NCBI RefSeq assembly: GCF_000023225.1
Contig: NC_013173.1
Location: 2,296,501 to 2,360,500 of the forward strand
Length of the DNA: 64,000 bases
Direction: 5' to 3'
From: Desulfomicrobium baculatum DSM 4028
Lineage (GTDB): Bacteria > Desulfobacterota > Desulfovibrionia > Desulfovibrionales > Desulfomicrobiaceae
The position numbers and the translations under genes are program-made. Shown here piece by piece: positions 1 to 64,000 of this stretch (positions are counted from its first letter, which is position 1; the number at the start of each line of letters is the position of its first letter). The notes beneath the pieces are model-generated. The model was not told where the DNA came from and did no database searches. It saw nothing but the letters and a program-made list of their open reading frames with translations.

Positions 1-320
1 AAGGAATGGCCTGAATCTGAATGGGGGTGGGGGTAACATAGCCGCAGTCACGGATGCCAACGTTCAAACGCTGGTCAAAAGAAAAAGAGGAAAAATCCAC
101 AAATGGTCCTGTGGTTGGAGGAAAATCAACGACTGGCGTGATGAACAATCGAAGGCCGGACGTGCCGGAAGAATGGAAAATCTCCAAGACGAGATGATGA
201 CGGGCCGTTGCCGGACAGGGTCCACAAGGCTTCAAGGCTCTAGTCTGCTCACGCGAGAGAGGTGAGCCATAAGCCCCTTTGATATGGAATGCAAAGGAAA
301 TAATGGCGGCAAAAATGCAA
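1..320. other. No gene recognised
   Basis: I see no convincing reading frame, RNA gene or repeat in this left-edge stretch. It may hold the tail of something that begins outside the window. Confidence 0.4.
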
Positions 321-357
321 AAAGGCTGCCCCGATAACGAAGCAGCCTGATTTTTTT
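321..357. terminator. Bidirectional intrinsic terminator next to tRNA-Lys
   Basis: The arm AGGCTGC (323-329) pairs with GCAGCCT (342-348) around a 12-nt loop. T-rich runs follow on both strands: seven T after GA on the plus strand, and TTTTT on the minus strand. On the minus strand it lies directly downstream of the tRNA, so it most likely ends the tRNA transcript. Confidence 0.8.
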
Positions 358-358
358 G

Positions 359-434
359 TGGTGGGCCAACAAGGAATCGAACCTTGAACCTGCTGATTAA
401 GAGTCAGATGCTCTACCAATTGAGCTATTGGCCC
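359..434 (-). tRNA. tRNA-Lys (anticodon CTT)
   Basis: Read on the minus strand this is a complete 76-nt cloverleaf. The acceptor arm GGGCCAA pairs with TTGGCCC, followed by the discriminator A and an encoded CCA. The D-arm is GCTC/GAGC, the T-arm is CAAGG-TTCGATT-CCTTG, and the anticodon loop is CTCTTAA. The anticodon CTT reads the Lys codon AAG. The gene stands alone between its own promoter and terminator. Confidence 0.97.
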
Positions 435-450
435 GCGCAAACAGAAGGGC

Positions 451-479
451 TTACTAGACAGCCGGGCGAACATTGTCAA
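451..479 (-). promoter_or_regulatory. Sigma-70 promoter of tRNA-Lys
   Basis: On the minus strand, TTGACA (479-474) is followed after exactly 17 nt by TAGTAA (456-451). The -10 box ends 16 bp before the first tRNA base. The match to the consensus -35 and the ideal spacer make this one of the clearest housekeeping promoters in the window. Confidence 0.8.
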
Positions 480-677
480 ATAAAAAATTGTGATCCGGTG
501 AATGAAACTGCCTCGCCAGCAGCCATCCCCTTCATGACGTCGCTGCAGAAAGTTGCCATCCCCGTGAAGAAAGGGATCCTTGTATTCTCAACTAGCAGTA
601 GCGTCCTTTAAGGCGGTTGTGCATCTTCCAGACACGCAGTATGCACAGGCACCCTCATCAAGCAAGCCAAGGACGCC

Positions 678-2399
678 ATGCCCGACGTATCCCAGCTCCA
701 CTCCATCCTCGACTCCGTCAGCTATGCCATCGTGGCCATGGACCTGGATGGCAAGGTCGTCCACCTCAATGAACGGGCCAGGGCCTTTCTCGAAGCCCAG
801 GGGCGCCGCTTCTCGGACTGCGTAGGCCGAGACGTGGCCGAGTTCCTTCCCATCGCGGCCCCGCTGGCCAAGGCCGCCCTCTCCACCGCGGCCTTCCGCA
901 ACGGCACCGGACGCATCGTGGACCGAGGCGTGAAGCTCTTTTTCGAAATCACCCCGCACATGCGCGACGGCGAACTGGCCGGGGCGATCGTCAGCCTGCA
1001 GCGCCCCGAGCGCTTCGAGGAACTGGCCACCAAGCTCGATTCACACCAGAAACTCCTGCAGACTTTTCAGGCCGTTTTCCAGGCCTCCAACGACGGCATC
1101 TGGGTCTGCGACGGAAGCGGCACGATCATGTCCATCAACAAAGCCTCCGAACGCCTGAACGGCATCAGGGCCGAGGATTTTCTGGGCAAAAACATGTCCG
1201 AGGTCGTGGCTGGCGGTTTCGTGGACCAATCCGTGACGCTCATGGTGCTCAAATCCAAGGCCCAGGCCAGCATCATCCAAAGCGCGACCAGCACGGGCAA
1301 GCAGCTGCTGGTCACCGGCACACCGACCTTTGACGGAAAGGGAAACGTGTCCCTGGTTGTGGTCAACGAACGCGACCTGACCGAACTCAACATGCTGCGC
1401 CGGGATCTGGACCAGGTTCAGCGCGAGCAGGCCAAGGTCAAGGACGAACTGGCTGGAGTGACCATGCTTGAACTGAACTCCCAGGGCCTGGCCATGGAGA
1501 GTCCGGGCATGCGGCGCGTGGTGGCCAAGGCCATGAAACTCTCCCACTTCAATACCTCGAAAATCCTCATCCTGGGCGAGTCGGGCACGGGCAAGAGCAT
1601 GATGGCCAAGTTCATCCATCAGAACAGCGCGCGCCGGGACAGGCCGTTCATCTCCGTCAACTGCGCGGCCTTGCCCGAATCCCTGTTCGAGGCCGAGCTG
1701 TTTGGGTACGAGCGAGGAGCATTCACCGGGGCCCTCAAGGATGGCAAGGCAGGCCTTCTGGAGGTTGCCCAGGACGGAACCTTCTTTCTGGACGAGGTCG
1801 GCGAGACCCCACTGCATCTGCAGGCCAAACTGTTGAAATGCCTGGATGACAATGAATTCACTCCCGTAGGCGGCACCAGACCCAAGAAGATTCGCTGCTC
1901 CATCATCGCCGCCACCAACCGCAACCTCGAAGAACAGGTCAAGGCCAAGGCCTTTCGCAAAGATCTTTACTACCGCCTGAACGCCCTGGCGCTGGAGATC
2001 CCGCCCTTGCGCAGCCGCCCCGAGGACGTGCTTGAGCTCACCGAAAAATTCCTGACCATGTACAACGCCCAATACCAGACAGAGAAACGCATCAGCCCCA
2101 AAGGCATGGAGCTTTTGCTGGGTCATTCCTATCCGGGCAATGCGCGCGAACTCAGAAACCTGATCAAGCAGGCAGTGGTCATGAGCGACGAGGGTGTCAT
2201 CGACGAGGCTCTTGGTATTGCCATGAGCGGAGAAGCGCAAAGCGAGGACCTGAATCTAACCATAGCGGTGGAGAAAGTGGAGCGGGAGCTGCTCGCACGG
2301 GCCCGGAAGATCTACGGCAGCACGCGGGAAATCGCCCGCCACCTGGGCATCAGTCAGCCCTCGGTCGTGCGCAAAATGGGCAAGCACAAAATCCGATGA
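678..2399 (+). CDS. PAS-domain sigma-54-dependent transcriptional activator
   Basis: This 573-aa cytoplasmic enhancer-binding protein has two PAS-like sensor segments (about 5-110 and 125-235) and a short linker. The AAA+ domain has Walker A GESGTGKS (300-307), an intact GAFTGA sigma-54 contact loop (347-352) and Walker B with FFLDE (369-373). The last ~28 residues form a TyrR-type helix-turn-helix (STREIARHLGISQPSV). There is no receiver domain, so it probably senses a small molecule through PAS. The ATG has a purine-rich AAGGA upstream. The gene lies just upstream of a -24/-12 promoter and three copies of one palindrome, so it is the likely activator of the gabT-pot-patA-AOR genes. The polyamine signal is inferred from context. 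Confidence 0.9.
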   Translation: MPDVSQLHSILDSVSYAIVAMDLDGKVVHLNERARAFLEAQGRRFSDCVGRDVAEFLPIAAPLAKAALSTAAFRNGTGRIVDRGVKLFFEITPHMRDGELAGAIVSLQRPERFEELATKLDSHQKLLQTFQAVFQASNDGIWVCDGSGTIMSINKASERLNGIRAEDFLGKNMSEVVAGGFVDQSVTLMVLKSKAQASIIQSATSTGKQLLVTGTPTFDGKGNVSLVVVNERDLTELNMLRRDLDQVQREQAKVKDELAGVTMLELNSQGLAMESPGMRRVVAKAMKLSHFNTSKILILGESGTGKSMMAKFIHQNSARRDRPFISVNCAALPESLFEAELFGYERGAFTGALKDGKAGLLEVAQDGTFFLDEVGETPLHLQAKLLKCLDDNEFTPVGGTRPKKIRCSIIAATNRNLEEQVKAKAFRKDLYYRLNALALEIPPLRSRPEDVLELTEKFLTMYNAQYQTEKRISPKGMELLLGHSYPGNARELRNLIKQAVVMSDEGVIDEALGIAMSGEAQSEDLNLTIAVEKVERELLARARKIYGSTREIARHLGISQPSVVRKMGKHKIR

Positions 2400-2414
2400 T
2401 TTATTTTTGAATCA
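2397..2414. promoter_or_regulatory. Palindromic activator site, copy 1 (degenerate)
   Basis: The sequence TGATTTATTTTTGAATCA starts on the stop codon of the activator gene. It differs from copy 2 at three of 18 positions and keeps the outer TGATT and TGAATCA arms. With the other two copies it probably forms the upstream activating sequence set for the sigma-54 promoter at 2943. Confidence 0.45.
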
Positions 2415-2538
2415 AAAACAACCCTTTGTTTTATCTATATCTTTTTTGACCTAAATATACATAATAGCCTGATATTTTGAACATATTCATCCATCACGCT
2501 ACTTTTCTCTCCATATCCGCCATTTACAGCCCCAAACA

Positions 2539-2556
2539 TGATTCATTAATGAATCA
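2539..2556. promoter_or_regulatory. Palindromic activator site, copy 2 (perfect)
   Basis: TGATTCATTAATGAATCA is a perfect 18-bp inverted repeat in the non-coding DNA between the activator and gabT. It lies about 400 bp upstream of the -24/-12 promoter, a normal distance for an enhancer-like site that acts through DNA looping. Confidence 0.6.
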
Positions 2557-2864
2557 ACCAGTTCTCCATTCCTGACGTACGTTCAGAGCATCCGCGAACA
2601 TAAAGATATAATCCGCCCTTTTCATCAATTAGGCTCTTGCCATGGCTCCTGATCACGATCGGACCCGTATTGTTGGGTCAAGTGGTCCAAGGATGCATTT
2701 TTGACATCCACCGCAAAAATCACGTTCCTGAACGATTATGAAGCGGCTACCTAGGCGAATTTTCGCACAGCCGCAGGCAATCCGCCCCAATCCTGAGCAA
2801 AAAAATTGCAAATTAGTCAATCGCTAAATATTTGCGATGCTTGAGCACCCAATTGAAACAATTT

Positions 2865-2882
2865 CGATTCAAAAATGAATCA
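2865..2882. promoter_or_regulatory. Palindromic activator site, copy 3
   Basis: CGATTCAAAAATGAATCA has arms GATTCA and TGAATC around AAAA and matches copy 2 at 15 of 18 positions. It ends about 60 bp upstream of the -24 element. The DNA between the copies is AT-rich and contains further short inverted repeats. Confidence 0.55.
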
Positions 2883-2942
2883 AAAAGCTCGCCTTTTCAC
2901 GCAACTACAATTCAATCACCTTGAATACTTGAATTTAACAAA

Positions 2943-2960
2943 TTGGTTCGTTACTTGCTT
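2943..2960 (+). promoter_or_regulatory. Sigma-54 (-24/-12) promoter of the polyamine operon
   Basis: TTGGTTCG, four bases, then TTGCTT. The GG (2945-2946) and GC (2957-2958) dinucleotides have the exact 10-bp gap of a sigma-54 promoter. Transcription would start near 2970, about 24 nt upstream of the gabT ATG. The first TTG of the element opens the same frame as gabT but is promoter DNA, not a start codon. Confidence 0.75.
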
Positions 2961-2993
2961 TATGTCGTGAAAATCTGCACCAGGAAGTGGACC

Positions 2994-4292
2994 ATGACAA
3001 ATAACGCATTGTTTGAACGCAGGAAAAAGGCTGTCCCGCGCGGCGTGTTCAACACCGCCCCCATCTTTGCCAAGAGCGCCTCCGGTGCCACGATCACGGA
3101 TGTGGAAGGCCGCGTGTACATCGACTTTGTCGGCGGCATCGGCGTCATGAACGTCGGCCACTGCAACCCCAAGGTGGTCGAGGCCATCAAGACGCAGGCC
3201 GAGAAGCTCGTGCACAGCTGCTTCCATGTCGTCATGTACGAGGGCTATGTGGCTCTGGCCGAAAAGCTCATCGAACTCGCTCCCGGTGATTTCGAGAAAA
3301 AGGCCGCCCTCTTCAACAGCGGGGCCGAGGCCGTGGAGAACGCTATCAAGGTCGCCCGTCACGCCACAGGCCGTCAGGGCATCCTGGCCTTTGACGGGGC
3401 ATTCCACGGCCGGACTCTGCTGGCCATGTCCCTGACCAGCAAGGTCAAGCCCTACAAGCTGGGTTTTGGCCCCTATGCCCCTGAAATATATCGTCAGCCC
3501 TACCCCTATTGCTACCGTTGCCCCGTGGACTGCGAGTATCCGTCCTGCGGGATCAAATGCGTGGACGTGATCAAAAAGAGCTTCATCGGCAACGCCGCGG
3601 CCGAGCATCTGGCCGCCGTCATCATCGAGCCCGTGACCGGCGAGGGCGGCTTCATCGTCCCACCCAGGGAATACTTTCCCAAGCTCAAGGCCCTGTGCGA
3701 AGAAAACGGCATCGTCTTCATCGCCGACGAGGTCCAGACCGGATTCGGCCGCACGGGCTCCATGCTGGCCATGGAGCACTGGGGCGTAATCCCGGACATC
3801 ACCGTGGTCGCCAAGAGCATGGGCGGTGGCATGCCCATCTCCGGCATCGTCGGCCGTGCCGACCTGCTGGACGCGCCGCAGATCGGCGGCCTCGGAGGTA
3901 CCTACGGCGGCAACCCGGTCAGCTGCGCCGCGTCCCTGGCGGCCATCGACGAACTCGAAACCCACGTTCTGGCCAAGGGCCAGGCCCTTGCCGCCAAAGC
4001 CCAGAGCGCCTTTAAGTCCTGGCAAGAACACTATCCTCTCATCGGTGATGTGCGCGGCCTTGGCGCCATGCTGGCCCTGGAACTGGTCCATGACCGCACA
4101 ACCAAGGAACCGGCTCCCGACAAGACCCAGGCCATGGTCGCCCGCTGCCGCGACAACGGCCTGTTGCTGCTGGCCTGCGGCAACTTCGGCAACGTCATCC
4201 GCACGCTCATGCCCCTGGTCACGTCCGCAGAAGAACTGGAAAAAGGACTCGAGATCATGGAAGAAGCACTGGCTTTCGTATCCGCCAAATAG
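2994..4292 (+). CDS. gabT: 4-aminobutyrate aminotransferase
   Basis: This 432-aa class III, PLP-dependent aminotransferase converts GABA plus 2-oxoglutarate to succinic semialdehyde plus glutamate in the cytoplasm. The N-terminus (ALFERRKKAVPRGV), NSGAEAVENAIKVAR, DEVQTGFGRTG (245-255) and the PLP lysine K274 in VVAKSMGGG closely follow E. coli GabT as I remember it. A Cys-rich insert (CYRCPVDCEYPSCGIKC, 173-189) is absent from E. coli GabT but occurs in other class III enzymes. The ATG at 2994 has AGGAAG upstream, and the in-frame TTG at 2943 lies inside the sigma-54 promoter. It is the first gene of the operon. Exact substrate preference (GABA versus another omega-amino acid) is not proved. 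Confidence 0.88.
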   Translation: MTNNALFERRKKAVPRGVFNTAPIFAKSASGATITDVEGRVYIDFVGGIGVMNVGHCNPKVVEAIKTQAEKLVHSCFHVVMYEGYVALAEKLIELAPGDFEKKAALFNSGAEAVENAIKVARHATGRQGILAFDGAFHGRTLLAMSLTSKVKPYKLGFGPYAPEIYRQPYPYCYRCPVDCEYPSCGIKCVDVIKKSFIGNAAAEHLAAVIIEPVTGEGGFIVPPREYFPKLKALCEENGIVFIADEVQTGFGRTGSMLAMEHWGVIPDITVVAKSMGGGMPISGIVGRADLLDAPQIGGLGGTYGGNPVSCAASLAAIDELETHVLAKGQALAAKAQSAFKSWQEHYPLIGDVRGLGAMLALELVHDRTTKEPAPDKTQAMVARCRDNGLLLLACGNFGNVIRTLMPLVTSAEELEKGLEIMEEALAFVSAK

Positions 4293-4362
4293 CGTAGCCA
4301 TTTCGAGGCAGGAAATCGGTTTCACGCTCGGGCGGAGCCTCGCATCTTGATAAGGAGAAGAA

Positions 4363-6126
4363 GTGAAAGGTTTTTACAATCGCATACTTCTGGTCGACCT
4401 GAGCAGCCGGTCCTTTACCATCGTATCGCTACCGGACGAGCTCCTGTCCGTCTGGCTGGGTGGCAAGGGCCTGGCGACCAGGCTTCTCATGGACTTGAAC
4501 CCGGCCGGGGTGGAACCCATGTCTCCTGAGAATCATCTCATCTTCGCCACGGGCTCCTTCTGCGGAACGAGCATGTGGGGCGGGAGCCGCTACGGAGTGT
4601 TCACCAAGTCGCCCCTGACCGGGCGCTACTGCGAATCCTACTCCGGCGGCAAGGCGCCCGAAGCCATGGACGCGGCCGGATTCGACGCCATCGTCCTGCG
4701 CGGAGCTGCGGATACTTTCATGGCCCTGACCGTGCACGCGGACGGCTGCGTCTTCCACGACGCGGGCGAACTGTGGGGCAAGGACAGCTTCGAGACCGAA
4801 GATCTGGCCCTTGAGCGCTTTGTCATGCCGGAGCTGCCCCACGCCAGGAAGGGCGCGGTCGTTATCGGGCCCGCCTCCGAGCAGGGCGTGCGCTACGGCA
4901 TCATCAGCAACGACTACTGGCGCTGCGCGGGCCGATCGGGGGCGGGCACTGTCATGGCCGCCAAGAAGATCAAGGCCATCGTCTTTCAAGGCGACCGCAA
5001 ACGCGAGCCAGCCAATCCCGAAGGCGTGACCGAGTTCGCCAAGAATTTCATGCTCAAGAACCGCGAAGGCGCGGGAGTGAAGGCCTACAAGGCCTACGGC
5101 ACGACCATGATGGTGGCCATCATGAACACCGCCGGAGCCTTCCCGGCCAAATACTGGACCCAGGGGACCTGCGACCACTGGGAAAAGATCAGCGGCGAGA
5201 CCTATCACCGCGAGCACCACGTCACCCCCCACGCCTGCGCCAAATGCTTCATGGCCTGCGGACGCATGGCCACCCTCGCCAAGGGGCGCCACAAGGGGCT
5301 CAAACTCGAAGGCCCGGAATACGAGACCATCTACGCCTTCGGCGGGCTGTGCATGATCGAGGAGATGGACGAGATCGCCTACTTGAACGACCTCTGCGAC
5401 CGCCTGGGAATGGACACCATCACGGCCGGGAACCTTTGCGCCTTCGCCATCGAGGCCGCCAAAAGAGACAGGATCGAACTCGACATCGACTACGGCAATG
5501 CCCGCGCCATCGCCCTGCTCATCGAACAGATCGCCCGGCGCGAAGGCATTGGCGCGGTCCTGGCCGACGGCATCGTGCCCGCCGCCAAGGCCTGGGGCCT
5601 GGAAGACCTGGCCGTGCACGTCAAAGGCATGGAGCCGGCCGGATACGATCCGCGCGTCCTGAAAGGCATGGGCCTGACCTACGCCATCTCCGATCGCGGC
5701 GCCTGCCACCTGCGCACCACCTTCTACAAGCCCGAACTGGCGAAAATGATCCCGGCCGACATCGTGGAAGGCAAGGCCGCCATGCTCATCGATTTCGAGG
5801 ACCGCCTGATCATCTTCGACACCCTGGTCCTGTGCCGCTTCTACCGCGACATGTACGACTGGCAGACCTTGAGCCAGGGCATGACCGAGATGATCGGCGA
5901 GGGCTGCTCCGCCGAGAATCTGCGCGCCACGGCCCGGCGCATCCGCAACCTGGTGCGCGAGTTCAACATCCGCGAAGGCCAGACCCCGGACGAGGACCTG
6001 CTGCCCAAACGCCTGCTCGAAGAAGCCCTGCCCAGCGGCCACAGCCTCTCGTCCGAGGAGATGGCCTACATGCTGGCCGACTATTACGCCTTGCGCGGCT
6101 GGAACGAATCCGGAGCGCCGAGTTGA
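4363..6126 (+). CDS. Tungsten-type aldehyde:ferredoxin oxidoreductase (first copy)
   Basis: This 587-aa AOR-family enzyme oxidises an aldehyde to a carboxylate and reduces ferredoxin. The N-terminal domain contains the WLGGKGLATR and GSRYGVFTKSPLTG cofactor segments. [4Fe-4S] ligands fit C292-x2-C295-x3-C299 (CAKCFMAC) plus C491, the spacing known from Pyrococcus AOR. EGPEYET (316-322) and GACHLR with H449 match the active-site region. The start is GTG with AAGGAG upstream. The gene lies between gabT and potA and is probably co-transcribed, so 4-aminobutanal or succinic semialdehyde are the natural candidate substrates. That assignment is inference, and the metal (W or Mo) cannot be read from sequence. 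Confidence 0.9.
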   Translation: MKGFYNRILLVDLSSRSFTIVSLPDELLSVWLGGKGLATRLLMDLNPAGVEPMSPENHLIFATGSFCGTSMWGGSRYGVFTKSPLTGRYCESYSGGKAPEAMDAAGFDAIVLRGAADTFMALTVHADGCVFHDAGELWGKDSFETEDLALERFVMPELPHARKGAVVIGPASEQGVRYGIISNDYWRCAGRSGAGTVMAAKKIKAIVFQGDRKREPANPEGVTEFAKNFMLKNREGAGVKAYKAYGTTMMVAIMNTAGAFPAKYWTQGTCDHWEKISGETYHREHHVTPHACAKCFMACGRMATLAKGRHKGLKLEGPEYETIYAFGGLCMIEEMDEIAYLNDLCDRLGMDTITAGNLCAFAIEAAKRDRIELDIDYGNARAIALLIEQIARREGIGAVLADGIVPAAKAWGLEDLAVHVKGMEPAGYDPRVLKGMGLTYAISDRGACHLRTTFYKPELAKMIPADIVEGKAAMLIDFEDRLIIFDTLVLCRFYRDMYDWQTLSQGMTEMIGEGCSAENLRATARRIRNLVREFNIREGQTPDEDLLPKRLLEEALPSGHSLSSEEMAYMLADYYALRGWNESGAPS

Positions 6127-6171
6127 ACGTGCCTCGAAGCCCAAGATTCAAGCGCAATTCAAGGAGACCCC

Positions 6172-7197
6172 ATGGAGTATAGTCTTGAGGCCTACGCCAT
6201 CTACAAGAACTACGGATCCGTCACCGCGCTGACCAATGTGGACGTGCGGGTTCGGCCCGGGGAGTTCTTCACCCTGCTGGGGCCGTCAGGATGCGGCAAG
6301 ACCACGCTGCTGCGCATCATCGCCGGGCTCGAGATGCCGGACTCGGGCACGATCATGCTCCGGGGCGCCAACCTGACCTCCCTGCCGGCCAGGGAGCGCA
6401 ACGTGAACACCGTGTTCCAGAACTACGCCCTGTTCCCGCACCTGAGCGTGGCCGACAACGTGGCCTTCGGGCTGCGCTCGCGAAAATTTCCCGAAGAGGT
6501 GATCGGCTCCAAGGTTCATGCGGCCCTCGATATGGTACATATGACCGAGTTCGCCGCGCGCATGCCCGACCAGCTCTCCGGAGGCCAGCAGCAGCGCGTG
6601 GCCATGGCCCGCGCCCTGGTCAACGAACCCGAGATCCTGCTCCTCGACGAACCCATGTCCGCCCTCGACGCGAAGCTGCGCACCACCGTGCAGGAAGAGC
6701 TGCGCCAACTGCAGCAGCGCCTGGGTATCACCTCCATCCTCGTCACCCACGACCAGGACGAGGCCCTGACCGTGTCCGACCGCATCGCGGTCATGAACCA
6801 GGGGCAATTCGTGCAGGTCGGCACGCCCATGGAGATTTACGAGCGGCCGTGCAACCGCTTCGTGGCCAATTTTCTGGGCAAGGCCAACATCATCGAGGCC
6901 ACCCGCGCGCCGGGCGGAGTCCAGTCCGAACTGGGCTTCTTGCAGGTGAACGGCGTGGACTGGGAAACGGGCTATCTGGCCATCCGGCCCGAACGGGTCC
7001 GCCTGCGCGACGAGGCCCCGAGCGTCAACGGCGTGCAGAGCCGGGTGCGGGACGCCTTCTATCGCGGCGACCATCTGGACATCTGGCTCGAAGCCGGCAA
7101 CCTGCGCCTGCGCACGGCCCCGCACCGGGCCATCGCCAGCGGCGACATGGTCTGGGTGGAGCTGCCGGCCGAGGCCCTGGTGGTGCTCCATGACTGA
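6172..7197 (+). CDS. potA: Spermidine/putrescine ABC transporter, ATP-binding protein
   Basis: This 341-aa ATPase powers polyamine import. It has Walker A (GPSGCGKTT), a Q-loop near QNYALFPHL, the signature LSGGQQQR, Walker B (ILLLDEPMSALD) and an H-loop (VTHDQDEA). A C-terminal TOBE-like regulatory domain fills about residues 240-341. Architecture and length are typical of PotA/PotG-type proteins. It overlaps the next permease gene by 8 nt, suggesting coupled translation. Confidence 0.93.
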   Translation: MEYSLEAYAIYKNYGSVTALTNVDVRVRPGEFFTLLGPSGCGKTTLLRIIAGLEMPDSGTIMLRGANLTSLPARERNVNTVFQNYALFPHLSVADNVAFGLRSRKFPEEVIGSKVHAALDMVHMTEFAARMPDQLSGGQQQRVAMARALVNEPEILLLDEPMSALDAKLRTTVQEELRQLQQRLGITSILVTHDQDEALTVSDRIAVMNQGQFVQVGTPMEIYERPCNRFVANFLGKANIIEATRAPGGVQSELGFLQVNGVDWETGYLAIRPERVRLRDEAPSVNGVQSRVRDAFYRGDHLDIWLEAGNLRLRTAPHRAIASGDMVWVELPAEALVVLHD

Positions 7198-8095
7198 CAA
7201 CGTCATCTGGTATGGCGAACTGACCACCTCGCGCAGCCTGCTGCGGCGCGGTCTGGCCCATCTCTCGCCGGGCATCGCCTGGACCCTCGTCTTTCTGGCC
7301 ATCCCCATGCTGGCCCTCATCCCCGTCGGTTTCGCCTCGCGCGGGAGCTACGGCCAGATCGTGTGGGAATTCACCTGGAACAATTTCTACCGTCTGCTGG
7401 GGTACGGCACCTTCGGCTGGTCCCCGGACTACCTGATCATCCTCGGGCGCAGTTGCGTGGTCGCGGCCGTGACCACGATCATCTGCGTGCTGCTATCCTA
7501 CCCCCTGTGCTTCTACATCGCCTGCAAGCCGGCCCGGAAGCGCTACTTCTGGCTGACCCTGGTCATCATCCCGTTCTGGACCAATCTGGTCATCCGCACC
7601 TATGCGTGGCTGCTGGTCCTCGCGCCGCAGATGCCCCTGGCCAAACTCGCTTCCTTGCTGGGCTTCATCGCTCCCGACGCGCCGCTCTACCCCACGCCGT
7701 TTGCCGTCTATCTCGGCATGGTCAGCACCTTCCTGCCCTTCGTGACCATGCCGCTCTACGCCAACGTGGAGAAGCTGGACTGGTCCCTGGTCGAGGCGGC
7801 CCGCGATCTCTACTCCGGCTCCTGGCGTGTGTTCCGGCACGCCATCTTGCCCCAGACCACGCCGGGCCTGGCCGTGGGTGTGACCCTGACCTTCATCCCG
7901 GCCATGGGCATGTTTCTGGTCCCTGATTTCCTGGGCGGGGCCAAATACATGCTGGTCGGCAATCTCATCCAGCAGCAGTTCGGCACCAGCCGCGACTGGC
8001 CCTTCGGCGCGGCCGTGAGCCTCGGGCTCATGCTCCTGACCTTCATTGGCATCTGGGTGCTGCGCAAGACCGGCGGCAAGGAGGCGGTGCATTGA
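7190..8095 (+). CDS. potB: Spermidine/putrescine ABC transporter, permease PotB
   Basis: This 301-aa inner-membrane permease has about six hydrophobic helices. The EAA loop near residues 200-220 (VEAARDLYSGSWRVFRHA) docks on PotA. VIIPFWTNLVIRTYAW is a hallmark of the PotB/PotH group. The start ATG lies inside the end of potA, and the gene ends in an ATTGA junction with potC. Confidence 0.92.
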   Translation: MTDNVIWYGELTTSRSLLRRGLAHLSPGIAWTLVFLAIPMLALIPVGFASRGSYGQIVWEFTWNNFYRLLGYGTFGWSPDYLIILGRSCVVAAVTTIICVLLSYPLCFYIACKPARKRYFWLTLVIIPFWTNLVIRTYAWLLVLAPQMPLAKLASLLGFIAPDAPLYPTPFAVYLGMVSTFLPFVTMPLYANVEKLDWSLVEAARDLYSGSWRVFRHAILPQTTPGLAVGVTLTFIPAMGMFLVPDFLGGAKYMLVGNLIQQQFGTSRDWPFGAAVSLGLMLLTFIGIWVLRKTGGKEAVH

Positions 8096-8901
8096 AGATC
8101 CATCCCTTCTTCCGTCTGGTGGCCATCGGAGCCCTGTGCTTCCTTTACATTCCCCTCTTCGCCGTGGCCGTGTTCTCCGTCAACGCGTCGCGCTTCGGCC
8201 TGACCTGGAAGGGCTTCACCCTGGACTGGTATTTTCAGCTGGCCGCCAACTCCCTGGTCCTGGAAGCGGCCCGCAACACCCTCTTTCTGGCCGTTGTCTC
8301 GACCATGGTCTCCACGGTTTTGGGCACGGCCGTGGCCATCGGCATCAAGCGCCACCCCTGGGGCAAGCGCTGGGCCGGATTCTTCGACCTGATCCTGCAT
8401 CTGCCCGTGGTCACGCCGGAGATCGTCTTCGCCGCCGCCCTGGTCATCGCCTTCGCCCTGCTGCGCTATGTTTCGTCGATCTTCGACCCGGGCATGCTGA
8501 ACATGGTCATCGGCCACATCACCTTTCAGATCGCGTTCGTGGCCCTGGTCGTGGGCAGCCGTCTGGCCGCCATCTCCACGAAAATAGAGGAGGCCGCCCG
8601 CGACCTCTACGCCGACAACCTCTTTCTGCTGCGCCACGTGACCCTGCCGCTGCTGCGGCCCGGCATCGTGGCCGGGGCCATGCTGGCCTTCACCATGTCG
8701 CTCGATGACTTCGTCATCAGCTTCTTCACGGCCGGGCCGTCGTCCATGACCCTGCCGCTCTACATCTATGCCCAGGTCCGCCGGGGAGTGACCCCGGACA
8801 TCCACGCCCTGTCCACCATCGTTCTGCTGATCACCATTCTGGCAGTGGTTATCGCTGAACGTTTTTCACGCACTTCCACCAAGGAGAAAAAACATGCGTA
8901 A
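8092..8901 (+). CDS. potC: Spermidine/putrescine ABC transporter, permease PotC
   Basis: This 269-aa partner permease has about six membrane spans. Its EAA loop reads IEEAARDLYADNLFLLRHVTLP, and the SLDDFVISFFTAGP segment is typical of PotC/PotI. The start is probably TTG at 8092, overlapping the potB stop, with AAGGAGG 6-7 nt upstream. No ATG fits as well. The end overlaps potD by 8 nt. Confidence 0.92.
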   Translation: MKIHPFFRLVAIGALCFLYIPLFAVAVFSVNASRFGLTWKGFTLDWYFQLAANSLVLEAARNTLFLAVVSTMVSTVLGTAVAIGIKRHPWGKRWAGFFDLILHLPVVTPEIVFAAALVIAFALLRYVSSIFDPGMLNMVIGHITFQIAFVALVVGSRLAAISTKIEEAARDLYADNLFLLRHVTLPLLRPGIVAGAMLAFTMSLDDFVISFFTAGPSSMTLPLYIYAQVRRGVTPDIHALSTIVLLITILAVVIAERFSRTSTKEKKHA

Positions 8902-9931
8902 GATCCTGCTCACTCTCGCCTTCGTGTTGCTGACCACCGCCTCGGCCTGGTCGGCCCAGGAACTGAACCTGTACATCTGGTCCGAGTACATGGGGCCGGA
9001 GATCGTCCCCAATTTCGAGAAACAGACCGGGATCAAGGTCCGCGTGGACTACTACGAGACTATGGAAGACATGATGGCCAAGCTCCAGGCCGGCGGCGCC
9101 AGCCAGTACGACCTGGTCGTACCTACAGACTACGGTATTCCGGCCATGATCAAGCTCGGCCTTCTGCAGGAACTGGATCACTCCAAGATCCCGAACATGA
9201 AGAACCTCAACCCCAAGTTCATCGACGTGCCCTACGATCCCAAGAACGCCCACACCGTGGCCTATCAATGGGGTACCCTCGGCATGCTCTACAACAAGAA
9301 GAAGATCACCGGCCCCATCTCCTGGGCAACCATGTTTGATGCGGACAAGCACGCCGGGTCCTTCGTGCTGCTCGACTCCGTGCGCGAGATGCTGGGCATC
9401 GCCCAGTGCTACCTCGGCATGAGCGTGAACACCACGGACACCGAAGAGCTCAAGAAGGTGGTCGAACTAATGCTCGCGACCAAAAAGAGCCCGAATTTCC
9501 AGGGCTTCGAGGGCGGAGTCGGCGGCCGGGCCAAGGTCCTGTCCGGCGGGGCCGTAGCCGCCGTGACCTACAACGGCGATGGACTGCGCGGCGTGGAGGA
9601 AGACCCCGAAAACGTGGCTTTCGCCAACCCGATCGAGGGAACGGTCATCTGGGTGGACAACATGGCCATCCCGTCCAAAGCCCCAAACCCTGAAGCCGCT
9701 TACGCGTTCATCAACTACATCCTGGACGCCAAGGTCGGGGCAGGCCTGTCCAACTGGACCCGCTACCCCACCCCCAACGACGCGGCCAAGCCCTTCATCA
9801 CCCCCGAAGACCTGCAGAACGAAGCCATCTACCCTTCGGATGAGTACATGGGCAAACTGCAGTTCATCAACGACCTGGGCGACGGGGCGCGCATCTACGA
9901 CGAGATGTGGACCATGATCAAGACGCGCTAG
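8894..9931 (+). CDS. potD: Periplasmic spermidine/putrescine-binding protein
   Basis: This 345-aa solute-binding protein captures polyamine in the periplasm for PotABC. An N-terminal signal peptide of about 21 residues ends near AWSA|QELN. ELNLYIWSEYMGPEIVPNFE and YDLVVPTDYGIPAMI are typical of PotD/PotF. GGRAKVLSGGAVAAV and the WVDNMAIPS segment also fit. I cannot tell whether putrescine or spermidine is preferred. The start has AAGGAG upstream. Confidence 0.92.
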   Translation: MRKILLTLAFVLLTTASAWSAQELNLYIWSEYMGPEIVPNFEKQTGIKVRVDYYETMEDMMAKLQAGGASQYDLVVPTDYGIPAMIKLGLLQELDHSKIPNMKNLNPKFIDVPYDPKNAHTVAYQWGTLGMLYNKKKITGPISWATMFDADKHAGSFVLLDSVREMLGIAQCYLGMSVNTTDTEELKKVVELMLATKKSPNFQGFEGGVGGRAKVLSGGAVAAVTYNGDGLRGVEEDPENVAFANPIEGTVIWVDNMAIPSKAPNPEAAYAFINYILDAKVGAGLSNWTRYPTPNDAAKPFITPEDLQNEAIYPSDEYMGKLQFINDLGDGARIYDEMWTMIKTR

Positions 9932-9951
9932 CTCATCAGCAACGCCACACT

Positions 9952-9976
9952 CCGCGGACGGCACCCCCGTCCGCGG
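9952..9976 (+). other. Stable hairpin between potD and patA
   Basis: CCGCGGACGG (9952-9961) pairs with CCGTCCGCGG (9967-9976) around five bases, with no T-run. Without a U tract it is more likely an mRNA-stabilising or processing element behind the binding-protein gene than a full terminator. Confidence 0.5.
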
Positions 9977-10053
9977 ACAACCCGCCGCACCGAAAGCCCT
10001 GACGCCCGGATCGGGCGAGTGCGGCCCGTACGCAAAATTTTTTGGAGAACATC

Positions 10054-11406
10054 ATGCATCGCGACATCTCAAAGGCCCGGGCTGAAGCCCGTTTCATGCT
10101 CGAAGCCATCCACACCCCCGACGACCAGCTGACCCTGGAGCAAAGGCAGGACATCGCCAGGAAGACCGTCGAGAACTTCCGGGACAACATCAACAAGGGC
10201 TTTCTGAGCTACCGAAAATCCGTGACCCAGGCCGAGGATTTCGCCTACACCGAATGGCAGGGCCAGGGTTCGGTCATGCGCGACGTGCTGGGCCGGGAAT
10301 TCATCGACATTCTCGGCGGTTTCGGCCTCTACAGCCCCGGCATCCGCCACCCCAAGATCGTGGCCGCCGTCAAGGCCCAGCTCGACCGCTCCCCGCAATA
10401 CAGCCAGGAAATGCTCGACCCCCTGCGCGCCCAGCTGGCAAGGGTCATCGCGCTTTTGACCCCCGGAGATATCCAGAACGGATTTTTTGCCAACAGCGGC
10501 ACCGAGGCCGTGGACGGGGCCATGAAGCTGGCCAAGATGTACACGGGCAAAGCCGGTTTCATCTCCACCTTGAAGGGCTTTCACGGCAAGTCCCTGGGCG
10601 CGCTCTCGCTCCTGGGCAAGGCCGTGTACCGCGAACCGGCCATGCCGCTCCTGGAGAGCGTGATCCACGTGGAATTCGGCGACGCCGAGCAGGTCGAGCG
10701 CGCCCTGTCCATCGCCCGGGCCGTGGGCCAGGGGGTGGCCGCCGTGGTGGCCGAGCCCATCCAGGGCGAAGCCGGGGCCGTGGTGCCGCCGGACGACTAC
10801 TGGCCGCGCCTGCGCGAGATCTGCGACCACTACGGCGTGCTGCTCATCGCCGACGAGGTCCAGACGGGCTTCGGCCGCACGGGCACGATCTTCGGCGTGG
10901 ACCACTGGGACGTGACCCCGGACATCATGTGCTTCGGCAAGGCTCTCGGCGGCGGCGTGGTGGCCATGAGCGCCTTCTTCGCCAAGGCCAGGATCTGGGA
11001 ATGCCTGACTCCCAACCCCTTCATGCACACCACGACCACGGGGGGGAACCCGCTGGCCTGCGCGGCGGCCCTCGCCCACATCGAGGTCATGCTCGATGAG
11101 GACACCCCCGGCCAGGCTCGGGACAAGGGCGCGTACGTCATGGGCAAGCTCAGCGAACTCAAGGGACTCTACCCCGGCATATTGGAGAGCATCACGGGCA
11201 AGGGCCTGCTGATCGGCATGAACTTCGTGGACGACGAGATCGGCTACAAGGTCGCGGCAGGACTCTTCGCCCGCCGGGTGCTGACCGCCGGGACGCTGAC
11301 CAACGCGAAGGTCATCCGTTTCGAACCGGCCCTGACCATTTCCTATGAGCAGATCGATGAAGTCTTGAACCGACTGGAAGACACCTTCAAAAGCATCGCC
11401 GTGTAA
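10054..11406 (+). CDS. patA: Putrescine aminotransferase
   Basis: This 450-aa class III PLP aminotransferase moves an amino group from putrescine to 2-oxoglutarate, giving 4-aminobutanal (which cyclises to 1-pyrroline). It shares with E. coli PatA/YgjG the segments NPGFLEYRKSV-like NKGFLSYRKSV, EFIDILGGFG, SQEMLDPLRAQLA, GFHGKSLGALS, DEVQTGFGRTG and NPFMHTTTTGGNPLACAAALA. The PLP lysine is K296 (CFGKALGGG). The ATG at 10054 has TTGGAG upstream; an in-frame TTG at 10042 is that same ribosome-binding site. It sits between the polyamine transporter and the second AOR, which strongly supports the substrate. Confidence 0.9.
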   Translation: MHRDISKARAEARFMLEAIHTPDDQLTLEQRQDIARKTVENFRDNINKGFLSYRKSVTQAEDFAYTEWQGQGSVMRDVLGREFIDILGGFGLYSPGIRHPKIVAAVKAQLDRSPQYSQEMLDPLRAQLARVIALLTPGDIQNGFFANSGTEAVDGAMKLAKMYTGKAGFISTLKGFHGKSLGALSLLGKAVYREPAMPLLESVIHVEFGDAEQVERALSIARAVGQGVAAVVAEPIQGEAGAVVPPDDYWPRLREICDHYGVLLIADEVQTGFGRTGTIFGVDHWDVTPDIMCFGKALGGGVVAMSAFFAKARIWECLTPNPFMHTTTTGGNPLACAAALAHIEVMLDEDTPGQARDKGAYVMGKLSELKGLYPGILESITGKGLLIGMNFVDDEIGYKVAAGLFARRVLTAGTLTNAKVIRFEPALTISYEQIDEVLNRLEDTFKSIAV

Positions 11407-11415
11407 GGAGGAGAC

Positions 11416-13197
11416 ATGAATCTGTACACCGGCTCCGTTCTGCATGTGGATCTGACCGCGGGAACAGCTCTAGCCATGCCCCTGCGCCAGGATTGGCTAC
11501 GCGAGTACTGGGGCGGATGGGGTCTGGCGGCGCGGTATTTTCAGGAATACTCCGCGCCCGGCACCGATGCCCTGTCTCCGGACAATCCGGTGATCATCAT
11601 GACCGGCCCGCTCTGCGGCACCCTCGTGCCCTTGAGCGCCCGCTTCTGCTTCATGTCCAAGAGCCCACACACGGGCACGGTCTTCGAGTCCAACGCGGGC
11701 GGAGCCTTCGGGCCTGAGCTGAAATTTGCCGGCTTCGACGGGATGGTCATCACCGGCAGGTCCGAAAAACCGGTGTACCTCTTCATCCGGAATGGCCGGG
11801 CCGAGCTGCGCGATGCCTCGAAACTCTGGGGCCTTGGGATCTTCGAGACCGAGGAAAAACTGCAACAGCTGACCGGCGGGGCCAAGACCCTGTCCATCGG
11901 TCCGGCGGGGGAAAACCTCGTTTCCTTCTCCTGCATCGGGACCGAGGCCTACCGACAGCTGGGACGGGGCGGCACGGGCGCACTGTTTGGCTCCAAGAAC
12001 CTGAAGGCAGTGGCATGTAAGGGCACGGGCGCGGTGCGCGTAGCCGACATGAAGGGCTTTTTGTCCATCATGACCCAGGCCAAGACCGAATCCCTTTTGA
12101 CCGGCGACAACCTGTGGGCCAAGACCGACGGCACCCCGGTGCTGGTCGACCTGACCAACGAGATGGGCATCCACCCGACCCGCAACTTCAGCCTTGGCGT
12201 GAACGCGGAGAAATCCGGCCTGGACAGCGACGCCATGAAGGCGGCACGCGCCGGAGAGCGGGCCTGCTGGTCCTGCCCCATGGCCTGCGGCAAGTTCACC
12301 CGCATAGACGGGGTGGAGATTGAAGGCCCGGAATACGAGACCCTGTGCCTGGGCGGCTCCAACTGCGGCGTGAACGATTTGGCCAGCATCGCCCGTTTCA
12401 ACCGCCTCTGTGACGACCTGGGCCTGGACACCATCTCAAGCGGCGCGACCATCGGCCTGGCCATGGACATGGCCGAACAGGGACTGCGCGACTTCGGACT
12501 GCGCTTCGGCGGCGTGCCGGAGTATCTGGCCGTGGTGGAGGAGATGGCCCGCCTGTCCACGGACCGGGGCCGCGACCTGGCCCTGGGCGTGAAACGGCTG
12601 GCCGCAAAATACGCGGCCGAAGACCTGGCCGTCGAGTCCAAGGGCATGGAGTTTCCCGCCTACGAACCACGCGGCAACCACGGCATGGGTCTGGCGTACG
12701 CCACCAGCGAACGCGGGGCCTGCCATCTGCGGGCCTTCACCATCTTCGCCGAGAATCCCTTTGACGGCGCGCAACTGGCCAAGGACGTGGTCGCGGCCCA
12801 GAACCTGAACGCTATCAAGTGGGCCATGTGCATCTGCGATTTCTGGGGCACGATCACCACCGAATACCTGGCCCGGCAGCTCACGGCGGGTCTGGGCGAA
12901 ACCGTCACGGCCGGGGAGCTGGACCGTGCCGGCGAGCGCATCTGGAACCTGCTGCGCCTGCTGAACAACCGCGAAGGGTTCACGGCCGCCGATGACAGCC
13001 TGCCCAAAAAGATCCTTACCCAGGCCTTGCGCGGCGGACCGCACGAAGGCCGCACGCTGGACATGGATGAGCTTGAAGCCATGAAATCACTCTATTATGC
13101 GGCGCGGGGCTGGAATGCGGACGCCGTGCCCAGGCCCGCAACCCTGGCCGCCCTAGGTCTTGAGCCATTGACGAACGCGGAGGTGCGGCATGCCTAG
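11416..13197 (+). CDS. Tungsten-type aldehyde:ferredoxin oxidoreductase (second copy)
   Basis: This 593-aa AOR paralogue is only moderately similar to the copy at 4363. [4Fe-4S] ligands fit C284-x2-C287-x3-C291 (CWSCPMAC) plus a later Cys in MCICDFWG (probably C474). EGPEYET (303-309) and GACHLR with H437 are conserved. GGAG precedes the ATG closely, 9 nt after the patA stop. The last 8 nt overlap the polyferredoxin gene, its probable electron acceptor. Coming right after patA, it could oxidise 4-aminobutanal, but the roles of the two AORs could be the reverse. Confidence 0.9.
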   Translation: MNLYTGSVLHVDLTAGTALAMPLRQDWLREYWGGWGLAARYFQEYSAPGTDALSPDNPVIIMTGPLCGTLVPLSARFCFMSKSPHTGTVFESNAGGAFGPELKFAGFDGMVITGRSEKPVYLFIRNGRAELRDASKLWGLGIFETEEKLQQLTGGAKTLSIGPAGENLVSFSCIGTEAYRQLGRGGTGALFGSKNLKAVACKGTGAVRVADMKGFLSIMTQAKTESLLTGDNLWAKTDGTPVLVDLTNEMGIHPTRNFSLGVNAEKSGLDSDAMKAARAGERACWSCPMACGKFTRIDGVEIEGPEYETLCLGGSNCGVNDLASIARFNRLCDDLGLDTISSGATIGLAMDMAEQGLRDFGLRFGGVPEYLAVVEEMARLSTDRGRDLALGVKRLAAKYAAEDLAVESKGMEFPAYEPRGNHGMGLAYATSERGACHLRAFTIFAENPFDGAQLAKDVVAAQNLNAIKWAMCICDFWGTITTEYLARQLTAGLGETVTAGELDRAGERIWNLLRLLNNREGFTAADDSLPKKILTQALRGGPHEGRTLDMDELEAMKSLYYAARGWNADAVPRPATLAALGLEPLTNAEVRHA

Positions 13198-13711
13198 AAT
13201 ATTGGTGGCTCTACCGGAAAAATGCACGGGTTGCGGCCGCTGTCAGGCTGCCTGCTCGGCCGCCCACGACGGCGTCTTCGCTCCGTCCCTGGCCCGCCTC
13301 GGGATGGACAACTTCCCGCTCCTGGGCCGCTCGGTGCCCAGCGTCTGCTTCCAGTGCGCCAACCCCGACTGCCTGGCCGCCTGCCCGGAAGGAGCGATCC
13401 GCCACGACGAGTCCGGCACAGTGCTGGTTCACACGGACAAATGCACAGGCTGCGGCGGCTGCGTGGACGCCTGCCCCTGGGGACAGATTCGGATGGGCGC
13501 GAAAAATGTGGCCATCAAATGCGATTTGTGCGGAGGCGAGCCAAGCTGCGTGGCCGAATGCTCGGCGGAAGCCCTGGTCTTCACCGAACCGGACAAGGAC
13601 CTGCGCAAACGGCGCGGGATGCAAATGAAAGAAAGATGCACGGTTGGATCGCCGGAGGGGAAAAGGGCGGAGCTGGCGCAAAGGCTGGTGGAGTCGAAAA
13701 ACGGCATGTAG
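13190..13711 (+). CDS. Polyferredoxin, AOR electron-transfer partner
   Basis: This 173-aa soluble iron-sulfur protein has 16 cysteines in four cluster motifs: CTGCGRCQAAC (12-22), CFQCANPDCLAAC, CTGCGGCVDAC and CDLCGGEPSCVAEC. The pattern resembles the DmsB/HycB-like four-cluster subunits often encoded with AORs. The C-terminal ~35 residues are charged and lack clusters. It should take electrons from the AOR(s) upstream. It is the last gene of the run. Confidence 0.88.
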   Translation: MPRILVALPEKCTGCGRCQAACSAAHDGVFAPSLARLGMDNFPLLGRSVPSVCFQCANPDCLAACPEGAIRHDESGTVLVHTDKCTGCGGCVDACPWGQIRMGAKNVAIKCDLCGGEPSCVAECSAEALVFTEPDKDLRKRRGMQMKERCTVGSPEGKRAELAQRLVESKNGM

Positions 13712-13720
13712 GGCCGCGAA

Positions 13721-13754
13721 CGGTTGATGCTGTACACAATGACAGCATCAACCG
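13721..13754 (+). terminator. Hairpin at the end of the polyamine operon
   Basis: CGGTTGATGCTGT (13721-13733) pairs fully with ACAGCATCAACCG (13742-13754), 10 nt after the polyferredoxin stop. A 13-bp stem is very stable, but no T-run follows. It may be a Rho-assisted or RNA-protecting end. Confidence 0.5.
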
Positions 13755-14189
13755 CGCAAGGTCCGCTGTTTCAAAGAGGGATGGACTTAGACATTGGAGG
13801 AATCACAAGACCCGCTACAGGGCGACTGAGGTGATTCCGATTAGTTCGGCTGCGGGCTGGTTTGGCTCAATCGTCATGACTCTTCGCTTATATGCTCCAA
13901 CTCCTGCAGCGTCGGGATGTTATCCTTTCCAGCAGACTGCCGAATCTGCCACTGCGCACTTCTCGGGGTCGGCGGCGATGCGTGTGCAAATTTTTCACGC
14001 AGACATCGCTTTTTTTTGATCGGGCGGTATCGTCTATTCACCACAAAACGTTACGAGCCCTCTCTGGACGACGCTTTTCCCGTGCTAGGGTTAATCAGTG
14101 GTACAAGAATACCCTCTCGCACGCTTTATGCTAGAAACGTGCTCTCGCGCATAATTAAAAATGCACAATCAAGGAGCATGAGCGGTCAT
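13755..14189. other. Intergenic stretch, no gene recognised
   Basis: This gap between the polyferredoxin and the lipoprotein gene shows no convincing start, ribosome-binding site or protein family. Several frames stay open by chance. A promoter for the lipoprotein is expected in the more AT-rich second half, but I cannot name one with confidence. Confidence 0.4.
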
Positions 14190-14882
14190 ATGAGAATTGT
14201 TCAAAAAGTCGTGCTGATCGGATTTCTCGGAGTTTTGGCCACCGGATGCATGTATCCGGGCGGACGCCCCGACTACACCGGTTCCGGCGCTTTGAGCGGC
14301 GCGGCCACGGGTGCGGCCATCGGCGCCATGGCCTCGCATTCCGGAGAAGGAGCGTTGGTTGGCGGGGCAATCGGCGCCATCGCCGGAGGCATCATAGGGC
14401 ACGGCATGGATGCGCAGCAGGAAGCGCAGATCCAGGCCCAGGCCCCGCAGACGTATGAGCGGATTCAGCAGAATGAGCCGCTGCGCGTCGCAGATGTGAA
14501 AGAACTGGCACGTGCGGGGGTCAGCGATGAGCTTATCATCAGCCAGATCCGCAATTCTCGGACGATCTATCATTTAGCCACAGCCGAGATCATCGGCCTG
14601 AAAAACGATGGTGTCAGCGAGAACATCATAGATTTCATGATCAACACGCAGACCCACACGCCCTCGGAGCAGTTCGTGGCCAGACCAACCCGGACAGCTC
14701 AAATTCCAGAGACGATTTATGTGCTGCCCAGGCCGGGCCTTTTCTGGATCGGCGGCGCATGGATGGGGCCAAGAGATCATTGGGGCGGGCACAGGGGCTG
14801 GCACCGTCCGTACAGGCCATACCGCCACGGACACTACGGTCCAAGTCGCAATGGCCGCTACGGTCACTCAAGACGATGGTGA
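14190..14882 (+). CDS. Glycine-zipper outer-membrane lipoprotein
   Basis: This is a 230-aa envelope lipoprotein of unknown function. A lipobox (GVLATGC) follows a short hydrophobic signal. Residues ~30-72 form a glycine zipper (repeated GAxxG, AIGAIAGGIIG) that may insert into a membrane. A helical middle (VKELARAGVSDELIISQI and a similar KNDGVSENIIDFMI) looks like two copies of one motif. The tail is very rich in His, Arg, Tyr and Gly. ATG 14190 is preferred because AAGGAG ends only one base before the ATG at 14178. A longer upstream open frame has no ribosome-binding site. Confidence 0.7.
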   Translation: MRIVQKVVLIGFLGVLATGCMYPGGRPDYTGSGALSGAATGAAIGAMASHSGEGALVGGAIGAIAGGIIGHGMDAQQEAQIQAQAPQTYERIQQNEPLRVADVKELARAGVSDELIISQIRNSRTIYHLATAEIIGLKNDGVSENIIDFMINTQTHTPSEQFVARPTRTAQIPETIYVLPRPGLFWIGGAWMGPRDHWGGHRGWHRPYRPYRHGHYGPSRNGRYGHSRRW

Positions 14883-14902
14883 TGGATAACGGGAACTTCG
14901 AC

Positions 14903-14936
14903 AGCGGGGGAGCGAGCTTTCAAATGCTCCCTCGCT
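14903..14936. terminator. Probable terminator of the lipoprotein gene
   Basis: AGCGGGGGAGC (14903-14913) pairs with GCTCCCTCGCT (14926-14936) with one mismatch, 20 nt after the lipoprotein stop. Only a short TTT follows. It lies between two convergent genes. Confidence 0.5.
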
Positions 14937-15015
14937 TGGGCTTTACGTCTGCTACCGATCCAGTTCCTTGATGGTTCTGACCGGAGGCAGACGAAGTGTC
15001 AGATCGTCCAATTTC

Positions 15016-16359
15016 TTATAGTCTGCCCAGTTTGAACAGCAAAGCGCTCAACGCATTGTTTTGCTGCAGGGGATTGCTGGCGATTGAGATGATGTTCTCG
15101 TTGATGCTCGGGTCGTCTTTTCCGAAATCCGGATTTACGCTCAATATCTCGAATATATAATCACTGGCTCTCTTGGGGCTGTTTTTTTGTTTGATCATTT
15201 TCAATTTTCCATGCGCGATATGGTGACAAATTGCGGCATTATACAGTGCCGTGGACCAGAAATCGACGTCCATTTTCGTGCTTCTCTTCTCTTCTCTGAC
15301 CGCCAAAAGAGAATAAATACTGCAGGCTCCATCCGGATCACTGAGTTTATTCATCCGAAAATAGGCGATCTCGCTCAGCAACGTCTTATCGACGTGTCCG
15401 TTTCGTAGCGCAATTGTCACATACTCTTTCGACATCTCGACCGATTTATGGTCAACACAGACATTTGCGATGTCAACAATCAAACTGGACACGCGATCTT
15501 CAGATGTGATCTTGCGAGCTGCGTAGATTGACTTTCCGAAAAACTCTTTCGCCTCATCCTCTTTATTGAGTGACAAGCATAAATCGCCGATCTTTTCGAA
15601 ATTCGTGTAATCGAGCGTGTTGATCTGCGCGAACTTTTTGAGCCAAAAAATCTCGCCACGTTTCCTTTTGGTCACCGAGCACAGTTTCGCGAGGCTCGCA
15701 TACGCCTGAAAGCTGAGTTGCTCGTCCTGTAACCCGCGTATGTAGCACCGGCCGGCCTTTCTGTATTCCCCAAGCGCCAGATGCACATCCCCGCAAAAAA
15801 GAAGAGCCGGGTGCGTTTGCTCGTATTCCGCAGCTATTTTCTGACAGATCGCAAGCGCCTTCCCGTGCTCTTGCTTCTCAAGGCAGCCCTTTCCAAACTC
15901 GATAAGACGATCCAAGATGGAAGCTTCCGCAAAAAGGGACATGATCCGGGACTTGAGATCATTGGGCATAAACGGCTTTATCAGAACAGCCCGGGTTCCG
16001 CGGGCGTAAAGCAGACTAATCAAACCATGGTATGCCTTATCAACAATTGCGATGGCTTTTAGTTTATCCTGATACTTTACATAAATATCATCCAGTAAAT
16101 GAAAATAGACGGCACTATTTTCATTGTTGAAGTCCAATATAAGCAGCAATTCTTTGTATTCTTCCAAAGAATTAATAAAATTCTTGTGCGCTTTTGATTC
16201 CCTGAAGTCATCCGTAACGAGAATAACGTAAGCAGATAAGCCAAGCTCGTTAACCATAGTGGTGATTGTTTTCCGAATCCCCATTTCCCGGCATAAAATA
16301 CATATCTTGCCATTATTGCTAACAAAAGAAGCCAAGCTGGAGAATTGTTCCTGCGCCAT
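15016..16359 (-). CDS. Receiver-like domain fused to tetratricopeptide repeats
   Basis: This 447-aa cytoplasmic protein has an N-terminal ~120 residues resembling a response-regulator receiver: ICILCREMGIRKTI, LLLILDFNNE with a possible phospho-Asp, and VLIKPF with the conserved Lys. The acidic pocket at the start of the domain is missing (CREMG instead of DD), so phosphorylation is doubtful. The remainder is helical TPR-like repeats (for example ALLFCGDVHLALGEYRKAGR, YTNFEKIGDLCLSLNKEDEA). The ATG at 16359 has GAGGGG upstream; 76 more codons are open without a good start. Base use is more AT-rich than its neighbours. A VieB-like signalling or scaffold role is a guess. Confidence 0.65.
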   Translation of the reverse strand: MAQEQFSSLASFVSNNGKICILCREMGIRKTITTMVNELGLSAYVILVTDDFRESKAHKNFINSLEEYKELLLILDFNNENSAVYFHLLDDIYVKYQDKLKAIAIVDKAYHGLISLLYARGTRAVLIKPFMPNDLKSRIMSLFAEASILDRLIEFGKGCLEKQEHGKALAICQKIAAEYEQTHPALLFCGDVHLALGEYRKAGRCYIRGLQDEQLSFQAYASLAKLCSVTKRKRGEIFWLKKFAQINTLDYTNFEKIGDLCLSLNKEDEAKEFFGKSIYAARKITSEDRVSSLIVDIANVCVDHKSVEMSKEYVTIALRNGHVDKTLLSEIAYFRMNKLSDPDGACSIYSLLAVREEKRSTKMDVDFWSTALYNAAICHHIAHGKLKMIKQKNSPKRASDYIFEILSVNPDFGKDDPSINENIISIASNPLQQNNALSALLFKLGRL

Positions 16360-16648
16360 GATCCCCTCAAAAAATGTTTTTCTCGATGGAACACATTTTG
16401 TCTCTTTAGCCAAGAAATCAATAATCATAACAATTTCATGGTATTGTAGTAAAACTGCCCCCTCTTTTTTTCCAATCGAATATTCTAAAAAAACAGCACA
16501 GGGCAAAAGACATTTGAGGTGGATTCTTTCGATGACCGCCGAAAGATGCTGCCTTGTCCGACTTGATGGTTCGAGCAGATCAGGCACTGTTCAAAGCCAA
16601 GAACATGGGACGCAATCGATTTGAATGCTTTGACTGAAGCTCTGAAAT

Positions 16649-16676
16649 GACAAAGGGGAGTTTTCTCCCCTTTGTC
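16649..16676. terminator. Perfect hairpin, possible terminator
   Basis: GACAAAGGGGAG (16649-16660) pairs with CTCCCCTTTGTC (16665-16676) around TTTT, a 12-bp perfect stem. No long T-run follows on either strand. It lies downstream of the Lys-rich micro-gene on the minus strand and may end its transcript. Confidence 0.45.
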
Positions 16677-16756
16677 CGCGTAGCCGAGTGTGCCGCAGAC
16701 AGTTTATCCCCCGGCACAGGCCAAAACCGGAGACAGTCGTTAAAGCGAGCTTAAGG

Positions 16757-16867
16757 TCAATCTTTCTTCACCTGCTTGTCCTGTTTTTCCTTTTTCTTCC
16801 CGGCTTCTTTGCTGGCTTTCTGTTTTTGCAACTTTTCCTTATCCTTCTTTCCGCCTTTGTCGCCCAT
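16757..16867 (-). CDS. Lys-rich 36-aa protein
   Basis: This tiny basic protein starts MGDKGGKKDKEK and is almost entirely Lys, Glu, Gln, Asp, Gly and Ala, with no hydrophobic core. It resembles small Lys-rich hypothetical proteins I recall in other Proteobacteria. The ATG is preceded by AAGGAGCGGATC, a strong ribosome-binding site, which is the main reason to call it. It is probably disordered. Function unknown. Confidence 0.55.
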   Translation of the reverse strand: MGDKGGKKDKEKLQKQKASKEAGKKKEKQDKQVKKD

Positions 16868-17216
16868 GATCCGCTCCTTGGTGTAAAAGATCCTGTTCAT
16901 ACAATGGCTCCAGATTTCAGGCCCTATCTGCGCGCAAGGGGAATCGGAGCTGCCATAAAGGAAATTTGATATCTGGTAGCACGTTGGCAACCGCGCGGCA
17001 ATGTCTTCATAAGATTGAAATACTAAATTTCATATCACGCAGCGAGCTGTCATCTCCCGCATCTTCGCGGAGTGGACACACTCACCGGAACTGACTAGAT
17101 AATGATTTGCGGAAATCGTCGTCAGGGTCTTGCCCCTTTTTTCTGACTTGATCCAATCCCCGGAAATCCCGATTCGCCCACACGCTTTTTTATCAACAGA
17201 ATTTTGAAGGAATATT

Positions 17217-18854
17217 ATGTCATTTGATCAACTTGGCCTGCGGGTCGAACTACTGAAAGCTATCAAGAACAAAGGATATGAAGCCCCCACCGCCATTCAG
17301 GCCCAGGCCATACCCGTCATCCTTGCCGGAAGGGACATTCTGGCCCGCGCCCAGACCGGGACAGGCAAGACAGATGCCTTCGGCCTGCCTATCGTCCAAA
17401 TTCTCGGTTTAACGCGAGGCAACGGCCATCACCCCCGTGCCTTGATCCTCACCCCCACGCGGGAACTGGCCCTGCAGGTCGGCGAGAGCATCAAAGCCTA
17501 TGCCCGCAAGGTCTCCCTGCGCTGCACCGTAGCCTTTGGCGGGGTGCGCATCGAACCTCAGATTGCGCGCCTGGAACGCGGCATTGACATTCTGGTGGCC
17601 ACGCCGGGACGTCTGCTTGATCTTGCGAGCCAGGAACATCTGAGCCTCGCATCCATTGAATTTCTGGTTTTCGACGAGGCCGACAGGATGCTTGACCTGG
17701 GGTTCAGCGGAGAGATCAACGCAATTCTCGACCTCCTGCCCACAGTGCGCAGGACCATGCTCTTTTCCGCCACCTACACGCCGCAGATCAAGGCCCTGGC
17801 CGCAAAGATGCTGGACAAGCCCGAATACATCGAGATCACTCCCGACACCGCCGCCGCTGAAGCGGTGCAGCAGAAAGTGCACCACGTGAATAAAGACAAC
17901 AAGCTTCCCCTGCTGCTGCATCTCATCGAGAAGCAAAAACAGGATCGCATCCTGGTCTTTGCCCGCACCCGGACCTGGGCCAACAGGCTGACCGACAAGC
18001 TGGCCGCCCACGGGATCAGTGTCGCGGCCCTGCACGGCAGCAAGAGCCAGTCCCTCAGAAAGCGGACCCTGGAAGAATTCAAGGACGGCAAGATCCATAT
18101 CCTCGTGGCCACGGATGTGGCCGCGCGCGGACTGGACATCAGCAACCTGCCCCTCGTGGTCAATTATGATATCCCCAACTCCCCCGAGGATTACGTGCAT
18201 CGCATCGGACGCACAGGCCGGGCCGGCGTCAGCGGCATCGCCGTGTCCCTGGTCAGCCCCGAGGAGCGCAACCTGCTCCTGGCCATCGAAGACCTGCTGC
18301 GCCACCAGATCCCGGTGGAAGCGGTCAAGGGATTCACTGAAGACAGCGACGTCCCGGATTTCGTGCTCTACCGCCCCGGTAATCCCAAAAGCGAGCGAAA
18401 CGCCCCCAGGGCGATCAAGGAACTGGTGGCCAAAAAATCTCCAGCCAAGCTGACCGTTCAAGGCCGAGGCAAGAAACCCAAAGACGCGGGTCCGGAATCA
18501 ACGACGCGCGGCAACAAGAACGAAAAATCGGACGCCCGAAAAGCAGAAGACAAAGACACCAGGCCGGATTCCAAGCCACGCGGCAGAAGCACCGGAAAGC
18601 CAGACGCGCGGTCAGGGAAAGACTCCGGTCCGGACGCCAAGGGACGCGGCAGACGAAACGAAAGAACAGATACCAGGACAGGGTCCGAGAAGAATTCCGG
18701 TCCGGAGTCCAAGGGACGCGGCAGAAGGAACGAACGGTCGGAAGATTCCCGCGCCGGGGCCGATAAGCGCGGAGGAAACACGCGCGGCAAGGCCGCCCGG
18801 CCCGATTCCCGGCCCGCCCAGCCAGCCAGGGGGCGGTCCAGAGGCAGAGGCTAG
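17217..18854 (+). CDS. rhlE: DEAD-box ATP-dependent RNA helicase, RhlE type
   Basis: This 545-aa RNA helicase probably acts in RNA folding, decay or ribosome assembly. All core motifs are present: Q-motif (GYEAPTAIQAQAIP, 21-34), I (AQTGTGKT), Ia (PTRELALQ), II (DEAD), III (SAT), V (ARGLDI) and VI (HRIGRTGRAG). After residue ~400 a ~145-aa basic, disordered Arg/Gly/Ser tail contains near-repeats of GPxxKGRGRRNER, typical of RNA-binding tails. AAGGAATATT precedes the ATG. A stand-alone gene. Confidence 0.93.
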   Translation: MSFDQLGLRVELLKAIKNKGYEAPTAIQAQAIPVILAGRDILARAQTGTGKTDAFGLPIVQILGLTRGNGHHPRALILTPTRELALQVGESIKAYARKVSLRCTVAFGGVRIEPQIARLERGIDILVATPGRLLDLASQEHLSLASIEFLVFDEADRMLDLGFSGEINAILDLLPTVRRTMLFSATYTPQIKALAAKMLDKPEYIEITPDTAAAEAVQQKVHHVNKDNKLPLLLHLIEKQKQDRILVFARTRTWANRLTDKLAAHGISVAALHGSKSQSLRKRTLEEFKDGKIHILVATDVAARGLDISNLPLVVNYDIPNSPEDYVHRIGRTGRAGVSGIAVSLVSPEERNLLLAIEDLLRHQIPVEAVKGFTEDSDVPDFVLYRPGNPKSERNAPRAIKELVAKKSPAKLTVQGRGKKPKDAGPESTTRGNKNEKSDARKAEDKDTRPDSKPRGRSTGKPDARSGKDSGPDAKGRGRRNERTDTRTGSEKNSGPESKGRGRRNERSEDSRAGADKRGGNTRGKAARPDSRPAQPARGRSRGRG

Positions 18855-18894
18855 GTCTTCTCCAATCAACGTTCAAACTAACGTGAGCTGACAC

Positions 18895-20091
18895 ATGCAT
18901 ATCGCAGACAGGATAAGCAGACTGGGAACCGAGACGGCCTTTGCGGTTGCCGCCCGCGCGGCCGCGCACAAGGCCGCCGGGCATGAGGTTTTCCCTTTTC
19001 ATCTGGGCGACATGAACATCCCTACCCCGGCCAACGTCATGGAGGCGGCCTGCCGCGCCATGCGCGCCGGCAAGACCGGCTACTGTCCGAGTCCCGGCAT
19101 CCCCGAGCTGCGCGACGCCCTGGCCTTGGACGTGAACGCGGCCAGAGGGACCTCCTACGCCATGGAAAACGTGGCGATTCAACCCGGCGGCAAACCGGTC
19201 ATCGGCAAGTTCATAATGGCCTGCATGAATCCCGGCGAGGAAGTGCTCTACCCCAATCCCGGCTACCCCATTTACGAATCCCAGATCGAATACCACGGCG
19301 GAGTCGCCGTGCCCTACCGCTACCTGCGGGATACGAGCGGATTTCATATCGATCTGGATCATCTTCAGAGCCTGATCACCCCGCGCACGCGAGCGATCAT
19401 CATCAATGACCTGCAGAACCCGCTCGGGGCGCAGTGCTCGGACGCGGAACGGAACCGCCTGGCCGAACTGGCCATGCGCCACGACCTGGCCGTTCTTCTG
19501 GATGAAGCCTATTTCGACATCCGCTACGGCGGGAAAAGCGTCTCCCTGGCCTCCATCCCGGGCATGGCCGAGCGCAGCGTGATCCTCTACACCTTCTCCA
19601 AGAAATTCGCCATGACGGGCTGGCGTCTGGGCGCAGCCATCGGCCCACGTGAGATCATCGATGTCGTCGCCAAGCTCAACGTCAACGACGAGTCCTGCTC
19701 CAACCATTTCGTGCAGCACGGCGCCCTCGAAGGCCTGACCGGCGACCAGTCCGGACCATTGGCCATCCTGTCCACACTCAAGGAGCGGCGCGATGCTGCG
19801 GTGGAACTTCTCAACTCCATGTCTGGCGTTGACTGCCCCAGCCCCGAGGCCACCTTCTACCTCTTCCCCGAGGTCACGGAACTGATGTCTCGCAAGGGCT
19901 TTACGGACGATTATGCGAGCTTCGCCGAGGACATCCTGGTCAAAACAGGTGTCTCGCTCTGTACCCGGCTGCATTTCGGACGCCCACTCCATGGGGAGGA
20001 ACGACGCTTTATACGCCTGGCCTATTCCGGGATCGACGTGGACGGAATCCGCAAAGGACTCCTCGCATTAAAGACGTATGCGGCTCAATAA
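18895..20091 (+). CDS. Class I/II pyridoxal-phosphate aminotransferase
   Basis: This 398-aa fold-type I aminotransferase resembles aspartate/aromatic aminotransferases (AspC/AlaT/PatA-like). GKTGYCPSPGIPELRDAL, NPGYPIYESQIEYHGG, NDLQNPLGAQ and the PLP lysine in YTFSKKFAMTGWRLG are clear. It reads NDLQNPLG where most members have NxPHNPTG, a mild deviation. Substrate cannot be assigned. The gene lies 40 nt after the helicase gene and is followed by a terminator. Confidence 0.85.
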   Translation: MHIADRISRLGTETAFAVAARAAAHKAAGHEVFPFHLGDMNIPTPANVMEAACRAMRAGKTGYCPSPGIPELRDALALDVNAARGTSYAMENVAIQPGGKPVIGKFIMACMNPGEEVLYPNPGYPIYESQIEYHGGVAVPYRYLRDTSGFHIDLDHLQSLITPRTRAIIINDLQNPLGAQCSDAERNRLAELAMRHDLAVLLDEAYFDIRYGGKSVSLASIPGMAERSVILYTFSKKFAMTGWRLGAAIGPREIIDVVAKLNVNDESCSNHFVQHGALEGLTGDQSGPLAILSTLKERRDAAVELLNSMSGVDCPSPEATFYLFPEVTELMSRKGFTDDYASFAEDILVKTGVSLCTRLHFGRPLHGEERRFIRLAYSGIDVDGIRKGLLALKTYAAQ

Positions 20092-20174
20092 TCTCACTGC
20101 AAAAAGCCTTCATTCTTTTCAAGAAATGGATGCATGTGAACTATGCGGAAATACTGAATTCCACCTGACAGCTA

Positions 20175-20224
20175 CATGCCCGCGTTCCTCCGCTGGACGC
20201 GCGTTCACGGGCATGGCTTTTTTA
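20175..20224 (+). terminator. Intrinsic terminator after the aminotransferase
   Basis: CATGCCCG (20175-20182) pairs with CGGGCATG (20208-20215), the longer internal loop holds additional GCG/CGC pairing, and GCTTTTTT follows. Confidence 0.7.
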
Positions 20225-20341
20225 GACATGTGCCGGCTTTTTGCAGTCACCTTTCGTATGGCTGAAAAAAAAAACGAATATGCTGATAAAATTTACGTAG
20301 CAGCATAATATGTCAATTCCATTAATTCGTATTTTATCTTT

Positions 20342-21001
20342 TCAATTTATACCGCTTATTGTCTCCAAGACATAGGGCTTTCCTTGACGAAGCTCTGACA
20401 GGTTGTGGATTCCGAGTTTTACGAGAATATTTGACCTGTGCTTGTTCACCGTCTTAATGCTTATAAAAAGAATTTCAGCGATCTCTCTGCTTTTATTCCC
20501 ATCGATAATGAGTTTAACAATTTCTTTTTCCCGTGACGTAAGGTTATGCAAAGGGGGAAGAGAATTTCGATGGTGGTTGACCAAAAGATAATCCTCAACA
20601 ATTATCTTGGCCAACTTTGGACTTATAAACATCTCGTTTTTCATGGAATAATGAATCCCTAAAAACAATTCTTCCGGGCCGGAACCCTTGAGCACGTAGG
20701 CGTTGGCGCCGAGGGCAAGGGCCTGAAACAGCAGTTCGTTATCCTCGCAGATGGTCAGCAGAATAACAGGGACATTCGGCGCCACCTGTTTCAACTGCCG
20801 CAAAACCTCCGTGCCGGAAATGTCAGGAAGCATCAGGTCAAGCAGGACAATATCCGGATGCAACATGCCAAAAAGCCTTACCGCCTCCTTGCCGCTGCCG
20901 GTATCTGCATCAATGCTGAACCCACCCCGCATCTCGATCATTGTCTTCAGCCCTTTGCGCAATAAAAGATCGTCTTCAACCAAAAGAATCTTTTTTTTCA
21001 T
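20342..21001 (-). CDS. NarL/LuxR-family response regulator
   Basis: This 219-aa two-component regulator has a receiver domain with the acidic pair at 10-11, phospho-acceptor D55 (VLLDLMLPD), a conserved Thr (ILLT) and K105. A C-terminal LuxR-type helix-turn-helix (LTSREKEIVKLIIDGNKSREIAEILFIS, split as LTSREKEIVK and NKSREIAEIL) follows. No kinase gene is adjacent. It lies 27 nt downstream of the HlyD-type gene on the same strand, so the two may be co-transcribed. Confidence 0.88.
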   Translation of the reverse strand: MKKKILLVEDDLLLRKGLKTMIEMRGGFSIDADTGSGKEAVRLFGMLHPDIVLLDLMLPDISGTEVLRQLKQVAPNVPVILLTICEDNELLFQALALGANAYVLKGSGPEELFLGIHYSMKNEMFISPKLAKIIVEDYLLVNHHRNSLPPLHNLTSREKEIVKLIIDGNKSREIAEILFISIKTVNKHRSNILVKLGIHNLSELRQGKPYVLETISGIN

Positions 21002-21028
21002 ACCCTTCTCCGTAAAAATTGCGTCTAC

Positions 21029-22471
21029 TCATTGCTCGTTCAGCGTACCTGACTTGGATTTGAGGATAGGCTTGAGAAGATACTGCAGCACGGTCTTCTT
21101 GCCAGTGAGCACATCCACTTCCGCCACCATGCCGGCTATGATCGGAAGATCTTTTCCATCCCGGCTTTTCAGGGACGCTTTGTCCGTACGCACCTTGATA
21201 AGATAGTAGCTCAGATTTTCCTGCTCGTCTGTTATGGCATCGGCGCTTATGTGCTCCACGACGCCTGGCATGCTTCCATAGATAGAAAAGTCATAGGCCG
21301 TGATTTTCACCTCAGCAGCCTGACCGGGGTACAGAAAGGCGATATCCTGCGGCAGGACCTTGGCCTCTATCAAAAGAGTGTCTTCCTGCGGTACGATTTC
21401 AAGCATTTCCTTGCCCGCCCCAACGGCTTCTCCGATTGTGGTCACAAAAACCCGCTTCACCGTGCCATCTACCGGAGACCGGACACTCGTGCGGTCCATT
21501 TTGTCTTCCAACGCTGGCAAGGTCTCTTTCACGCCCTCCATTTCCGTGCGGATCTTACTCAACTCGTCCAATATGGCGGAACGCTGCTTGCCTTTCTCTT
21601 CTTCGATGCGATGGTTTGCGCCCTCGACAGCCGCTGCCGCCTTCGGAATTGCCAGACGCGACTCGGCAATCTCGCCGGAAAGATCGGAAAGTTCCCGTTG
21701 CGCTCGCAAGAGGTCCATGTCCGAAGCCGCGCCCTTGGCCGTCATGCTGCGGATCATGTCCACTTCTTTCAACAGAAGCGCATGCGTTCTGAGCTGAAAG
21801 TCCATCCTGTTCTTGAACTCTTTGAACTCCTGCGAGCGCTGCTCCCGCTCACGCTCAAGTACGCTCAACGCGGCACGGCGACTGTCGTTTCGAGACCGCA
21901 AAAGCTGGCGCTGGTTTTCGACAAGGTGCGGCTTTTGGCTCAAAATATCTGGCGGAAAATCTATGTCTTCCCTGGCGTTCAGTTCCGCTTCCAACCGGGC
22001 GATGGCGAGGGTCGAATCAAGGAAGCCCGACTGCTGCTCCCGATACCTGGACTCCATCTGAATCTGATCAAGCAAAATGAGCAGTTGCCCTGTGCCGACC
22101 AGATCCCCTTCCCGCACCAAAATCTCTTTGACTATCCCCCCCTCGAAATTTTGAATGCGCTTTATTTCGGATGACGGGATGACCTTGCCTATACCCCGCA
22201 CCACTTCATCAAGCGGTGCATAGGCTGCCCACGAAACGGCGACTATAAAAACAAGGGCCACCGCAATCAGGAGAACATTGGCCGCAAACTGACGGGAGGA
22301 ATCGAGTTCGCGCAAGTCGTTCACGAATCCGCCTCCTTCGCCTCGGATGCTTTTCGATCCGGACCGGCCTGTTTTGAAAATCTTCCTGGGAGAAGAAGCA
22401 TGCGAGCTGTCCGCGGCAGTGGCGTTCGTATCTTCTGCCTGAAAACCGGACTGATCGTTTTGCGAACTCAT
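21029..22471 (-). CDS. HlyD-family type I secretion membrane-fusion protein
   Basis: This 480-aa periplasmic adaptor would link an inner-membrane ABC exporter to an outer-membrane TolC-like channel. A cytoplasmic N-terminal tail of ~60 residues precedes one membrane helix (NVLLIAVALVFIVAVSWAAY). A lipoyl half-motif (EGGIVKEILVREGDLV), a long coiled coil (about 150-320) and a second lipoyl/beta-barrel part (SPVDGTVKRVFV, PQDIAFLYPGQAAEVKITAYDF) follow, ending with the LapC/PrtE-like QYLLKPI. ATG 22471 is chosen for its GGGAG. No ABC ATPase, TolC homologue or RTX substrate is in the window, so it is an orphan here. Confidence 0.85.
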   Translation of the reverse strand: MSSQNDQSGFQAEDTNATAADSSHASSPRKIFKTGRSGSKSIRGEGGGFVNDLRELDSSRQFAANVLLIAVALVFIVAVSWAAYAPLDEVVRGIGKVIPSSEIKRIQNFEGGIVKEILVREGDLVGTGQLLILLDQIQMESRYREQQSGFLDSTLAIARLEAELNAREDIDFPPDILSQKPHLVENQRQLLRSRNDSRRAALSVLEREREQRSQEFKEFKNRMDFQLRTHALLLKEVDMIRSMTAKGAASDMDLLRAQRELSDLSGEIAESRLAIPKAAAAVEGANHRIEEEKGKQRSAILDELSKIRTEMEGVKETLPALEDKMDRTSVRSPVDGTVKRVFVTTIGEAVGAGKEMLEIVPQEDTLLIEAKVLPQDIAFLYPGQAAEVKITAYDFSIYGSMPGVVEHISADAITDEQENLSYYLIKVRTDKASLKSRDGKDLPIIAGMVAEVDVLTGKKTVLQYLLKPILKSKSGTLNEQ

Positions 22472-22617
22472 TTCTTTTCTCCCATGCATTGCAGTTGTGC
22501 TTGAACGTCAGAATTTTCTTAAGATGCAGTTGCAGCGAAAACAGATTCCAAGACCATTATCTGTTACCAATCATAATATATGAAACTAAAATTTATTTCA
22601 TAAAAAATCTTTAAATT

Positions 22618-23757
22618 TTATTCATAACAAAATAAATCTTTGATAATTAATATTTCATTCAAAGACGCAACAAATACATCTACAAGTTTAGAATCAAAAT
22701 GCTTATCTTTCTCACTTACAATGATTGATACCGCATCGTCTACTGAAAAAGAATCCTTATAGGACCTTCGAGAAAGCAATGCATCAAAAACGTCAACGAG
22801 TCCGACAATCCGTGCTTCAATGGGAATATTCGCACCGCGCAAACCTTGAGGGTATCCTTTTCCATCCCAACGCTCGTGATGAGACAAGGCAACAATATGC
22901 GCTACCCGTAGCAAATCAGACTTACCATCTGCCAAAGCTCTTGCGCCAATCACGGTGTGTTGCTTCATGATTTCAAACTCTTCAGGTGTAAGCTTGCCGG
23001 GCTTAAGCAAAATATGATCTGAAATACCAATCTTTCCAAGATCATGCATTGAACTCGCCAAACCCAATTGCGCAGCGTCTTCCTGAGACATTCCACACTT
23101 CAATGCGATCAATTCTGTATATGCCTGGATTCGTTTAATGTGATTCCCTGTGTCTGTATCACGCAATTCTGCAGCAAGGCATAATCTGAAAATTGTTTCC
23201 CGCTTGACTTCATTCAGTTCGATATTTTTTTCTTCAAGCTTTTTGGTCCGTTCTGCCACCTTAAATTCAAGGCTCGTATTATATTCTTTCAATTTTCTTT
23301 CTGCGATTTTGAGCTTTAAATGAGTTTTTATCCTTGCATTAACTTCAATTATATCAAATGGTTTTTTTATATAATCAACAGCACCAAGCTCAAAAGCTTT
23401 ATTCAAAGTTAATGGATCACGTTCTGAAGTTATAAAAATCACAGGAATATCATTAGTATCTTTATTTTTTTTTATATATTTACAAACATCAAGGCCATTC
23501 ATATATGGCATGGAAATATCAAGCAGTATTATATCAGGCAAAGCGTAAGATAAAGAATCAAACGCTATCTTGCTATCTTGCGATACTGAAATTTTTGAAT
23601 AAGAACTTAGCGCCTCAATCAATACAAGTATGTTAATTTCATAATCATCGACAATTAAAATTTTGCATTCATTCAACTCTTCATCAATTTGATCATTCGG
23701 TACTTGCAAATTAATATTAAATTCAGAGTATTCGTCAATACTGTATTTATACTGCAT
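22618..23757 (-). CDS. Response regulator with HD-GYP c-di-GMP phosphodiesterase domain
   Basis: This 379-aa protein has an unusual ~30-residue N-terminal extension, a receiver domain (phospho-acceptor D80 in IILLDISMPYMNG, K in YIKKPF), a coiled-coil linker (~145-185) and an HD-GYP domain. The HD pair (236-237, MHDLGKIG) and HHERWDGKGYP (291-301) are intact, so hydrolysis of cyclic di-GMP is expected. Codon use is markedly AT-rich (many AAA, ATA, TTA) compared with flanking genes, suggesting acquisition by transfer. No kinase is adjacent. Confidence 0.88.
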   Translation of the reverse strand: MQYKYSIDEYSEFNINLQVPNDQIDEELNECKILIVDDYEINILVLIEALSSYSKISVSQDSKIAFDSLSYALPDIILLDISMPYMNGLDVCKYIKKNKDTNDIPVIFITSERDPLTLNKAFELGAVDYIKKPFDIIEVNARIKTHLKLKIAERKLKEYNTSLEFKVAERTKKLEEKNIELNEVKRETIFRLCLAAELRDTDTGNHIKRIQAYTELIALKCGMSQEDAAQLGLASSMHDLGKIGISDHILLKPGKLTPEEFEIMKQHTVIGARALADGKSDLLRVAHIVALSHHERWDGKGYPQGLRGANIPIEARIVGLVDVFDALLSRRSYKDSFSVDDAVSIIVSEKDKHFDSKLVDVFVASLNEILIIKDLFCYE

Positions 23758-24332
23758 AAATCCCCCTGCGATAAATTATTAATTCATTTTGAAAAATAAA
23801 TTATCACTAATATCAAAGAATCACCATCAATATGTACTCAAACTACTTGGTTATATGCCGCAGCTACAATGCCTAACCAACAGTATATTTATCATCATTT
23901 TGATACATAATTTTATACGCAATTACGCATGGAGCGTTGTTTAAAGCGAAACCAAGTCACGAAAAATTAATCGCCACTCTAAAAAAAACGCTATTAACTA
24001 CTTGTAATGTTATATATAATAGCTTCGGAAATAAAACAGCCAAACTCGCACCGAACATGGTTTTTTCCATGCAACAGCAAGCAAAAATCAGCAGCACAGT
24101 CCTGAAATGATGGCCACGCACAAGATATTGAAATGAGTACGTATTCAGAAAAATGAAAGGCAAACAAAAGCGGAAATGAAGGCATGCCACACCATACAAA
24201 TTTAATTATAACATAAATTCGTATAGTTATACTAAAAAAATACAAGCAGAAAAGCTAAATTTTCGAAAGAAGCGAACTGGAGGAAAAAATCGACCAAAAC
24301 GCGGATACCTCAGAAGCGGACTGGGGACCCGA
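23758..24332. other. AT-rich intergenic stretch
   Basis: This stretch of about 575 bp is strongly AT-rich and holds only short chance frames. I see no RNA gene, transposase or att-like repeat. It extends the AT-rich composition of the HD-GYP gene and then changes abruptly to GC-rich sequence. Confidence 0.5.
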
Positions 24333-24340
24333 TCCCTGCA

Positions 24341-24608
24341 CCCCATTCACCTCTTTCTCCCCACTTCCGCTGCGCCTCAAGCGTTCCGTCGTGGGCCGGG
24401 CGAGGGCTGGCGGCTGTTTGACCGAGCCCAGGCATCGTTTGCTTTCCGGCCGCGTGCCGGACAACGCTCCGCACGCTGTCCAAAACTCAAGGCTGGGAAG
24501 CATTACGAGGCCCGCGAGGGAGTTCCGGCAGACCTTGTCCGGTCCGCGACGGAACGCGTTTCCCGCCAAAAACATGCCTCCAGCATACGAGGGGACGCGC
24601 CCCCAGCA
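24341..24608. repeat. Tandem GC-rich repeat unit, copy 1
   Basis: This is a unit of about 268 bp starting at the CCCCATTCACC motif. Positions 24498-24581 (84 bp) are identical to 24769-24852 in copy 2, and the first half is about 80-85% similar by eye. Read on the minus strand the unit has the look of intergenic repeats seen in Desulfovibrio-type genomes (GGAGGCATGTTTTTGGCGGG). I regard it as a non-coding repeat. Confidence 0.75.
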
Positions 24609-24878
24609 CCCCGTTCACCGTTCTTTTCTCACCCCTTACGCTCCGCCTCAAGCGCTCCGTCGCGGGCCGGGCAAGGGCTGTCGGCTGTCTGACCGAGCCG
24701 GGCATCGTTTGCTTCCCGGCCGCGTAGCGGACAACGCTCTGTCCCCCTGTCCAAAACACAAGGCCGGAAAGCATTACGAGGCCCGCGAGGGAGTTCCGGC
24801 AGACCTTGTCCGGTCCGCGACGGAACGCGTTTCCCGCCAAAAACATGCCTCCGGCGGGCAGGGGGCGCCCCCCCTGCA
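24609..24878. repeat. Tandem GC-rich repeat unit, copy 2, with start of a third
   Basis: The second unit is about 270 bp and runs head-to-tail with copy 1. It ends in a palindrome, GCAGGGGGCGCCCCCCCTGC (24858-24877), which is degenerate in copy 1. The opening motif occurs a third time at 24879-24889, after which similarity stops, so the array is two full units plus a stub. Confidence 0.75.
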
Positions 24879-24926
24879 TCCCATTCACCTTTCCTCACCC
24901 CTCATTCACGCAAGATCAAGTACCGC

Positions 24927-25262
24927 CTATGCTTCAACCTCCACGACCGCTGCTTCGGAAGCATTGGTCATGACGGATTGAATCCCGTTATCCCTTGAAG
25001 CCACTGACTCATACTGCTGACTGGCGCCGATGACCTGATGATTTGCGGCAAGAAGGCTGAATGCATATTTCCCGGACTTTGTGTCGATCTTTTTGAACCG
25101 CCCTTCATCAACTGCATTCTTTTTAACCGATTCAATCCCGTTTTTACATCCGCTTTTGTCTTTGTAGCCTTCACTTGCGAGTATAATCTGCCCATTCCCG
25201 GCCTTAAGACGAAAACGAAATTCCCCGGCCTTATCCTTGTACATTTCAAATTTCCCAGACAT
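24927..25262 (-). CDS. YegP/DUF1508-family protein
   Basis: This 111-aa protein is built from two tandem ~50-residue copies of the DUF1508 fold: FEMYKDKAGEFRFRLKAGNG...NGIESVKKNA and FKKIDTKSGKYAFSLLAANH...NGIQSVMTNA. The family includes E. coli YegP. The biochemical role is unknown. The ATG is preceded by AAGGAGGGTAAA, a strong ribosome-binding site. A short acidic tail (VVEVEA) ends it. Confidence 0.88.
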   Translation of the reverse strand: MSGKFEMYKDKAGEFRFRLKAGNGQIILASEGYKDKSGCKNGIESVKKNAVDEGRFKKIDTKSGKYAFSLLAANHQVIGASQQYESVASRDNGIQSVMTNASEAAVVEVEA

Positions 25263-25439
25263 TTTACCCTCCTTATGCGGTGAAAATTACGTAAGAAACA
25301 TCGATTTACACTGTTCTAGTTGCACAATTTCGACACCCAAGGCAAGAACGGAGCATATTTTTTGTTCATCGCATAAGAAAAACATAAAATGACATCGTCA
25401 AATCAATTTACCAACAATTCCGAATCACTACAGTCCAAA

Positions 25440-25480
25440 ACAAAAGGCACGAATTTCCGCTGCCGCAAAAATTCGTGCCT
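25440..25480 (-). terminator. Intrinsic terminator of selB
   Basis: On the minus strand AGGCACGAATTT pairs with AAATTCGTGCCT (arms 25469-25480 and 25445-25456), followed by TTTTGTTTTGG. It begins 28 nt after the selB stop. Confidence 0.75.
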
Positions 25481-25507
25481 CACCAAAAACGCCCTTCAAA
25501 CAGACGT

Positions 25508-27412
25508 TTAACGCTTCCGAATCTGCCTCTTATCTCCAATACGCATAGTGATCTTTTCCTTGTCCAGATATTCGAGCACCGGGATGGCAAACTTGCGCGT
25601 CAGGTCCGTCAGATCGCGAAAGTCCTGGGGGCCCATCTCCTGATTGGACCCGAAGAAGCCCCGCACGCGGGCGACAATCTCGTCCATGGCCGTTTTGGCG
25701 TAATAAAACTCCTCGCTGATCTTGATGAGCACGCCCTCTTCCATCAGCAGCCGGTACATCTGCGCCACATCCTTGGCTGTCAGCCCGTTTTCCTCCAGAA
25801 ACGCCTTGGTGGTGGGCGGCATGAATCTCGCTTGCACATAGGCCGTCTCCATCAGCGTACGCAATCCCGACTGATCCGAGGCCAGGGAAACCACATGTCC
25901 CGGCAGTCGCAGGATGTCGGCTTCGAGCACCACCTGGCCGGATTTGACCAGCCGCTCAACCAGGAAGTGCACCAGCTTGGGGTGCATGCCCCGTCCGAAT
26001 CCCGAAATCAGCTCAGCCCGCGACAATCCCTGACGCATGGGTTCGCGGCGATGATAGTCGCCAAGGTAGGCCAAACAGTCTCCGGCCAGGCCGTCGAGCA
26101 CGTCCGCGCCGACAAAGCGCCTGTCCTCGCGGTCGAACTGGAAGGCCAATTGCTTCCCGCCCAGGATCTGCAGGGTCTTGTCGAGAAGCTTGGACTCCAT
26201 GTCCGTCATGATGCGCAGTTCGGCCACGGTCAGGCCGCCGCGCCCGGCCAGGCGCAGCTGTGCCAGCAGAAGCTCCTCGCCGGATATGGACCCCAGGGTG
26301 CTTAAGGTCTCCATGTCCTTGGAGTGGCGGCGAACCTTGCGGCCCAGCGGGTTGATGATCCGGCCGCCGGCCACGGTCTGCAGGGGCGAAAAGGAGCGCA
26401 CGATGCAGCGGTCCCCGAATACGCCCGGCAGGGGTCGCGGAAAGCGGACCTGGCAGACCGCTGTCTCGCCCGGTTCGAGCTTGTCGCGGTCGAGAAAAAA
26501 GAGCTTGGCCAAAATCTCGCGCGAGCCGTGGTGAAAATGAACTTCCGTGCGGTGTTTCAGGGGGTTGGGCGAGGATGACAGACACATCATTTCCACGTCC
26601 CAGACCGGGGAGGGAAAAAGGGTCTGGGGATGGGCCAGCACCTCGCCGCGCTCAAGCTCCGCCACCTCCAGGCCATACAGGTTGACGGCGGTACGCTCGC
26701 CGGCGTGGGCCGTTTCGGCGGCCGTGCCATGCACTTGCAGGCCGCGTACCTTAGAGCGGTGTCCGGACGGGACAATCTCGATCTCCTCACCCAGGCGCAG
26801 GGCTCCGGAAATGGACGTGCCCGTGACGACCGTGCCATGCCCTTTCATGGTGAAGACGCGGTCAACGGGCAGACGAAACAGGTCCGAACGCCGGTCAGGG
26901 GCAAAAGTCGAGGACAGTTCGGCGATGTGGCCTTTCAGCTCTTCCAGTCCCGCGCCCGTGTGGGCCGAAACCGGGACAATGGGCGCGCCCTCCAGAAACG
27001 ATCCGGCCAGATAAGCCTGCACTTCCTCATGCACCAACTCAAGCCACTCCTCCTCGACCATGTCGGTCTTGGTCAGAGTCACCAGCCCGGCCCTGATACC
27101 CAAGAGCGAACAGATCTCCAGATGCTCGCGGGTCTGAGGCATGATGCCCTCGTCGGCGGCAACCACCAGCAGCACGAAGTCAATGCCAGCCGCTCCGGAG
27201 ACCATGTTCTTCACGAAGCGCTCGTGCCCGGGCACGTCGATGATGCCGAGGCGAATCTGCGGGGTCAGGTCCAGGTAGGCGAAACCCAGCTCGATGGTGA
27301 TGCCGCGCTTCTGCTCCTCGGCCAACCGGTCGCAGTTGATGCCGGTCAAGGCCTTAATGAGGCTCGTCTTGCCGTGATCGATATGTCCGGCCGTACCCAT
27401 GATGACAGGCAT
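25508..27412 (-). CDS. selB: Selenocysteine-specific translation elongation factor
   Basis: This 634-aa GTPase brings selenocysteyl-tRNA to UGA codons that carry a SECIS hairpin. G-domain motifs are GHIDHGKTS (G1), [12 protein letters not shown] (G3) and TKTD (G4). EF-Tu-like domains 2 and 3 follow, then the winged-helix C-terminal part (about 380-634) that binds SECIS RNA. Length is normal. It starts 12 nt after the aminopeptidase gene, so they share a transcript. selA, selD and tRNA-Sec are not in this window, and I identified no selenoprotein gene here. Confidence 0.95.
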
Positions 27413-27424
27413 GCGTCTTTCTCC

Positions 27425-28786
27425 CTAGCTGCGATAGAATGCGTTGTAGGCTTGCACCGTGGCCAAAAGGTCGGCCTTGGAGCTGATCTCGAAAGGGCTG
27501 TGCATGGACAGGACTCCGGGGCCAAAATCGATGATTTCCATGCCGTAGATTGCCAGCTCCTTGGCCACAGTGCCTCCGCCGCCCTCGTCCACCTTGCCCA
27601 TCTCGGCCATCTGCCAGGGGATGTTTTCGGCTGCCAAAAGCGCGCGGAACCAGGCCACGTATTCGCAGTCGGCCTCGCTGGCTCCGTACTTGCCGCCGTG
27701 GCCGGTGAACTTGGAAAAAACGGGGCCAAAGCCCAGCAGGGATGCGTTGTATTTGTCGTGCACGTCCTGATAATCAGGGTCCATGGGGCAGTGCACGTCG
27801 GCGGACACGGCCTTGGTTCGCCCGAGGACGTGACGCAGCTTTGTGTCCGGCTCCCAGGCATCGAGGATGTCGGCCAGGGCGTATTCCATGAAACGGGACT
27901 TGGCGCCCGTCGCCCCGTCGGACCCGATCTCCTCCTTGTCCCACAGGAGCAGAATCTGGGTATGCCCCCCAGCCGGCGCGGCCATGAATGCCTTGAACGC
28001 CGCGAATACGCACAGGCGGTCGTCCTGTCCGTACCCACCGAGCAGGGCGCGGTCCAGGCCCACGAAACGGGCCTTGCCTGCGGGTACGATCTGCAGCTCG
28101 GCGCTGTAGAGATCCTCCTCGCGGATGGCGTAACGCTCGAAAAGAAGCTCCAGCACCCGCTGGCGGACTTTGGCGTCCTCGTCGGTGGCGGCCGGTTCGT
28201 GGCCGATGGCGATGTTGAGTTTTTCGGCCACGAAAGCCTTCTCCACGGTCTCCTCGCGTTGCTTGCGGGCCAGATGCGGCAGCAAATCGAGCACCGTGAA
28301 GACGGGATCGGTCTCGTCCTCGCCGATGCAGACCGGGATGACCCGGCCGTCCATGGCCACGATGGTGCCGTGCAAAGCCAGGGGCCGGGCCAGCCACTGG
28401 TACTTCTTGAGGCCGCCGTAATAGTGGGTCTTCATCAGCGCGACCTGACATTCCTCATGCAGCGGATGCTGCTTCAGATCCAAATGCGGGGTGTCGACAT
28501 GGGCCGTGATCAGACGCAGGCCCTCGGACAAAGGCTTGCTCCCTCGCCGGGCCAGCAGCGCGGCCTTGGAACGGAAGGGCAGGATGACCAAATCCTGCCC
28601 AAGGTCGGCGGAGAACCCGCAGACCTCGGCCTGTTCGGCCACCCAGGCGACGGTTTCGCGCTCGGTCTTGCACCGGGTCAGAAAGTCCAGGAATTCATTG
28701 GCCAACAAATCCATGTCGGCCCTATCATCGCTTGCCCCGTAGCGGTCCCAGCAACTTGCAGTCTTGTGCTTGAGCACCTCATCCAT
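27425..28786 (-). CDS. M18-family aminopeptidase
   Basis: This 453-aa di-zinc aminopeptidase trims N-terminal residues from peptides. Metal-site motifs are visible: AHVDTPHLDLK, LLLWDKEEIGSDGATGAKS (equivalent to the family DHEEVGS) and a late MHSPFEISS. The ATG at 28786 has GGGAGG upstream. An in-frame stretch further upstream overlaps non-coding DNA and lacks a start signal. It lies upstream of selB in the same operon. Confidence 0.88.
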   Translation of the reverse strand: MDEVLKHKTASCWDRYGASDDRADMDLLANEFLDFLTRCKTERETVAWVAEQAEVCGFSADLGQDLVILPFRSKAALLARRGSKPLSEGLRLITAHVDTPHLDLKQHPLHEECQVALMKTHYYGGLKKYQWLARPLALHGTIVAMDGRVIPVCIGEDETDPVFTVLDLLPHLARKQREETVEKAFVAEKLNIAIGHEPAATDEDAKVRQRVLELLFERYAIREEDLYSAELQIVPAGKARFVGLDRALLGGYGQDDRLCVFAAFKAFMAAPAGGHTQILLLWDKEEIGSDGATGAKSRFMEYALADILDAWEPDTKLRHVLGRTKAVSADVHCPMDPDYQDVHDKYNASLLGFGPVFSKFTGHGGKYGASEADCEYVAWFRALLAAENIPWQMAEMGKVDEGGGGTVAKELAIYGMEIIDFGPGVLSMHSPFEISSKADLLATVQAYNAFYRS

Positions 28787-28881
28787 CGCAGCCTCCCATT
28801 GCAACCCGGACAACCGCCCGGAAACGAAAAAAGGGAGCGGAATCACTTCCTGCTCCCCACGAAACCGAGGACAATCCGGCA

Positions 28882-29046
28882 TCAATCCATCTTGTCGAAA
28901 AACTCTTTTTCCGCGCCGCACTTGGGGCAGACCCAATCTTCGGGCAAATCCTCGAAAGCGGTTCCGGCAGGAATGTTGTTTTCCGCATCGCCTTCCGCCG
29001 GATCATACACATAGCCGCACGGGCATTCCCATCGTTCCATGGCCAT
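28882..29046 (-). CDS. Rubredoxin with a shortened first Cys motif
   Basis: This 54-aa one-iron electron carrier reads [20 protein letters not shown], then [20 protein letters not shown]. The second knuckle (C40-x2-C43-G) and the [11 protein letters not shown] signature are classical. The first reads C8-P-C10-G, only one residue between cysteines instead of two. The nucleotide sequence is unambiguous here. GGAGG lies 5 nt before ATG 29046. Likely partners are oxygen- or peroxide-reducing enzymes, none of which is adjacent. Confidence 0.85.
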
Positions 29047-29096
29047 AGGAGCCTCCATTGTATTTAAGGTGAACGAATCTGCTCTCGCAAAAAAGT

Positions 29097-30515
29097 CTAG
29101 CTTTTCTTCTTCAAGGCCTCGGCCAGGGCGCTGCCCAAAGAGCCCATGTCAGGCCCGGAAGACTGGGGCTTGTACCCCTTCCAGTCCGACACTTCCTCTT
29201 TCTTGCCGGTTCCGAGGCTGATCTTGCGCTCGCGGAGGTTCACGCTCTCGATGCTGACCACGACGGTATCGCCCGTGTTCAGTTTGTCGAATTTGACCTC
29301 ACCATCGGCCCTGGACATGACGGACTGGGGCAGGAGTCCGGTCACGCCCGGCTCCAGGGAGATGAAAAGACCGAACTGCTGACGTTTCTCCACAGTGCCC
29401 TGCACGGTCTGGCCCACGGGATACTTTTCGGCCACATTCATCCACGGATCGCCTTCGGCATCCCGCATGCTGAGTGAAATGCGCTGCTTCTCCACATCGA
29501 TCTGCTTGACCACGGCCGCGACCATGTCGCCGACCTGGACCACGTCACCGGGCTTGTTGATGCGCTTCGCGTAGCTCATCTCGCTAACGTGCACCAGACC
29601 CTCGATGCCGGGAGCGATCTCCACGAAGGCACCAAAATCCATGAGCTTGACCACTTTGCCCGTAACCTTGTCGCCATCCTTGAAGCGCTCGCCAATGGTC
29701 TTCCAGGGGTCGTCCTGCGCCTGCTTGATGGACAGGGACAGGCGGGTCTCGCCGGGCTTCTTGCCCGCGCTTGTGCCAAGATACTTGACCCGCACCTTGT
29801 CGCCCACGCTAAGGATCTCTTCCGGGCTCTGAATTCTGGCCCAGGCGATTTCGGAAATATGCACCAGCCCTTCCACGCCCGGCACCAGCTCCACGAAGGC
29901 TCCAAAAGCGGCCAGGCGGGTGACCGTGCCTTCGACGATGTCACCGTCGCTCACAGTCTCGAAAAAGCTGGCGCTGGCCTGCTTCTGCTCCTCTTCGAGC
30001 AGGGCCCGGCGGGATACGACGATGTTGCGACCGTTCTCGGAAACCTTGGTGATCCGGAACTGCAGGGTCTGACCAACATAATCCTCGGGGGTCGCGACGT
30101 AGCGCGCATCGATCTGGGAAACCGGACAGAAGGCGCGATGCTTCAATATTTCCACATGAAAGCCACCCTTGATCTGCTCCCTCACTTTCCCTTCCACCGG
30201 CACGCCGCTGTTATAGGCGTCTTCGAGCATATTGAGGCCGCCGATGCCCGTCAGAGCCTTGGACAAACGCACGCTGTCGTCAGTCACGCCCACCACGTAA
30301 AGTTCCAGCGTATCGCCTTCGGCGACACTCAACTCTCCGTCGTCGTTCAGCAATTCCTCGCGGTCCACGATGCCATCCACGGACGCTCCGCAATCCACGA
30401 AAGCCGCCTTCTGACCAATGGAAATCACTGTACCGGAAATCTTGTCCCCAGCCTTGAGGGCTGTCTTGCGCTGGGATTCATAGGATGCGAACAGCTCGGC
30501 AAAATCTTCACTCAT
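29097..30515 (-). CDS. S1 RNA-binding domain protein (ribosomal protein S1-like)
   Basis: This 472-aa protein has five consecutive S1 OB-fold domains (about 20-95, 105-180, 190-270, 275-350, 360-440), for example [18 protein letters not shown] and [18 protein letters not shown]. It is shorter than the six-domain S1 of E. coli (557 aa). It could be the main S1 or a second S1-like paralogue. AAGG precedes the ATG. The cyclophilin gene lies just upstream on the same strand. Confidence 0.82.
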
Positions 30516-30544
30516 GATTGACTACCTTACTTCACCGTAAACCG

Positions 30545-31045
30545 TCATTCAAAACGGGTAATGGAGTTAATGGACACCTGATCGGCGGGTGCGTGTTCGT
30601 GATCGCCCTGGGGTTTGACCCGGACTTTTTCAATTTTCTTGACCACATCCATCCCGTCAATGACCTGACCGAAAACGCAATAGCCGAACTCATCCTCGCC
30701 CTTGTGATCAAGGTCCGGGTTGTCGACCGTGTTGACAAAAAACTGGGCGCAGGCGCTGTGCGGATCGGCGGTGCGAGCCATGGCCACGGTGCCTTCGAGA
30801 TTTTCGAGGCCATTGGCGGCCTCGTTGGCGACAGGCGGCCGGGTGGGCTTTTCGCGCATCATGTTGTCGAGTCCGCCACCCTGGATCATGAATCCTTTCA
30901 CGACCCTGTGAAACAGGGTGCCTACATAGAAATCATCATCCACATAACTCAAAAAATTGGCCACAGTCAGCGGCGCCTTGTCCGCGAACAGTTCAACCAG
31001 AAATTCTCCTTTGGTCGTATCCACCAGGACCACCGGATTGCTCAT
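30545..31045 (-). CDS. Cyclophilin-type peptidyl-prolyl cis-trans isomerase
   Basis: This 166-aa single-domain cyclophilin speeds proline isomerisation during folding. The catalytic core is FHRVVKGFMIQGG, with MARTADPHSACAQFFVN and GYCVFGQVIDGMDVV. It has no signal peptide, so it is cytoplasmic (PpiB-like). ATG 31045 has GGAGGG upstream; longer in-frame starts have none. It lies 29 nt upstream of the S1-like gene, suggesting an operon. Confidence 0.92.
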   Translation of the reverse strand: MSNPVVLVDTTKGEFLVELFADKAPLTVANFLSYVDDDFYVGTLFHRVVKGFMIQGGGLDNMMREKPTRPPVANEAANGLENLEGTVAMARTADPHSACAQFFVNTVDNPDLDHKGEDEFGYCVFGQVIDGMDVVKKIEKVRVKPQGDHEHAPADQVSINSITRFE

Positions 31046-31308
31046 TCTTCCCTCCAGAAAATGGTCTCCAATAAAGGAGCATAAAAATATACGGCTCTCC
31101 CCAATTTGGCAAACTCTTTGCCGTGTCCCGGCCAAATGAATGCCAGGGCGAAACCGGCCTCGCTCCGAGGCGAATATCACATTATTTACGGCATGTCCGC
31201 AAAACGAATCAACATGCTTGAATCATTCGCCAAAAAGGACTAAAAAGCCCCTCGTCCGGGCCCCGCGCGCGTTGCTTCGCCCTGAACCCGACGCACGCCA
31301 CAAGGCCG

Positions 31309-31461
31309 CTACTCGCTCTTGCCCCTGCGGTATCCGTCCTTGAAATCGTCCGCCGCGTTTTCCACGCCCTTGACCGTTTTGCCGGTCACTTCACCCACGG
31401 TCGAACAACCAGCCCCCAAAAAGACCGCCAGGCAGACCAGCGCCACCCATTTCCTCCACAT
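31309..31461 (-). CDS. Small lipoprotein
   Basis: This 50-aa lipoprotein starts MWRKWVALVCLAVFLGAGCS with a clear lipobox (LGAGC). The ~30-residue mature part (STVGEVTGKTVKGVENAAD and a charged end) resembles entericidin-like peptides. GGAGG lies 6 nt before the ATG. Function unknown; a membrane or stress role is a guess. Confidence 0.7.
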   Translation of the reverse strand: MWRKWVALVCLAVFLGAGCSTVGEVTGKTVKGVENAADDFKDGYRRGKSE

Positions 31462-31517
31462 GCAAACCTCCTATGCGGATGCGCGGCGAGGATGCAAAGC
31501 CCCGCCACGCGCTTCGT

Positions 31518-32459
31518 TCAACTCTGCCTGCCCTTTTGGCAGGCGGACCTGTCGCAGAGCCCCCCCACTTTCCAGCCGTCAAACGAGGCATGATCCTCGC
31601 GAGGCTCCACGTGGATGGTGGTCTGGCTCCCCGGCAAGCCGGCCTTTATGGATTCTTCGATGTCGCAGCACAGATCATGCGACTCCTGCACAGTCATGGA
31701 TCCGGGCACGAGCAGGTGAAAATCCACGAACCTGACGGACCCGGACTTGCGCGTGCGCAGAGCGTGAAAGCCTGCCTCCGTCCCCCCGATGCGTTTGATG
31801 ACATCCGTGATCAGGAAAATTTCATCCGTCGGCAACCCCTCGTCCATAAGCCCAGCGGCAGAGCGGCGGACCAGCCCCACGCCGGTCCAGATGATGTTGA
31901 CGGACATGATGAGCCCCAGGATCGGATCAAGTATCTGCCAGGAAGGCGGCGCGAAATGCATGACCGCAAGCGCGGACACCAGCCCGGCCGAGGTCCATAC
32001 GTCGGTCAGCAGATGTTTCGCGTCGGCCTCCAGCACGATGCTGTCATATTCGCGGGCGGCGCGGAGCATTATCCTGGACACTGCGAAGTTGACGGCACCG
32101 GCCAGCGTGGCCACGACAATGCCGGTTCCCAGAAAATGCAGCTCCTGCGGATGCAAAAAGCGCTGCGCCGAGGCGTAGGCGATACCCAGAGCCGCGATGC
32201 AGATCAAGATGCCTTCCATCCCGCTGGAAAAATACTCGACCTTGCCGTGACCGTAGGCATGGCTCTGGTCCGCAGGACGGTACGCGAGAATGATGGCCAT
32301 GAGCGCGATGAGCCCGGCGGTCAGGTTGACCACGGACTCCACGGCGTCGGAAAAAAGCCCCACCGACCCGGTCAGGAAAAACGCCCCGAATTTGAGGGCC
32401 ATGGTCAAAAGCGAAGCGCCTATGGAGAGGTAGGCATATTTCCGGGCATGGACCAACAT
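31518..32459 (-). CDS. Cation diffusion facilitator (CDF) metal efflux transporter
   Basis: This 313-aa inner-membrane metal/proton antiporter has about six transmembrane helices. Metal-binding acidic/His residues are seen in TM2 (SDAVESVVN) and TM5 (DAKHLLTDVWTS), with YGHGKVEYFSSGMEG between. A cytoplasmic C-terminal domain (about 210-295) contains HALRTRKSGSVRFVDFHLLV. Zn, Fe or Cd are possible substrates. A cupin gene precedes it by 10 nt on the same strand. Confidence 0.9.
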   Translation of the reverse strand: MLVHARKYAYLSIGASLLTMALKFGAFFLTGSVGLFSDAVESVVNLTAGLIALMAIILAYRPADQSHAYGHGKVEYFSSGMEGILICIAALGIAYASAQRFLHPQELHFLGTGIVVATLAGAVNFAVSRIMLRAAREYDSIVLEADAKHLLTDVWTSAGLVSALAVMHFAPPSWQILDPILGLIMSVNIIWTGVGLVRRSAAGLMDEGLPTDEIFLITDVIKRIGGTEAGFHALRTRKSGSVRFVDFHLLVPGSMTVQESHDLCCDIEESIKAGLPGSQTTIHVEPREDHASFDGWKVGGLCDRSACQKGRQS

Positions 32460-32469
32460 CGCGGACCTC

Positions 32470-32820
32470 TTATATTTCAGGAGCTCCGGCGGGTACCAGG
32501 CAAATGAATGTCAGTGCGCGGTCTCCGGCGTTGCGGATCTGATGCTCCTCGTCCCCGGGAACAAAGACCGCATCTCCCCCAGCGACACGGGTCCATTCGC
32601 CGGCATGGAAGACCTCTCCTTCGCCTGCGTGAAAAAAAATCTCGTGCTCCCAGGCATGAGCGTGGCGCGGCGTGTGTCCGCCCGGCGCAAGATCAAAGCG
32701 GCGCATGCAAAAATTGTTTGCCCCGTCGATGCGGCCGATAACCACCCTGCCCGTCACCCCTCTGGCGACGTCGGAATCAAAATGCACGGCTTCCGCGGCC
32801 GTTGTAGGCATGATTTTCAT
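32470..32820 (-). CDS. Cupin-domain protein
   Basis: This 116-aa single beta-barrel protein carries the cupin metal motif HTPRHAHAWEHEIFF and a second half GDAVFVPGDEEHQIRN. It could be a small metalloenzyme or sensor; the substrate is unknown. ATG 32820 follows AAGGAGAGATACA; an in-frame start 39 nt upstream lacks such a site. It is probably in an operon with the CDF transporter and the gene at 32856. Confidence 0.85.
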   Translation of the reverse strand: MKIMPTTAAEAVHFDSDVARGVTGRVVIGRIDGANNFCMRRFDLAPGGHTPRHAHAWEHEIFFHAGEGEVFHAGEWTRVAGGDAVFVPGDEEHQIRNAGDRALTFICLVPAGAPEI

Positions 32821-32855
32821 TGTATCTCTCCTTTCCGGCGCATTGCAATGCCGGA

Positions 32856-33434
32856 TCAATAATTCCAGACATCAAAGAAATTAAACCCGATAAGCACATG
32901 CACATCCTTGCGTACGGACAGAAAAACGCTTCCGCGCACCGGACAGTAGGAAAATTTTCCATTGTCGAGCATCCAGAAATCATCCGCACGATCCTGGACA
33001 ATGGCGAAGGAGTGCCTTCTGCCCGCGAACTCGACCGAAACCACGCCCAGGGAGTCGTCGGGAAACCCTGCGTCACGCAGTCTGTGCATGATGGCTATGG
33101 ACTGATCCAGGCTGATCCCCCGCCCCTCGTTCATGGTCACCGAAGAAGGACGCCAGAGATCTCCCAGTTCGTGCCGGATCTCAAGCAGGGTACGCCGATG
33201 GATGCGGCGCATGAGCGGCAGGTCCACCGTACCCTTGACCTCTTTGGTCGGACGGTCATTTTCAAACGTCATGGACTCCATCTGCGCCTTTTGCCAGGCA
33301 CAGACATCGTCATAGAGAGGACTGTTGCGAACCCGGTCATTCCTGACGAAGGCTCTCTTGCCCGGCCGCAGCCCGTAAAGACGGGCGCGCAAGGCTGAAA
33401 ACACGTATCCGGACCAGTATTTCAAGGCATTCAT
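32856..33434 (-). CDS. Transglutaminase-like (BTLCP-type) protein without catalytic Cys
   Basis: This 192-aa protein lacks a signal peptide or clear membrane span. Its second half resembles bacterial transglutaminase-like cysteine proteases: ISLDQSIAIMHRLRDAGFP corresponds to the family CEDYALLKYxxLRxLGxP. A His in GRRHSFAIV and Asp in FWMLDNG match the other two catalytic positions. Serine stands where the Cys would be, so it is likely inactive if the alignment is right. It is the first gene of the cupin-CDF run. AAGGAG precedes the ATG. Confidence 0.5.
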   Translation of the reverse strand: MNALKYWSGYVFSALRARLYGLRPGKRAFVRNDRVRNSPLYDDVCAWQKAQMESMTFENDRPTKEVKGTVDLPLMRRIHRRTLLEIRHELGDLWRPSSVTMNEGRGISLDQSIAIMHRLRDAGFPDDSLGVVSVEFAGRRHSFAIVQDRADDFWMLDNGKFSYCPVRGSVFLSVRKDVHVLIGFNFFDVWNY

Positions 33435-33516
33435 TCATTGCTCCTTGCCGACAGTGGACGTTTCTTATTCAAGATCAGAGCGTTGTTTGTCAATTTATGC
33501 GAAATCCCGTGCCGCG

Positions 33517-33558
33517 TTGACAAAAAACAAGACGTTGCATATTGATTGGGTATTCAAT
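33517..33558 (+). promoter_or_regulatory. TetR-gene promoter with possible operator
   Basis: TTGACA (33517-33522), 17 nt, then TATTGA (33540-33545) forms a fair sigma-70 promoter. Overlapping the -10, ATTGA and TCAAT form an inverted repeat (33541-33558), a plausible autorepression site for the TetR protein encoded at 33672. Confidence 0.5.
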
Positions 33559-33671
33559 TTAAAGAGTTAGCTTGTTTTTCCGCATTCTTGTGTCCGCCGG
33601 GCGGACATTTTTTTGAAATTTCGGAACACCCTTTTTCGCTATCCACCAACAGACGCACGAGAAAAACCATC

Positions 33672-34256
33672 ATGGCCACGGGACCGACCAAAAAAGAACT
33701 GCTGCTCAAGGCTGCCAAAGAACTGTTCAGCGAACACGGTTATTCGGAAACGACGTTCAAGAAAATCTCAGAACGGGCCGGCGTGGCTCTCGGGCTTCTG
33801 ACCCACCACTTCGGCAACAAGGAAAAGCTCTTCCTCACAGCCGGCCTCGATGTCGTGCACGAACTCGTGCAGACCATGCGGACCAACCTGCAAGGCGTTC
33901 CCAATGGCCTTGAAGCAGTCCGGCTCTTCGCCAAGACCTATTTTGATTTTGCCCGCAATCCACGCCAGGATTTCATGGTTCTGGTGCGCTGCTCACCTTT
34001 CAGCGATCTGAAGACCGTCGAAGACAAGGATGTGATGATCCGCAACTTCTCGGAACTTTACGACATCCTGGAAGAATGCGTGGAGCGCGGGGTGCATGAC
34101 GGCAGCATCCGCAGTCTCGACCCTCACAAAACCTCGGTTGTCGTTTTCTGCAACCTTGTCGGCGGCATCAGGCACGGTCTGCTGACTCCCTACGGAGATG
34201 AAGGCCTGTTCGACGATATCGTTGAATTTGTCATTTACGGACTCAAAGCAAGATAA
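33672..34256 (+). CDS. TetR-family transcriptional regulator
   Basis: This 194-aa repressor has an N-terminal helix-turn-helix (LLLKAAKELFSEHGYSETTF and RAGVALGLLTHHFGNKEKLF) and a helical ligand domain. ATG 33672 is chosen because homology begins just after it; upstream codons are in frame but fall in the promoter and leader. The Shine-Dalgarno is weak (GAGAAA). The target is unknown; the next gene encodes a PilZ protein. Confidence 0.9.
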   Translation: MATGPTKKELLLKAAKELFSEHGYSETTFKKISERAGVALGLLTHHFGNKEKLFLTAGLDVVHELVQTMRTNLQGVPNGLEAVRLFAKTYFDFARNPRQDFMVLVRCSPFSDLKTVEDKDVMIRNFSELYDILEECVERGVHDGSIRSLDPHKTSVVVFCNLVGGIRHGLLTPYGDEGLFDDIVEFVIYGLKAR

Positions 34257-34378
34257 ACGCAGCCACTGCGGTTCTTTTTTCTTATTTTTCCAATTGGCCT
34301 TTTGCTCTCGTAAGGTTTATCGGGAACTCATATCCCGGACTTTTTTCCACCCCGCGCTGGGCGGTGCAGGAGCAGGCA

Positions 34379-34717
34379 ATGTTTGAAAAAAGAAAATGGC
34401 CACGAGTCCTCTGCCTGGAACTTTGCGAGATGCACCCAGGCTCCGACAGCGCCCGGAAGCAATCCTCGCGTGTACTCAACTACAGCTATAACGGACTGCT
34501 GCTCGAAACGGACATGCCGCTTGGCACGGGGCAATACGTCAAGATCGACGTACGGGGTAAGGCCATGGAGAACGCGCTGACAGGACTGGGCAGACGCGTA
34601 GGGAAGGTACGCTGGTGCTCGCCCCGGCCCGAACAGCTGTCCGGCTATTTTGCAGTGGGCGTCGAGATGCTCGGCGGCGTAAGCGAGGAAGCTCCCAGCC
34701 GCGAAACAGTCCGCTAA
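34379..34717 (+). CDS. PilZ-domain protein (c-di-GMP receptor)
   Basis: This 112-aa single-domain protein has both PilZ signatures: RKWPR (RxxxR, 5-9) and NYSYNG (N/DxSxxG, 34-39). These bind cyclic di-GMP. It may act as an adaptor in motility or envelope control. ATG 34379 has GGAGCAGG upstream. A diguanylate cyclase lies 3.2 kb downstream and an HD-GYP enzyme elsewhere in the window. Confidence 0.82.
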   Translation: MFEKRKWPRVLCLELCEMHPGSDSARKQSSRVLNYSYNGLLLETDMPLGTGQYVKIDVRGKAMENALTGLGRRVGKVRWCSPRPEQLSGYFAVGVEMLGGVSEEAPSRETVR

Positions 34718-34961
34718 CACACATGGCCACGGCAGCCGGAACGGCTCTTGGAGCCGCGCAGGATTCTTGCGTCATGACCGCGACCCCTCGGCCGGAACAT
34801 CGACAAAATTCCGAACATCTGTCCACCCGGGAAACAAGTGCTTGAGCTTGAAGTCTTACACAGCTATGAGGGCACGACCAATTCAACGCAAAGCCCGGGC
34901 GTGACCATACCCAGCCGATCAAAGCATCATCCGGGCCATCGCCAAAAAAGCCTACGGACGT

Positions 34962-36374
34962 ATGACAAAAAAGAATCGACATAAATTTCGCCGACCGGCC
35001 AACCTGTCCCTGAAGCGCAAAACCGCGTCTTCTCGGCTGACCGTGCCTTTTTTCGCCCTCCTGGGGGCGACACTCATCGGGGCCGCCATTTTCTTCAACT
35101 TCCTCGCGCCAAACGAAACCCAGTCCAGCATCGACTGGAGCGTTCAAGGCGTAACCACCCGGCACGAATACCAATACGACGATCTTAAAGACGATGGGGA
35201 GTTTGCAGATCCGCAACAGGAAGACCAGGAACTGCCCGAAGCGTACGCCCCGCGGGAACCGGAAATCACCCGCATGAGCGACACCATAAAAAGCGGAGAT
35301 ACGCCTTCGACGCTTCTGGAAGGCCATCTCGGACTTCCCGAGATCTATTCCCTGTGCAACGAAAGCAAGGACTTCTATCCCCTGGACAATCTCAGGGCAG
35401 GCCAGCCCTGGACCATGATCTATTCCAACAAGGCCCTGATCGGTCTGGAATATGAGATCGATTCAAACGAACGTCTGGTTGTTTCCCTGACCGATTCCGG
35501 CTATGAATTCCGACGCGAAGCCATCCCCTACGAAACGGAAACCAAAACCGTATCGGGAGTGGTCGAGAGCAGCCTGTTCGGAGCGGTGACCACCGCCGGC
35601 GAAAGTGAGGAACTGGCCCTGCGGCTGGGCAATGTTTTCGCCTATGACGTCGACTTCACGCGGGATCTGCGCACGGGTGACACGTTCAAGGTCATCATCG
35701 AGAAGAAATCCAGGGAAGGCAAATTCGTCGGGTACGGACAACTCGCGGCAGCCAGTTTCACCAACCAGGGGCAGACCTACTACGCCTACCAATACACGGA
35801 CAAAAAAGGTAACACGGCCTATTACGACGAAAAAGGACGTCCGTTGCGCAAGGCCTTCCTCAAATCACCGCTGCCCTTCACGCGCATCTCCTCTGGCTAT
35901 TCCATGAGCCGCCTGCACCCCATTCTGAAATACCGACGTCCGCACCAGGGCATCGATTACGCCGCGCCCACCGGAACCCCGATCAGCACGGTCGCCGACG
36001 GCATCATCGCGCAGGTCGGCTCCAACAAGTCCCAAGGCCGATTCGTACGCGTGATCCACAGCAACGGCTATGAGACCATCTACAATCACATGAGCAAATT
36101 CGCCAAAGTCTCCAAAAAAGGGGCGAAAGTGAAGCAGGGCGCGACCATCGGCTATGTCGGCAGCACCGGATACGCCACCGGCCCGCATCTTGACTTCCGC
36201 ATGAGACAAAACGGCAAGCTCATCAACCCCTTGAAGCTCAAGACGATGCCGGCAGACCCCATTGCAAGCAAGGAAATGCCGGCCTTCAAGGCTGTGGTGG
36301 CCGCGTACAAAGCCCAGCTCGAAGAGCCCGTGCAGTCCGCAAAACTGGAGCAGGCCCCCGCACCCAATCCATAA
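34962..36374 (+). CDS. M23-family (LytM) murein endopeptidase
   Basis: This 470-aa envelope zinc peptidase cuts peptidoglycan cross-links. A basic cytoplasmic tail and one membrane anchor (about 27-49) come first, then an OapA/LysM-like segment (DTIKSGDTPSTLLEGHLGLP) and the catalytic domain: RPHQGIDYAAPTGTPI (HxxxD), YETIYNHMSKF and GPHLDFRMRQNG (HxH-equivalent). Length and order match MepM/YebA-like proteins. The 244 bp before it hold no convincing gene. Confidence 0.9.
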   Translation: MTKKNRHKFRRPANLSLKRKTASSRLTVPFFALLGATLIGAAIFFNFLAPNETQSSIDWSVQGVTTRHEYQYDDLKDDGEFADPQQEDQELPEAYAPREPEITRMSDTIKSGDTPSTLLEGHLGLPEIYSLCNESKDFYPLDNLRAGQPWTMIYSNKALIGLEYEIDSNERLVVSLTDSGYEFRREAIPYETETKTVSGVVESSLFGAVTTAGESEELALRLGNVFAYDVDFTRDLRTGDTFKVIIEKKSREGKFVGYGQLAAASFTNQGQTYYAYQYTDKKGNTAYYDEKGRPLRKAFLKSPLPFTRISSGYSMSRLHPILKYRRPHQGIDYAAPTGTPISTVADGIIAQVGSNKSQGRFVRVIHSNGYETIYNHMSKFAKVSKKGAKVKQGATIGYVGSTGYATGPHLDFRMRQNGKLINPLKLKTMPADPIASKEMPAFKAVVAAYKAQLEEPVQSAKLEQAPAPNP

Positions 36375-36449
36375 GCGGACAAGGCGATAGATCCGCCCCC
36401 GCCCCGCGAATGCCTGCCGCCATCACCGGGCCATGTTTTGGCCCGTAGA

Positions 36450-37217
36450 TCATTCCCCCGCGGCGTGCCTCGATGAACCCAAATCCAGCCGCGCAAGACA
36501 GACCTCCTTCGCATGCTCAAGGTGGCGCATCTGCAGAAGCACGGCGCCCTCGCCCGTCACGGCATGCCGTACCTCGAGCTTGTCTTTGTCCCTGACCTCC
36601 CGCGCGTGGCGAATGCGCACGCAGCCAAAAGGCGTTTTCATGCCGAACAGGGCCAGATGGTCCGCAATCCAGTCAAGGTAACGCAAATTGTTCATGTGCC
36701 CGAGGCCATCCATGTCGCTTGCGCGAACAGTGCGGATATCCGCGAGGCAATCATCCTGCGGTGCCTGCAAAGCCGCAAGCGGGTGGTCAAAGACCGGCTC
36801 CGGCATAAGCTCGGCCGGCAGATGGAAAAAGGAATCGGCCTTGCGTGGATGCCTTGTGGCAAGGTCCAGCCCGAGCCAGGCGCTCGTCCCTCGGGCGACC
36901 AACTGACCGTTTTCATCACAGATGCGGTAATCGCGATGGCAGAGAATTCTTTCGGCCCGGGTAGGCCACGTCGAAATTCGCACCATTTCGCCAAGTTCGG
37001 GATACCGCGATACATGCATGGCCTGTTCGCGCAGCACCCACGCCGTGTTCTGTGCAGCCAGCTGCTTCATGCCAAGCCCGAGCCGCTCGGCGTGCCCTCC
37101 TGCGCTCTCCTGGGCAAAACGGCACAAAGCCGAAAGCGTTATCCGGCCGGTTGCGTCCGTATGGTAGAGCTGTATTTTTCTGGTCTGTTCAAAAACCATC
37201 GCGCCGTCAGTATTCAT
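36450..37217 (-). CDS. Acyl-ACP thioesterase
   Basis: This 255-aa protein has two hotdog folds in tandem, like bacterial/plant FatA/FatB thioesterases that release fatty acids from acyl carrier protein. The N-terminal half contains LYHTDATGRITLSALCRFAQE and the second half DGLGHMNNLRYLDWI, which holds the typical N/H catalytic region. AAGGA lies before ATG 37217. Stand-alone gene. Confidence 0.85.
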   Translation of the reverse strand: MNTDGAMVFEQTRKIQLYHTDATGRITLSALCRFAQESAGGHAERLGLGMKQLAAQNTAWVLREQAMHVSRYPELGEMVRISTWPTRAERILCHRDYRICDENGQLVARGTSAWLGLDLATRHPRKADSFFHLPAELMPEPVFDHPLAALQAPQDDCLADIRTVRASDMDGLGHMNNLRYLDWIADHLALFGMKTPFGCVRIRHAREVRDKDKLEVRHAVTGEGAVLLQMRHLEHAKEVCLARLDLGSSRHAAGE

Positions 37218-37587
37218 TTAGTATCCTTGTGTTTTTTTTAAGAGGGCTTTTACACAAAATCTTGATATCAGTTATCTGGACAAAAAAATCGTCATACCCT
37301 CGAAGAAGGAGATCCATATATTTTAACCACTTGAAAAGAACAAACTCCCTTCTGAGCGGGAATGACTTTTTACGGCATCTCCCGACTTTTTGCCGCGAAG
37401 TCATAGGATAGTCTTGAAAAATTCGCGCACCCTCCGACTTCCAGTGTGACGTACATACTATTTCACATTGGCCAAGGGTCTTTGGTTGCATGATCGACTG
37501 AAGATGCTTAGAAACCCGTCTAGACTTGAATAGAGTCCTCAAAGCTCATGAACGTTCACCATTCGCAATCCCGGAGGAGCCATTACC
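37218..37587. other. Intergenic stretch, no gene recognised
   Basis: This 370-bp gap lies between divergent genes and probably holds promoters for both. I see no convincing -35/-10 pair, riboswitch or small gene. GGAGGAG near 37574 is the ribosome-binding site of the next gene. Confidence 0.4.
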
Positions 37588-38520
37588 TTGCCCCCTTTTC
37601 CGAGCAAAAACACGATATTGATCGTTGATGACGAACCCGTCAACATCAGGGCCCTTGAAATCGTCCTGGGAGATGAGCATGACCTGACCTACGCCACCAC
37701 TGGCGAAATGGCTCTGGAGATGGCTCGCGCAGAACCACAGCCGGACCTCATCCTCATGGACATCGTCATGCCTGGCCTGGATGGCTTTGAAGTTTGCGCC
37801 GAACTCAAAAAGGATGACAAGACCCGCAACATCCCCGTCGTTTTTCTCACCGCCAAATGGGAAACCAGCGAAGAGGCCAAGGGACTTGAGCTCGGAGCCG
37901 TGGACTATATCCGCAAACCTTTCAGCCCTCCGATCATTCGCGCCCGGATACGCAATCATCTGGAACTCAAAAGGAATCGTGACCTGCTCGAAAACCTGTC
38001 CACCCTCGACGGGCTGACCAACATTCCCAACCGGCGCAGGTTCGACGAAATTTACATCCAGGAGTGGAACAGGGCGTTGCGTACAAAATCATCGCTGTCC
38101 CTGCTTTTCATCGATATCGACCACTTCAAGAACTACAATGATCTCTACGGCCACATGGCCGGCGACGACTGTCTCAAGGCCGTGGCCCGGGTTCTTCAGT
38201 CTTCCCTGGGCCGTCCGGCCGACTTTTTGGCCCGCTTCGGCGGGGAGGAATTCATCATCCTGCTCCCGGACACAAAAGAGCAGGGTTGTCTCCATCTGGC
38301 AGAAAACATCCGCCGCGCTCTGAAGGAATTGCATATCGAACACCTGGATTCTTCGGTGGCCGATTACCTCACCGTGTCCATTGGGGCGGTGACCTGCAAC
38401 GACGTCACCCAGTGCGACCGCTCCTTTCTCCTGGAGCAGGCGGACAAACTGCTCTATCAGGCAAAGCACGAAGGCCGGAATTGTGTCAGGGCGAATAGCG
38501 TATCCTGCAAGACAAACTGA
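37588..38520 (+). CDS. Response regulator diguanylate cyclase (PleD-like, receiver-GGDEF)
   Basis: This 310-aa enzyme makes cyclic di-GMP when phosphorylated. The receiver has D58 in LILMDIVMPGLDG and K in YIRKPF. The GGDEF domain carries the active GGEEF (218-222) and an inhibitory I-site RxxD (RPAD, 209-212) five residues upstream. The start is probably TTG at 37588, with GGAGGAG ten bases before; the receiver begins almost at once, so no shorter start fits. No kinase gene is adjacent. Confidence 0.92.
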   Translation: MPPFPSKNTILIVDDEPVNIRALEIVLGDEHDLTYATTGEMALEMARAEPQPDLILMDIVMPGLDGFEVCAELKKDDKTRNIPVVFLTAKWETSEEAKGLELGAVDYIRKPFSPPIIRARIRNHLELKRNRDLLENLSTLDGLTNIPNRRRFDEIYIQEWNRALRTKSSLSLLFIDIDHFKNYNDLYGHMAGDDCLKAVARVLQSSLGRPADFLARFGGEEFIILLPDTKEQGCLHLAENIRRALKELHIEHLDSSVADYLTVSIGAVTCNDVTQCDRSFLLEQADKLLYQAKHEGRNCVRANSVSCKTN

Positions 38521-38595
38521 CTCACGATTCCCGCCGGACCTTTCCGGCACGACTCAGGAGCAAGGGATGGTTTTCAAAACTTCACGGAGGAAATG

Positions 38596-39117
38596 ATGGA
38601 ACTGACAGGAAAGAAATTCGTGCTTCTGGTTGAAACACAGTTCAACGACCATGAATTCTGGTACCCCTATTTCAGGCTCAAGGAGGCTGGAGCACAGGTC
38701 GTGGTGGTCTCGGGCAAGGCCGGTCAGAGCTACGAGGGCAAATACGGAACTCCGGCCAAATCCGAAAAGGCTCCGGCAGATATCAATGTGGCTGAATTCG
38801 CGGGGATCATTGTTCCCGGCGGATACGCCCCCGACCACATGCGCCGGGATCAGAACACGGTCAGCCTGGTCAGGGCCTTCGACCAGCAGGGCAAGATCGT
38901 CGCGGCTATCTGCCATGCGGGCTGGGTGCTTGTTTCGGCGGGTATCCTTAAAGGTCGCACCGTGACCTCCTTCTTCGCCATCAAGGACGATCTGGTCAAC
39001 GCCGGGGCCAAATGGCAGGATAACGAGGTCGTCATCGACAAGAACATGATCACCAGCCGCACGCCCGATGATCTCCCCGCTTTCATGCGTGCCATCATCG
39101 CCGCCTGCAAATCCTGA
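38596..39117 (+). CDS. DJ-1/PfpI-family protein
   Basis: This 173-aa member of the class I glutamine-amidotransferase-like fold has the nucleophile elbow AICHAGW with its conserved Cys and the GIIVPGGYAPDHMRRD segment. The family includes intracellular proteases, glyoxalase III and chaperone-like deglycases, so the reaction is open. ATG 38596 is preferred over 38593 because GGAGG ends five bases before it. Confidence 0.85.
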   Translation: MELTGKKFVLLVETQFNDHEFWYPYFRLKEAGAQVVVVSGKAGQSYEGKYGTPAKSEKAPADINVAEFAGIIVPGGYAPDHMRRDQNTVSLVRAFDQQGKIVAAICHAGWVLVSAGILKGRTVTSFFAIKDDLVNAGAKWQDNEVVIDKNMITSRTPDDLPAFMRAIIAACKS

Positions 39118-39142
39118 CCAGCGGTCCAGCCGGGATGGCAGG

Positions 39143-40045
39143 CTATGGGCACTGCAAGACCAGGCGTGAGATTTCGTGAAATAGCTCCTGCTCGCGCACG
39201 ACGCCCACAATCCTGCCTTCCTGCTTAACGGCCACACGACGACGGTTTTCTTCAAACAAAAGGTCGGCCACCTGCATCAGATTGGCTCCGCAATCCACCA
39301 CCGGGGGCCTTTGGTTCATGATGTCACGCACGCATCTGGACTCAAGATCGCGCACCCGCGTGTTGAAAAGCCCCTGCCAGAACATTCCTGAATATTTCAC
39401 TGCGTGATTCATCCCACCGTGCGCCGCTGCGACATAGTCCGGCCGCAGCGCCTCGATAAGATTGCGCATGTTCAGTACGCCCACCAGCTCTTCCCCTTCA
39501 AAAACCAGCACCGCCCTATGACCGCATTCCATAACCAGACCTGTGGAAATGAAATTCTCCGCCGCGACTTTGAGACGCTCTATGCCTTCCCGGACAGTGC
39601 TTGAAGCCTGCACGCAGGTGTACTCGTCGATGGGGATCATAAGTTCGGCGATCGTCCGCTCCCGCTCCTGGATTTCAGGCACCGGACGGACGGCGTCATG
39701 TATGCGGGCCACAAGGACATCCACATCGCAGGGCTTGCACAGGTAATCGAACGCTCCGGCCATGAATGCCCTTCGCGCGGCCCGCTCTTCGCCGTGTCCG
39801 GTAAGAATGATGACCTTGGTCTTCGGCTTCATAGCCAAAATACGCGGCAAGGCCTCGTCTCCGTTCAGCCCCGGCATCCGCACGTCGAGCAGAACAACGT
39901 CGGGGGTGATGGTCTCCAGAAATTCCAAAGCCTTATCGCCATTTTCCACCAAACTGACCACAAAGCGCTTGTGTTCCAGAATTTTTGCCATCGTATCCCG
40001 AAAACGCGCCTCATCGTCCACAATCACAATATGGGGCCTGCTCAC
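39143..40045 (-). CDS. Response regulator fused to a CBS-domain pair
   Basis: This 300-aa protein has an N-terminal receiver (D54 in VVLLDVRMPGLNG, K in YLCKPCD) joined to two CBS motifs (about 135-300; IAELMIPIDEYTCVQASST and VRDIMNQRPPVVDCGANLM). CBS pairs usually bind adenine nucleotides, so it may combine phosphorylation with energy sensing. There is no DNA-binding domain. It is the last gene of the minus-strand signalling run. Confidence 0.85.
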   Translation of the reverse strand: MSRPHIVIVDDEARFRDTMAKILEHKRFVVSLVENGDKALEFLETITPDVVLLDVRMPGLNGDEALPRILAMKPKTKVIILTGHGEERAARRAFMAGAFDYLCKPCDVDVLVARIHDAVRPVPEIQERERTIAELMIPIDEYTCVQASSTVREGIERLKVAAENFISTGLVMECGHRAVLVFEGEELVGVLNMRNLIEALRPDYVAAAHGGMNHAVKYSGMFWQGLFNTRVRDLESRCVRDIMNQRPPVVDCGANLMQVADLLFEENRRRVAVKQEGRIVGVVREQELFHEISRLVLQCP

Positions 40046-40076
40046 CGTGCCTCTCCTCGTCTGTCCTTAAAAAAAA

Positions 40077-40466
40077 TCACGTATCGGAAGACAATTTCCA
40101 CATTTCATAGGCCACTTTGACCCTGTCAAGAAGGTGGCTCATTTCTATCGGCTTGATCAAAAAATCAAAAGCGCCGCTGGTCAGACACACTGCGGCATCG
40201 TCGGAGGTGGCATGACCGGTGAGAATGATGACCTGCACGGCCGGAAGGCTGCCCTTGATTTCCCGAAGCACCTCTTGCCCGGTCATTCCGGGCATCTTCA
40301 GATCGAGCACGACCACCTGGCATCTCTTGTCTTTAAGAATATCCACCACATTCTTGCCAATGGAACACAACTCCACGTCGATGCCCTTGCGCCGGAATAT
40401 CTTGGCAGCGGTTTCCAGATAGCTTTCCTCGTCGTCGACCAGCAGAACCCGCAATGTATCATCCAT
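40077..40466 (-). CDS. Single-domain response regulator
   Basis: This 129-aa stand-alone receiver has D55 in VVVLDLKMPGMTG, a conserved Thr in VIILTGH and Lys in FLIKPIEM. ATG 40466 has GAGGTGATC upstream. It lies 79 nt after the histidine kinase gene and 31 nt before the receiver-CBS gene, so it is a probable phosphate relay partner of that kinase. Confidence 0.88.
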   Translation of the reverse strand: MDDTLRVLLVDDEESYLETAAKIFRRKGIDVELCSIGKNVVDILKDKRCQVVVLDLKMPGMTGQEVLREIKGSLPAVQVIILTGHATSDDAAVCLTSGAFDFLIKPIEMSHLLDRVKVAYEMWKLSSDT

Positions 40467-40545
40467 GATCACCTCTTCATAAGCTCGAACATTCACGGAC
40501 ACTCCGTCCATCCGGCAAAAGAACCGCCAAGTCGGCGTGTTCCCA

Positions 40546-42222
40546 TCACTCCAGGGAAGACGGAACTCTGGGCAAAAGGAGATAAAACGTCGACCCCTGC
40601 CCCTTCACGCTTGTAAAATCCAAAACTCCCTTCATGCTCTCAACTATCCCGTGACAGACCGACAGTCCCAACCCTGTCCCGCTGCCGGCCGGCTTGGTGG
40701 TGTAGAAGGGCGTGAAAACCAGCGTCTTCTGCTCTTCGCCAATGCCCGCGCCATTGTCCCTGATTTCGATACGGACCGTGTCCGCGCTCTCGGCGGAACA
40801 GGCCAGACCGATTTCGCCAGGCCGGACATGGGCGGTCTCGCTGATGGCATACATGGCGTTATTGAGCAGATTCAGTAAAACCTGCTGCAACCGGGCAGGA
40901 TCGACGTGCACGACCAGACGCGTGGGTGGAATATCGACCCGCAGGGCAATGTTGCTGAGCTGAATCTTTTTTTGAATCATGGTCAGCACTTCGGGAATAA
41001 ACGTGGACACATCGATGTTCTGCGCCTCGGACTTGCCCGCTCGTCCGAAACTCAGAATCGAATGGGTGATGCGCGCGCAACGGTCGATCTGAAGCTTGAT
41101 CTGGTTGACGCTTGCGGCCATCTCGTCCACGTCGCCAAGAAACTCGGCGTCTTCTCCAGCCCTGGCCCTGAAATCCTGCAACAGCATTTCGATATAGGCC
41201 TGGTCGCTCTTCATGATTTGCAGAGGATTGTTGATCTCATGCGCAAACCCGGCGGCCATTTCGCCCAACTCGGCAAGACGCCCGGCCCGATACAGCTGCT
41301 CACGCAGCTTTTCGCGTTCCTCGTCACGCTGCAGCAGCATTTTCTCCACATATCCGGTCAGATACAATGACGACAAAAGGACAATGATGCCTCCGGAAAG
41401 CAGGGACATTCCCAAAAAAAGCAGCGTCGAATCGGCGGCGCTGAATAGTGTGCCGCAATGCTTACGCGCGCCCAGGATCCACCCGCCATGGCTCATGACG
41501 GTGCTTGAATAGGCGGCGTCGGAAAGTGAATCCCGGAACGCCGTGCCGACACGATCCATGAACACATGCTCTACCAGCGCCCGGTCTCTGGTCAGAACCT
41601 GCCCGCCGCTTCCGGCAATGACTTCCCCGTCAGGGTTGACGAGAAACAGATCGACTCCCTCGCCGCGTCCGACCGTGAACAAGCTGGTGAAAACCGCCGG
41701 ATCCAGAGAAGCCCGCATGACAACGATCTCATCGCCGGCATTGACCCTCAAAGCCACAATGCAGAGAGGGAGGCCCATTTGGCCGGAGACCACGCTGCTG
41801 ATGCTGCTGCCCCTTTCCAACGCTTCGTCCAGCCATCGCCCCGGCACAACGTGAGTTCCCTTGTAGACGCTTGGCCCCGCGTAAGCCAGCACCATCCCCT
41901 TGGGGCTTACGAGAGCGACATCGACAAGCCCCTTGTGCTTGACGGCCAAGGTCTCGAAAACGACGCGCAATCCGGCGGAATCGGGATATTCCAGCTGGGC
42001 CCTGGCCATGGCCAGATCGCCCAGAAAGTCATCCAGAAAACGATCCACCACACGCGCGTTGTACGCGGACAGCAGCGTCAATTTATCGAGACCGCTCTGC
42101 TGGGCATGATTCCAAAAAAGATACCCGCCCGTTCCCAAAGCCAGCAACACGGGAATGAACGGAGCCAGCAACATGGCCACGAAAAAATTCCGTTTTATGG
42201 TTTGTCGCGTGTACTGGCGCAT
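40546..42222 (-). CDS. Membrane sensor histidine kinase (periplasmic cache-like sensor)
   Basis: This 558-aa kinase has membrane helices near 13-35 and 265-290 flanking a periplasmic cache-like domain (VALVSPKGMVLAYAGPS). A phospho-His H328 in GFAHEINNPLQ, N-box LLNLLNNAMYAI, G1 RDNGAGI and G2 GTGLGLSVCHGIVE follow. It is of the NtrB/DctB type. It starts 9 nt after the receiver at 42232, so they are co-transcribed. Confidence 0.9.
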   Translation of the reverse strand: MRQYTRQTIKRNFFVAMLLAPFIPVLLALGTGGYLFWNHAQQSGLDKLTLLSAYNARVVDRFLDDFLGDLAMARAQLEYPDSAGLRVVFETLAVKHKGLVDVALVSPKGMVLAYAGPSVYKGTHVVPGRWLDEALERGSSISSVVSGQMGLPLCIVALRVNAGDEIVVMRASLDPAVFTSLFTVGRGEGVDLFLVNPDGEVIAGSGGQVLTRDRALVEHVFMDRVGTAFRDSLSDAAYSSTVMSHGGWILGARKHCGTLFSAADSTLLFLGMSLLSGGIIVLLSSLYLTGYVEKMLLQRDEEREKLREQLYRAGRLAELGEMAAGFAHEINNPLQIMKSDQAYIEMLLQDFRARAGEDAEFLGDVDEMAASVNQIKLQIDRCARITHSILSFGRAGKSEAQNIDVSTFIPEVLTMIQKKIQLSNIALRVDIPPTRLVVHVDPARLQQVLLNLLNNAMYAISETAHVRPGEIGLACSAESADTVRIEIRDNGAGIGEEQKTLVFTPFYTTKPAGSGTGLGLSVCHGIVESMKGVLDFTSVKGQGSTFYLLLPRVPSSLE

Positions 42223-42231
42223 GGCGTACCG

Positions 42232-42645
42232 CTAGCGGACCCCTGCTTCTTCAAAAGCGGTGTATGCCGTCTCGACGATTGTCTTCAAGGCCACGGGCTT
42301 GAGCAGATAGGCATAGGCCCCGTAGGCCATCCCGCGTATTCCCATTTCTTCGCCGCCATGTCCCGAAAGGAGGATGACCTGGATCTTGGGCCAGGCGAGC
42401 TTGATTTCGCGCAAGGTTTCTATTCCATCCATCCCCGGCATCATCACATCGAGGATGATCACATCAAAATGCTCTTTTCCAAGCAGCAGCAGCGCCTCCT
42501 GTCCGCTGCCTACTCCAGTGACCTTGAATCCCCTGCGTTCCATGCGTTTGACCAGGGTTTCCACAAAATCCTGCTCGTCATCGACCACCAGCACGGAAGG
42601 TCCTGCATGCACGAGCGCAATCTGAACGTCGGTCTTTTCAGTCAT
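42232..42645 (-). CDS. Single-domain response regulator
   Basis: This 137-aa receiver has a 15-residue N-terminal tail, D66 in VIILDVMMPGMDG and Lys in YLLKPVAL. It overlaps the preceding kinase gene by 8 nt and is followed 9 nt later by another kinase gene, so translation of the set is probably coupled. Confidence 0.9.
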   Translation of the reverse strand: MTEKTDVQIALVHAGPSVLVVDDEQDFVETLVKRMERRGFKVTGVGSGQEALLLLGKEHFDVIILDVMMPGMDGIETLREIKLAWPKIQVILLSGHGGEEMGIRGMAYGAYAYLLKPVALKTIVETAYTAFEEAGVR

Positions 42646-44296
42646 GATGTTTCACCGGCAAAAGAATTATGAACTCGGTCCCCTTTCCAGCCTCGGACTC
42701 GAAGCGGATGCTTCCCCCCAGCTTGTTGATGATCGAGTAGCTGATGGACAGGCCCAGGCCCGTGCCCTCACCCACATTTTTGGTGGTGAAGAACGGGTCG
42801 AAAATTCGCCGCTGCACCTCCTTGTCCATGCCCGGACCATCATCACGGAGGCTAATGCTGACCATATCCGTTTCCGCTTCATATCCGGTCTTCACCGTGA
42901 TGTGGCCATTGCGGCCGATGGCGTCGATGGCGTTATTAAAAAGATTGAGGATGACCTGCTGGATCTGGGCGGCGTCGGATTGAATGGTCGGCAGGTCCGG
43001 ATTCAGCGCCCAGATCAACTCGATATTTCTGAATCGGATTTCGTTTTCGAGAAAAGCGGTGGTCTGCTTCAGCACGTCGTTGATATAAAGGTCGTTGCAG
43101 ACCGGCTCCATGCGCCGCGCAAAACCAAGCATGCGATGCACGACCGTGCCAGCCCGCTCGACATGCTGCTCAATCTTGTCCACGGCATCCACGAACTCCT
43201 GAAAATTCGGGCTGGCCTTGACATCCTCCTCTTCGAGCAGGTCGCGCATCCAACCCGCCTTCTCCCGAATGACCGCGAGCGGGTTGTTGACCTCGTGGGC
43301 CACCCCGGCCGCCAGCTTGCCCAGGGCGGCCATTTTGCTGGACTGGATCAGCTCCTCGTTCATTTGCGCCTGCTGTCTGCCCGCATTCTCCTGCTGGGCG
43401 ACGATCATGCGCGTGATGATGAGGGTGCCGAGGATGATCACGGCGAAACCGCCCCCCATAACGCCCCATGTCGCCATCCGCGTCTTGAAAAGAGGCTGGA
43501 GCTCTCCGCGCTTGTCCTCTTCAATGACCAGGAGCCATTCCTTTTGCTCAAGCCAGATGCCGCCCACGAAAATTTCTTTCTGCTCGGCCTCGTGCTGCAG
43601 GACCTTGGCCCCGGAAAATGGCGTACCGAGCAGGGGCGCATAGATATCCCGACTCTTGTTCCCGAATCTGGGCCGGGTCTGCAGATCCCCGGCACGATTG
43701 ACAAGATACGCATCTCCCAGATCCCCGAGTTGCAGCCAGCGCACCAAGGAATCGAAAATATCGGAGTCGATGGTGGCCCTCAGAATCCAGACCTTGCCCT
43801 TCTCTTGTTTTTGCACGGCGATGACCATGTGCGGAAAGCCACGAAAACCTTCGAATACGTCGGAGACGTAGACCTTGCGCAACATGACTTCATTGAACCA
43901 CTTCTCATTCTTGTAATTGGCATGGGACAGATTGTAGGGGCCGGAATAACTGACATGCACCCCGTCCTCGTTGATCAGCCCGAGGTCGATAAACGTCTTG
44001 GAACTGAGCTGCATGGTGGCGAGAATGCTTTCCAGCAGCTCCGGAGAAGAGAGGTCTTTGACACTGTGGGAGTAGGCCAGTGTACGCAGCTGCGCGATCT
44101 GTTCGCGCAAAAAGAGATCAATGCCCTGACGTTTGTTTTCCGCGAGGGTGGCCAGGTTCGTCTGAACCTTGGAGTTGTAGGTGGCGGCGAACATGGAATA
44201 CATCGTCACGCCCAAGGCAATGAGCGGAACCAGAGAAAAGCTCAGGGCGGTTATGGCAATCTTTGCCCCGAGCCCTTTGAGACCAAGTCCTGACAT
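42638..44296 (-). CDS. Membrane sensor histidine kinase (dCache-like sensor)
   Basis: This 552-aa NtrB/DctB-like kinase has TM1 near 12-38, a large periplasmic cache domain (GLINEDGVHVSYSGPYNL, AYLVNRAGDLQTRP) and TM2 near 277-299. A coiled coil, H334 in GVAHEVNNPLAVIREKAGWM, LFNNAIDAI, RDDGPGM and GTGLGLSISYSI follow. ATG 44296 has GGGGGA upstream; an in-frame GTG at 44347 lacks one. It is closely similar to the kinase at 50162. Confidence 0.9.
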   Translation of the reverse strand: MSGLGLKGLGAKIAITALSFSLVPLIALGVTMYSMFAATYNSKVQTNLATLAENKRQGIDLFLREQIAQLRTLAYSHSVKDLSSPELLESILATMQLSSKTFIDLGLINEDGVHVSYSGPYNLSHANYKNEKWFNEVMLRKVYVSDVFEGFRGFPHMVIAVQKQEKGKVWILRATIDSDIFDSLVRWLQLGDLGDAYLVNRAGDLQTRPRFGNKSRDIYAPLLGTPFSGAKVLQHEAEQKEIFVGGIWLEQKEWLLVIEEDKRGELQPLFKTRMATWGVMGGGFAVIILGTLIITRMIVAQQENAGRQQAQMNEELIQSSKMAALGKLAAGVAHEVNNPLAVIREKAGWMRDLLEEEDVKASPNFQEFVDAVDKIEQHVERAGTVVHRMLGFARRMEPVCNDLYINDVLKQTTAFLENEIRFRNIELIWALNPDLPTIQSDAAQIQQVILNLFNNAIDAIGRNGHITVKTGYEAETDMVSISLRDDGPGMDKEVQRRIFDPFFTTKNVGEGTGLGLSISYSIINKLGGSIRFESEAGKGTEFIILLPVKHHD

Positions 44297-44473
44297 ACCG
44301 GCTCCCCCAATCGAAATTCCCGCCGAACCTTGTTTCCATATATCCACAGCGCATCGTATACATATATGAGCCCTTCGGCGTGCGCAACAAGGCCGCGCCG
44401 CAAAAAGTCATCATTCCCTTGAAGAAAGCGAAAACCGGACTTGCCGGCCGTCGGTGAGAGGCGGCCTCATTAT

Positions 44474-46996
44474 CTAGACTCTCGCGTTATCGGCCGGACG
44501 CACATAGCGGGTCGCGGGGCCCTGGCCGACACGGGTCAACAATCCCCGGCTGACCAGATCCTGCAGGTCATAGCTCGCGGTTCGCTTTGAAATTCCACCA
44601 TCCAGGAGACCGAGCAGATCCTTGCTCGAAATGCTCCCGTGCTCGCGCACATATTCGCATGCGATGACCTGCCGGGAATTCAGGTCAAAAGGCAACCCGC
44701 CGTCATTTTGCGCGTTATCGTATTTAGCAGGCATTGAATTTTCAAAACCGTCCCCATTCTCCCGCGCAAACGAATCCGCGCTCTCGTCCTCGCCCTCGTT
44801 ACGCGCCTTGCCGTTGATGCCGAGTTGCTCGGACTGTATCACCCGCCCCTCGGACATGACGGCCGCCGTGATGATCACGTGCTTGAGTTCACGAATGTTG
44901 CCCGGCCAATCATAGGAAATCAGAGCTTTCAAGGCTCCGCGTGAAAGGGCCAAGCCGGTTCTTCCAGCCATGTGCTCCCCCTCTTTCAAGAAATGCATGG
45001 CCAAAAGAGGGATGTTCTGGCGCTGCTCCCGCAGCGGCGGGGTCGTGATGGTGATGACCTTGAGCCGGTAATAAAGATCCTCCCGGAATTTCCCCGTGCC
45101 GATCAGGGCCTTCAAATCGACATTGGTGGCCGTGATCAGACGCACGTTCACGTCCACATCCTGGTCGCTGCCCAGTGGTTTGATCTTGCGCAGGGAAAGA
45201 GCCCGCAACAAGGCTTGCTGGACCTTCAGGGATGCGGACTGAATCTCGTCCAGAAAGAGCGTTCCGCCATCGGCCTGCAGAAAAGCACCGCGCCGGTCCC
45301 CCTTGCCGTCCGTGAACGCACCTTTGACATGACCGAAGAGGGAGTCGAGCAGAAGATTTTCATCCAGTTCACCGCAATTGATGGAAATGAACGGCTTGCC
45401 GTTTCGCGAGGAAAGACGGTGCACGGCTTCGGCGGCCAACTGCTTGCCCGTGCCGGTCTCGCCTTCGATGAGCACGTCCACTTCGACCTGGCTGGCCTTG
45501 ACGATGTCTCGTTTCATCTGCTTCATAAACGGCCCCGCTCCGACAAGTTCGGGGAAGCTCTCGTCCAGCGTGGAGGCGGCGGGTCCCATGCTGAGCTCCA
45601 CAGGCTCTTTCAAGGTCACGGATTCGATCTTCAGGTCCTTTGATTTAATCTCCTCAAACTGCGCCTGCAGCGTCCGGATCATGGAATTGATCGAATCCTT
45701 GAGCATCTCTGCCTCGTATCCCGTCTCGACCAGCCGAACCTCCTCCCACTCTCCCTTTTCCGTCAGATTCTTCACCGCATAGGCGAGCTCCTGCAGGCCG
45801 AGCGTGGTCCCCCTGGCCACCAGAGCGATGGCCAGCACCAGAACCAGCACGGAGATGGCACTGATGATGAGCATGACATCGATGTGCCTGTATCCTGCAA
45901 GATCGACCAGCACGCTACGGTCCTCGTAAGCGATTCCACCGATGACCGCTGCGTCCTGACCCGGCGACAAGCCCAGGCGCACCGGTGCGTAGGCAAGAAA
46001 ATGTTCACTGTAGGGAGAACCTGAGTCCGCGCGCTTGAGCGGGCGGACAATATCTTTGTGACCCTTGCGAACATCCTCGACGGTCCGCCAATAGTTCTCA
46101 TTGCGCTCCGAAGGACGGAACGCCTCGGGCAAGCCAGGTCTGCCAAGCGTTCCGGATAGCGTTTTGCGGATATTCAAGGTCCGCAAAGGCGAGTCATCAT
46201 CAAGCTCCGACTCCGATTGGAATAGCGCCCAGCCGTCGACATCGAAAAAAAAGGTGTAACGCTGAAACTTTGGATTGCGCGGAAAAGCGAAGACGGGAGA
46301 GTTGGACGATTCATAGAGAGACAATACATTGCGGATCACCTGGGCGTTCAGGGAAAGATAGGCGTACCCGCCCAATTCCCCAGCAGGCCCCACATAGGGC
46401 GTGACCATGCGCAACGCCACGCGGGACACACGTTCACGCGGGTTTTCAGCGCTCGGATACGGTGTCTCCACCTCCCCGAACTCCGACAGCCATACTTCCC
46501 CGGCTTTCAACCCGCGAACATGCTCATACAGAAGCGCTGGACCAGGCCGAATGCCGTCCACTTCCTCCTGCGCCAATCGCCTGCTTTCCCCTTCGCGGCT
46601 CACAAAGACGACAGGCTCCCCTTCACGCAAGGGCATGAAGCCAAACTCCACAAACTCCAGCCCTTCAAGCTCTCGAAGATCCTTCAGATAGGCGGCCACG
46701 CCCTCCGCGTTCATCGGGTTGCGGGCTACAAAAAGCAGATGCCGCTTGCAACGTTCAAGCAGCGCTTCCACCGCGTGGGCGGTGGTCACGGCATGAATCC
46801 GTGAATTGCGTTCAAGGGCGAGGGAAATGAACTCCGAAGAAGCCCAATAGGTCGCATACCCCATCAGCGCGAGCACTATGAGGGAAGTGGGGATAAGCGT
46901 CACGAGCAGGCGCGTCCTCAGTTTGCGCCTGACAGGCGTGGATCTGACGCGCCATACCCGGGGCAACCATTCCAAAAAGACCTTCAGCTTGACCAT
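44474..46996 (-). CDS. Membrane-bound sigma-54 activator with variant GAFTGA loop
   Basis: This 840-aa protein has TM1 (30-51), a ~320-residue periplasmic sensor, TM2 (371-394), a HAMP-like linker and an AAA+ sigma-54 domain: Walker A GETGTGKQ (511-518), Walker B TLFLDE (579-584), DLYYRLKVITITTPPLREQ. The sigma-54 contact loop reads GAFTDG (559-564) instead of GAFTGA. The C-terminus lacks a Fis-type helix; it resembles a winged helix (SISSKDLLGLLDGGISKRT, LVSRGLLTRVG). ATG 46996 has GGAGGGAGT before it. It is divergent from the CBS-SLC13 operon and its probable activator, sensing an external ligand directly. Confidence 0.85.
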   Translation of the reverse strand: MVKLKVFLEWLPRVWRVRSTPVRRKLRTRLLVTLIPTSLIVLALMGYATYWASSEFISLALERNSRIHAVTTAHAVEALLERCKRHLLFVARNPMNAEGVAAYLKDLRELEGLEFVEFGFMPLREGEPVVFVSREGESRRLAQEEVDGIRPGPALLYEHVRGLKAGEVWLSEFGEVETPYPSAENPRERVSRVALRMVTPYVGPAGELGGYAYLSLNAQVIRNVLSLYESSNSPVFAFPRNPKFQRYTFFFDVDGWALFQSESELDDDSPLRTLNIRKTLSGTLGRPGLPEAFRPSERNENYWRTVEDVRKGHKDIVRPLKRADSGSPYSEHFLAYAPVRLGLSPGQDAAVIGGIAYEDRSVLVDLAGYRHIDVMLIISAISVLVLVLAIALVARGTTLGLQELAYAVKNLTEKGEWEEVRLVETGYEAEMLKDSINSMIRTLQAQFEEIKSKDLKIESVTLKEPVELSMGPAASTLDESFPELVGAGPFMKQMKRDIVKASQVEVDVLIEGETGTGKQLAAEAVHRLSSRNGKPFISINCGELDENLLLDSLFGHVKGAFTDGKGDRRGAFLQADGGTLFLDEIQSASLKVQQALLRALSLRKIKPLGSDQDVDVNVRLITATNVDLKALIGTGKFREDLYYRLKVITITTPPLREQRQNIPLLAMHFLKEGEHMAGRTGLALSRGALKALISYDWPGNIRELKHVIITAAVMSEGRVIQSEQLGINGKARNEGEDESADSFARENGDGFENSMPAKYDNAQNDGGLPFDLNSRQVIACEYVREHGSISSKDLLGLLDGGISKRTASYDLQDLVSRGLLTRVGQGPATRYVRPADNARV

Positions 46997-47229
46997 ACTC
47001 CCTCCCACTTTCCGATCCTTTCAAACGCGCCGCAAAATCGTGCAAATTAGCCTTCCTGCTAACAGATGCAGCGCACTTTGTTCAAGAAGAAAAGAAGCAA
47101 TAAGCAGCAAAATTATGCAATTTTATTAATTCTTCATCGAGAATAAAAAATCATTGTGAAATTTATATCAAAATAATTATCATTTAAAACAAATTGTTAA
47201 ATATAAAAAAACATATCGCGCAAAAAAAC
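46997..47229. other. AT-rich divergent regulatory region
   Basis: This AT-rich DNA lies between the sigma-54 activator and the CBS-SLC13 operon. Two inverted repeats stand out as possible activator sites: TTAGC/GCTAA (47047-47062, with outer TGCA boxes) and AAAATT-ATGC-AATTTT (47109-47124). A/T tracts could bend DNA or bind IHF. No gene is seen. Confidence 0.4.
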
Positions 47230-47247
47230 TTGGCACAGGAATTGTTA
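47230..47247 (+). promoter_or_regulatory. Probable sigma-54 promoter of the CBS-SLC13 operon
   Basis: TTGGCACA, four bases, then TTGTTA. The -24 half is near-perfect and the spacing is exact (GG 47232-47233, then G 47244). The -12 half has GT in place of GC, a tolerated but weaker variant. It lies about 120 bp before the CBS gene and opposite a sigma-54 activator gene. Confidence 0.6.
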
Positions 47248-47365
47248 ATCTCATCACAGCGTTTGCAAGATTATTTTAAGACTTGAAATCGGCAATAACC
47301 CTGCGTCGGAAGCGAAGATGGTGCACACTCTTCAACTCCGGCCCAACCCCAAGGAGCGATGGATA

Positions 47366-47920
47366 ATGGAAGCATCCGTAAAAGACTTTATGGTCCCCAT
47401 AGCCAAATTCCCCAGAATTTCGGACACGGCCACTTTCTCGGGAGCGGTCATGGCCCTGGAGCGGGCCAACGAGGAATACCTTTCCGGGAAGCGTGAACAG
47501 CGCATCCTGCTGGTGACCGACAGTGAAAACAAGGTCGTCGGCAAGCTCTCCCCCCTCGACGTGGTCCGCGGACTCGAACCGGACTACGAAAAGCTGGTCG
47601 ACGAGCAAAGCAGCGTATACGTTGAAAAGTTCAGTTACGTGATCCAGCCCATGAAGGAGCAGACCACCCTGTGGGCCAAGCCGCTCGATGACCTCTGCAC
47701 CACCGCCAAGGACATCCTGGTCAAAGATTTCATCCAGCCTGCAAAATCGTCCCAGATCATCGATCTGGACGCGAACCTGAACAATGCCTTCCACCGCTTT
47801 GTCATGTTCAAGCATGACTCTCTTTTCGTCATGGAAGGCAAGAAGCTCATAGGCCTTTTGCGTTTTTCCGACGTGTACAAGGAAATCGGCCGCAGAATCA
47901 AAGAGTCCTGCGGCCTTTGA
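47366..47920 (+). CDS. CBS-domain protein
   Basis: This 184-aa soluble protein is made of one CBS pair: DFMVPIAKFPRISDTATF...ILLVTDSENKVVGKLSPLDVV and DFIQPAKSSQIIDLDANL...LFVMEGKKLIGLLRFSDVY. It probably binds an adenine nucleotide and regulates a neighbour, perhaps the transporter next door. It is related in layout to the CBS half of the protein at 39143. ATG 47366 has AAGGAG upstream; an earlier in-frame start has none. Confidence 0.85.
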   Translation: MEASVKDFMVPIAKFPRISDTATFSGAVMALERANEEYLSGKREQRILLVTDSENKVVGKLSPLDVVRGLEPDYEKLVDEQSSVYVEKFSYVIQPMKEQTTLWAKPLDDLCTTAKDILVKDFIQPAKSSQIIDLDANLNNAFHRFVMFKHDSLFVMEGKKLIGLLRFSDVYKEIGRRIKESCGL

Positions 47921-47987
47921 TACGCAGTTTGCTCAAGCGAAGTTGTCACCGACAAGCTAACACATAGAATATAAAAGGAGAGAATCC

Positions 47988-49454
47988 ATGAGTGCACAAG
48001 ACGTGCGAGATACTTCCCCAGATGAGCTCCTCATGCACGAGGAAGAGCCCCAGGGTCCGACGCAGTCCACCAAGGCCATGGTCATCAAGCTGCTGATCGC
48101 GGCAGGCATTTTTCTCTTGATCTATTTTCTTCCGCGCCCCGAAAGCCTGCCCGTTGAAGGCCACCGGCTCGGTGCCATCCTGGTGCCCGTGGTCTTCCTG
48201 TGGGTCTCCGAGGCCATCCCCATCGGCATCACCGCCCTTTTGGCCACAGCGCTCATGATCATTTTCAAAGTCGCCAAGTCGTCTGCGGCCTGGGCTCCCT
48301 ACGCCAACCACACCGTCATGTTCGTCATGATGATCATCATGTTCGGCGTCATCCTGAACGAAGTCGGGCTGGCCAAGCGTTTGCTCTTTTTCATCCTGAA
48401 GTTCGCGGGAACAAAGGTGAAGCAGCTCAGCTTCTTCATCGCCGTAAGCAGCACCCTGCTCTCAACCCTCTTTCATGACGCGACCATCACCATCATCATG
48501 CTCTTCGCCATCCTGCCCCTCTTTCAGAGCATGGGCATCACGCCGAAGAAGAGCAACAACCTGAGCAAGTTCTTCATCATTCTCATACCACTCGCGGCAT
48601 CGGCCGGCGGCTTTGGAACCATGCTCGGCGGCGGCCGCTGCGCCCTGGCCGTGGACATCACGCAGAAATACATCCTGGATACAACGGGTGTGGCTGTAAA
48701 AATCGGCTTCCTCAAGTACGCCATCATCGAATTCCCGGTTGCTCTCATCACTGCTGTCGCCACTTGGGCCATCTGTTACCTGATCTTCCGGCCCAAGGAA
48801 AAGGAACTGCCCGCTTCCGTCAAGATCGAGTCCATGCCGCCCATGAGCAACGCCGAGAAGGGCGTGGCCGCGATTTTCTCCGCCGCCTTCATTCTGTGGT
48901 TCGCCGGCGACCTGACCGGCTGGCACGTCAGCGTGGTCGCGGCCCTTGCTCTGGCCGGGTTTTGCGCCCCCGGCTGGGTCTCCTTCAAGACCATTTGCGA
49001 CAAGTTCCCTTGGGAGTCCTGGATCGTCTTCGGTTCCGGCGTCTCCCTCGGCGCGGCCATGCTCTCCAGCGGCCTCGGCAAATACCTCGCCTCGGTCTGC
49101 CTGCCCTTGCTGGAAGGCCATGGCCAGTTCGTGACCTACTACGGAATCAGCTTCTTCGGTTCGGCACTATCAAGCATGATGAGCAACTCCGCAGCCGTGG
49201 CCCTGAGCTTGCCAGTGACCCTGCCCATGGCCAGCATGATGAACATGAGCGTGGAGGCCGTCGGCCTACTCTCGCCCATGGCCACATCCTTCATCATGCT
49301 CGTCATCGGTTGTCCTCCGACAATCATCGCCTACAGCACCGGCTACTTCACCCAGGTCGAATTCTCCAAGGTGGCCATCCCCTGGTGTCTCGTCCTGCTC
49401 GCCATCTGCGTACTTTCTGCCATGATCTACTGGCCGATGATCGGATTCAGCTAA
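47988..49454 (+). CDS. SLC13/DASS-family sodium-coupled anion transporter
   Basis: This 488-aa inner-membrane protein has 11-12 hydrophobic helices after a ~30-residue polar N-terminus. LWVSEAIPIGITALLATALM, AASAGGFGTMLGGGR and SNSAAVALSLPVTLPMA are family features and part of the substrate/Na+ sites. The family imports dicarboxylates, citrate or sulfate; I cannot choose. AAGGAGAG precedes the ATG. The adjacent kinase and activator suggest induction by the transported compound. Confidence 0.88.
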   Translation: MSAQDVRDTSPDELLMHEEEPQGPTQSTKAMVIKLLIAAGIFLLIYFLPRPESLPVEGHRLGAILVPVVFLWVSEAIPIGITALLATALMIIFKVAKSSAAWAPYANHTVMFVMMIIMFGVILNEVGLAKRLLFFILKFAGTKVKQLSFFIAVSSTLLSTLFHDATITIIMLFAILPLFQSMGITPKKSNNLSKFFIILIPLAASAGGFGTMLGGGRCALAVDITQKYILDTTGVAVKIGFLKYAIIEFPVALITAVATWAICYLIFRPKEKELPASVKIESMPPMSNAEKGVAAIFSAAFILWFAGDLTGWHVSVVAALALAGFCAPGWVSFKTICDKFPWESWIVFGSGVSLGAAMLSSGLGKYLASVCLPLLEGHGQFVTYYGISFFGSALSSMMSNSAAVALSLPVTLPMASMMNMSVEAVGLLSPMATSFIMLVIGCPPTIIAYSTGYFTQVEFSKVAIPWCLVLLAICVLSAMIYWPMIGFS

Positions 49455-49467
49455 GCCTTCTGTTCAC

Positions 49468-49491
49468 GGGGAGGGAAAAGCGCCCCTCCCC
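49468..49491 (+). other. Hairpin after the SLC13 gene
   Basis: GGGGAGGG (49468-49475) pairs with CCCTCCCC (49484-49491), 13 nt after the stop, with no T-run. It may lower or stabilise downstream expression rather than end transcription. Confidence 0.45.
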
Positions 49492-49601
49492 CCTGCTCAT
49501 TGATACGCCATATCGGATACGTTATGTGAAAAGAGAGAATTGCATCAATAACGACAAACGGTTGACCGTCCCGGACTGACGGTCAAAACGAGGAGGATAT
49601 A

Positions 49602-50045
49602 ATGGATAATCTGCCAAGATTGCTGCTGATCGATGACGAAGACCGTTTTCGCGAAACACTGGGCAAGCGTTTGATGGAAACCGGATACAATGTGAGCGGC
49701 GCAGCCAGCGGCATGGAAGCGCTGGATATGCTCGCCACCAACAAGTTCGACGTGGCCATACTTGACATCCAGATGCCGGGAATGAGCGGTATCGAAACCC
49801 TGGCCGAGATCCGCGCCAAGCACATTGGCGTGGAAGTGATCATGCTCACCGGCCACGGAGATGTGTCTTCGGCGGTGGAAGGCATGCGCCTCGGGGCTTA
49901 TGACTACCTCATGAAGCCATGCGAGTACGAGTACCTTGTGGTCAAGATCCAGGAAGCCTACAAAATCAAAAAGGATCGCGACGAAAGGCTGCGCAAGGCC
50001 GAAGAAAAGGCCCTGCTCGACAAGCTGCAGAAAAGATGGGTCTAG
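49602..50045 (+). CDS. Single-domain response regulator
   Basis: This 147-aa receiver has D55 in VAILDIQMPGMSG, a Thr in VIMLTGHGD and Lys in YLMKPCEYE. A charged helical tail (~20 residues, RDERLRKAEEKALLDKL) follows. There is no DNA-binding domain. AGGAGG precedes the ATG. It is the probable partner of the kinase that follows. Confidence 0.9.
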   Translation: MDNLPRLLLIDDEDRFRETLGKRLMETGYNVSGAASGMEALDMLATNKFDVAILDIQMPGMSGIETLAEIRAKHIGVEVIMLTGHGDVSSAVEGMRLGAYDYLMKPCEYEYLVVKIQEAYKIKKDRDERLRKAEEKALLDKLQKRWV

Positions 50046-50091
50046 GAGACGCCAGCCATAAGCCGCCATTGCGCTGGCACCTGATTTGACG

Positions 50092-50115
50092 GGCCGGGGG
50101 AAAACTCCCCCGGCC
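50092..50115 (+). terminator. Strong hairpin between receiver and kinase genes
   Basis: GGCCGGGGGA (50092-50101) pairs fully with TCCCCCGGCC (50106-50115) around four bases; GCTTTCC follows and, a little later, ATTTTTCC. It may act as a partial terminator that sets the ratio of upstream to downstream genes. Confidence 0.55.
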
Positions 50116-50161
50116 GCTTTCCTGAATTTTTCCTCATCATGTGGGCATACAAGGGGAAAAC

Positions 50162-51844
50162 ATGCTCGACGCTGGACGCTCATCACAAAGTCGAAGCCTG
50201 AGATACACGGTCGCCATGTACCTGCTCCTGCCGACGTTCTTCATCTTTATCTGCATTTTTTCGTACGCACTTCAGACCCTGGAAACACATTTCAGAACTC
50301 TGCGCGAAGCCGAAATCCACACGCTCGCAAACACATACCGCGAACGGGTCGAGCGGGAACTGCATGCAGCCGCGCAAGCGCTGCAGGCACTCGGACCGTC
50401 CTTGAAAAACAAGGCAAATATTGAAGCGGAACTCGCTGACGCTTATGAAACGTGGCACAAGGACATGGCGTGGCTGAAAGGCATTGTCATAACGGCACAA
50501 GACGGGGAACAGCTCGCCGTTGCCGGGCACCCCGATCTTGGGGATCTCAAGCCCACCCTCTCCGATCTTTCAGGCAGAACGCGGACGCCGTCCGGCCTTA
50601 TCATCACGAAAATCCGCACCGGGTCCGACGGGCTTACGAATTTTCAGATCGCAGCCCCGTTGCGCAACGATGCACACGGTCGCCTCGCATGCCTGTCCGT
50701 GAACGCGGTCCTGTTCAGCGCCCTTCTGGACAAGGAAAGGATCGGCCGCACGGGAGAGGTTTTCCTGATCAACAAGACAGGTATTCTGCAAACCAGATCC
50801 GTGCTGCACGGAGGGATCCTGGACAGCGTGGATCCGGACCTGGCCGTGACAGCGCCGCGCAAAGACGTTATTTCCAAGCGGGAATGGAGGGGAACACGGC
50901 TATGGTCCAGCATCCTCTCCGTGGCCGGAAACCCCGACTGGCGCCTTGTGGTCCAGCGCGACGAACGGGAATTACGTGAGCCGCTCAACGTTCAAACCGT
51001 CCGTTTCCTGTTTTTCGGCGTGCTTGGGCTGGCCATTCTCATCGCCGCCGCGCTGTTCACCACCAAAAAGATACTGGCATGGCAGGAAAACATGGAACAG
51101 GAACGCGTCCGACTGGCCGACCATCACATGCAGGTCCGGAAACTTGACGCCATAAGTCAGCTTGGCGTGGGCATCGCCCACGAGGTCAACAATCCCCTGG
51201 CCATCATCGGCGAGGAGGCAGGCTGGATGCAGGACGTGCTCAAGCGCGAATCCTTCAAGGACCATCCCGATGCCGGAGAATTGCGGGACGCCCTGCGCCA
51301 GATTGTGACGCAGACCGCGCGAAGCCGTGAAATCACCCACAAGCTCCTCAGTTTCGGCGGCAAAACCGATGGCACCATCCGCGACGTACAACTCAACATT
51401 CTTGTATTCGACGTCGCCACCCTGCGCCGCCGCGAGGCTTCGCAAAAGAATATCGAGATCCACGAAAAACTGGAACCGGGCCTGCCTGTCATTCTCAGCG
51501 AACCGGCCTTGCTCCGCCAGTTGCTCATCAACCTGATCAACAATGCCATGGACGCAATGCCCGAAGGCGGCAGCATCACCATCAGCACGAAGCGCGATGA
51601 CGACGACGGCGTCTGCCTGCAGGTCGAAGACACGGGATTTGGTATCCCCGAAGAAAACATGCACAAGATTTTCGACCCTTTTTTCACCACAAAGGCTCCA
51701 GGCAAGGGCGCGGGACTCGGCTTGTCCATCAGCCACGGCATTCTGCAACGCATAGGCGGACAGGTCTTCGCGACAAGTCGTCCAGGACGGGGGGCAACCT
51801 TCACGGTCCGCCTTCCCCTGGAAGCGCGGGCCATGTCCTCGTGA
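50162..51844 (+). CDS. Membrane sensor histidine kinase (cache-like sensor)
   Basis: This 560-aa kinase has TM1 near 15-38, a periplasmic sensor (WLKGIVITAQDGEQLAVAG, RTGEVFLINKTGIL), TM2 near 281-299 and a coiled coil. H340 in GIAHEVNNPLAIIGEEAGWM, INLINNAMDAM, EDTGFGI and GAGLGLSISHGIL follow. It is a close paralogue of the kinase at 42638. ATG 50162 has GGGGA upstream. Its stop lies 24 nt before the start of the PEP-synthase-like gene. Confidence 0.9.
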   Translation: MLDAGRSSQSRSLRYTVAMYLLLPTFFIFICIFSYALQTLETHFRTLREAEIHTLANTYRERVERELHAAAQALQALGPSLKNKANIEAELADAYETWHKDMAWLKGIVITAQDGEQLAVAGHPDLGDLKPTLSDLSGRTRTPSGLIITKIRTGSDGLTNFQIAAPLRNDAHGRLACLSVNAVLFSALLDKERIGRTGEVFLINKTGILQTRSVLHGGILDSVDPDLAVTAPRKDVISKREWRGTRLWSSILSVAGNPDWRLVVQRDERELREPLNVQTVRFLFFGVLGLAILIAAALFTTKKILAWQENMEQERVRLADHHMQVRKLDAISQLGVGIAHEVNNPLAIIGEEAGWMQDVLKRESFKDHPDAGELRDALRQIVTQTARSREITHKLLSFGGKTDGTIRDVQLNILVFDVATLRRREASQKNIEIHEKLEPGLPVILSEPALLRQLLINLINNAMDAMPEGGSITISTKRDDDDGVCLQVEDTGFGIPEENMHKIFDPFFTTKAPGKGAGLGLSISHGILQRIGGQVFATSRPGRGATFTVRLPLEARAMSS

Positions 51845-51867
51845 CCAGAAAGGATGAAGGCTTGAAC

Positions 51868-54360
51868 ATGACGGAGCGCACAGCCACCAAACTGTCCGGG
51901 AATGCGCCCGACGCCCGCCAGAAACTGGAACAAAAATACCAGTTTTTCAAAAATCTGCTTTCCCGCAACAACATCGTTCTGGAACAAATGACGTCCCTGG
52001 AGCGCATGATCCACGAAGGCGGATCCTTCACCCGGGAAGAGGCCGTGACCCTGGTCGAAGCCATGGCGGAACATTGCCGTCATCTGGCGCAGGACGTGAA
52101 CGCCCTGTGCGATGGCCAATTCCCCGAACTTTTCGAGAGCATCGAAACTGCCGCCGGGAACGCCTTGAATGCGCTGAACCGGCAAAGAACCTTCGACTTC
52201 TCCACTCTCATCCTGCCGCTTGAAGAGATCACCCTGGAACACCTGGAGGAGGTTGGAGGCAAGGCCGCGAACCTGGGAGAAATCCGCAACAAGATCGGTC
52301 TGCCCACCCCGTCCGGTTTTGCGGTCACGGCCTCGGCGGCCGCCCTCTTCCTGGAACAGACGGACCTGCTCGACACCTTGCGGCATCAGCTGGCGGCAAT
52401 GGATTTATCGGACATCGCGGCCCTGGAAAAGGTCTGCGCCAAAGCCAGCGAACGGATCATGACCGCGCCGCTCCCTCCTGCCCTTGAACAGGGCTTGATG
52501 GACAAGACACGGGAAATAATCAACCGCTTCGGCCCGAAAGTCCGCCTGGCCGTGCGGTCATCCGCTGTCTGCGAGGACTCGGACGCATCCTTTGCCGGCC
52601 AGCACGCCTCGGTTCTCGGAGCCGCCCCGGCGACCTTGAGCCGGGCCTGGAGCGCCGTCGTCGCCAGCGCCTTCACCGCCAGAGCGGTGTTCTACCGCCG
52701 GACCAAGGGCTATTCCGAGCAGGACGTGATGATGAGCGTGCTGGTCCTGACCATGATCGAGTCCAAAGCCAGCGGCGTCCTCTACACCATCGATCCGAAC
52801 TCGGCCCACAGCGACGACCTGCTGCTCGCGGCGGCCTGGGGCCTGGGAGTCAGCGTGGTCGACGGCTCCATGGACGTGGACTTCTGGCGCGTGCGCAGAG
52901 AGGACAAACAAATTCTTGTCACGCACGTCGCGGACAAAAAATCCGAATTCGTCGTGCTAGCCCAAGGCGGCATCGTGTCCAGGCCCGTGCAGGAGACACT
53001 GCGGGAGCAGCCCTGCCTGACGCCCACGCAGGTCGACATCCTCGCGGATTACGCCCTGCGCCTGGAAGCCCATTACGGCATGCCCATGGACATCGAGTGG
53101 GCGCTGGACGAAAAAGACCAGTTGATCATCCTTCAGGCCAGGCCCCTGCAACGCGCCGACGGCTTGAATCAGGCCGAATGCTGCAAACTCGTGCCGGGCC
53201 GGGCACCGCTTCTGTTCGGAGGTCAAACGGCCTCCCCCGGAGCCGCCTCGGGCCCGGTCTACATCGTTCAGCCGGACCATGAACTGAGCGCCGTTCCTCA
53301 GGGAGCCATCCTGGTGGCCCGGCAAACTTCCCCGACCTACGTCGCGGCCATGGGCAAGGTCGCGGGGATCATCACCGATGTGGGCAGCCCCAACGGCCAC
53401 ATGGCCTCGGTGGCGCGGGAGTTCGGCATCCCGACCCTGGTCGGTGCGGGCACGGGCACCGCTCTGCTGACCCATGGAATGGAGATCACCCTCGATGCCA
53501 CCAACCAGGTCGTCTATGCCGGCCAAGTCGCGGAAATCCTGTCCAAGCGCAAGCCCGTGAACCTGATGAAGGGCAGCCCCGTGTACAAATCGCTGCAGGA
53601 GGCCATGAAGTTCATCAATCCCCTCCATCTGGTGGACCCGCAACTTCCGGAGTTTTCAGCGCAAGGCTGCCGCAGCCTGCACGACATCATCCGTTTCGCG
53701 CACGAAATGGCCATGCAGGAGATGTTTCGCCTCTCCGACGGCCTCTCCCCGCACACCGGCGTGGCCCGCGAATTGCGGGCAGTGCTGCCCTTTCGCGTCC
53801 TGCTGGTCGACCTGGGGGGAGGCATCACCTCAAAAGCCGCTTCATCCTGGGTTGAGCTGGCCGACCTGCGCTGCGCTCCCCTCATCGCCCTGCTCCAAGG
53901 CATGGGACATCCCCGGATTCCCAAATTTGCAGGGCGCACCCAAGAAAACCAGCCCCCGCCCACCTGCTATGCGGTCGTGTCGGACACCTATGTCAATTTA
54001 AGCGGACGCCTGGGCAACCACTTCGCCACCATCGACTCGTATTCGGGGCCGGTCATCAACGACAACTACATCACCTTTTCCTTCAAGGGCGGGGCCGCGC
54101 AATACGAGCAGCGGGTCCGGCGGACGCTGGTTCTGGCCGGAATCCTGCGCCGCCAGGGGTTCAGGGTCACCCAGAGCGCAGACTCGCTCAGGGCTGAAAT
54201 CCGCAAGTACGACCAGCGCCGTTTTCTGGAGCGCCTGGACATGCTCGGTCGTCTCCTCGCCGCCGTGCGGGCTTTGGATTGGCGGCTCGACGACGACTCG
54301 GAAATCGCCAGGTACGTGGATGCGTTCATGAACGGCGATTACGCCTTCAGCCACCAGTAA
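51868..54360 (+). CDS. PEP-synthase-like phosphotransfer protein, first copy
   Basis: This 830-aa protein has a helical N-terminus (~1-115) and a PPDK/PpsA-type ATP-grasp domain (GGKAANLGEIRN ~130; VRSSAVCEDSDASFAGQHA ~229; DIEWALDEKDQLIILQARPL ~408-427). A phosphohistidine swivel domain follows, with H511 in SPNGHMASVAREFGIPTLVG. The last ~270 residues (560-830) do not look like the PEP/pyruvate TIM barrel and I do not recognise them. It should move phosphate from ATP to H511, but the final acceptor is unknown. The start at 51868 has GAAGG upstream; GTG at 51841, overlapping the kinase stop, is an alternative. Confidence 0.8.
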   Translation: MTERTATKLSGNAPDARQKLEQKYQFFKNLLSRNNIVLEQMTSLERMIHEGGSFTREEAVTLVEAMAEHCRHLAQDVNALCDGQFPELFESIETAAGNALNALNRQRTFDFSTLILPLEEITLEHLEEVGGKAANLGEIRNKIGLPTPSGFAVTASAAALFLEQTDLLDTLRHQLAAMDLSDIAALEKVCAKASERIMTAPLPPALEQGLMDKTREIINRFGPKVRLAVRSSAVCEDSDASFAGQHASVLGAAPATLSRAWSAVVASAFTARAVFYRRTKGYSEQDVMMSVLVLTMIESKASGVLYTIDPNSAHSDDLLLAAAWGLGVSVVDGSMDVDFWRVRREDKQILVTHVADKKSEFVVLAQGGIVSRPVQETLREQPCLTPTQVDILADYALRLEAHYGMPMDIEWALDEKDQLIILQARPLQRADGLNQAECCKLVPGRAPLLFGGQTASPGAASGPVYIVQPDHELSAVPQGAILVARQTSPTYVAAMGKVAGIITDVGSPNGHMASVAREFGIPTLVGAGTGTALLTHGMEITLDATNQVVYAGQVAEILSKRKPVNLMKGSPVYKSLQEAMKFINPLHLVDPQLPEFSAQGCRSLHDIIRFAHEMAMQEMFRLSDGLSPHTGVARELRAVLPFRVLLVDLGGGITSKAASSWVELADLRCAPLIALLQGMGHPRIPKFAGRTQENQPPPTCYAVVSDTYVNLSGRLGNHFATIDSYSGPVINDNYITFSFKGGAAQYEQRVRRTLVLAGILRRQGFRVTQSADSLRAEIRKYDQRRFLERLDMLGRLLAAVRALDWRLDDDSEIARYVDAFMNGDYAFSHQ

Positions 54361-54484
54361 CTTTTCGCATTCCCCCGAAATGACCGATCCTGTCCGGTTG
54401 CCTGGACCCGCCGGTCTGTGTCACTACTCGTTTACACAACACGAGTACCCGGCCCAGCCCTCGGACGGATATCGCGGAGCACGC

Positions 54485-57148
54485 ATGAACCTGATCCAGC
54501 GCGTCAAGAACATCTTTTCCCCTCCAGCCCCGACCAAGGAGCAGGACAACGAGCAGGAAGACCTTTTCAGGGCCAGATACCAGGCCTTTCGCAGGCTCCT
54601 GTCCGCGAACAACGGCGCGCTGGACTTCATGACGGAACTGGAGGAGGCCGCCCAGGGGCATCGCCACTTCGGCATGCATTTCGTCAGATCCAGGGCCACG
54701 GGAGCCACGGCCAAAGTCTACAATATCGTGGAAAACCTGCTTTACCTCGCGCCTGGAAAATATCTGGGGCTGCGCGATGCCCTGCGCACCATACAGGACC
54801 AGATTCAACAGGAACTCACGCTCAAGCAGACAAGCCGCCGTCAGGAGCTTGTGCTCGACCTGGACCGGATAACCGCCCATGACGTGGAGGACGTCGGCGG
54901 CAAAATGGCCAATCTGGGTGAGCTGCGCAACACTCTGCAGATCCCCGTTCCTGCCGGATTCGCCATCACCGCGCAGGCCTACATGGTCTTCATGCAACAG
55001 AGCGGTCTTTGGGACGAGATCAACTGCCTCGTGCTTGGGCACCCCATGGCCTCGCACTTCGGGGCCTGCACCCTCCCCGGGCACTCCGACGATGACGAAG
55101 ACGAGACGGAAAATAACGGCACCGACCAGCCCATCGCCCTTCTGGAGATGTGCGCCAAGATCCGAGGCATGATCCTCGCGGCCGAGGTGCCCAAAGAGCT
55201 GGAAGAGGCTCTCCTCTCCGCCTACGACCGCCTCTGCGCACGCGAAGGCGGGCAGATCAACGTGGCGCTGCGCTCAAGCGCCCTGGGCGAGGACAGCGCA
55301 GGCGCGTCCTTTGCCGGGCAACACCGCTCGCTGTTGAACCTGGACCGGGACAGCCTCCTGGAAGGCTACAAGGAGGTCGTGGCCAGCAAATATTCAGCCC
55401 ACGCCATGACCTATCGCTACATGCTCGGCATCAGGGACGACGACGTGCTCATGTGCGTCGGATGCCTGAGCATGGTCACTTCGAAGGCGGGCGGGGTCAT
55501 GTACACGTCCAACCCGCTCAACGCCGCGGACAACCGCCTCCAGATCACTTCGGCCTGGGGAATGGCCAAGGGCGTGGTCGACGGCACCGCCACTTCCGAT
55601 CGGTTCCTGCTCGAAAAAGGCCCCCCGCCCCGCATCGTCGAACGATCCGTGCCGCGCAAGGAATCCGCCCTGGCCTGCTCCGGGACCGAAGGCGTTTGCA
55701 GGGTTTCCGTCGATCCGGAGCTGGTGGGATTGCCGACCCTGGACGATGCTCAGATTTTCGAACTCACGGCCATGGCCTCTCGCATCGAAGCCCATTACGG
55801 AACTCCCCAGGACATCGAGTGGGCCTACACTCCCGAAGGCCGCCTGTTCCTGCTGCAAACGCGCCCCCTGGACATTCGCCAGACCCAGCCTGCGCCGGAA
55901 TTGCTGCCGGGCGCACAGCCCCTGATCCAGGACGGGCAGACGGCCAGCTCGGGCACAGCCCACGGAGTCGTGCATATCGTCAAGAAGGACGTGGACATTC
56001 TCGTGCTTCCGGAAAAGGCGATCCTGGTCTGTGTCGAGGCGACACCCAAATGGGCCGCCGTCCTGAACAGATGTCAGGGCGTCATCGCCGAACAGGGCAG
56101 CGCGGCCGGCCATCTGGCCAACGTGGCCCGCGAATTCAATGTGCCGGCGCTGTTCGGCGTTCACTCCGCAACAAGCATCCTTGAAGCCGGTCAGGAGATC
56201 ACTCTCGACGCCGACAACAGGGCCGTTTACGCAGGATTGCAGGAAGCGTTGCTGGACCGGAACCCGGCGCGGCCGAACATGATGGAAGGCAGCCCGGTTT
56301 TTCAGACCCTGCTGAATGTCAATCGCTTCATCACGCCGCTGGGGCTTCTCGACCCCGACGGCATCGACTTCACTCCGGCCAACTGCAAGACGCTGCACGA
56401 CATAACCCGCTTCTGCCATGAAAAATCCGTGCAGGAGATGTTCAGTTTCGGCCGCGACCACAATTTTTCTCCCAGGTCGAGCAAGCAGCTCAAGACCATC
56501 GTGCCCATGCAATGGTGGATCATCAATCTTGAGGACGGATTTCTCACTGATACCGGCGACAAAATGATCCCGCTGGACAAGATCTCCTCCGTCCCCATGC
56601 TTGCGCTCTGGCGAGGCATAGTGGCCTACCCCTGGGAAGGACCTCCCTGCATCGACTGCAAAGGCTTCATGTCGGTGCTTTTCCAGTCCGCGACGAACCG
56701 GAACCTGGAACCGGCCATGGCATCCCAGTTCTCGGAAAAAAACTATTTCATGATTTCGAAACACTTCTGTAATCTGCAGTCCAGGTTCGGGTATCACTTC
56801 ACGTCCGTAGAAGCCCTGGCAGGGCCACGGCCGCGAGAGAACTACATCCGCTTTCAGTTCAAAGGCGGGGCCACGGACCACCAGCGCAAAGTCCGCAGAG
56901 CACGATTCGTCGGAGAAATACTTGACGAGTTCAATTTCCAAACACGGGTGCGGGAAGATGCGCTCTTCGCCCGACTGGACGACTGCGACCAGGAATTCAT
57001 CGAAAATCATCTGGAGATCCTGGGCCACATCCTCATCCATACACGGCAGCTGGACATGATCATGAACAGGGAAGACGTGGTCCAACTCTACAAAAAACGC
57101 ATCCTGAACCAGCTTCACGCTATGATGGATGCAAAAAACACGGCCTGA
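54485..57148 (+). CDS. PEP-synthase-like phosphotransfer protein, second copy
   Basis: This 887-aa paralogue of the preceding protein has the same order: helical N-terminus (~1-125), ATP-grasp (GGKMANLGELRN; LRSSALGEDSAGASFAGQHR ~262-281; DIEWAYTPEGRLFLLQTRPL ~443-462), swivel H543 in SAAGHLANVAREFNVPALFG, and the same unrecognised C-terminal ~300 residues (FKGGATDHQRKVRRARFVGE parallels FKGGAAQYEQRVRRTLVLAG). An acidic loop (~200-215) interrupts the ATP-grasp domain. ATG 54485 has GGAG six bases upstream. The two probably form a heteromer or act in sequence; this is inference. Confidence 0.8.
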   Translation: MNLIQRVKNIFSPPAPTKEQDNEQEDLFRARYQAFRRLLSANNGALDFMTELEEAAQGHRHFGMHFVRSRATGATAKVYNIVENLLYLAPGKYLGLRDALRTIQDQIQQELTLKQTSRRQELVLDLDRITAHDVEDVGGKMANLGELRNTLQIPVPAGFAITAQAYMVFMQQSGLWDEINCLVLGHPMASHFGACTLPGHSDDDEDETENNGTDQPIALLEMCAKIRGMILAAEVPKELEEALLSAYDRLCAREGGQINVALRSSALGEDSAGASFAGQHRSLLNLDRDSLLEGYKEVVASKYSAHAMTYRYMLGIRDDDVLMCVGCLSMVTSKAGGVMYTSNPLNAADNRLQITSAWGMAKGVVDGTATSDRFLLEKGPPPRIVERSVPRKESALACSGTEGVCRVSVDPELVGLPTLDDAQIFELTAMASRIEAHYGTPQDIEWAYTPEGRLFLLQTRPLDIRQTQPAPELLPGAQPLIQDGQTASSGTAHGVVHIVKKDVDILVLPEKAILVCVEATPKWAAVLNRCQGVIAEQGSAAGHLANVAREFNVPALFGVHSATSILEAGQEITLDADNRAVYAGLQEALLDRNPARPNMMEGSPVFQTLLNVNRFITPLGLLDPDGIDFTPANCKTLHDITRFCHEKSVQEMFSFGRDHNFSPRSSKQLKTIVPMQWWIINLEDGFLTDTGDKMIPLDKISSVPMLALWRGIVAYPWEGPPCIDCKGFMSVLFQSATNRNLEPAMASQFSEKNYFMISKHFCNLQSRFGYHFTSVEALAGPRPRENYIRFQFKGGATDHQRKVRRARFVGEILDEFNFQTRVREDALFARLDDCDQEFIENHLEILGHILIHTRQLDMIMNREDVVQLYKKRILNQLHAMMDAKNTA

Positions 57149-57171
57149 TTCAGGCCCGCATACGAGGAAAA

Positions 57172-57360
57172 ATGAGCGACAGATCAAATGAAAACACTCC
57201 AAGCCATGCCGTCATGCGCGGAGTCATCATCGGCGGTTCCATCGGCATGATCGCCAGTTGGTTCGGCTATGAGCCGGTCAAGGCTTTTTTCATGGGCGTC
57301 GTCTGCGGCATCTTCGCCGCAGGCACCAAGATCATGGCCGACAGAATGCGCAAGAAATAG
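57172..57360 (+). CDS. Small membrane protein
   Basis: This 62-aa protein has two hydrophobic stretches (VIIGGSIGMIASWFGY and AFFMGVVCGIFAAGT) separated by a short polar turn, and a basic end (DRMRKK). It starts 23 nt after the second PEP-synthase-like gene with GAGGAAAA before the ATG, so it belongs to the operon. Function unknown; it could anchor the complex to the membrane. Confidence 0.65.
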   Translation: MSDRSNENTPSHAVMRGVIIGGSIGMIASWFGYEPVKAFFMGVVCGIFAAGTKIMADRMRKK

Positions 57361-57485
57361 GCCTTGACTTTTGCTTGCTTTGCAGTACTAGCTGAAATCA
57401 AGAACCAGCCGCATGCGGATTTAAAATGGTTCCAATGTCTCAAGGTGGCGTTCAAAAGAAACCGACAACCAAATCTGTACCGCAG
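57361..57485. other. Intergenic stretch before the repeat array
   Basis: No gene is seen between the small membrane protein and the short repeats that begin at 57486. Confidence 0.4.
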
Positions 57486-57680
57486 AGGCGTGTTGGAAGG
57501 AAATCAGGAAAAAACCTCTAAGCAGGCGTGTCGGCTGTAAACATCCCTAGGGAACGTCTTTCGATTTGAAGAAAGAGGCGCGTTGGTCAGAAACCAAAAA
57601 CAAATTGTTGGTTGAAAGGCGCGTTGGAAGGAAACTCCCAAGGTAACACAGGTAACAGACTGTAGAGGCGTTTATTCCAG
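57486..57680. repeat. Irregular array of AGGCG-Y-GTTGG repeats
   Basis: Five partial direct repeats begin at 57486, 57524, 57576, 57617 and 57666. The first four share AGGCG(T/C)GT(T/C)GG, and the fuller copies add AAGGAAA. The fifth keeps only GAGGCGTTTATTCC. Spacing is 38-52 bp and irregular. No protein frame or tRNA is present. With the terminator at 57781 it could belong to a non-coding RNA, but this is unproved. Confidence 0.55.
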
Positions 57681-57780
57681 TCACAATGACAACATGGATG
57701 CCAACCGCCGGCCCAGAACCGGCCCGGCGAACAGACCGGAATCACATCGCATTTGGTATTTAGTCATCTCGGTTTTACGC

Positions 57781-57818
57781 GAGGCGGGAAGCAAAAGTCT
57801 CCCGCCTCCTTCTTTTTT
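57781..57818 (+). terminator. Strong intrinsic terminator
   Basis: GAGGCGGGA (57781-57789) pairs with TCCCGCCTC (57800-57808), followed by CTTCTTTTTTG. No protein gene ends just before it (the nearest stop is 420 nt upstream), so it either ends the long 3' leader of the PEP-synthase-like operon or a separate RNA. Confidence 0.8.
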
Positions 57819-58004
57819 GAAACCGCCGCGAACAACCCGGGCCCAAGCCGTCGCACACACCCGGTATAGAAACACCTCCCTCTTTACGCGACCCACATGA
57901 CGCTTTTTCATTTTTCACCAATGGCCAGGCAGCTTGCATAAGAGAAGCATTTCAGTGTACGTGGGTACGCGTAAACATAAACCAACGCCAATTCAGGACA
58001 CCCC

Positions 58005-58715
58005 ATGTACTGTAAAAAATGTAAATTCCATTCCTTTGATCATGTCAGCGCATGCCCCAAGTGCGGAGCAGACTGGGAAGAATCCCGCAAGGCTCTCTAC
58101 CTGAACTGGATCCTCGCCTCGGGAACCAACTGGCTGGTCCATGACGCAGTAGCACCACAGTCCGTGCCCGAGTCTTCAGCAAAGCCGGCGAAAGTCGAGG
58201 CTCATACACACAGCATGAGCGCTTCGGCGACGGACTATTTGGCAGCGCCCCCGGCACACCCTGCGGCAGCCGCGACGAAAAATACCGACATCGACGTCTC
58301 GAATTTTCCGGATCTGGATTTCAGCATGGCCGAAGCCCCGGCCAAAGACCCAGTTCCCGCGAAAAAAGCCCCGGCACCCAACGCGGACGAGGACCTGTTT
58401 CTGGAAACACTCCCGCCCGAAGACATGGTCGAGCTTGACTTCAGCGCGTCCTTCGACACTCCGGCCGCTCCGCAAACACCTGCTCCGGCCAAGGCGAAGC
58501 GCGAAGACCTGTTCATTCCGGAACTGGAAGAAATGCTCGCGCCTTTGGATGACGAGCCTCGATCTAAAGGCGCTTCGGCCAAGAAACCTTCATTCTCCCC
58601 GGAGACGGAGATTCTTCTTGATTTCGGAACCGATTCTTCGGAAAATCCTTCCGGGAAATCAGGCGACGACGACCTATCCTTCCTGAGTCTCGAAGATCCC
58701 AAGAAATCCTCATAG
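58005..58715 (+). CDS. Zinc-ribbon protein with acidic, Pro/Ala-rich tail
   Basis: This 236-aa protein begins MYCKKCKFHSFDHVSACPKCGADW, a treble-clef zinc ribbon (C3, C6, C17, C20 by count). After ~45 residues it becomes a disordered Pro/Ala/Ser/Asp-rich chain. Short acidic-hydrophobic motifs recur (DLDFS, ELDFS, LLDFG, DDLSF). I do not recognise the full protein. It could be a protein-interaction hub. A terminator follows. Confidence 0.7.
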   Translation: MYCKKCKFHSFDHVSACPKCGADWEESRKALYLNWILASGTNWLVHDAVAPQSVPESSAKPAKVEAHTHSMSASATDYLAAPPAHPAAAATKNTDIDVSNFPDLDFSMAEAPAKDPVPAKKAPAPNADEDLFLETLPPEDMVELDFSASFDTPAAPQTPAPAKAKREDLFIPELEEMLAPLDDEPRSKGASAKKPSFSPETEILLDFGTDSSENPSGKSGDDDLSFLSLEDPKKSS

Positions 58716-58741
58716 GTTCAGCCACAAGTGCTCACGCAAGA

Positions 58742-58775
58742 AAACCAGAGCCTCATGCGGGCTCTGGTTTCTTTA
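58742..58775 (+). terminator. Intrinsic terminator of the zinc-ribbon gene
   Basis: AAACCAGAGCC (58742-58752) pairs with GGCTCTGGTTT (58760-58770), followed by CTTT, 26 nt after the stop. Confidence 0.75.
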
Positions 58776-59023
58776 TGCGCGACTCAATATGCCCAAGTGC
58801 AGCGCGGCGCTTGAATGAAGCGCGCCGCCCCCGGTGCAAGCCGGCAAAAGGGCCTGAAATCGTGAACGGAAAAGGGGGAGGCGCTCTTGATGCAGGAAAA
58901 AAAGGCTTGACTTTTATGTTTGATTCGAAAAATAAAGCGAGTTTCCGGTGATCAGCGTGAAGCCGCTATTTTCACCGGCCGAAGACGCGGCAGCATTTCA
59001 GGACAAAATTATGGAGGAGCCTC
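58776..59023 (+). promoter_or_regulatory. Leader region with a weak sigma-70 promoter
   Basis: TTGACT (58907-58912) is followed after 17 nt by AAATAA, a poor -10, so this promoter is tentative. GGAG at 59012-59015 lies just before the ATG of the PxxKW gene. Nothing else is recognised in this leader. Confidence 0.3.
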
Positions 59024-59293
59024 ATGGCAGTAGATTTCAGTAACGCCGTTACGACCGACGAAGGCGTTCAGGTCAACGGCGTTGTAATGCACCAGATTGT
59101 GGAACAGTGTGAAGGCTGCGAGCGGATCAAGGAATTCGAAGGCGCCAAGTACTGCGGCACCTATCCCCAGCCCGCCGCCAAGTGGAGACTGGGAATCTGC
59201 AATTTCTCGACCCACACCAAGACCGCGCCCGGCAAGGGCAAGGCCAAGGTCAACCCGCTCAAGGCATCCAAGCGCGCAGCCAAAGGCCGTTAG
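59024..59293 (+). CDS. PxxKW-family cysteine-rich protein
   Basis: This 89-aa protein is of a small family, common in sulfate reducers and named for its PxxKW motif: here PAAKW inside YCGTYPQPAAKWRLGICNF. Four cysteines (EQCEGCERI, YCGTYP, GICNF) may bind metal. The last ~25 residues are Lys-rich. No function is known to me. GGAGGAGCCTC precedes the ATG, and a strong terminator ends a single-gene transcript. Confidence 0.8.
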   Translation: MAVDFSNAVTTDEGVQVNGVVMHQIVEQCEGCERIKEFEGAKYCGTYPQPAAKWRLGICNFSTHTKTAPGKGKAKVNPLKASKRAAKGR

Positions 59294-59317
59294 AGCCTTT
59301 CATCACGGACTACGTAC

Positions 59318-59346
59318 AAGGCAGGACTTTCCTGCCTTTTTTTTCT
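59318..59346 (+). terminator. Intrinsic terminator of the PxxKW gene
   Basis: AAGGCAGGA (59318-59326) pairs with TCCTGCCTT (59330-59338) around three bases, followed by at least six T. Textbook form. Confidence 0.9.
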
Positions 59347-59404
59347 TCAAAATTCCGGGCACAAGAGACACCACACGTCATCCAGATCCCCGAAGGACGC
59401 CACC

Positions 59405-60634
59405 ATGCTCAGCACTGTACTTGAACTCCTGAAAAACAGCCGCGAGGAATTGCTGCGACTGCAGACGGACCTTGTGGCCATCCCCGCCCTCGGGCCGACC
59501 AACGCGGGTCAGGGCGAAAAGGCCAAGGTGGAATACCTGGCCGAGTATGCGAGCCGATTCGCAGGCGTCCGGACGGAAATGATCAAAGCTCCGGACGACA
59601 GGGTCGAGTGCGGCTACCGGCCCAGCCTGATCGTCAGGCGGCCGGGAAAAAGCCCGCGCACGCTGTGGCTCATCGCCCACACCGACGTCGTGCCCACCGG
59701 CGACCTGTCCCTGTGGGAAAGCGATCCGTTCGTGCTGCGCCAGGAGGGCGACCTCATCTATGGGCGGGGCGTGGAAGACAACCACCAGGGCATGGTCAGC
59801 GCGCTGCTCCTGCTGCGCGCCCTGGAAACGGTCGCAGCGCGGACTGACCTCTCGTTAGGCATCCTGCTCGCGGCCGACGAAGAGACGGGCAACACGTACG
59901 GCATCGAATACATCATGACCCATCACCCGCAGGTCTTCGCGCCAAATGACCTCATCGTCATCCCGGACTTCGGTACTCCGGCAGGGGATGCCATCGAGGT
60001 CGCTGAAAAAAGCGTGCTCTGGCTCAGATTCACGGTACAGGGCAGGCAATGCCACGCCTCGACCCCGGAGGCCGGAGTCAATTCCCTGGTCGGCGCTTCG
60101 GCGCTGATTCTGGCCCTGGACAGGCTGCACACGGTCTTCGACGCGTGCGATCCGCTTTTCGATCCGCCCATGTCCACCTTTGCGCCGACCAAGATGGAAG
60201 CCAACGTCCCCAACGTGAACACCATCCCGGGCCAGGACGTCTTTCATCTCGACTGCCGCGTGCTGCCCTCGTACCCGCTGGAAGAGATCGAGCAGGAGAT
60301 ACGCCTCATCTGCGACAAGGTGGAGGCCGAACGGGGCGTGCGCATCGCCTTTGCGCCCGTGGTCAGGGAGCAGGCCGCCCCGGCTACTCCTGCAGATTGC
60401 GAGGCCGCAGAACGACTGACCGCCGTCCTTGAAAAAACACGCGGGCTTGCGGCACGCGCAATCGGCATCGGCGGCGGCACGGTGGCGGCCGCGTTCCGCA
60501 AGCGAGGACTTCCCGCCGTGTGCTGGTCCACCCTCATGCATACGGCGCACCAGCCCAACGAACACGCGTCCGTGACGGCCACCCTCGCCGACGCACGGGT
60601 GTTTGCCCATCTCCTCTTCGAAGACCAGGCATAA
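59405..60634 (+). CDS. M20-family metallo-hydrolase
   Basis: This 409-aa cytoplasmic di-zinc peptidase/deacylase (ArgE/DapE/succinyl-diaminopimelate-like) has metal and catalytic motifs IAHTDVVPTGD, YGRGVEDNHQGM and LLAADEETGN, plus a dimerisation insert (VQGRQCHASTPEAGVNS). The late HTAHQPNEHAS supplies a ligand His. Substrate cannot be assigned. It ends 4 nt before the mnmG start. Confidence 0.85.
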   Translation: MLSTVLELLKNSREELLRLQTDLVAIPALGPTNAGQGEKAKVEYLAEYASRFAGVRTEMIKAPDDRVECGYRPSLIVRRPGKSPRTLWLIAHTDVVPTGDLSLWESDPFVLRQEGDLIYGRGVEDNHQGMVSALLLLRALETVAARTDLSLGILLAADEETGNTYGIEYIMTHHPQVFAPNDLIVIPDFGTPAGDAIEVAEKSVLWLRFTVQGRQCHASTPEAGVNSLVGASALILALDRLHTVFDACDPLFDPPMSTFAPTKMEANVPNVNTIPGQDVFHLDCRVLPSYPLEEIEQEIRLICDKVEAERGVRIAFAPVVREQAAPATPADCEAAERLTAVLEKTRGLAARAIGIGGGTVAAAFRKRGLPAVCWSTLMHTAHQPNEHASVTATLADARVFAHLLFEDQA

Positions 60635-60638
60635 GAAC

Positions 60639-62519
60639 ATGATCATCCCAACCGTGCCCGAAACATTCGACATCATTGTCGTGGGCGCCGGCCATGCCGG
60701 GTGCGAAGCGGCCATGGCGGCCGCGCACATGGGCATGCAGACGCTCCTCTTGACCATCAACGCCGACCGCATCGGACACCTGTCCTGCAATCCGGCCATC
60801 GGCGGCCTGGCCAAGGGCCACATGGTCAAGGAGATCGATGCTTTGGGCGGGATGATGGGCAAATGGGCCGATCAGGCCGGAATCCAGTTCCGCATACTGA
60901 ACACCCGCAAGGGCCCGGCCGTGCGCTCCAGCCGCGCCCAGATCGACCGGGCCGAATACGTGAAGGTCGTGCAGCAGGACATCTTCACCTGCCCGAACCT
61001 CTTCGTGCGCCAGGAGACCGCCGCGTCGCTGACCGTGGAGGACGGACGCGTCACAGGCGTGGTCACCACCCTGGGCGAGACCATCCCCTGCCGGGCGGCG
61101 CTTTTGACCACGGGCACCTTCCTGCAGGGCCTCATTCATGTCGGCCTCAACAATTTCAGCGGCGGCCGCTACGGCGATCCGGCCAGCAGCGGCCTCTCGC
61201 CCCGGCTGCGCGAACTGGGCTTCGAACTGGGGCGCCTCAAGACCGGCACCGTGCCCCGGCTGCTCAAGTCATCCGTCGACTATTCGGTCATGGAGGAACA
61301 GGCCGGCGACAACCCGCCCCGGCCTTTCAGCTTTGACAGCCCCGGCATCAGGCTTCAGCAGCTGCCCTGCTTCGTGACCTACACCACGGAGCGCACCCAC
61401 GAGATCATCCGCACCGGGTTCGACCGCTCGCCCATGTTCACCGGCGTCATCAAAGGCACCGGGGCGCGCTACTGCCCGTCCATCGAGGACAAGATCGCCC
61501 GCTTCCCGGAGAAGGATCGGCACCAGATCTTTGTCGAGCCCGAAGGCCTGACCAGCCACGAGGTCTACCCCAACGGCATCCCCACCAGCCTGCCGCTGGA
61601 CATCCAAAAGGCTCTCGTCGCGTCCATCCCCGGCCTGGAAAAAGCCCAGATCATCCGGCCGGGCTATGCCATCGAATACGATTACGTCCCCCCGACGCAG
61701 CTCAGACCCACCCTGGAGAGCAAGCTCGTGCGCGGGCTGTACATGGCCGGGCAGATCAACGGCACCTCCGGCTATGAGGAAGCGGCCGGGCAGGGCCTGT
61801 GGGCGGCCATCAACGCGGTCCTCGCCCTGCGCGGCGAGCCGGAGCTGATCCTGACCCGCAGCCAGGCCTACATCGCAGTCCTCGTGGACGATCTGGTCAC
61901 CAAAGGCACGCTCGAACCCTACCGCATGTTCACCTCCAGGGCCGAACACCGCCTTCTGCTGCGCGAGGACAACGCCGACGAGCGCCTGACCGCGATCGGC
62001 CGCGACCTGGGTCTGGTCGATGACAGCCGCTGGCAGCGATTCACCCGCAAACAGACCGCCGTGAATGAGATCATGGCCGGAATGGAAGCGCTGCGCGTGC
62101 GCCCCGATGCCGCGACCAGAAACCTGGTCGAGGCCATGGGCGGCACCATCCCGCAAAAGGCCGTCAGCCTCAAAGAGCTGCTGCGGCAGCCGGAGCTGAC
62201 CATCGACATGCTCACGCCGCTGTGGCCGGAGCTTGAAAATTTTGACGGGGAAGCATTGGAAGAGGCAGAAATCAAGACCAAATACGAAGGCTATCTGCGG
62301 CGCCAGCAGGAATTGGTGGATCGTTTCGAGAAGATGGAGCAGACCACGCTGCCCGAAGACATGAACTATACGGGCATCCCCGGCCTCTCCCGCGAAGTCG
62401 TGGAAAAACTGACCCGCGTCCAGCCCCGCACCCTGGGCCAGGCCGGACGCATTTCCGGGATCACGCCCGCGGCTTTGTCCTGCCTGGAAATTCAGCTCAA
62501 AAAAATCGGCCGGCTCTGA
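60639..62519 (+). CDS. mnmG: tRNA uridine-5-carboxymethylaminomethyl modification enzyme
   Basis: This 626-aa FAD protein works with MnmE to modify the wobble uridine (U34) of several tRNAs. An FAD-binding GAGHAGCEAA, the family signature GHLSCNPAIGGLAKGHMVKE, GPAVRSSRAQIDR, and the long C-terminal helical domain ending GISPAALS-like GITPAALSCLEIQLKK are all present. Length is normal. ATG 60639 is chosen because the FAD fold starts right after it; an in-frame start at 60603 is inside the M20 gene. Confidence 0.95.
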   Translation: MIIPTVPETFDIIVVGAGHAGCEAAMAAAHMGMQTLLLTINADRIGHLSCNPAIGGLAKGHMVKEIDALGGMMGKWADQAGIQFRILNTRKGPAVRSSRAQIDRAEYVKVVQQDIFTCPNLFVRQETAASLTVEDGRVTGVVTTLGETIPCRAALLTTGTFLQGLIHVGLNNFSGGRYGDPASSGLSPRLRELGFELGRLKTGTVPRLLKSSVDYSVMEEQAGDNPPRPFSFDSPGIRLQQLPCFVTYTTERTHEIIRTGFDRSPMFTGVIKGTGARYCPSIEDKIARFPEKDRHQIFVEPEGLTSHEVYPNGIPTSLPLDIQKALVASIPGLEKAQIIRPGYAIEYDYVPPTQLRPTLESKLVRGLYMAGQINGTSGYEEAAGQGLWAAINAVLALRGEPELILTRSQAYIAVLVDDLVTKGTLEPYRMFTSRAEHRLLLREDNADERLTAIGRDLGLVDDSRWQRFTRKQTAVNEIMAGMEALRVRPDAATRNLVEAMGGTIPQKAVSLKELLRQPELTIDMLTPLWPELENFDGEALEEAEIKTKYEGYLRRQQELVDRFEKMEQTTLPEDMNYTGIPGLSREVVEKLTRVQPRTLGQAGRISGITPAALSCLEIQLKKIGRL

Positions 62520-62533
62520 TCAGGGCCGGTCTT

Positions 62534-62956
62534 TCAGCCCTGCGCGGTGGTATCGGGCGGCCCAACCCAGAAAAAGGGGTTGCAGGCCACTTCCCACAAA
62601 AATCCGTCAGGATCGCGAAAATATCCGGAATACCCACCCCAGAAAACCTTCTGCCCCGGCTTGACCAGTTCGGCGCCCGCAGCCACGGCCTGGGCCAGCA
62701 CGGCATCGACCTCGGCTTCGCTGGCAACATTGTGGGCCAGGGCAAATCCGGGAAAACCTCCACCCTCAGGCGATACGGTGGCATCCTCAGCCAGCGCTTC
62801 CCGCCCGTAAAGCCCCAGCCACGTGCCGTTCAAGGTGAAAAACGCAACTTGCGGGTCTTCGCCCATCAGCGGGAAACCCAGTCCGTCCCGATAAAACGCC
62901 TTGGACCGTTCGAGGTCCGCCACTCCAAGTGTGATCATGCTGACGCGCGGCTGCAT
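62534..62956 (-). CDS. VOC-family (glyoxalase/dioxygenase superfamily) protein
   Basis: This 140-aa protein has two beta-alpha-beta-beta-beta units: MITLGVADLERSKAFYRDGLGFP at the start and SGYFRDPDGFLWEVACNP at the end. Members are glyoxalases, dioxygenases or antibiotic-binding proteins; this one is unassigned. ATG 62956 has AAGGAG upstream; the in-frame ATG at 62971 overlaps the neighbouring gene and lacks one. Confidence 0.85.
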   Translation of the reverse strand: MQPRVSMITLGVADLERSKAFYRDGLGFPLMGEDPQVAFFTLNGTWLGLYGREALAEDATVSPEGGGFPGFALAHNVASEAEVDAVLAQAVAAGAELVKPGQKVFWGGYSGYFRDPDGFLWEVACNPFFWVGPPDTTAQG

Positions 62957-62967
62957 GGATTTCTCCT

Positions 62968-63291
62968 TCATGAAGTTTCGTCGCCCAATTCCGAAGCGCA
63001 GTGAGCGAAAGACGGCACATAAAACCCGTCCACCAGCTCCTGCGCCAGGGCTTCGAGCCGCTCCACGAAATCGTCGTCCAGGACCGACTCCAGGGTTTCA
63101 TCCGAGGGCATGACGTCTTCCGCCGGCCCCCGCACCTTCAAGAGGATGACCCGGCCGTTGCTCATGACCTCGTAGCCCACGACTTTGGCCAGGCCGCGAC
63201 CATGCAGTTCACTGACACGATTCTGAATAATCTCGAAAAGTTCCAGTCCCGTATCGGGTCTGGTCACGATGGAAAAAACACGTTCCGCCAC
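62968..63291 (-). CDS. Conserved-looking protein of unknown function
   Basis: This 107-aa soluble acidic protein is not recognised. It has a helix-rich beginning (VFSIVTRPDTGLELFEIIQN), a beta segment (GYEVMSNGRVILLKVRG) and an acidic helix (LESVLDDDFVERLEALAQE). The start is probably GTG at 63291, five bases after AGGAGG; GTG at 63297 overlaps that site. It ends 11 nt before the VOC gene, so an operon is likely. Confidence 0.6.
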   Translation of the reverse strand: MAERVFSIVTRPDTGLELFEIIQNRVSELHGRGLAKVVGYEVMSNGRVILLKVRGPAEDVMPSDETLESVLDDDFVERLEALAQELVDGFYVPSFAHCASELGDETS

Positions 63292-63420
63292 GTTCACCTC
63301 CTGTGCAGCCTCCCGCTTTCATGTTTATCCAGGCTTGTAAACCATTTGCCCAGCCCTTCACAATCGCGCAAAAGACACATACCCTTATTTTTTTCGAACC
63401 ACATTCATGGGAAAGCACTT

Positions 63421-63825
63421 ATGAAACAACTCGTCGCGACCCGCATGGACCGATGCATCGGCTGCCATTCATGCTCCCTGGCCTGCGCCCGCGCGGTCCA
63501 CAAATGCCTGTCCTGGGAAAATGCCGGCATCCGCATCCTGTCCTCCGGCGGCCTGTCCACCGGCTTTCTGGCCAAGGTCTGTCTGGCTTGCAACCCTGCC
63601 CCCTGCGCGGCGGCCTGCCCCACGGGCAGCCTCAAGCAGCGAAAAGGAGGCGGGGTCATCCAGCAGAAGAAGCTCTGCATCCAGTGCGGCAAATGCGTGG
63701 CCGCCTGCCCGGTGGACGCCATCGCCCAGGACCGCCAAGGCAATCCATATGTCTGCATCCATTGCGGCAACTGCGTGGGCTTCTGTCCTCACGACTGTCT
63801 GGAAATGCAGGAGGTGGAAGCATGA
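63421..63825 (+). CDS. Polyferredoxin upstream of a third AOR
   Basis: This 134-aa iron-sulfur protein has 16 cysteines in four motifs: CIGCHSCSLAC, CLACNPAPCAAAC, CIQCGKCVAAC and CIHCGNCVGFC, for four [4Fe-4S] clusters. Its stop overlaps the AOR start in ATGA, so translation is coupled and it is the likely redox partner. Here the ferredoxin gene comes first; in the polyamine operon it follows the AOR. Confidence 0.9.
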   Translation: MKQLVATRMDRCIGCHSCSLACARAVHKCLSWENAGIRILSSGGLSTGFLAKVCLACNPAPCAAACPTGSLKQRKGGGVIQQKKLCIQCGKCVAACPVDAIAQDRQGNPYVCIHCGNCVGFCPHDCLEMQEVEA

Positions 63826-64000
63826 TCTCAAGCACCTTCAAAATACTGGAAGTGAACCTGTCCTCGGGCCGCTCCACCATCCGCAGCCTGCCCGGCGTCG
63901 CCACGTATCTCGGCGGATCGGGTCTGGCCGCGAAGCTTCATCTCGATTACGCCAAGCCCGAGCTGGCCTGGGATGATCCACTGCAACCCCTGATTTTTTG
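63822..64000 (+). CDS. Aldehyde:ferredoxin oxidoreductase, third copy (partial)
   Basis: This is the N-terminal 59 residues only; the gene runs off the right edge. ILEVNLSSGRST and YLGGSGLAAKLHLDY match the start of AOR-family proteins, including the two complete copies in this window (LVDLSSRSFT...WLGGKGLATR and HVDLTAGTAL...YWGGWGLAAR). GGAGG precedes the ATG. Substrate unknown. Confidence 0.82.
   Translation, partial: MISSTFKILEVNLSSGRSTIRSLPGVATYLGGSGLAAKLHLDYAKPELAWDDPLQPLIF

Follow-up and report, generated by a model that had tools for sequence, protein, structure and literature searches.

PEP-synthase-like proteins of Desulfomicrobium baculatum with an undescribed C-terminal domain in place of the barrel belong to a large family

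Introduction

Two neighbouring genes of Desulfomicrobium baculatum DSM 4028, called here P1 and P2, code for proteins that resemble PEP synthase in their ATP-grasp and phosphohistidine domains and end in a domain of another kind. The question raised by this locus is what such proteins can phosphorylate when the PEP/pyruvate barrel is replaced, and whether the pair stands on its own. Both genes lie in the window, that is, the whole stretch of 64,000 nucleotides that was analysed (genome positions 2,296,501–2,360,500; the genome has 3,942,657 bases in one contig), and an earlier note on this DNA, made from the letters alone, had singled them out. The name PPSX is coined here for the family of P1 and P2. 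A search of open-licence full texts found no paper on this family, and a description elsewhere is possible.

Methods

Conservation was counted over PPSX proteins of at least 780 aa, which numbered 119 and, after removal of identical sequences, 117; fragments and a dead paralog were left out. The C-terminal alignment A2 was made without L040 (an ORF with a split match) and L116 (cut by a contig end), and alignment A3 also without L055, L065, L087 and L105. Gene neighbourhoods were compared in 104 loci by Fisher tests that set genes at most three positions from PPSX against genes at least six positions away. Twenty of these loci had been picked for paired or strong hits; three of the 104 are from this genome, and L075 and L128 cover one and the same region. 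Clusters drawn from these 104 loci also supplied the partner profiles, with genes taken from a simple ORF caller.

Results

The Gene Run and Its Two PEP-Synthase-Like Products

P1 and P2 are adjacent open reading frames, located where the earlier note had put them, and they close a run of six plus-strand genes with gaps of 23–147 bases, in which a CBS protein, a DASS transporter, a single-domain receiver and a histidine kinase come first (Table 1); the kinase gene and the transporter that had been read ahead of the pair are thus present on the same strand. The histidine kinase has two candidate starts, GTG 50141 or ATG 50162, and an earlier start is possible for P2 at 54380. In the genus, the orthologs of P1 and P2 adjoin in all eight fetched loci that are long enough to show both (L166–L173), and the CBS, DASS, receiver and kinase genes stand directly ahead of them in L166, L168 and L169.

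Other features of the surroundings are recorded here for completeness. A zinc-ribbon-like protein of 236 aa follows P2 (window 58005–58715), and a gene of similar length trails the pair in several genus loci. On the minus strand, a divergent cluster (window 40549–47008) contains two histidine kinases of dCache-like type, one single-domain receiver and a sigma-54 activator that lacks a receiver domain. Finally, G+C falls to 0.442 in window 20001–24000, against 0.55–0.64 in the rest of the window.

Table 1. Genes of the run and domains of P1 and P2, in window coordinates.
Feature	Position	Strand	Basis
CBS-domain protein, 200 aa, first in run	47318..47920	+	Pfam CBS E 2.2e-6
DASS-type anion transporter, 488 aa	47988..49454	+	Pfam Na_sulph_symp 4.6e-41; TIGR00785 176.9 bits, below cut-off 198.6
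Single-domain response regulator, 147 aa, phospho-acceptor Asp55	49602..50045	+	Pfam Response_reg 9.8e-31
Sensor histidine kinase, HisKA + HATPase_c, weak dCache-like match	50162..51844	+	Pfam HATPase_c 6.7e-29
P1, PPSX protein, 830 aa	51868..54360	+	ORF, Pfam
P1 N-terminal segment, about residues 1–114	51868..52209	+	No Pfam match above cut-off
P1 PPDK_N (ATP-grasp), residues 127–432	52246..53163	+	Pfam E 2.9e-87
P1 PEP-utilizers (phosphohistidine) domain, residues 477–546; H511 codon 53398–53400	53296..53505	+	Pfam E 6.6e-22
P1 C-terminal domain, about residues 560–830	53545..54357	+	AlphaFold model, conservation
P2, PPSX protein of a clade other than P1's, 887 aa from ATG 54485	54485..57148	+	ORF, Pfam, tree
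P2 PPDK_N (ATP-grasp)	54887..55885	+	Pfam E 1.8e-84
P2 phosphohistidine domain; H543 codon 56111–56113	56009..56218	+	Pfam PEP-utilizers E 1.3e-18
P2 C-terminal domain	56252..57145	+	AlphaFold model; family's invariant residues present

In both proteins a PPDK_N match is followed by a PEP-utilizers match, and the histidines 511 and 543 proposed for P1 and P2 are confirmed as those of the phosphohistidine domains. The NCBIfam PEP synthase models stop at about residue 561 in P1 and 592 in P2, and in the 270–300 C-terminal residues, for which the lack of a barrel signature had been claimed, no Pfam or NCBIfam family matches in either protein. The additional N-terminal segment that had been noticed is real and moderately conserved across PPSX. 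A motif given as FKGGAxxxxRxVRR is indeed shared by the two C-terminal regions, but its wording is better changed to FKGGAxxxx[QR][RK]VRR (P1 FKGGAAQYEQRVRR, P2 FKGGATDHQRKVRR).

The C-Terminal Domain

An alignment of 87 C-terminal domains has a mean column identity of 45% and contains invariant His, Asp, Arg, Asn and Gly residues. When these 87 domains were scanned singly against Pfam, nothing significant or recurrent was obtained (the best E was 0.013, and each family matched two members at most), and a PDB sequence search with the domain gave no match (best E 0.14). When hhalign compared its profile with one built from the barrels of two PEP-synthase-type proteins that this genome encodes, the probability was 0.1%, the barrel alignment having just two rows. 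The AlphaFold models of the domain in P1 (pLDDT 86.0, pTM 0.69) and in P2 (56327–57100; pLDDT 83.0, pTM 0.73) have the same order of elements, namely a long helix, two strands, a helix, four strands, a helix, two strands and a long helix. As modelled, the C-terminal domain is a mixed alpha/beta fold common to P1 and P2, with no (beta/alpha)8 pattern, and the normal PEP-utilising barrel, which would have spoken against the earlier note's reading, appears in neither model. A diverged barrel of this type was rejected on the basis of the AlphaFold models, the Pfam scans and the profile comparison.

A known fold was also sought. Foldseek with the P1 and P2 models found nothing at E 0.001 or better, and the best VIA-align scores for the two models (Z 7.2 and 6.8) extend mostly over a ferredoxin-like half. 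DHHA1-type domains recur in the structure lists (8a8k, Z 7.0 over 78 residues, and Z 6.6 over 76), and the longest alignments, of 134–141 residues at Z 5.3–6.2, are with red chlorophyll catabolite reductase, coproporphyrinogen oxidase and PcyA. Because these scores are within the range of common arrangements, no function is drawn from the matches. Foldseek, VIA-align and the PDB sequence search gave nothing confident, and the fold has no confident known counterpart; newness of the fold does not follow from this, and folds missing from the structure lists are not thereby excluded.

Spread, Conservation and Clades of PPSX

The earlier note had interpreted the two proteins as a PEP-synthase-like pair in which an undescribed C-terminal domain replaces the barrel and may serve a new acceptor. 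The architecture stands and the new acceptor is a fair suggestion, but the pair is not isolated, being part of a large family. Of 297 genomes sampled from the phylum, 107 have the C-terminal domain, several of them with up to eight matches, and a pattern scan of a genome collection confirmed at least 559 relatives, the best 80 of which come from Desulfobacterota, Nitrospirota and some bins labelled Deferribacteres or Bacteroidetes. This genome alone codes for five proteins with the domain: P1, P2 and the paralogs C (1037 aa), D (817 aa) and E (566 aa).

In P1 numbering, the phosphohistidine H511, the ATP-grasp residues G130, K132, R230, S231, E236, D237, E410, Q423 and R425, and the C-terminal residues H605, D606, R609, H612, H718, R752, D772 and D804 are all present in 117 of 117 full-length members, and Cys601 of the C-terminal domain is nearly invariant (93%). 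Positions conserved at 95% or more amount to 24 of 233 in the C-terminal domain and 27 of 331 in ATP-grasp, and the new domain is therefore held as tightly as the catalytic core. The N-terminal segment has two such positions in 114, with Y24, F27, L31, N34, E45, Y85 and L88 conserved in 84–97% of the 117 members.

In a FastTree tree of 118 rows, for which long branches and uneven composition were flagged, P1 and P2 fall in two distant clades. Members of the P1 clade (23 rows) are mostly without the partner genes searched for, and those of the P2 clade (20 rows) often have TauE, the protein c10, kinases and receivers. A clade of 19 rows that includes paralog D has a dual-specificity phosphatase gene nearby in 18 of them, and a longer form, to which paralog C belongs, makes up a clade of seven rows. 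Paralog C and its clade carry about 220 extra C-terminal residues with no Pfam match (L002:868-1533, minus strand). Among 16 loci with two full-length PPSX genes, which were chosen for two matches close together, 15 pair a member of the P2 clade with a member of a separate 15-row clade, L128 being the exception. A third tandem PPSX-like gene occurs in some loci (L126:10213-12381, L125:5697-7454); it has weak PPDK_N and PEP-utilizers matches and no recognisable C-terminal domain, and adjoins another single-domain receiver.

Gene Neighbourhoods

Single-domain receivers (67/604 near PPSX vs 4/220 distant genes, p 2.5e-6) and histidine kinases (68/604 vs 5/220, p 8.4e-6) are about five- to six-fold enriched near PPSX, followed by the dual-specificity phosphatase (21/604 vs 0/220, p 0.0013) and c10 (11/604 vs 0/220, p 0.03); the loci are interrelated and partly hand-chosen, and these p values are therefore optimistic and a guide only. 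Enrichment was not significant for DASS (9/604 vs 0/220, p 0.06), TauE (29/604 vs 6/220, p 0.13), CBS (14/604 vs 2/220, p 0.16) and universal stress proteins (18/604 vs 6/220, p 0.53), and the small protein c8 did not pass the same distant-gene control. A two-component gene, a transporter or a phosphatase is found within three genes of PPSX in 78 of the 104 loci, none of the searched partners in 23, and CBS genes like the first gene of the run in 10. In the partners themselves, the acceptor Asp is intact in 64 of 65 single-domain receivers beside PPSX, and the phosphatase, whose gene follows 21 PPSX genes directly and in the same direction, keeps HCx5R in every case.

Another module of this genome, about 15 kb before the window (L140:5554-12474; genome about 2280554–2287474), carries paralog D, in the order phosphonate-type substrate-binding protein, histidine kinase, receiver, D and dual-specificity phosphatase. 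The c10 protein is membrane-associated, has 230–240 aa and no Pfam match above cut-off, and lies between TauE and PPSX in several loci (L105:3875-4585, L110:5418-6113).

A Dead Paralog Kept in the Genus

Paralog E (L141:6550-8247; genome 760549–762246; orthologs L150–L164) retains the N-terminal segment and the C-terminal domain, whereas its phosphohistidine domain and the greater part of ATP-grasp are gone; against NCBIfam it gave no family at 1e-10. A full-length, stop-free match to E is present in all 16 searched genomes of the genus, at 47–100% identity, and 15 of these 16 loci have a TauE gene immediately upstream. Among 17 E-like proteins (the 16 of the genus and one further E-like family protein), the phosphohistidine is absent and R609, H612, H718 and D804 are changed in all 17. 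The loss of the site is partial, as D606 is kept in 17, H605 and R752 in 14 each and D772 in 10. Since half of the invariant C-terminal site has disappeared along with the phosphorylation machinery, this paralog suggests that the residues concerned serve phosphotransfer, and its retention throughout the genus suggests a second, non-catalytic role.

Discussion

The reading that we favour, and to which we would give about an even chance, is that PPSX proteins are active ATP-to-histidine phosphotransferases with a new acceptor domain that serve within modules for sensing and anion transport. The chemistry that we infer from the conserved domains would start with the phosphorylation of the swivelling-domain histidine by ATP-grasp, yielding AMP and Pi as in PEP synthase; the swivelling domain would then bring the phosphoryl group to the C-terminal domain, which would hold the acceptor in a putative site formed by the invariant His, Asp and Arg residues. 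As there is no barrel, the acceptor must sit elsewhere, and the C-terminal site is the obvious place. Furthermore, the same residues are kept in clades with different partners, so that all of them probably act on the same small molecule, or on a group belonging to the domain itself, and not on many proteins. In regulatory terms, PPSX would work with a sensor kinase and a single-domain receiver, often alongside a transporter of the DASS or TauE type; the dual-specificity phosphatase of one clade may undo the product of PPSX. What counts against this reading is that TauE, DASS, CBS and universal stress proteins do not reach significance near PPSX, that 23 loci and most of the P1 clade lack the searched partners, that E-like proteins have lost the C-terminal site only in part, and that the structure searches offered no known fold as a guide to function. 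The DASS and TSUP/TauE proteins of sulfate reducers are presented in PMC5840216 as candidate transporters of sulfate or sulfur anions with roles mostly untested, and nine operons of the D. vulgaris sigma-54 regulon encode TSUP or PSE transporters of unknown substrate, according to PMC4641369. Such candidates would make a link of PPSX to the uptake of these anions reasonable.

The transporters can also be given a more central place. PPSX would then be a metabolic kinase that phosphorylates the organic or inorganic anion imported by DASS or TauE, and the two-component genes would control only expression or uptake. The type of reaction would be that of PEP synthase, and a DASS gene beside the window pair, a CitMHS/Na_sulph_symp-type neighbour at paralog C, TauE beside paralog E and a transporter within three genes in 35 of the 104 loci are consistent with this proposal. 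We consider it rather unlikely, however, because the transporter families vary while the C-terminal site is invariant, many loci are without a transporter, and a purely metabolic role does not explain why a dead copy sits next to TauE almost throughout the genus.

The strong enrichment of receivers bears on another proposal, namely that the phosphohistidine of PPSX donates its phosphoryl group to the transporter or to the Asp of the adjacent single-domain receiver and thereby offers an alternative signalling route. Of all neighbours the receivers, with their acceptor Asp intact, show the greatest enrichment, and one clade has a phosphatase directly after PPSX. Against this, the invariant C-terminal site would be left without a role, a histidine kinase already adjoins the receiver in most such loci, and in 48 of the 104 loci the three genes on either side include no single-domain receiver; protein phosphorylation thus seems improbable. 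Likewise improbable is a sensor or scaffold in which the kinase half gauges ATP/AMP, the C-terminal domain docks onto the transporter or some other partner, and turnover is incidental. Proteins of two kinds that often bind adenine nucleotides, CBS and universal stress proteins, do occur nearby, and the genus-wide dead copy adjoining TauE points in the same direction, but catalytic residues kept without a single exception among the other full-length members speak against it. The proposal that these are PEP synthase isozymes with the pyruvate site rebuilt in an unrelated domain, for which one may cite the best named matches (PEP synthases, over the ATP-grasp and phosphohistidine parts), the acidic and basic residues and Cys601 of the C-terminal domain and a single member next to a pyruvate kinase gene (L044), is most improbable of all given a full PEP synthase in the same genome, up to eight PPSX copies per genome and a gene context of signalling, not gluconeogenesis.

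Returning to PPSX as phosphotransferases with their own acceptor domain, a fuller version can be offered only tentatively. Under the control of the sensor kinase and receiver, PPSX might use ATP to make or charge one common phosphorylated compound through its phosphohistidine and so adjust the transport of anions, perhaps sulfur anions; the phosphatase of one clade might remove this compound, and the dead paralog might be a locked regulatory version. If PPSX proteins are as we propose, a large family that now passes for PEP synthase in the annotation of sulfate reducers and related organisms does not make PEP, and models of carbon flow that count PPSX genes as PEP synthases need correction. 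The undescribed, invariant acceptor domain, tied to receivers and a phosphatase, would then also be a definite target, since finding its acceptor would establish a phosphorylation chemistry that is new and perhaps a means of controlling the uptake of anions.

Comparison with Known Enzymes

Several enzymes share parts of the PPSX architecture. Pyruvate phosphate dikinase and PTS enzyme I have a homologous phosphohistidine domain, but both have a PEP-binding barrel, which PPSX lacks. The prodigiosin ligases PigC and RedH, as they are named in NCBIfam, reuse the PPDK_N and His domains for another chemistry; P1 scores 216.5 bits against an NCBIfam cut-off of 1300. PEP synthase itself (pyruvate, water dikinase, EC 2.7.9.2) has the same order of PPDK_N and phosphohistidine domains, and P1 residues 114–561 match it significantly, whereas PPSX is without the PEP/pyruvate-binding barrel, has C-terminal invariant residues of its own and carries an extra N-terminal segment. 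Over the full length, P1 and P2 reach 335.4 and 301.4 bits with TIGR01418, far below the cut-off of 739.75, which the ordinary PEP synthase of the same genome (L005) exceeds with 1192.6 bits.

Another example is rifampin phosphotransferase (Rph), which combines an ATP-grasp and swivelling-His two-step mechanism with a non-barrel acceptor domain, and whose homologues are often misannotated as PEP synthase and said to have diverged in specificity (PMC4844700). The acceptor domain of Rph sits between ATP-grasp and the His domain (PMC4844700), whereas the C-terminal domain of PPSX comes after the His domain (477–546 of 830 residues in P1), and the NCBIfam Rph model NF041857 gives 235.9 bits for P1 and 209.8 for P2, short of its cut-off of 999. 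Rph is the closest precedent for a swapped acceptor domain, from which PPSX differs both in domain order and in the acceptor domain itself.
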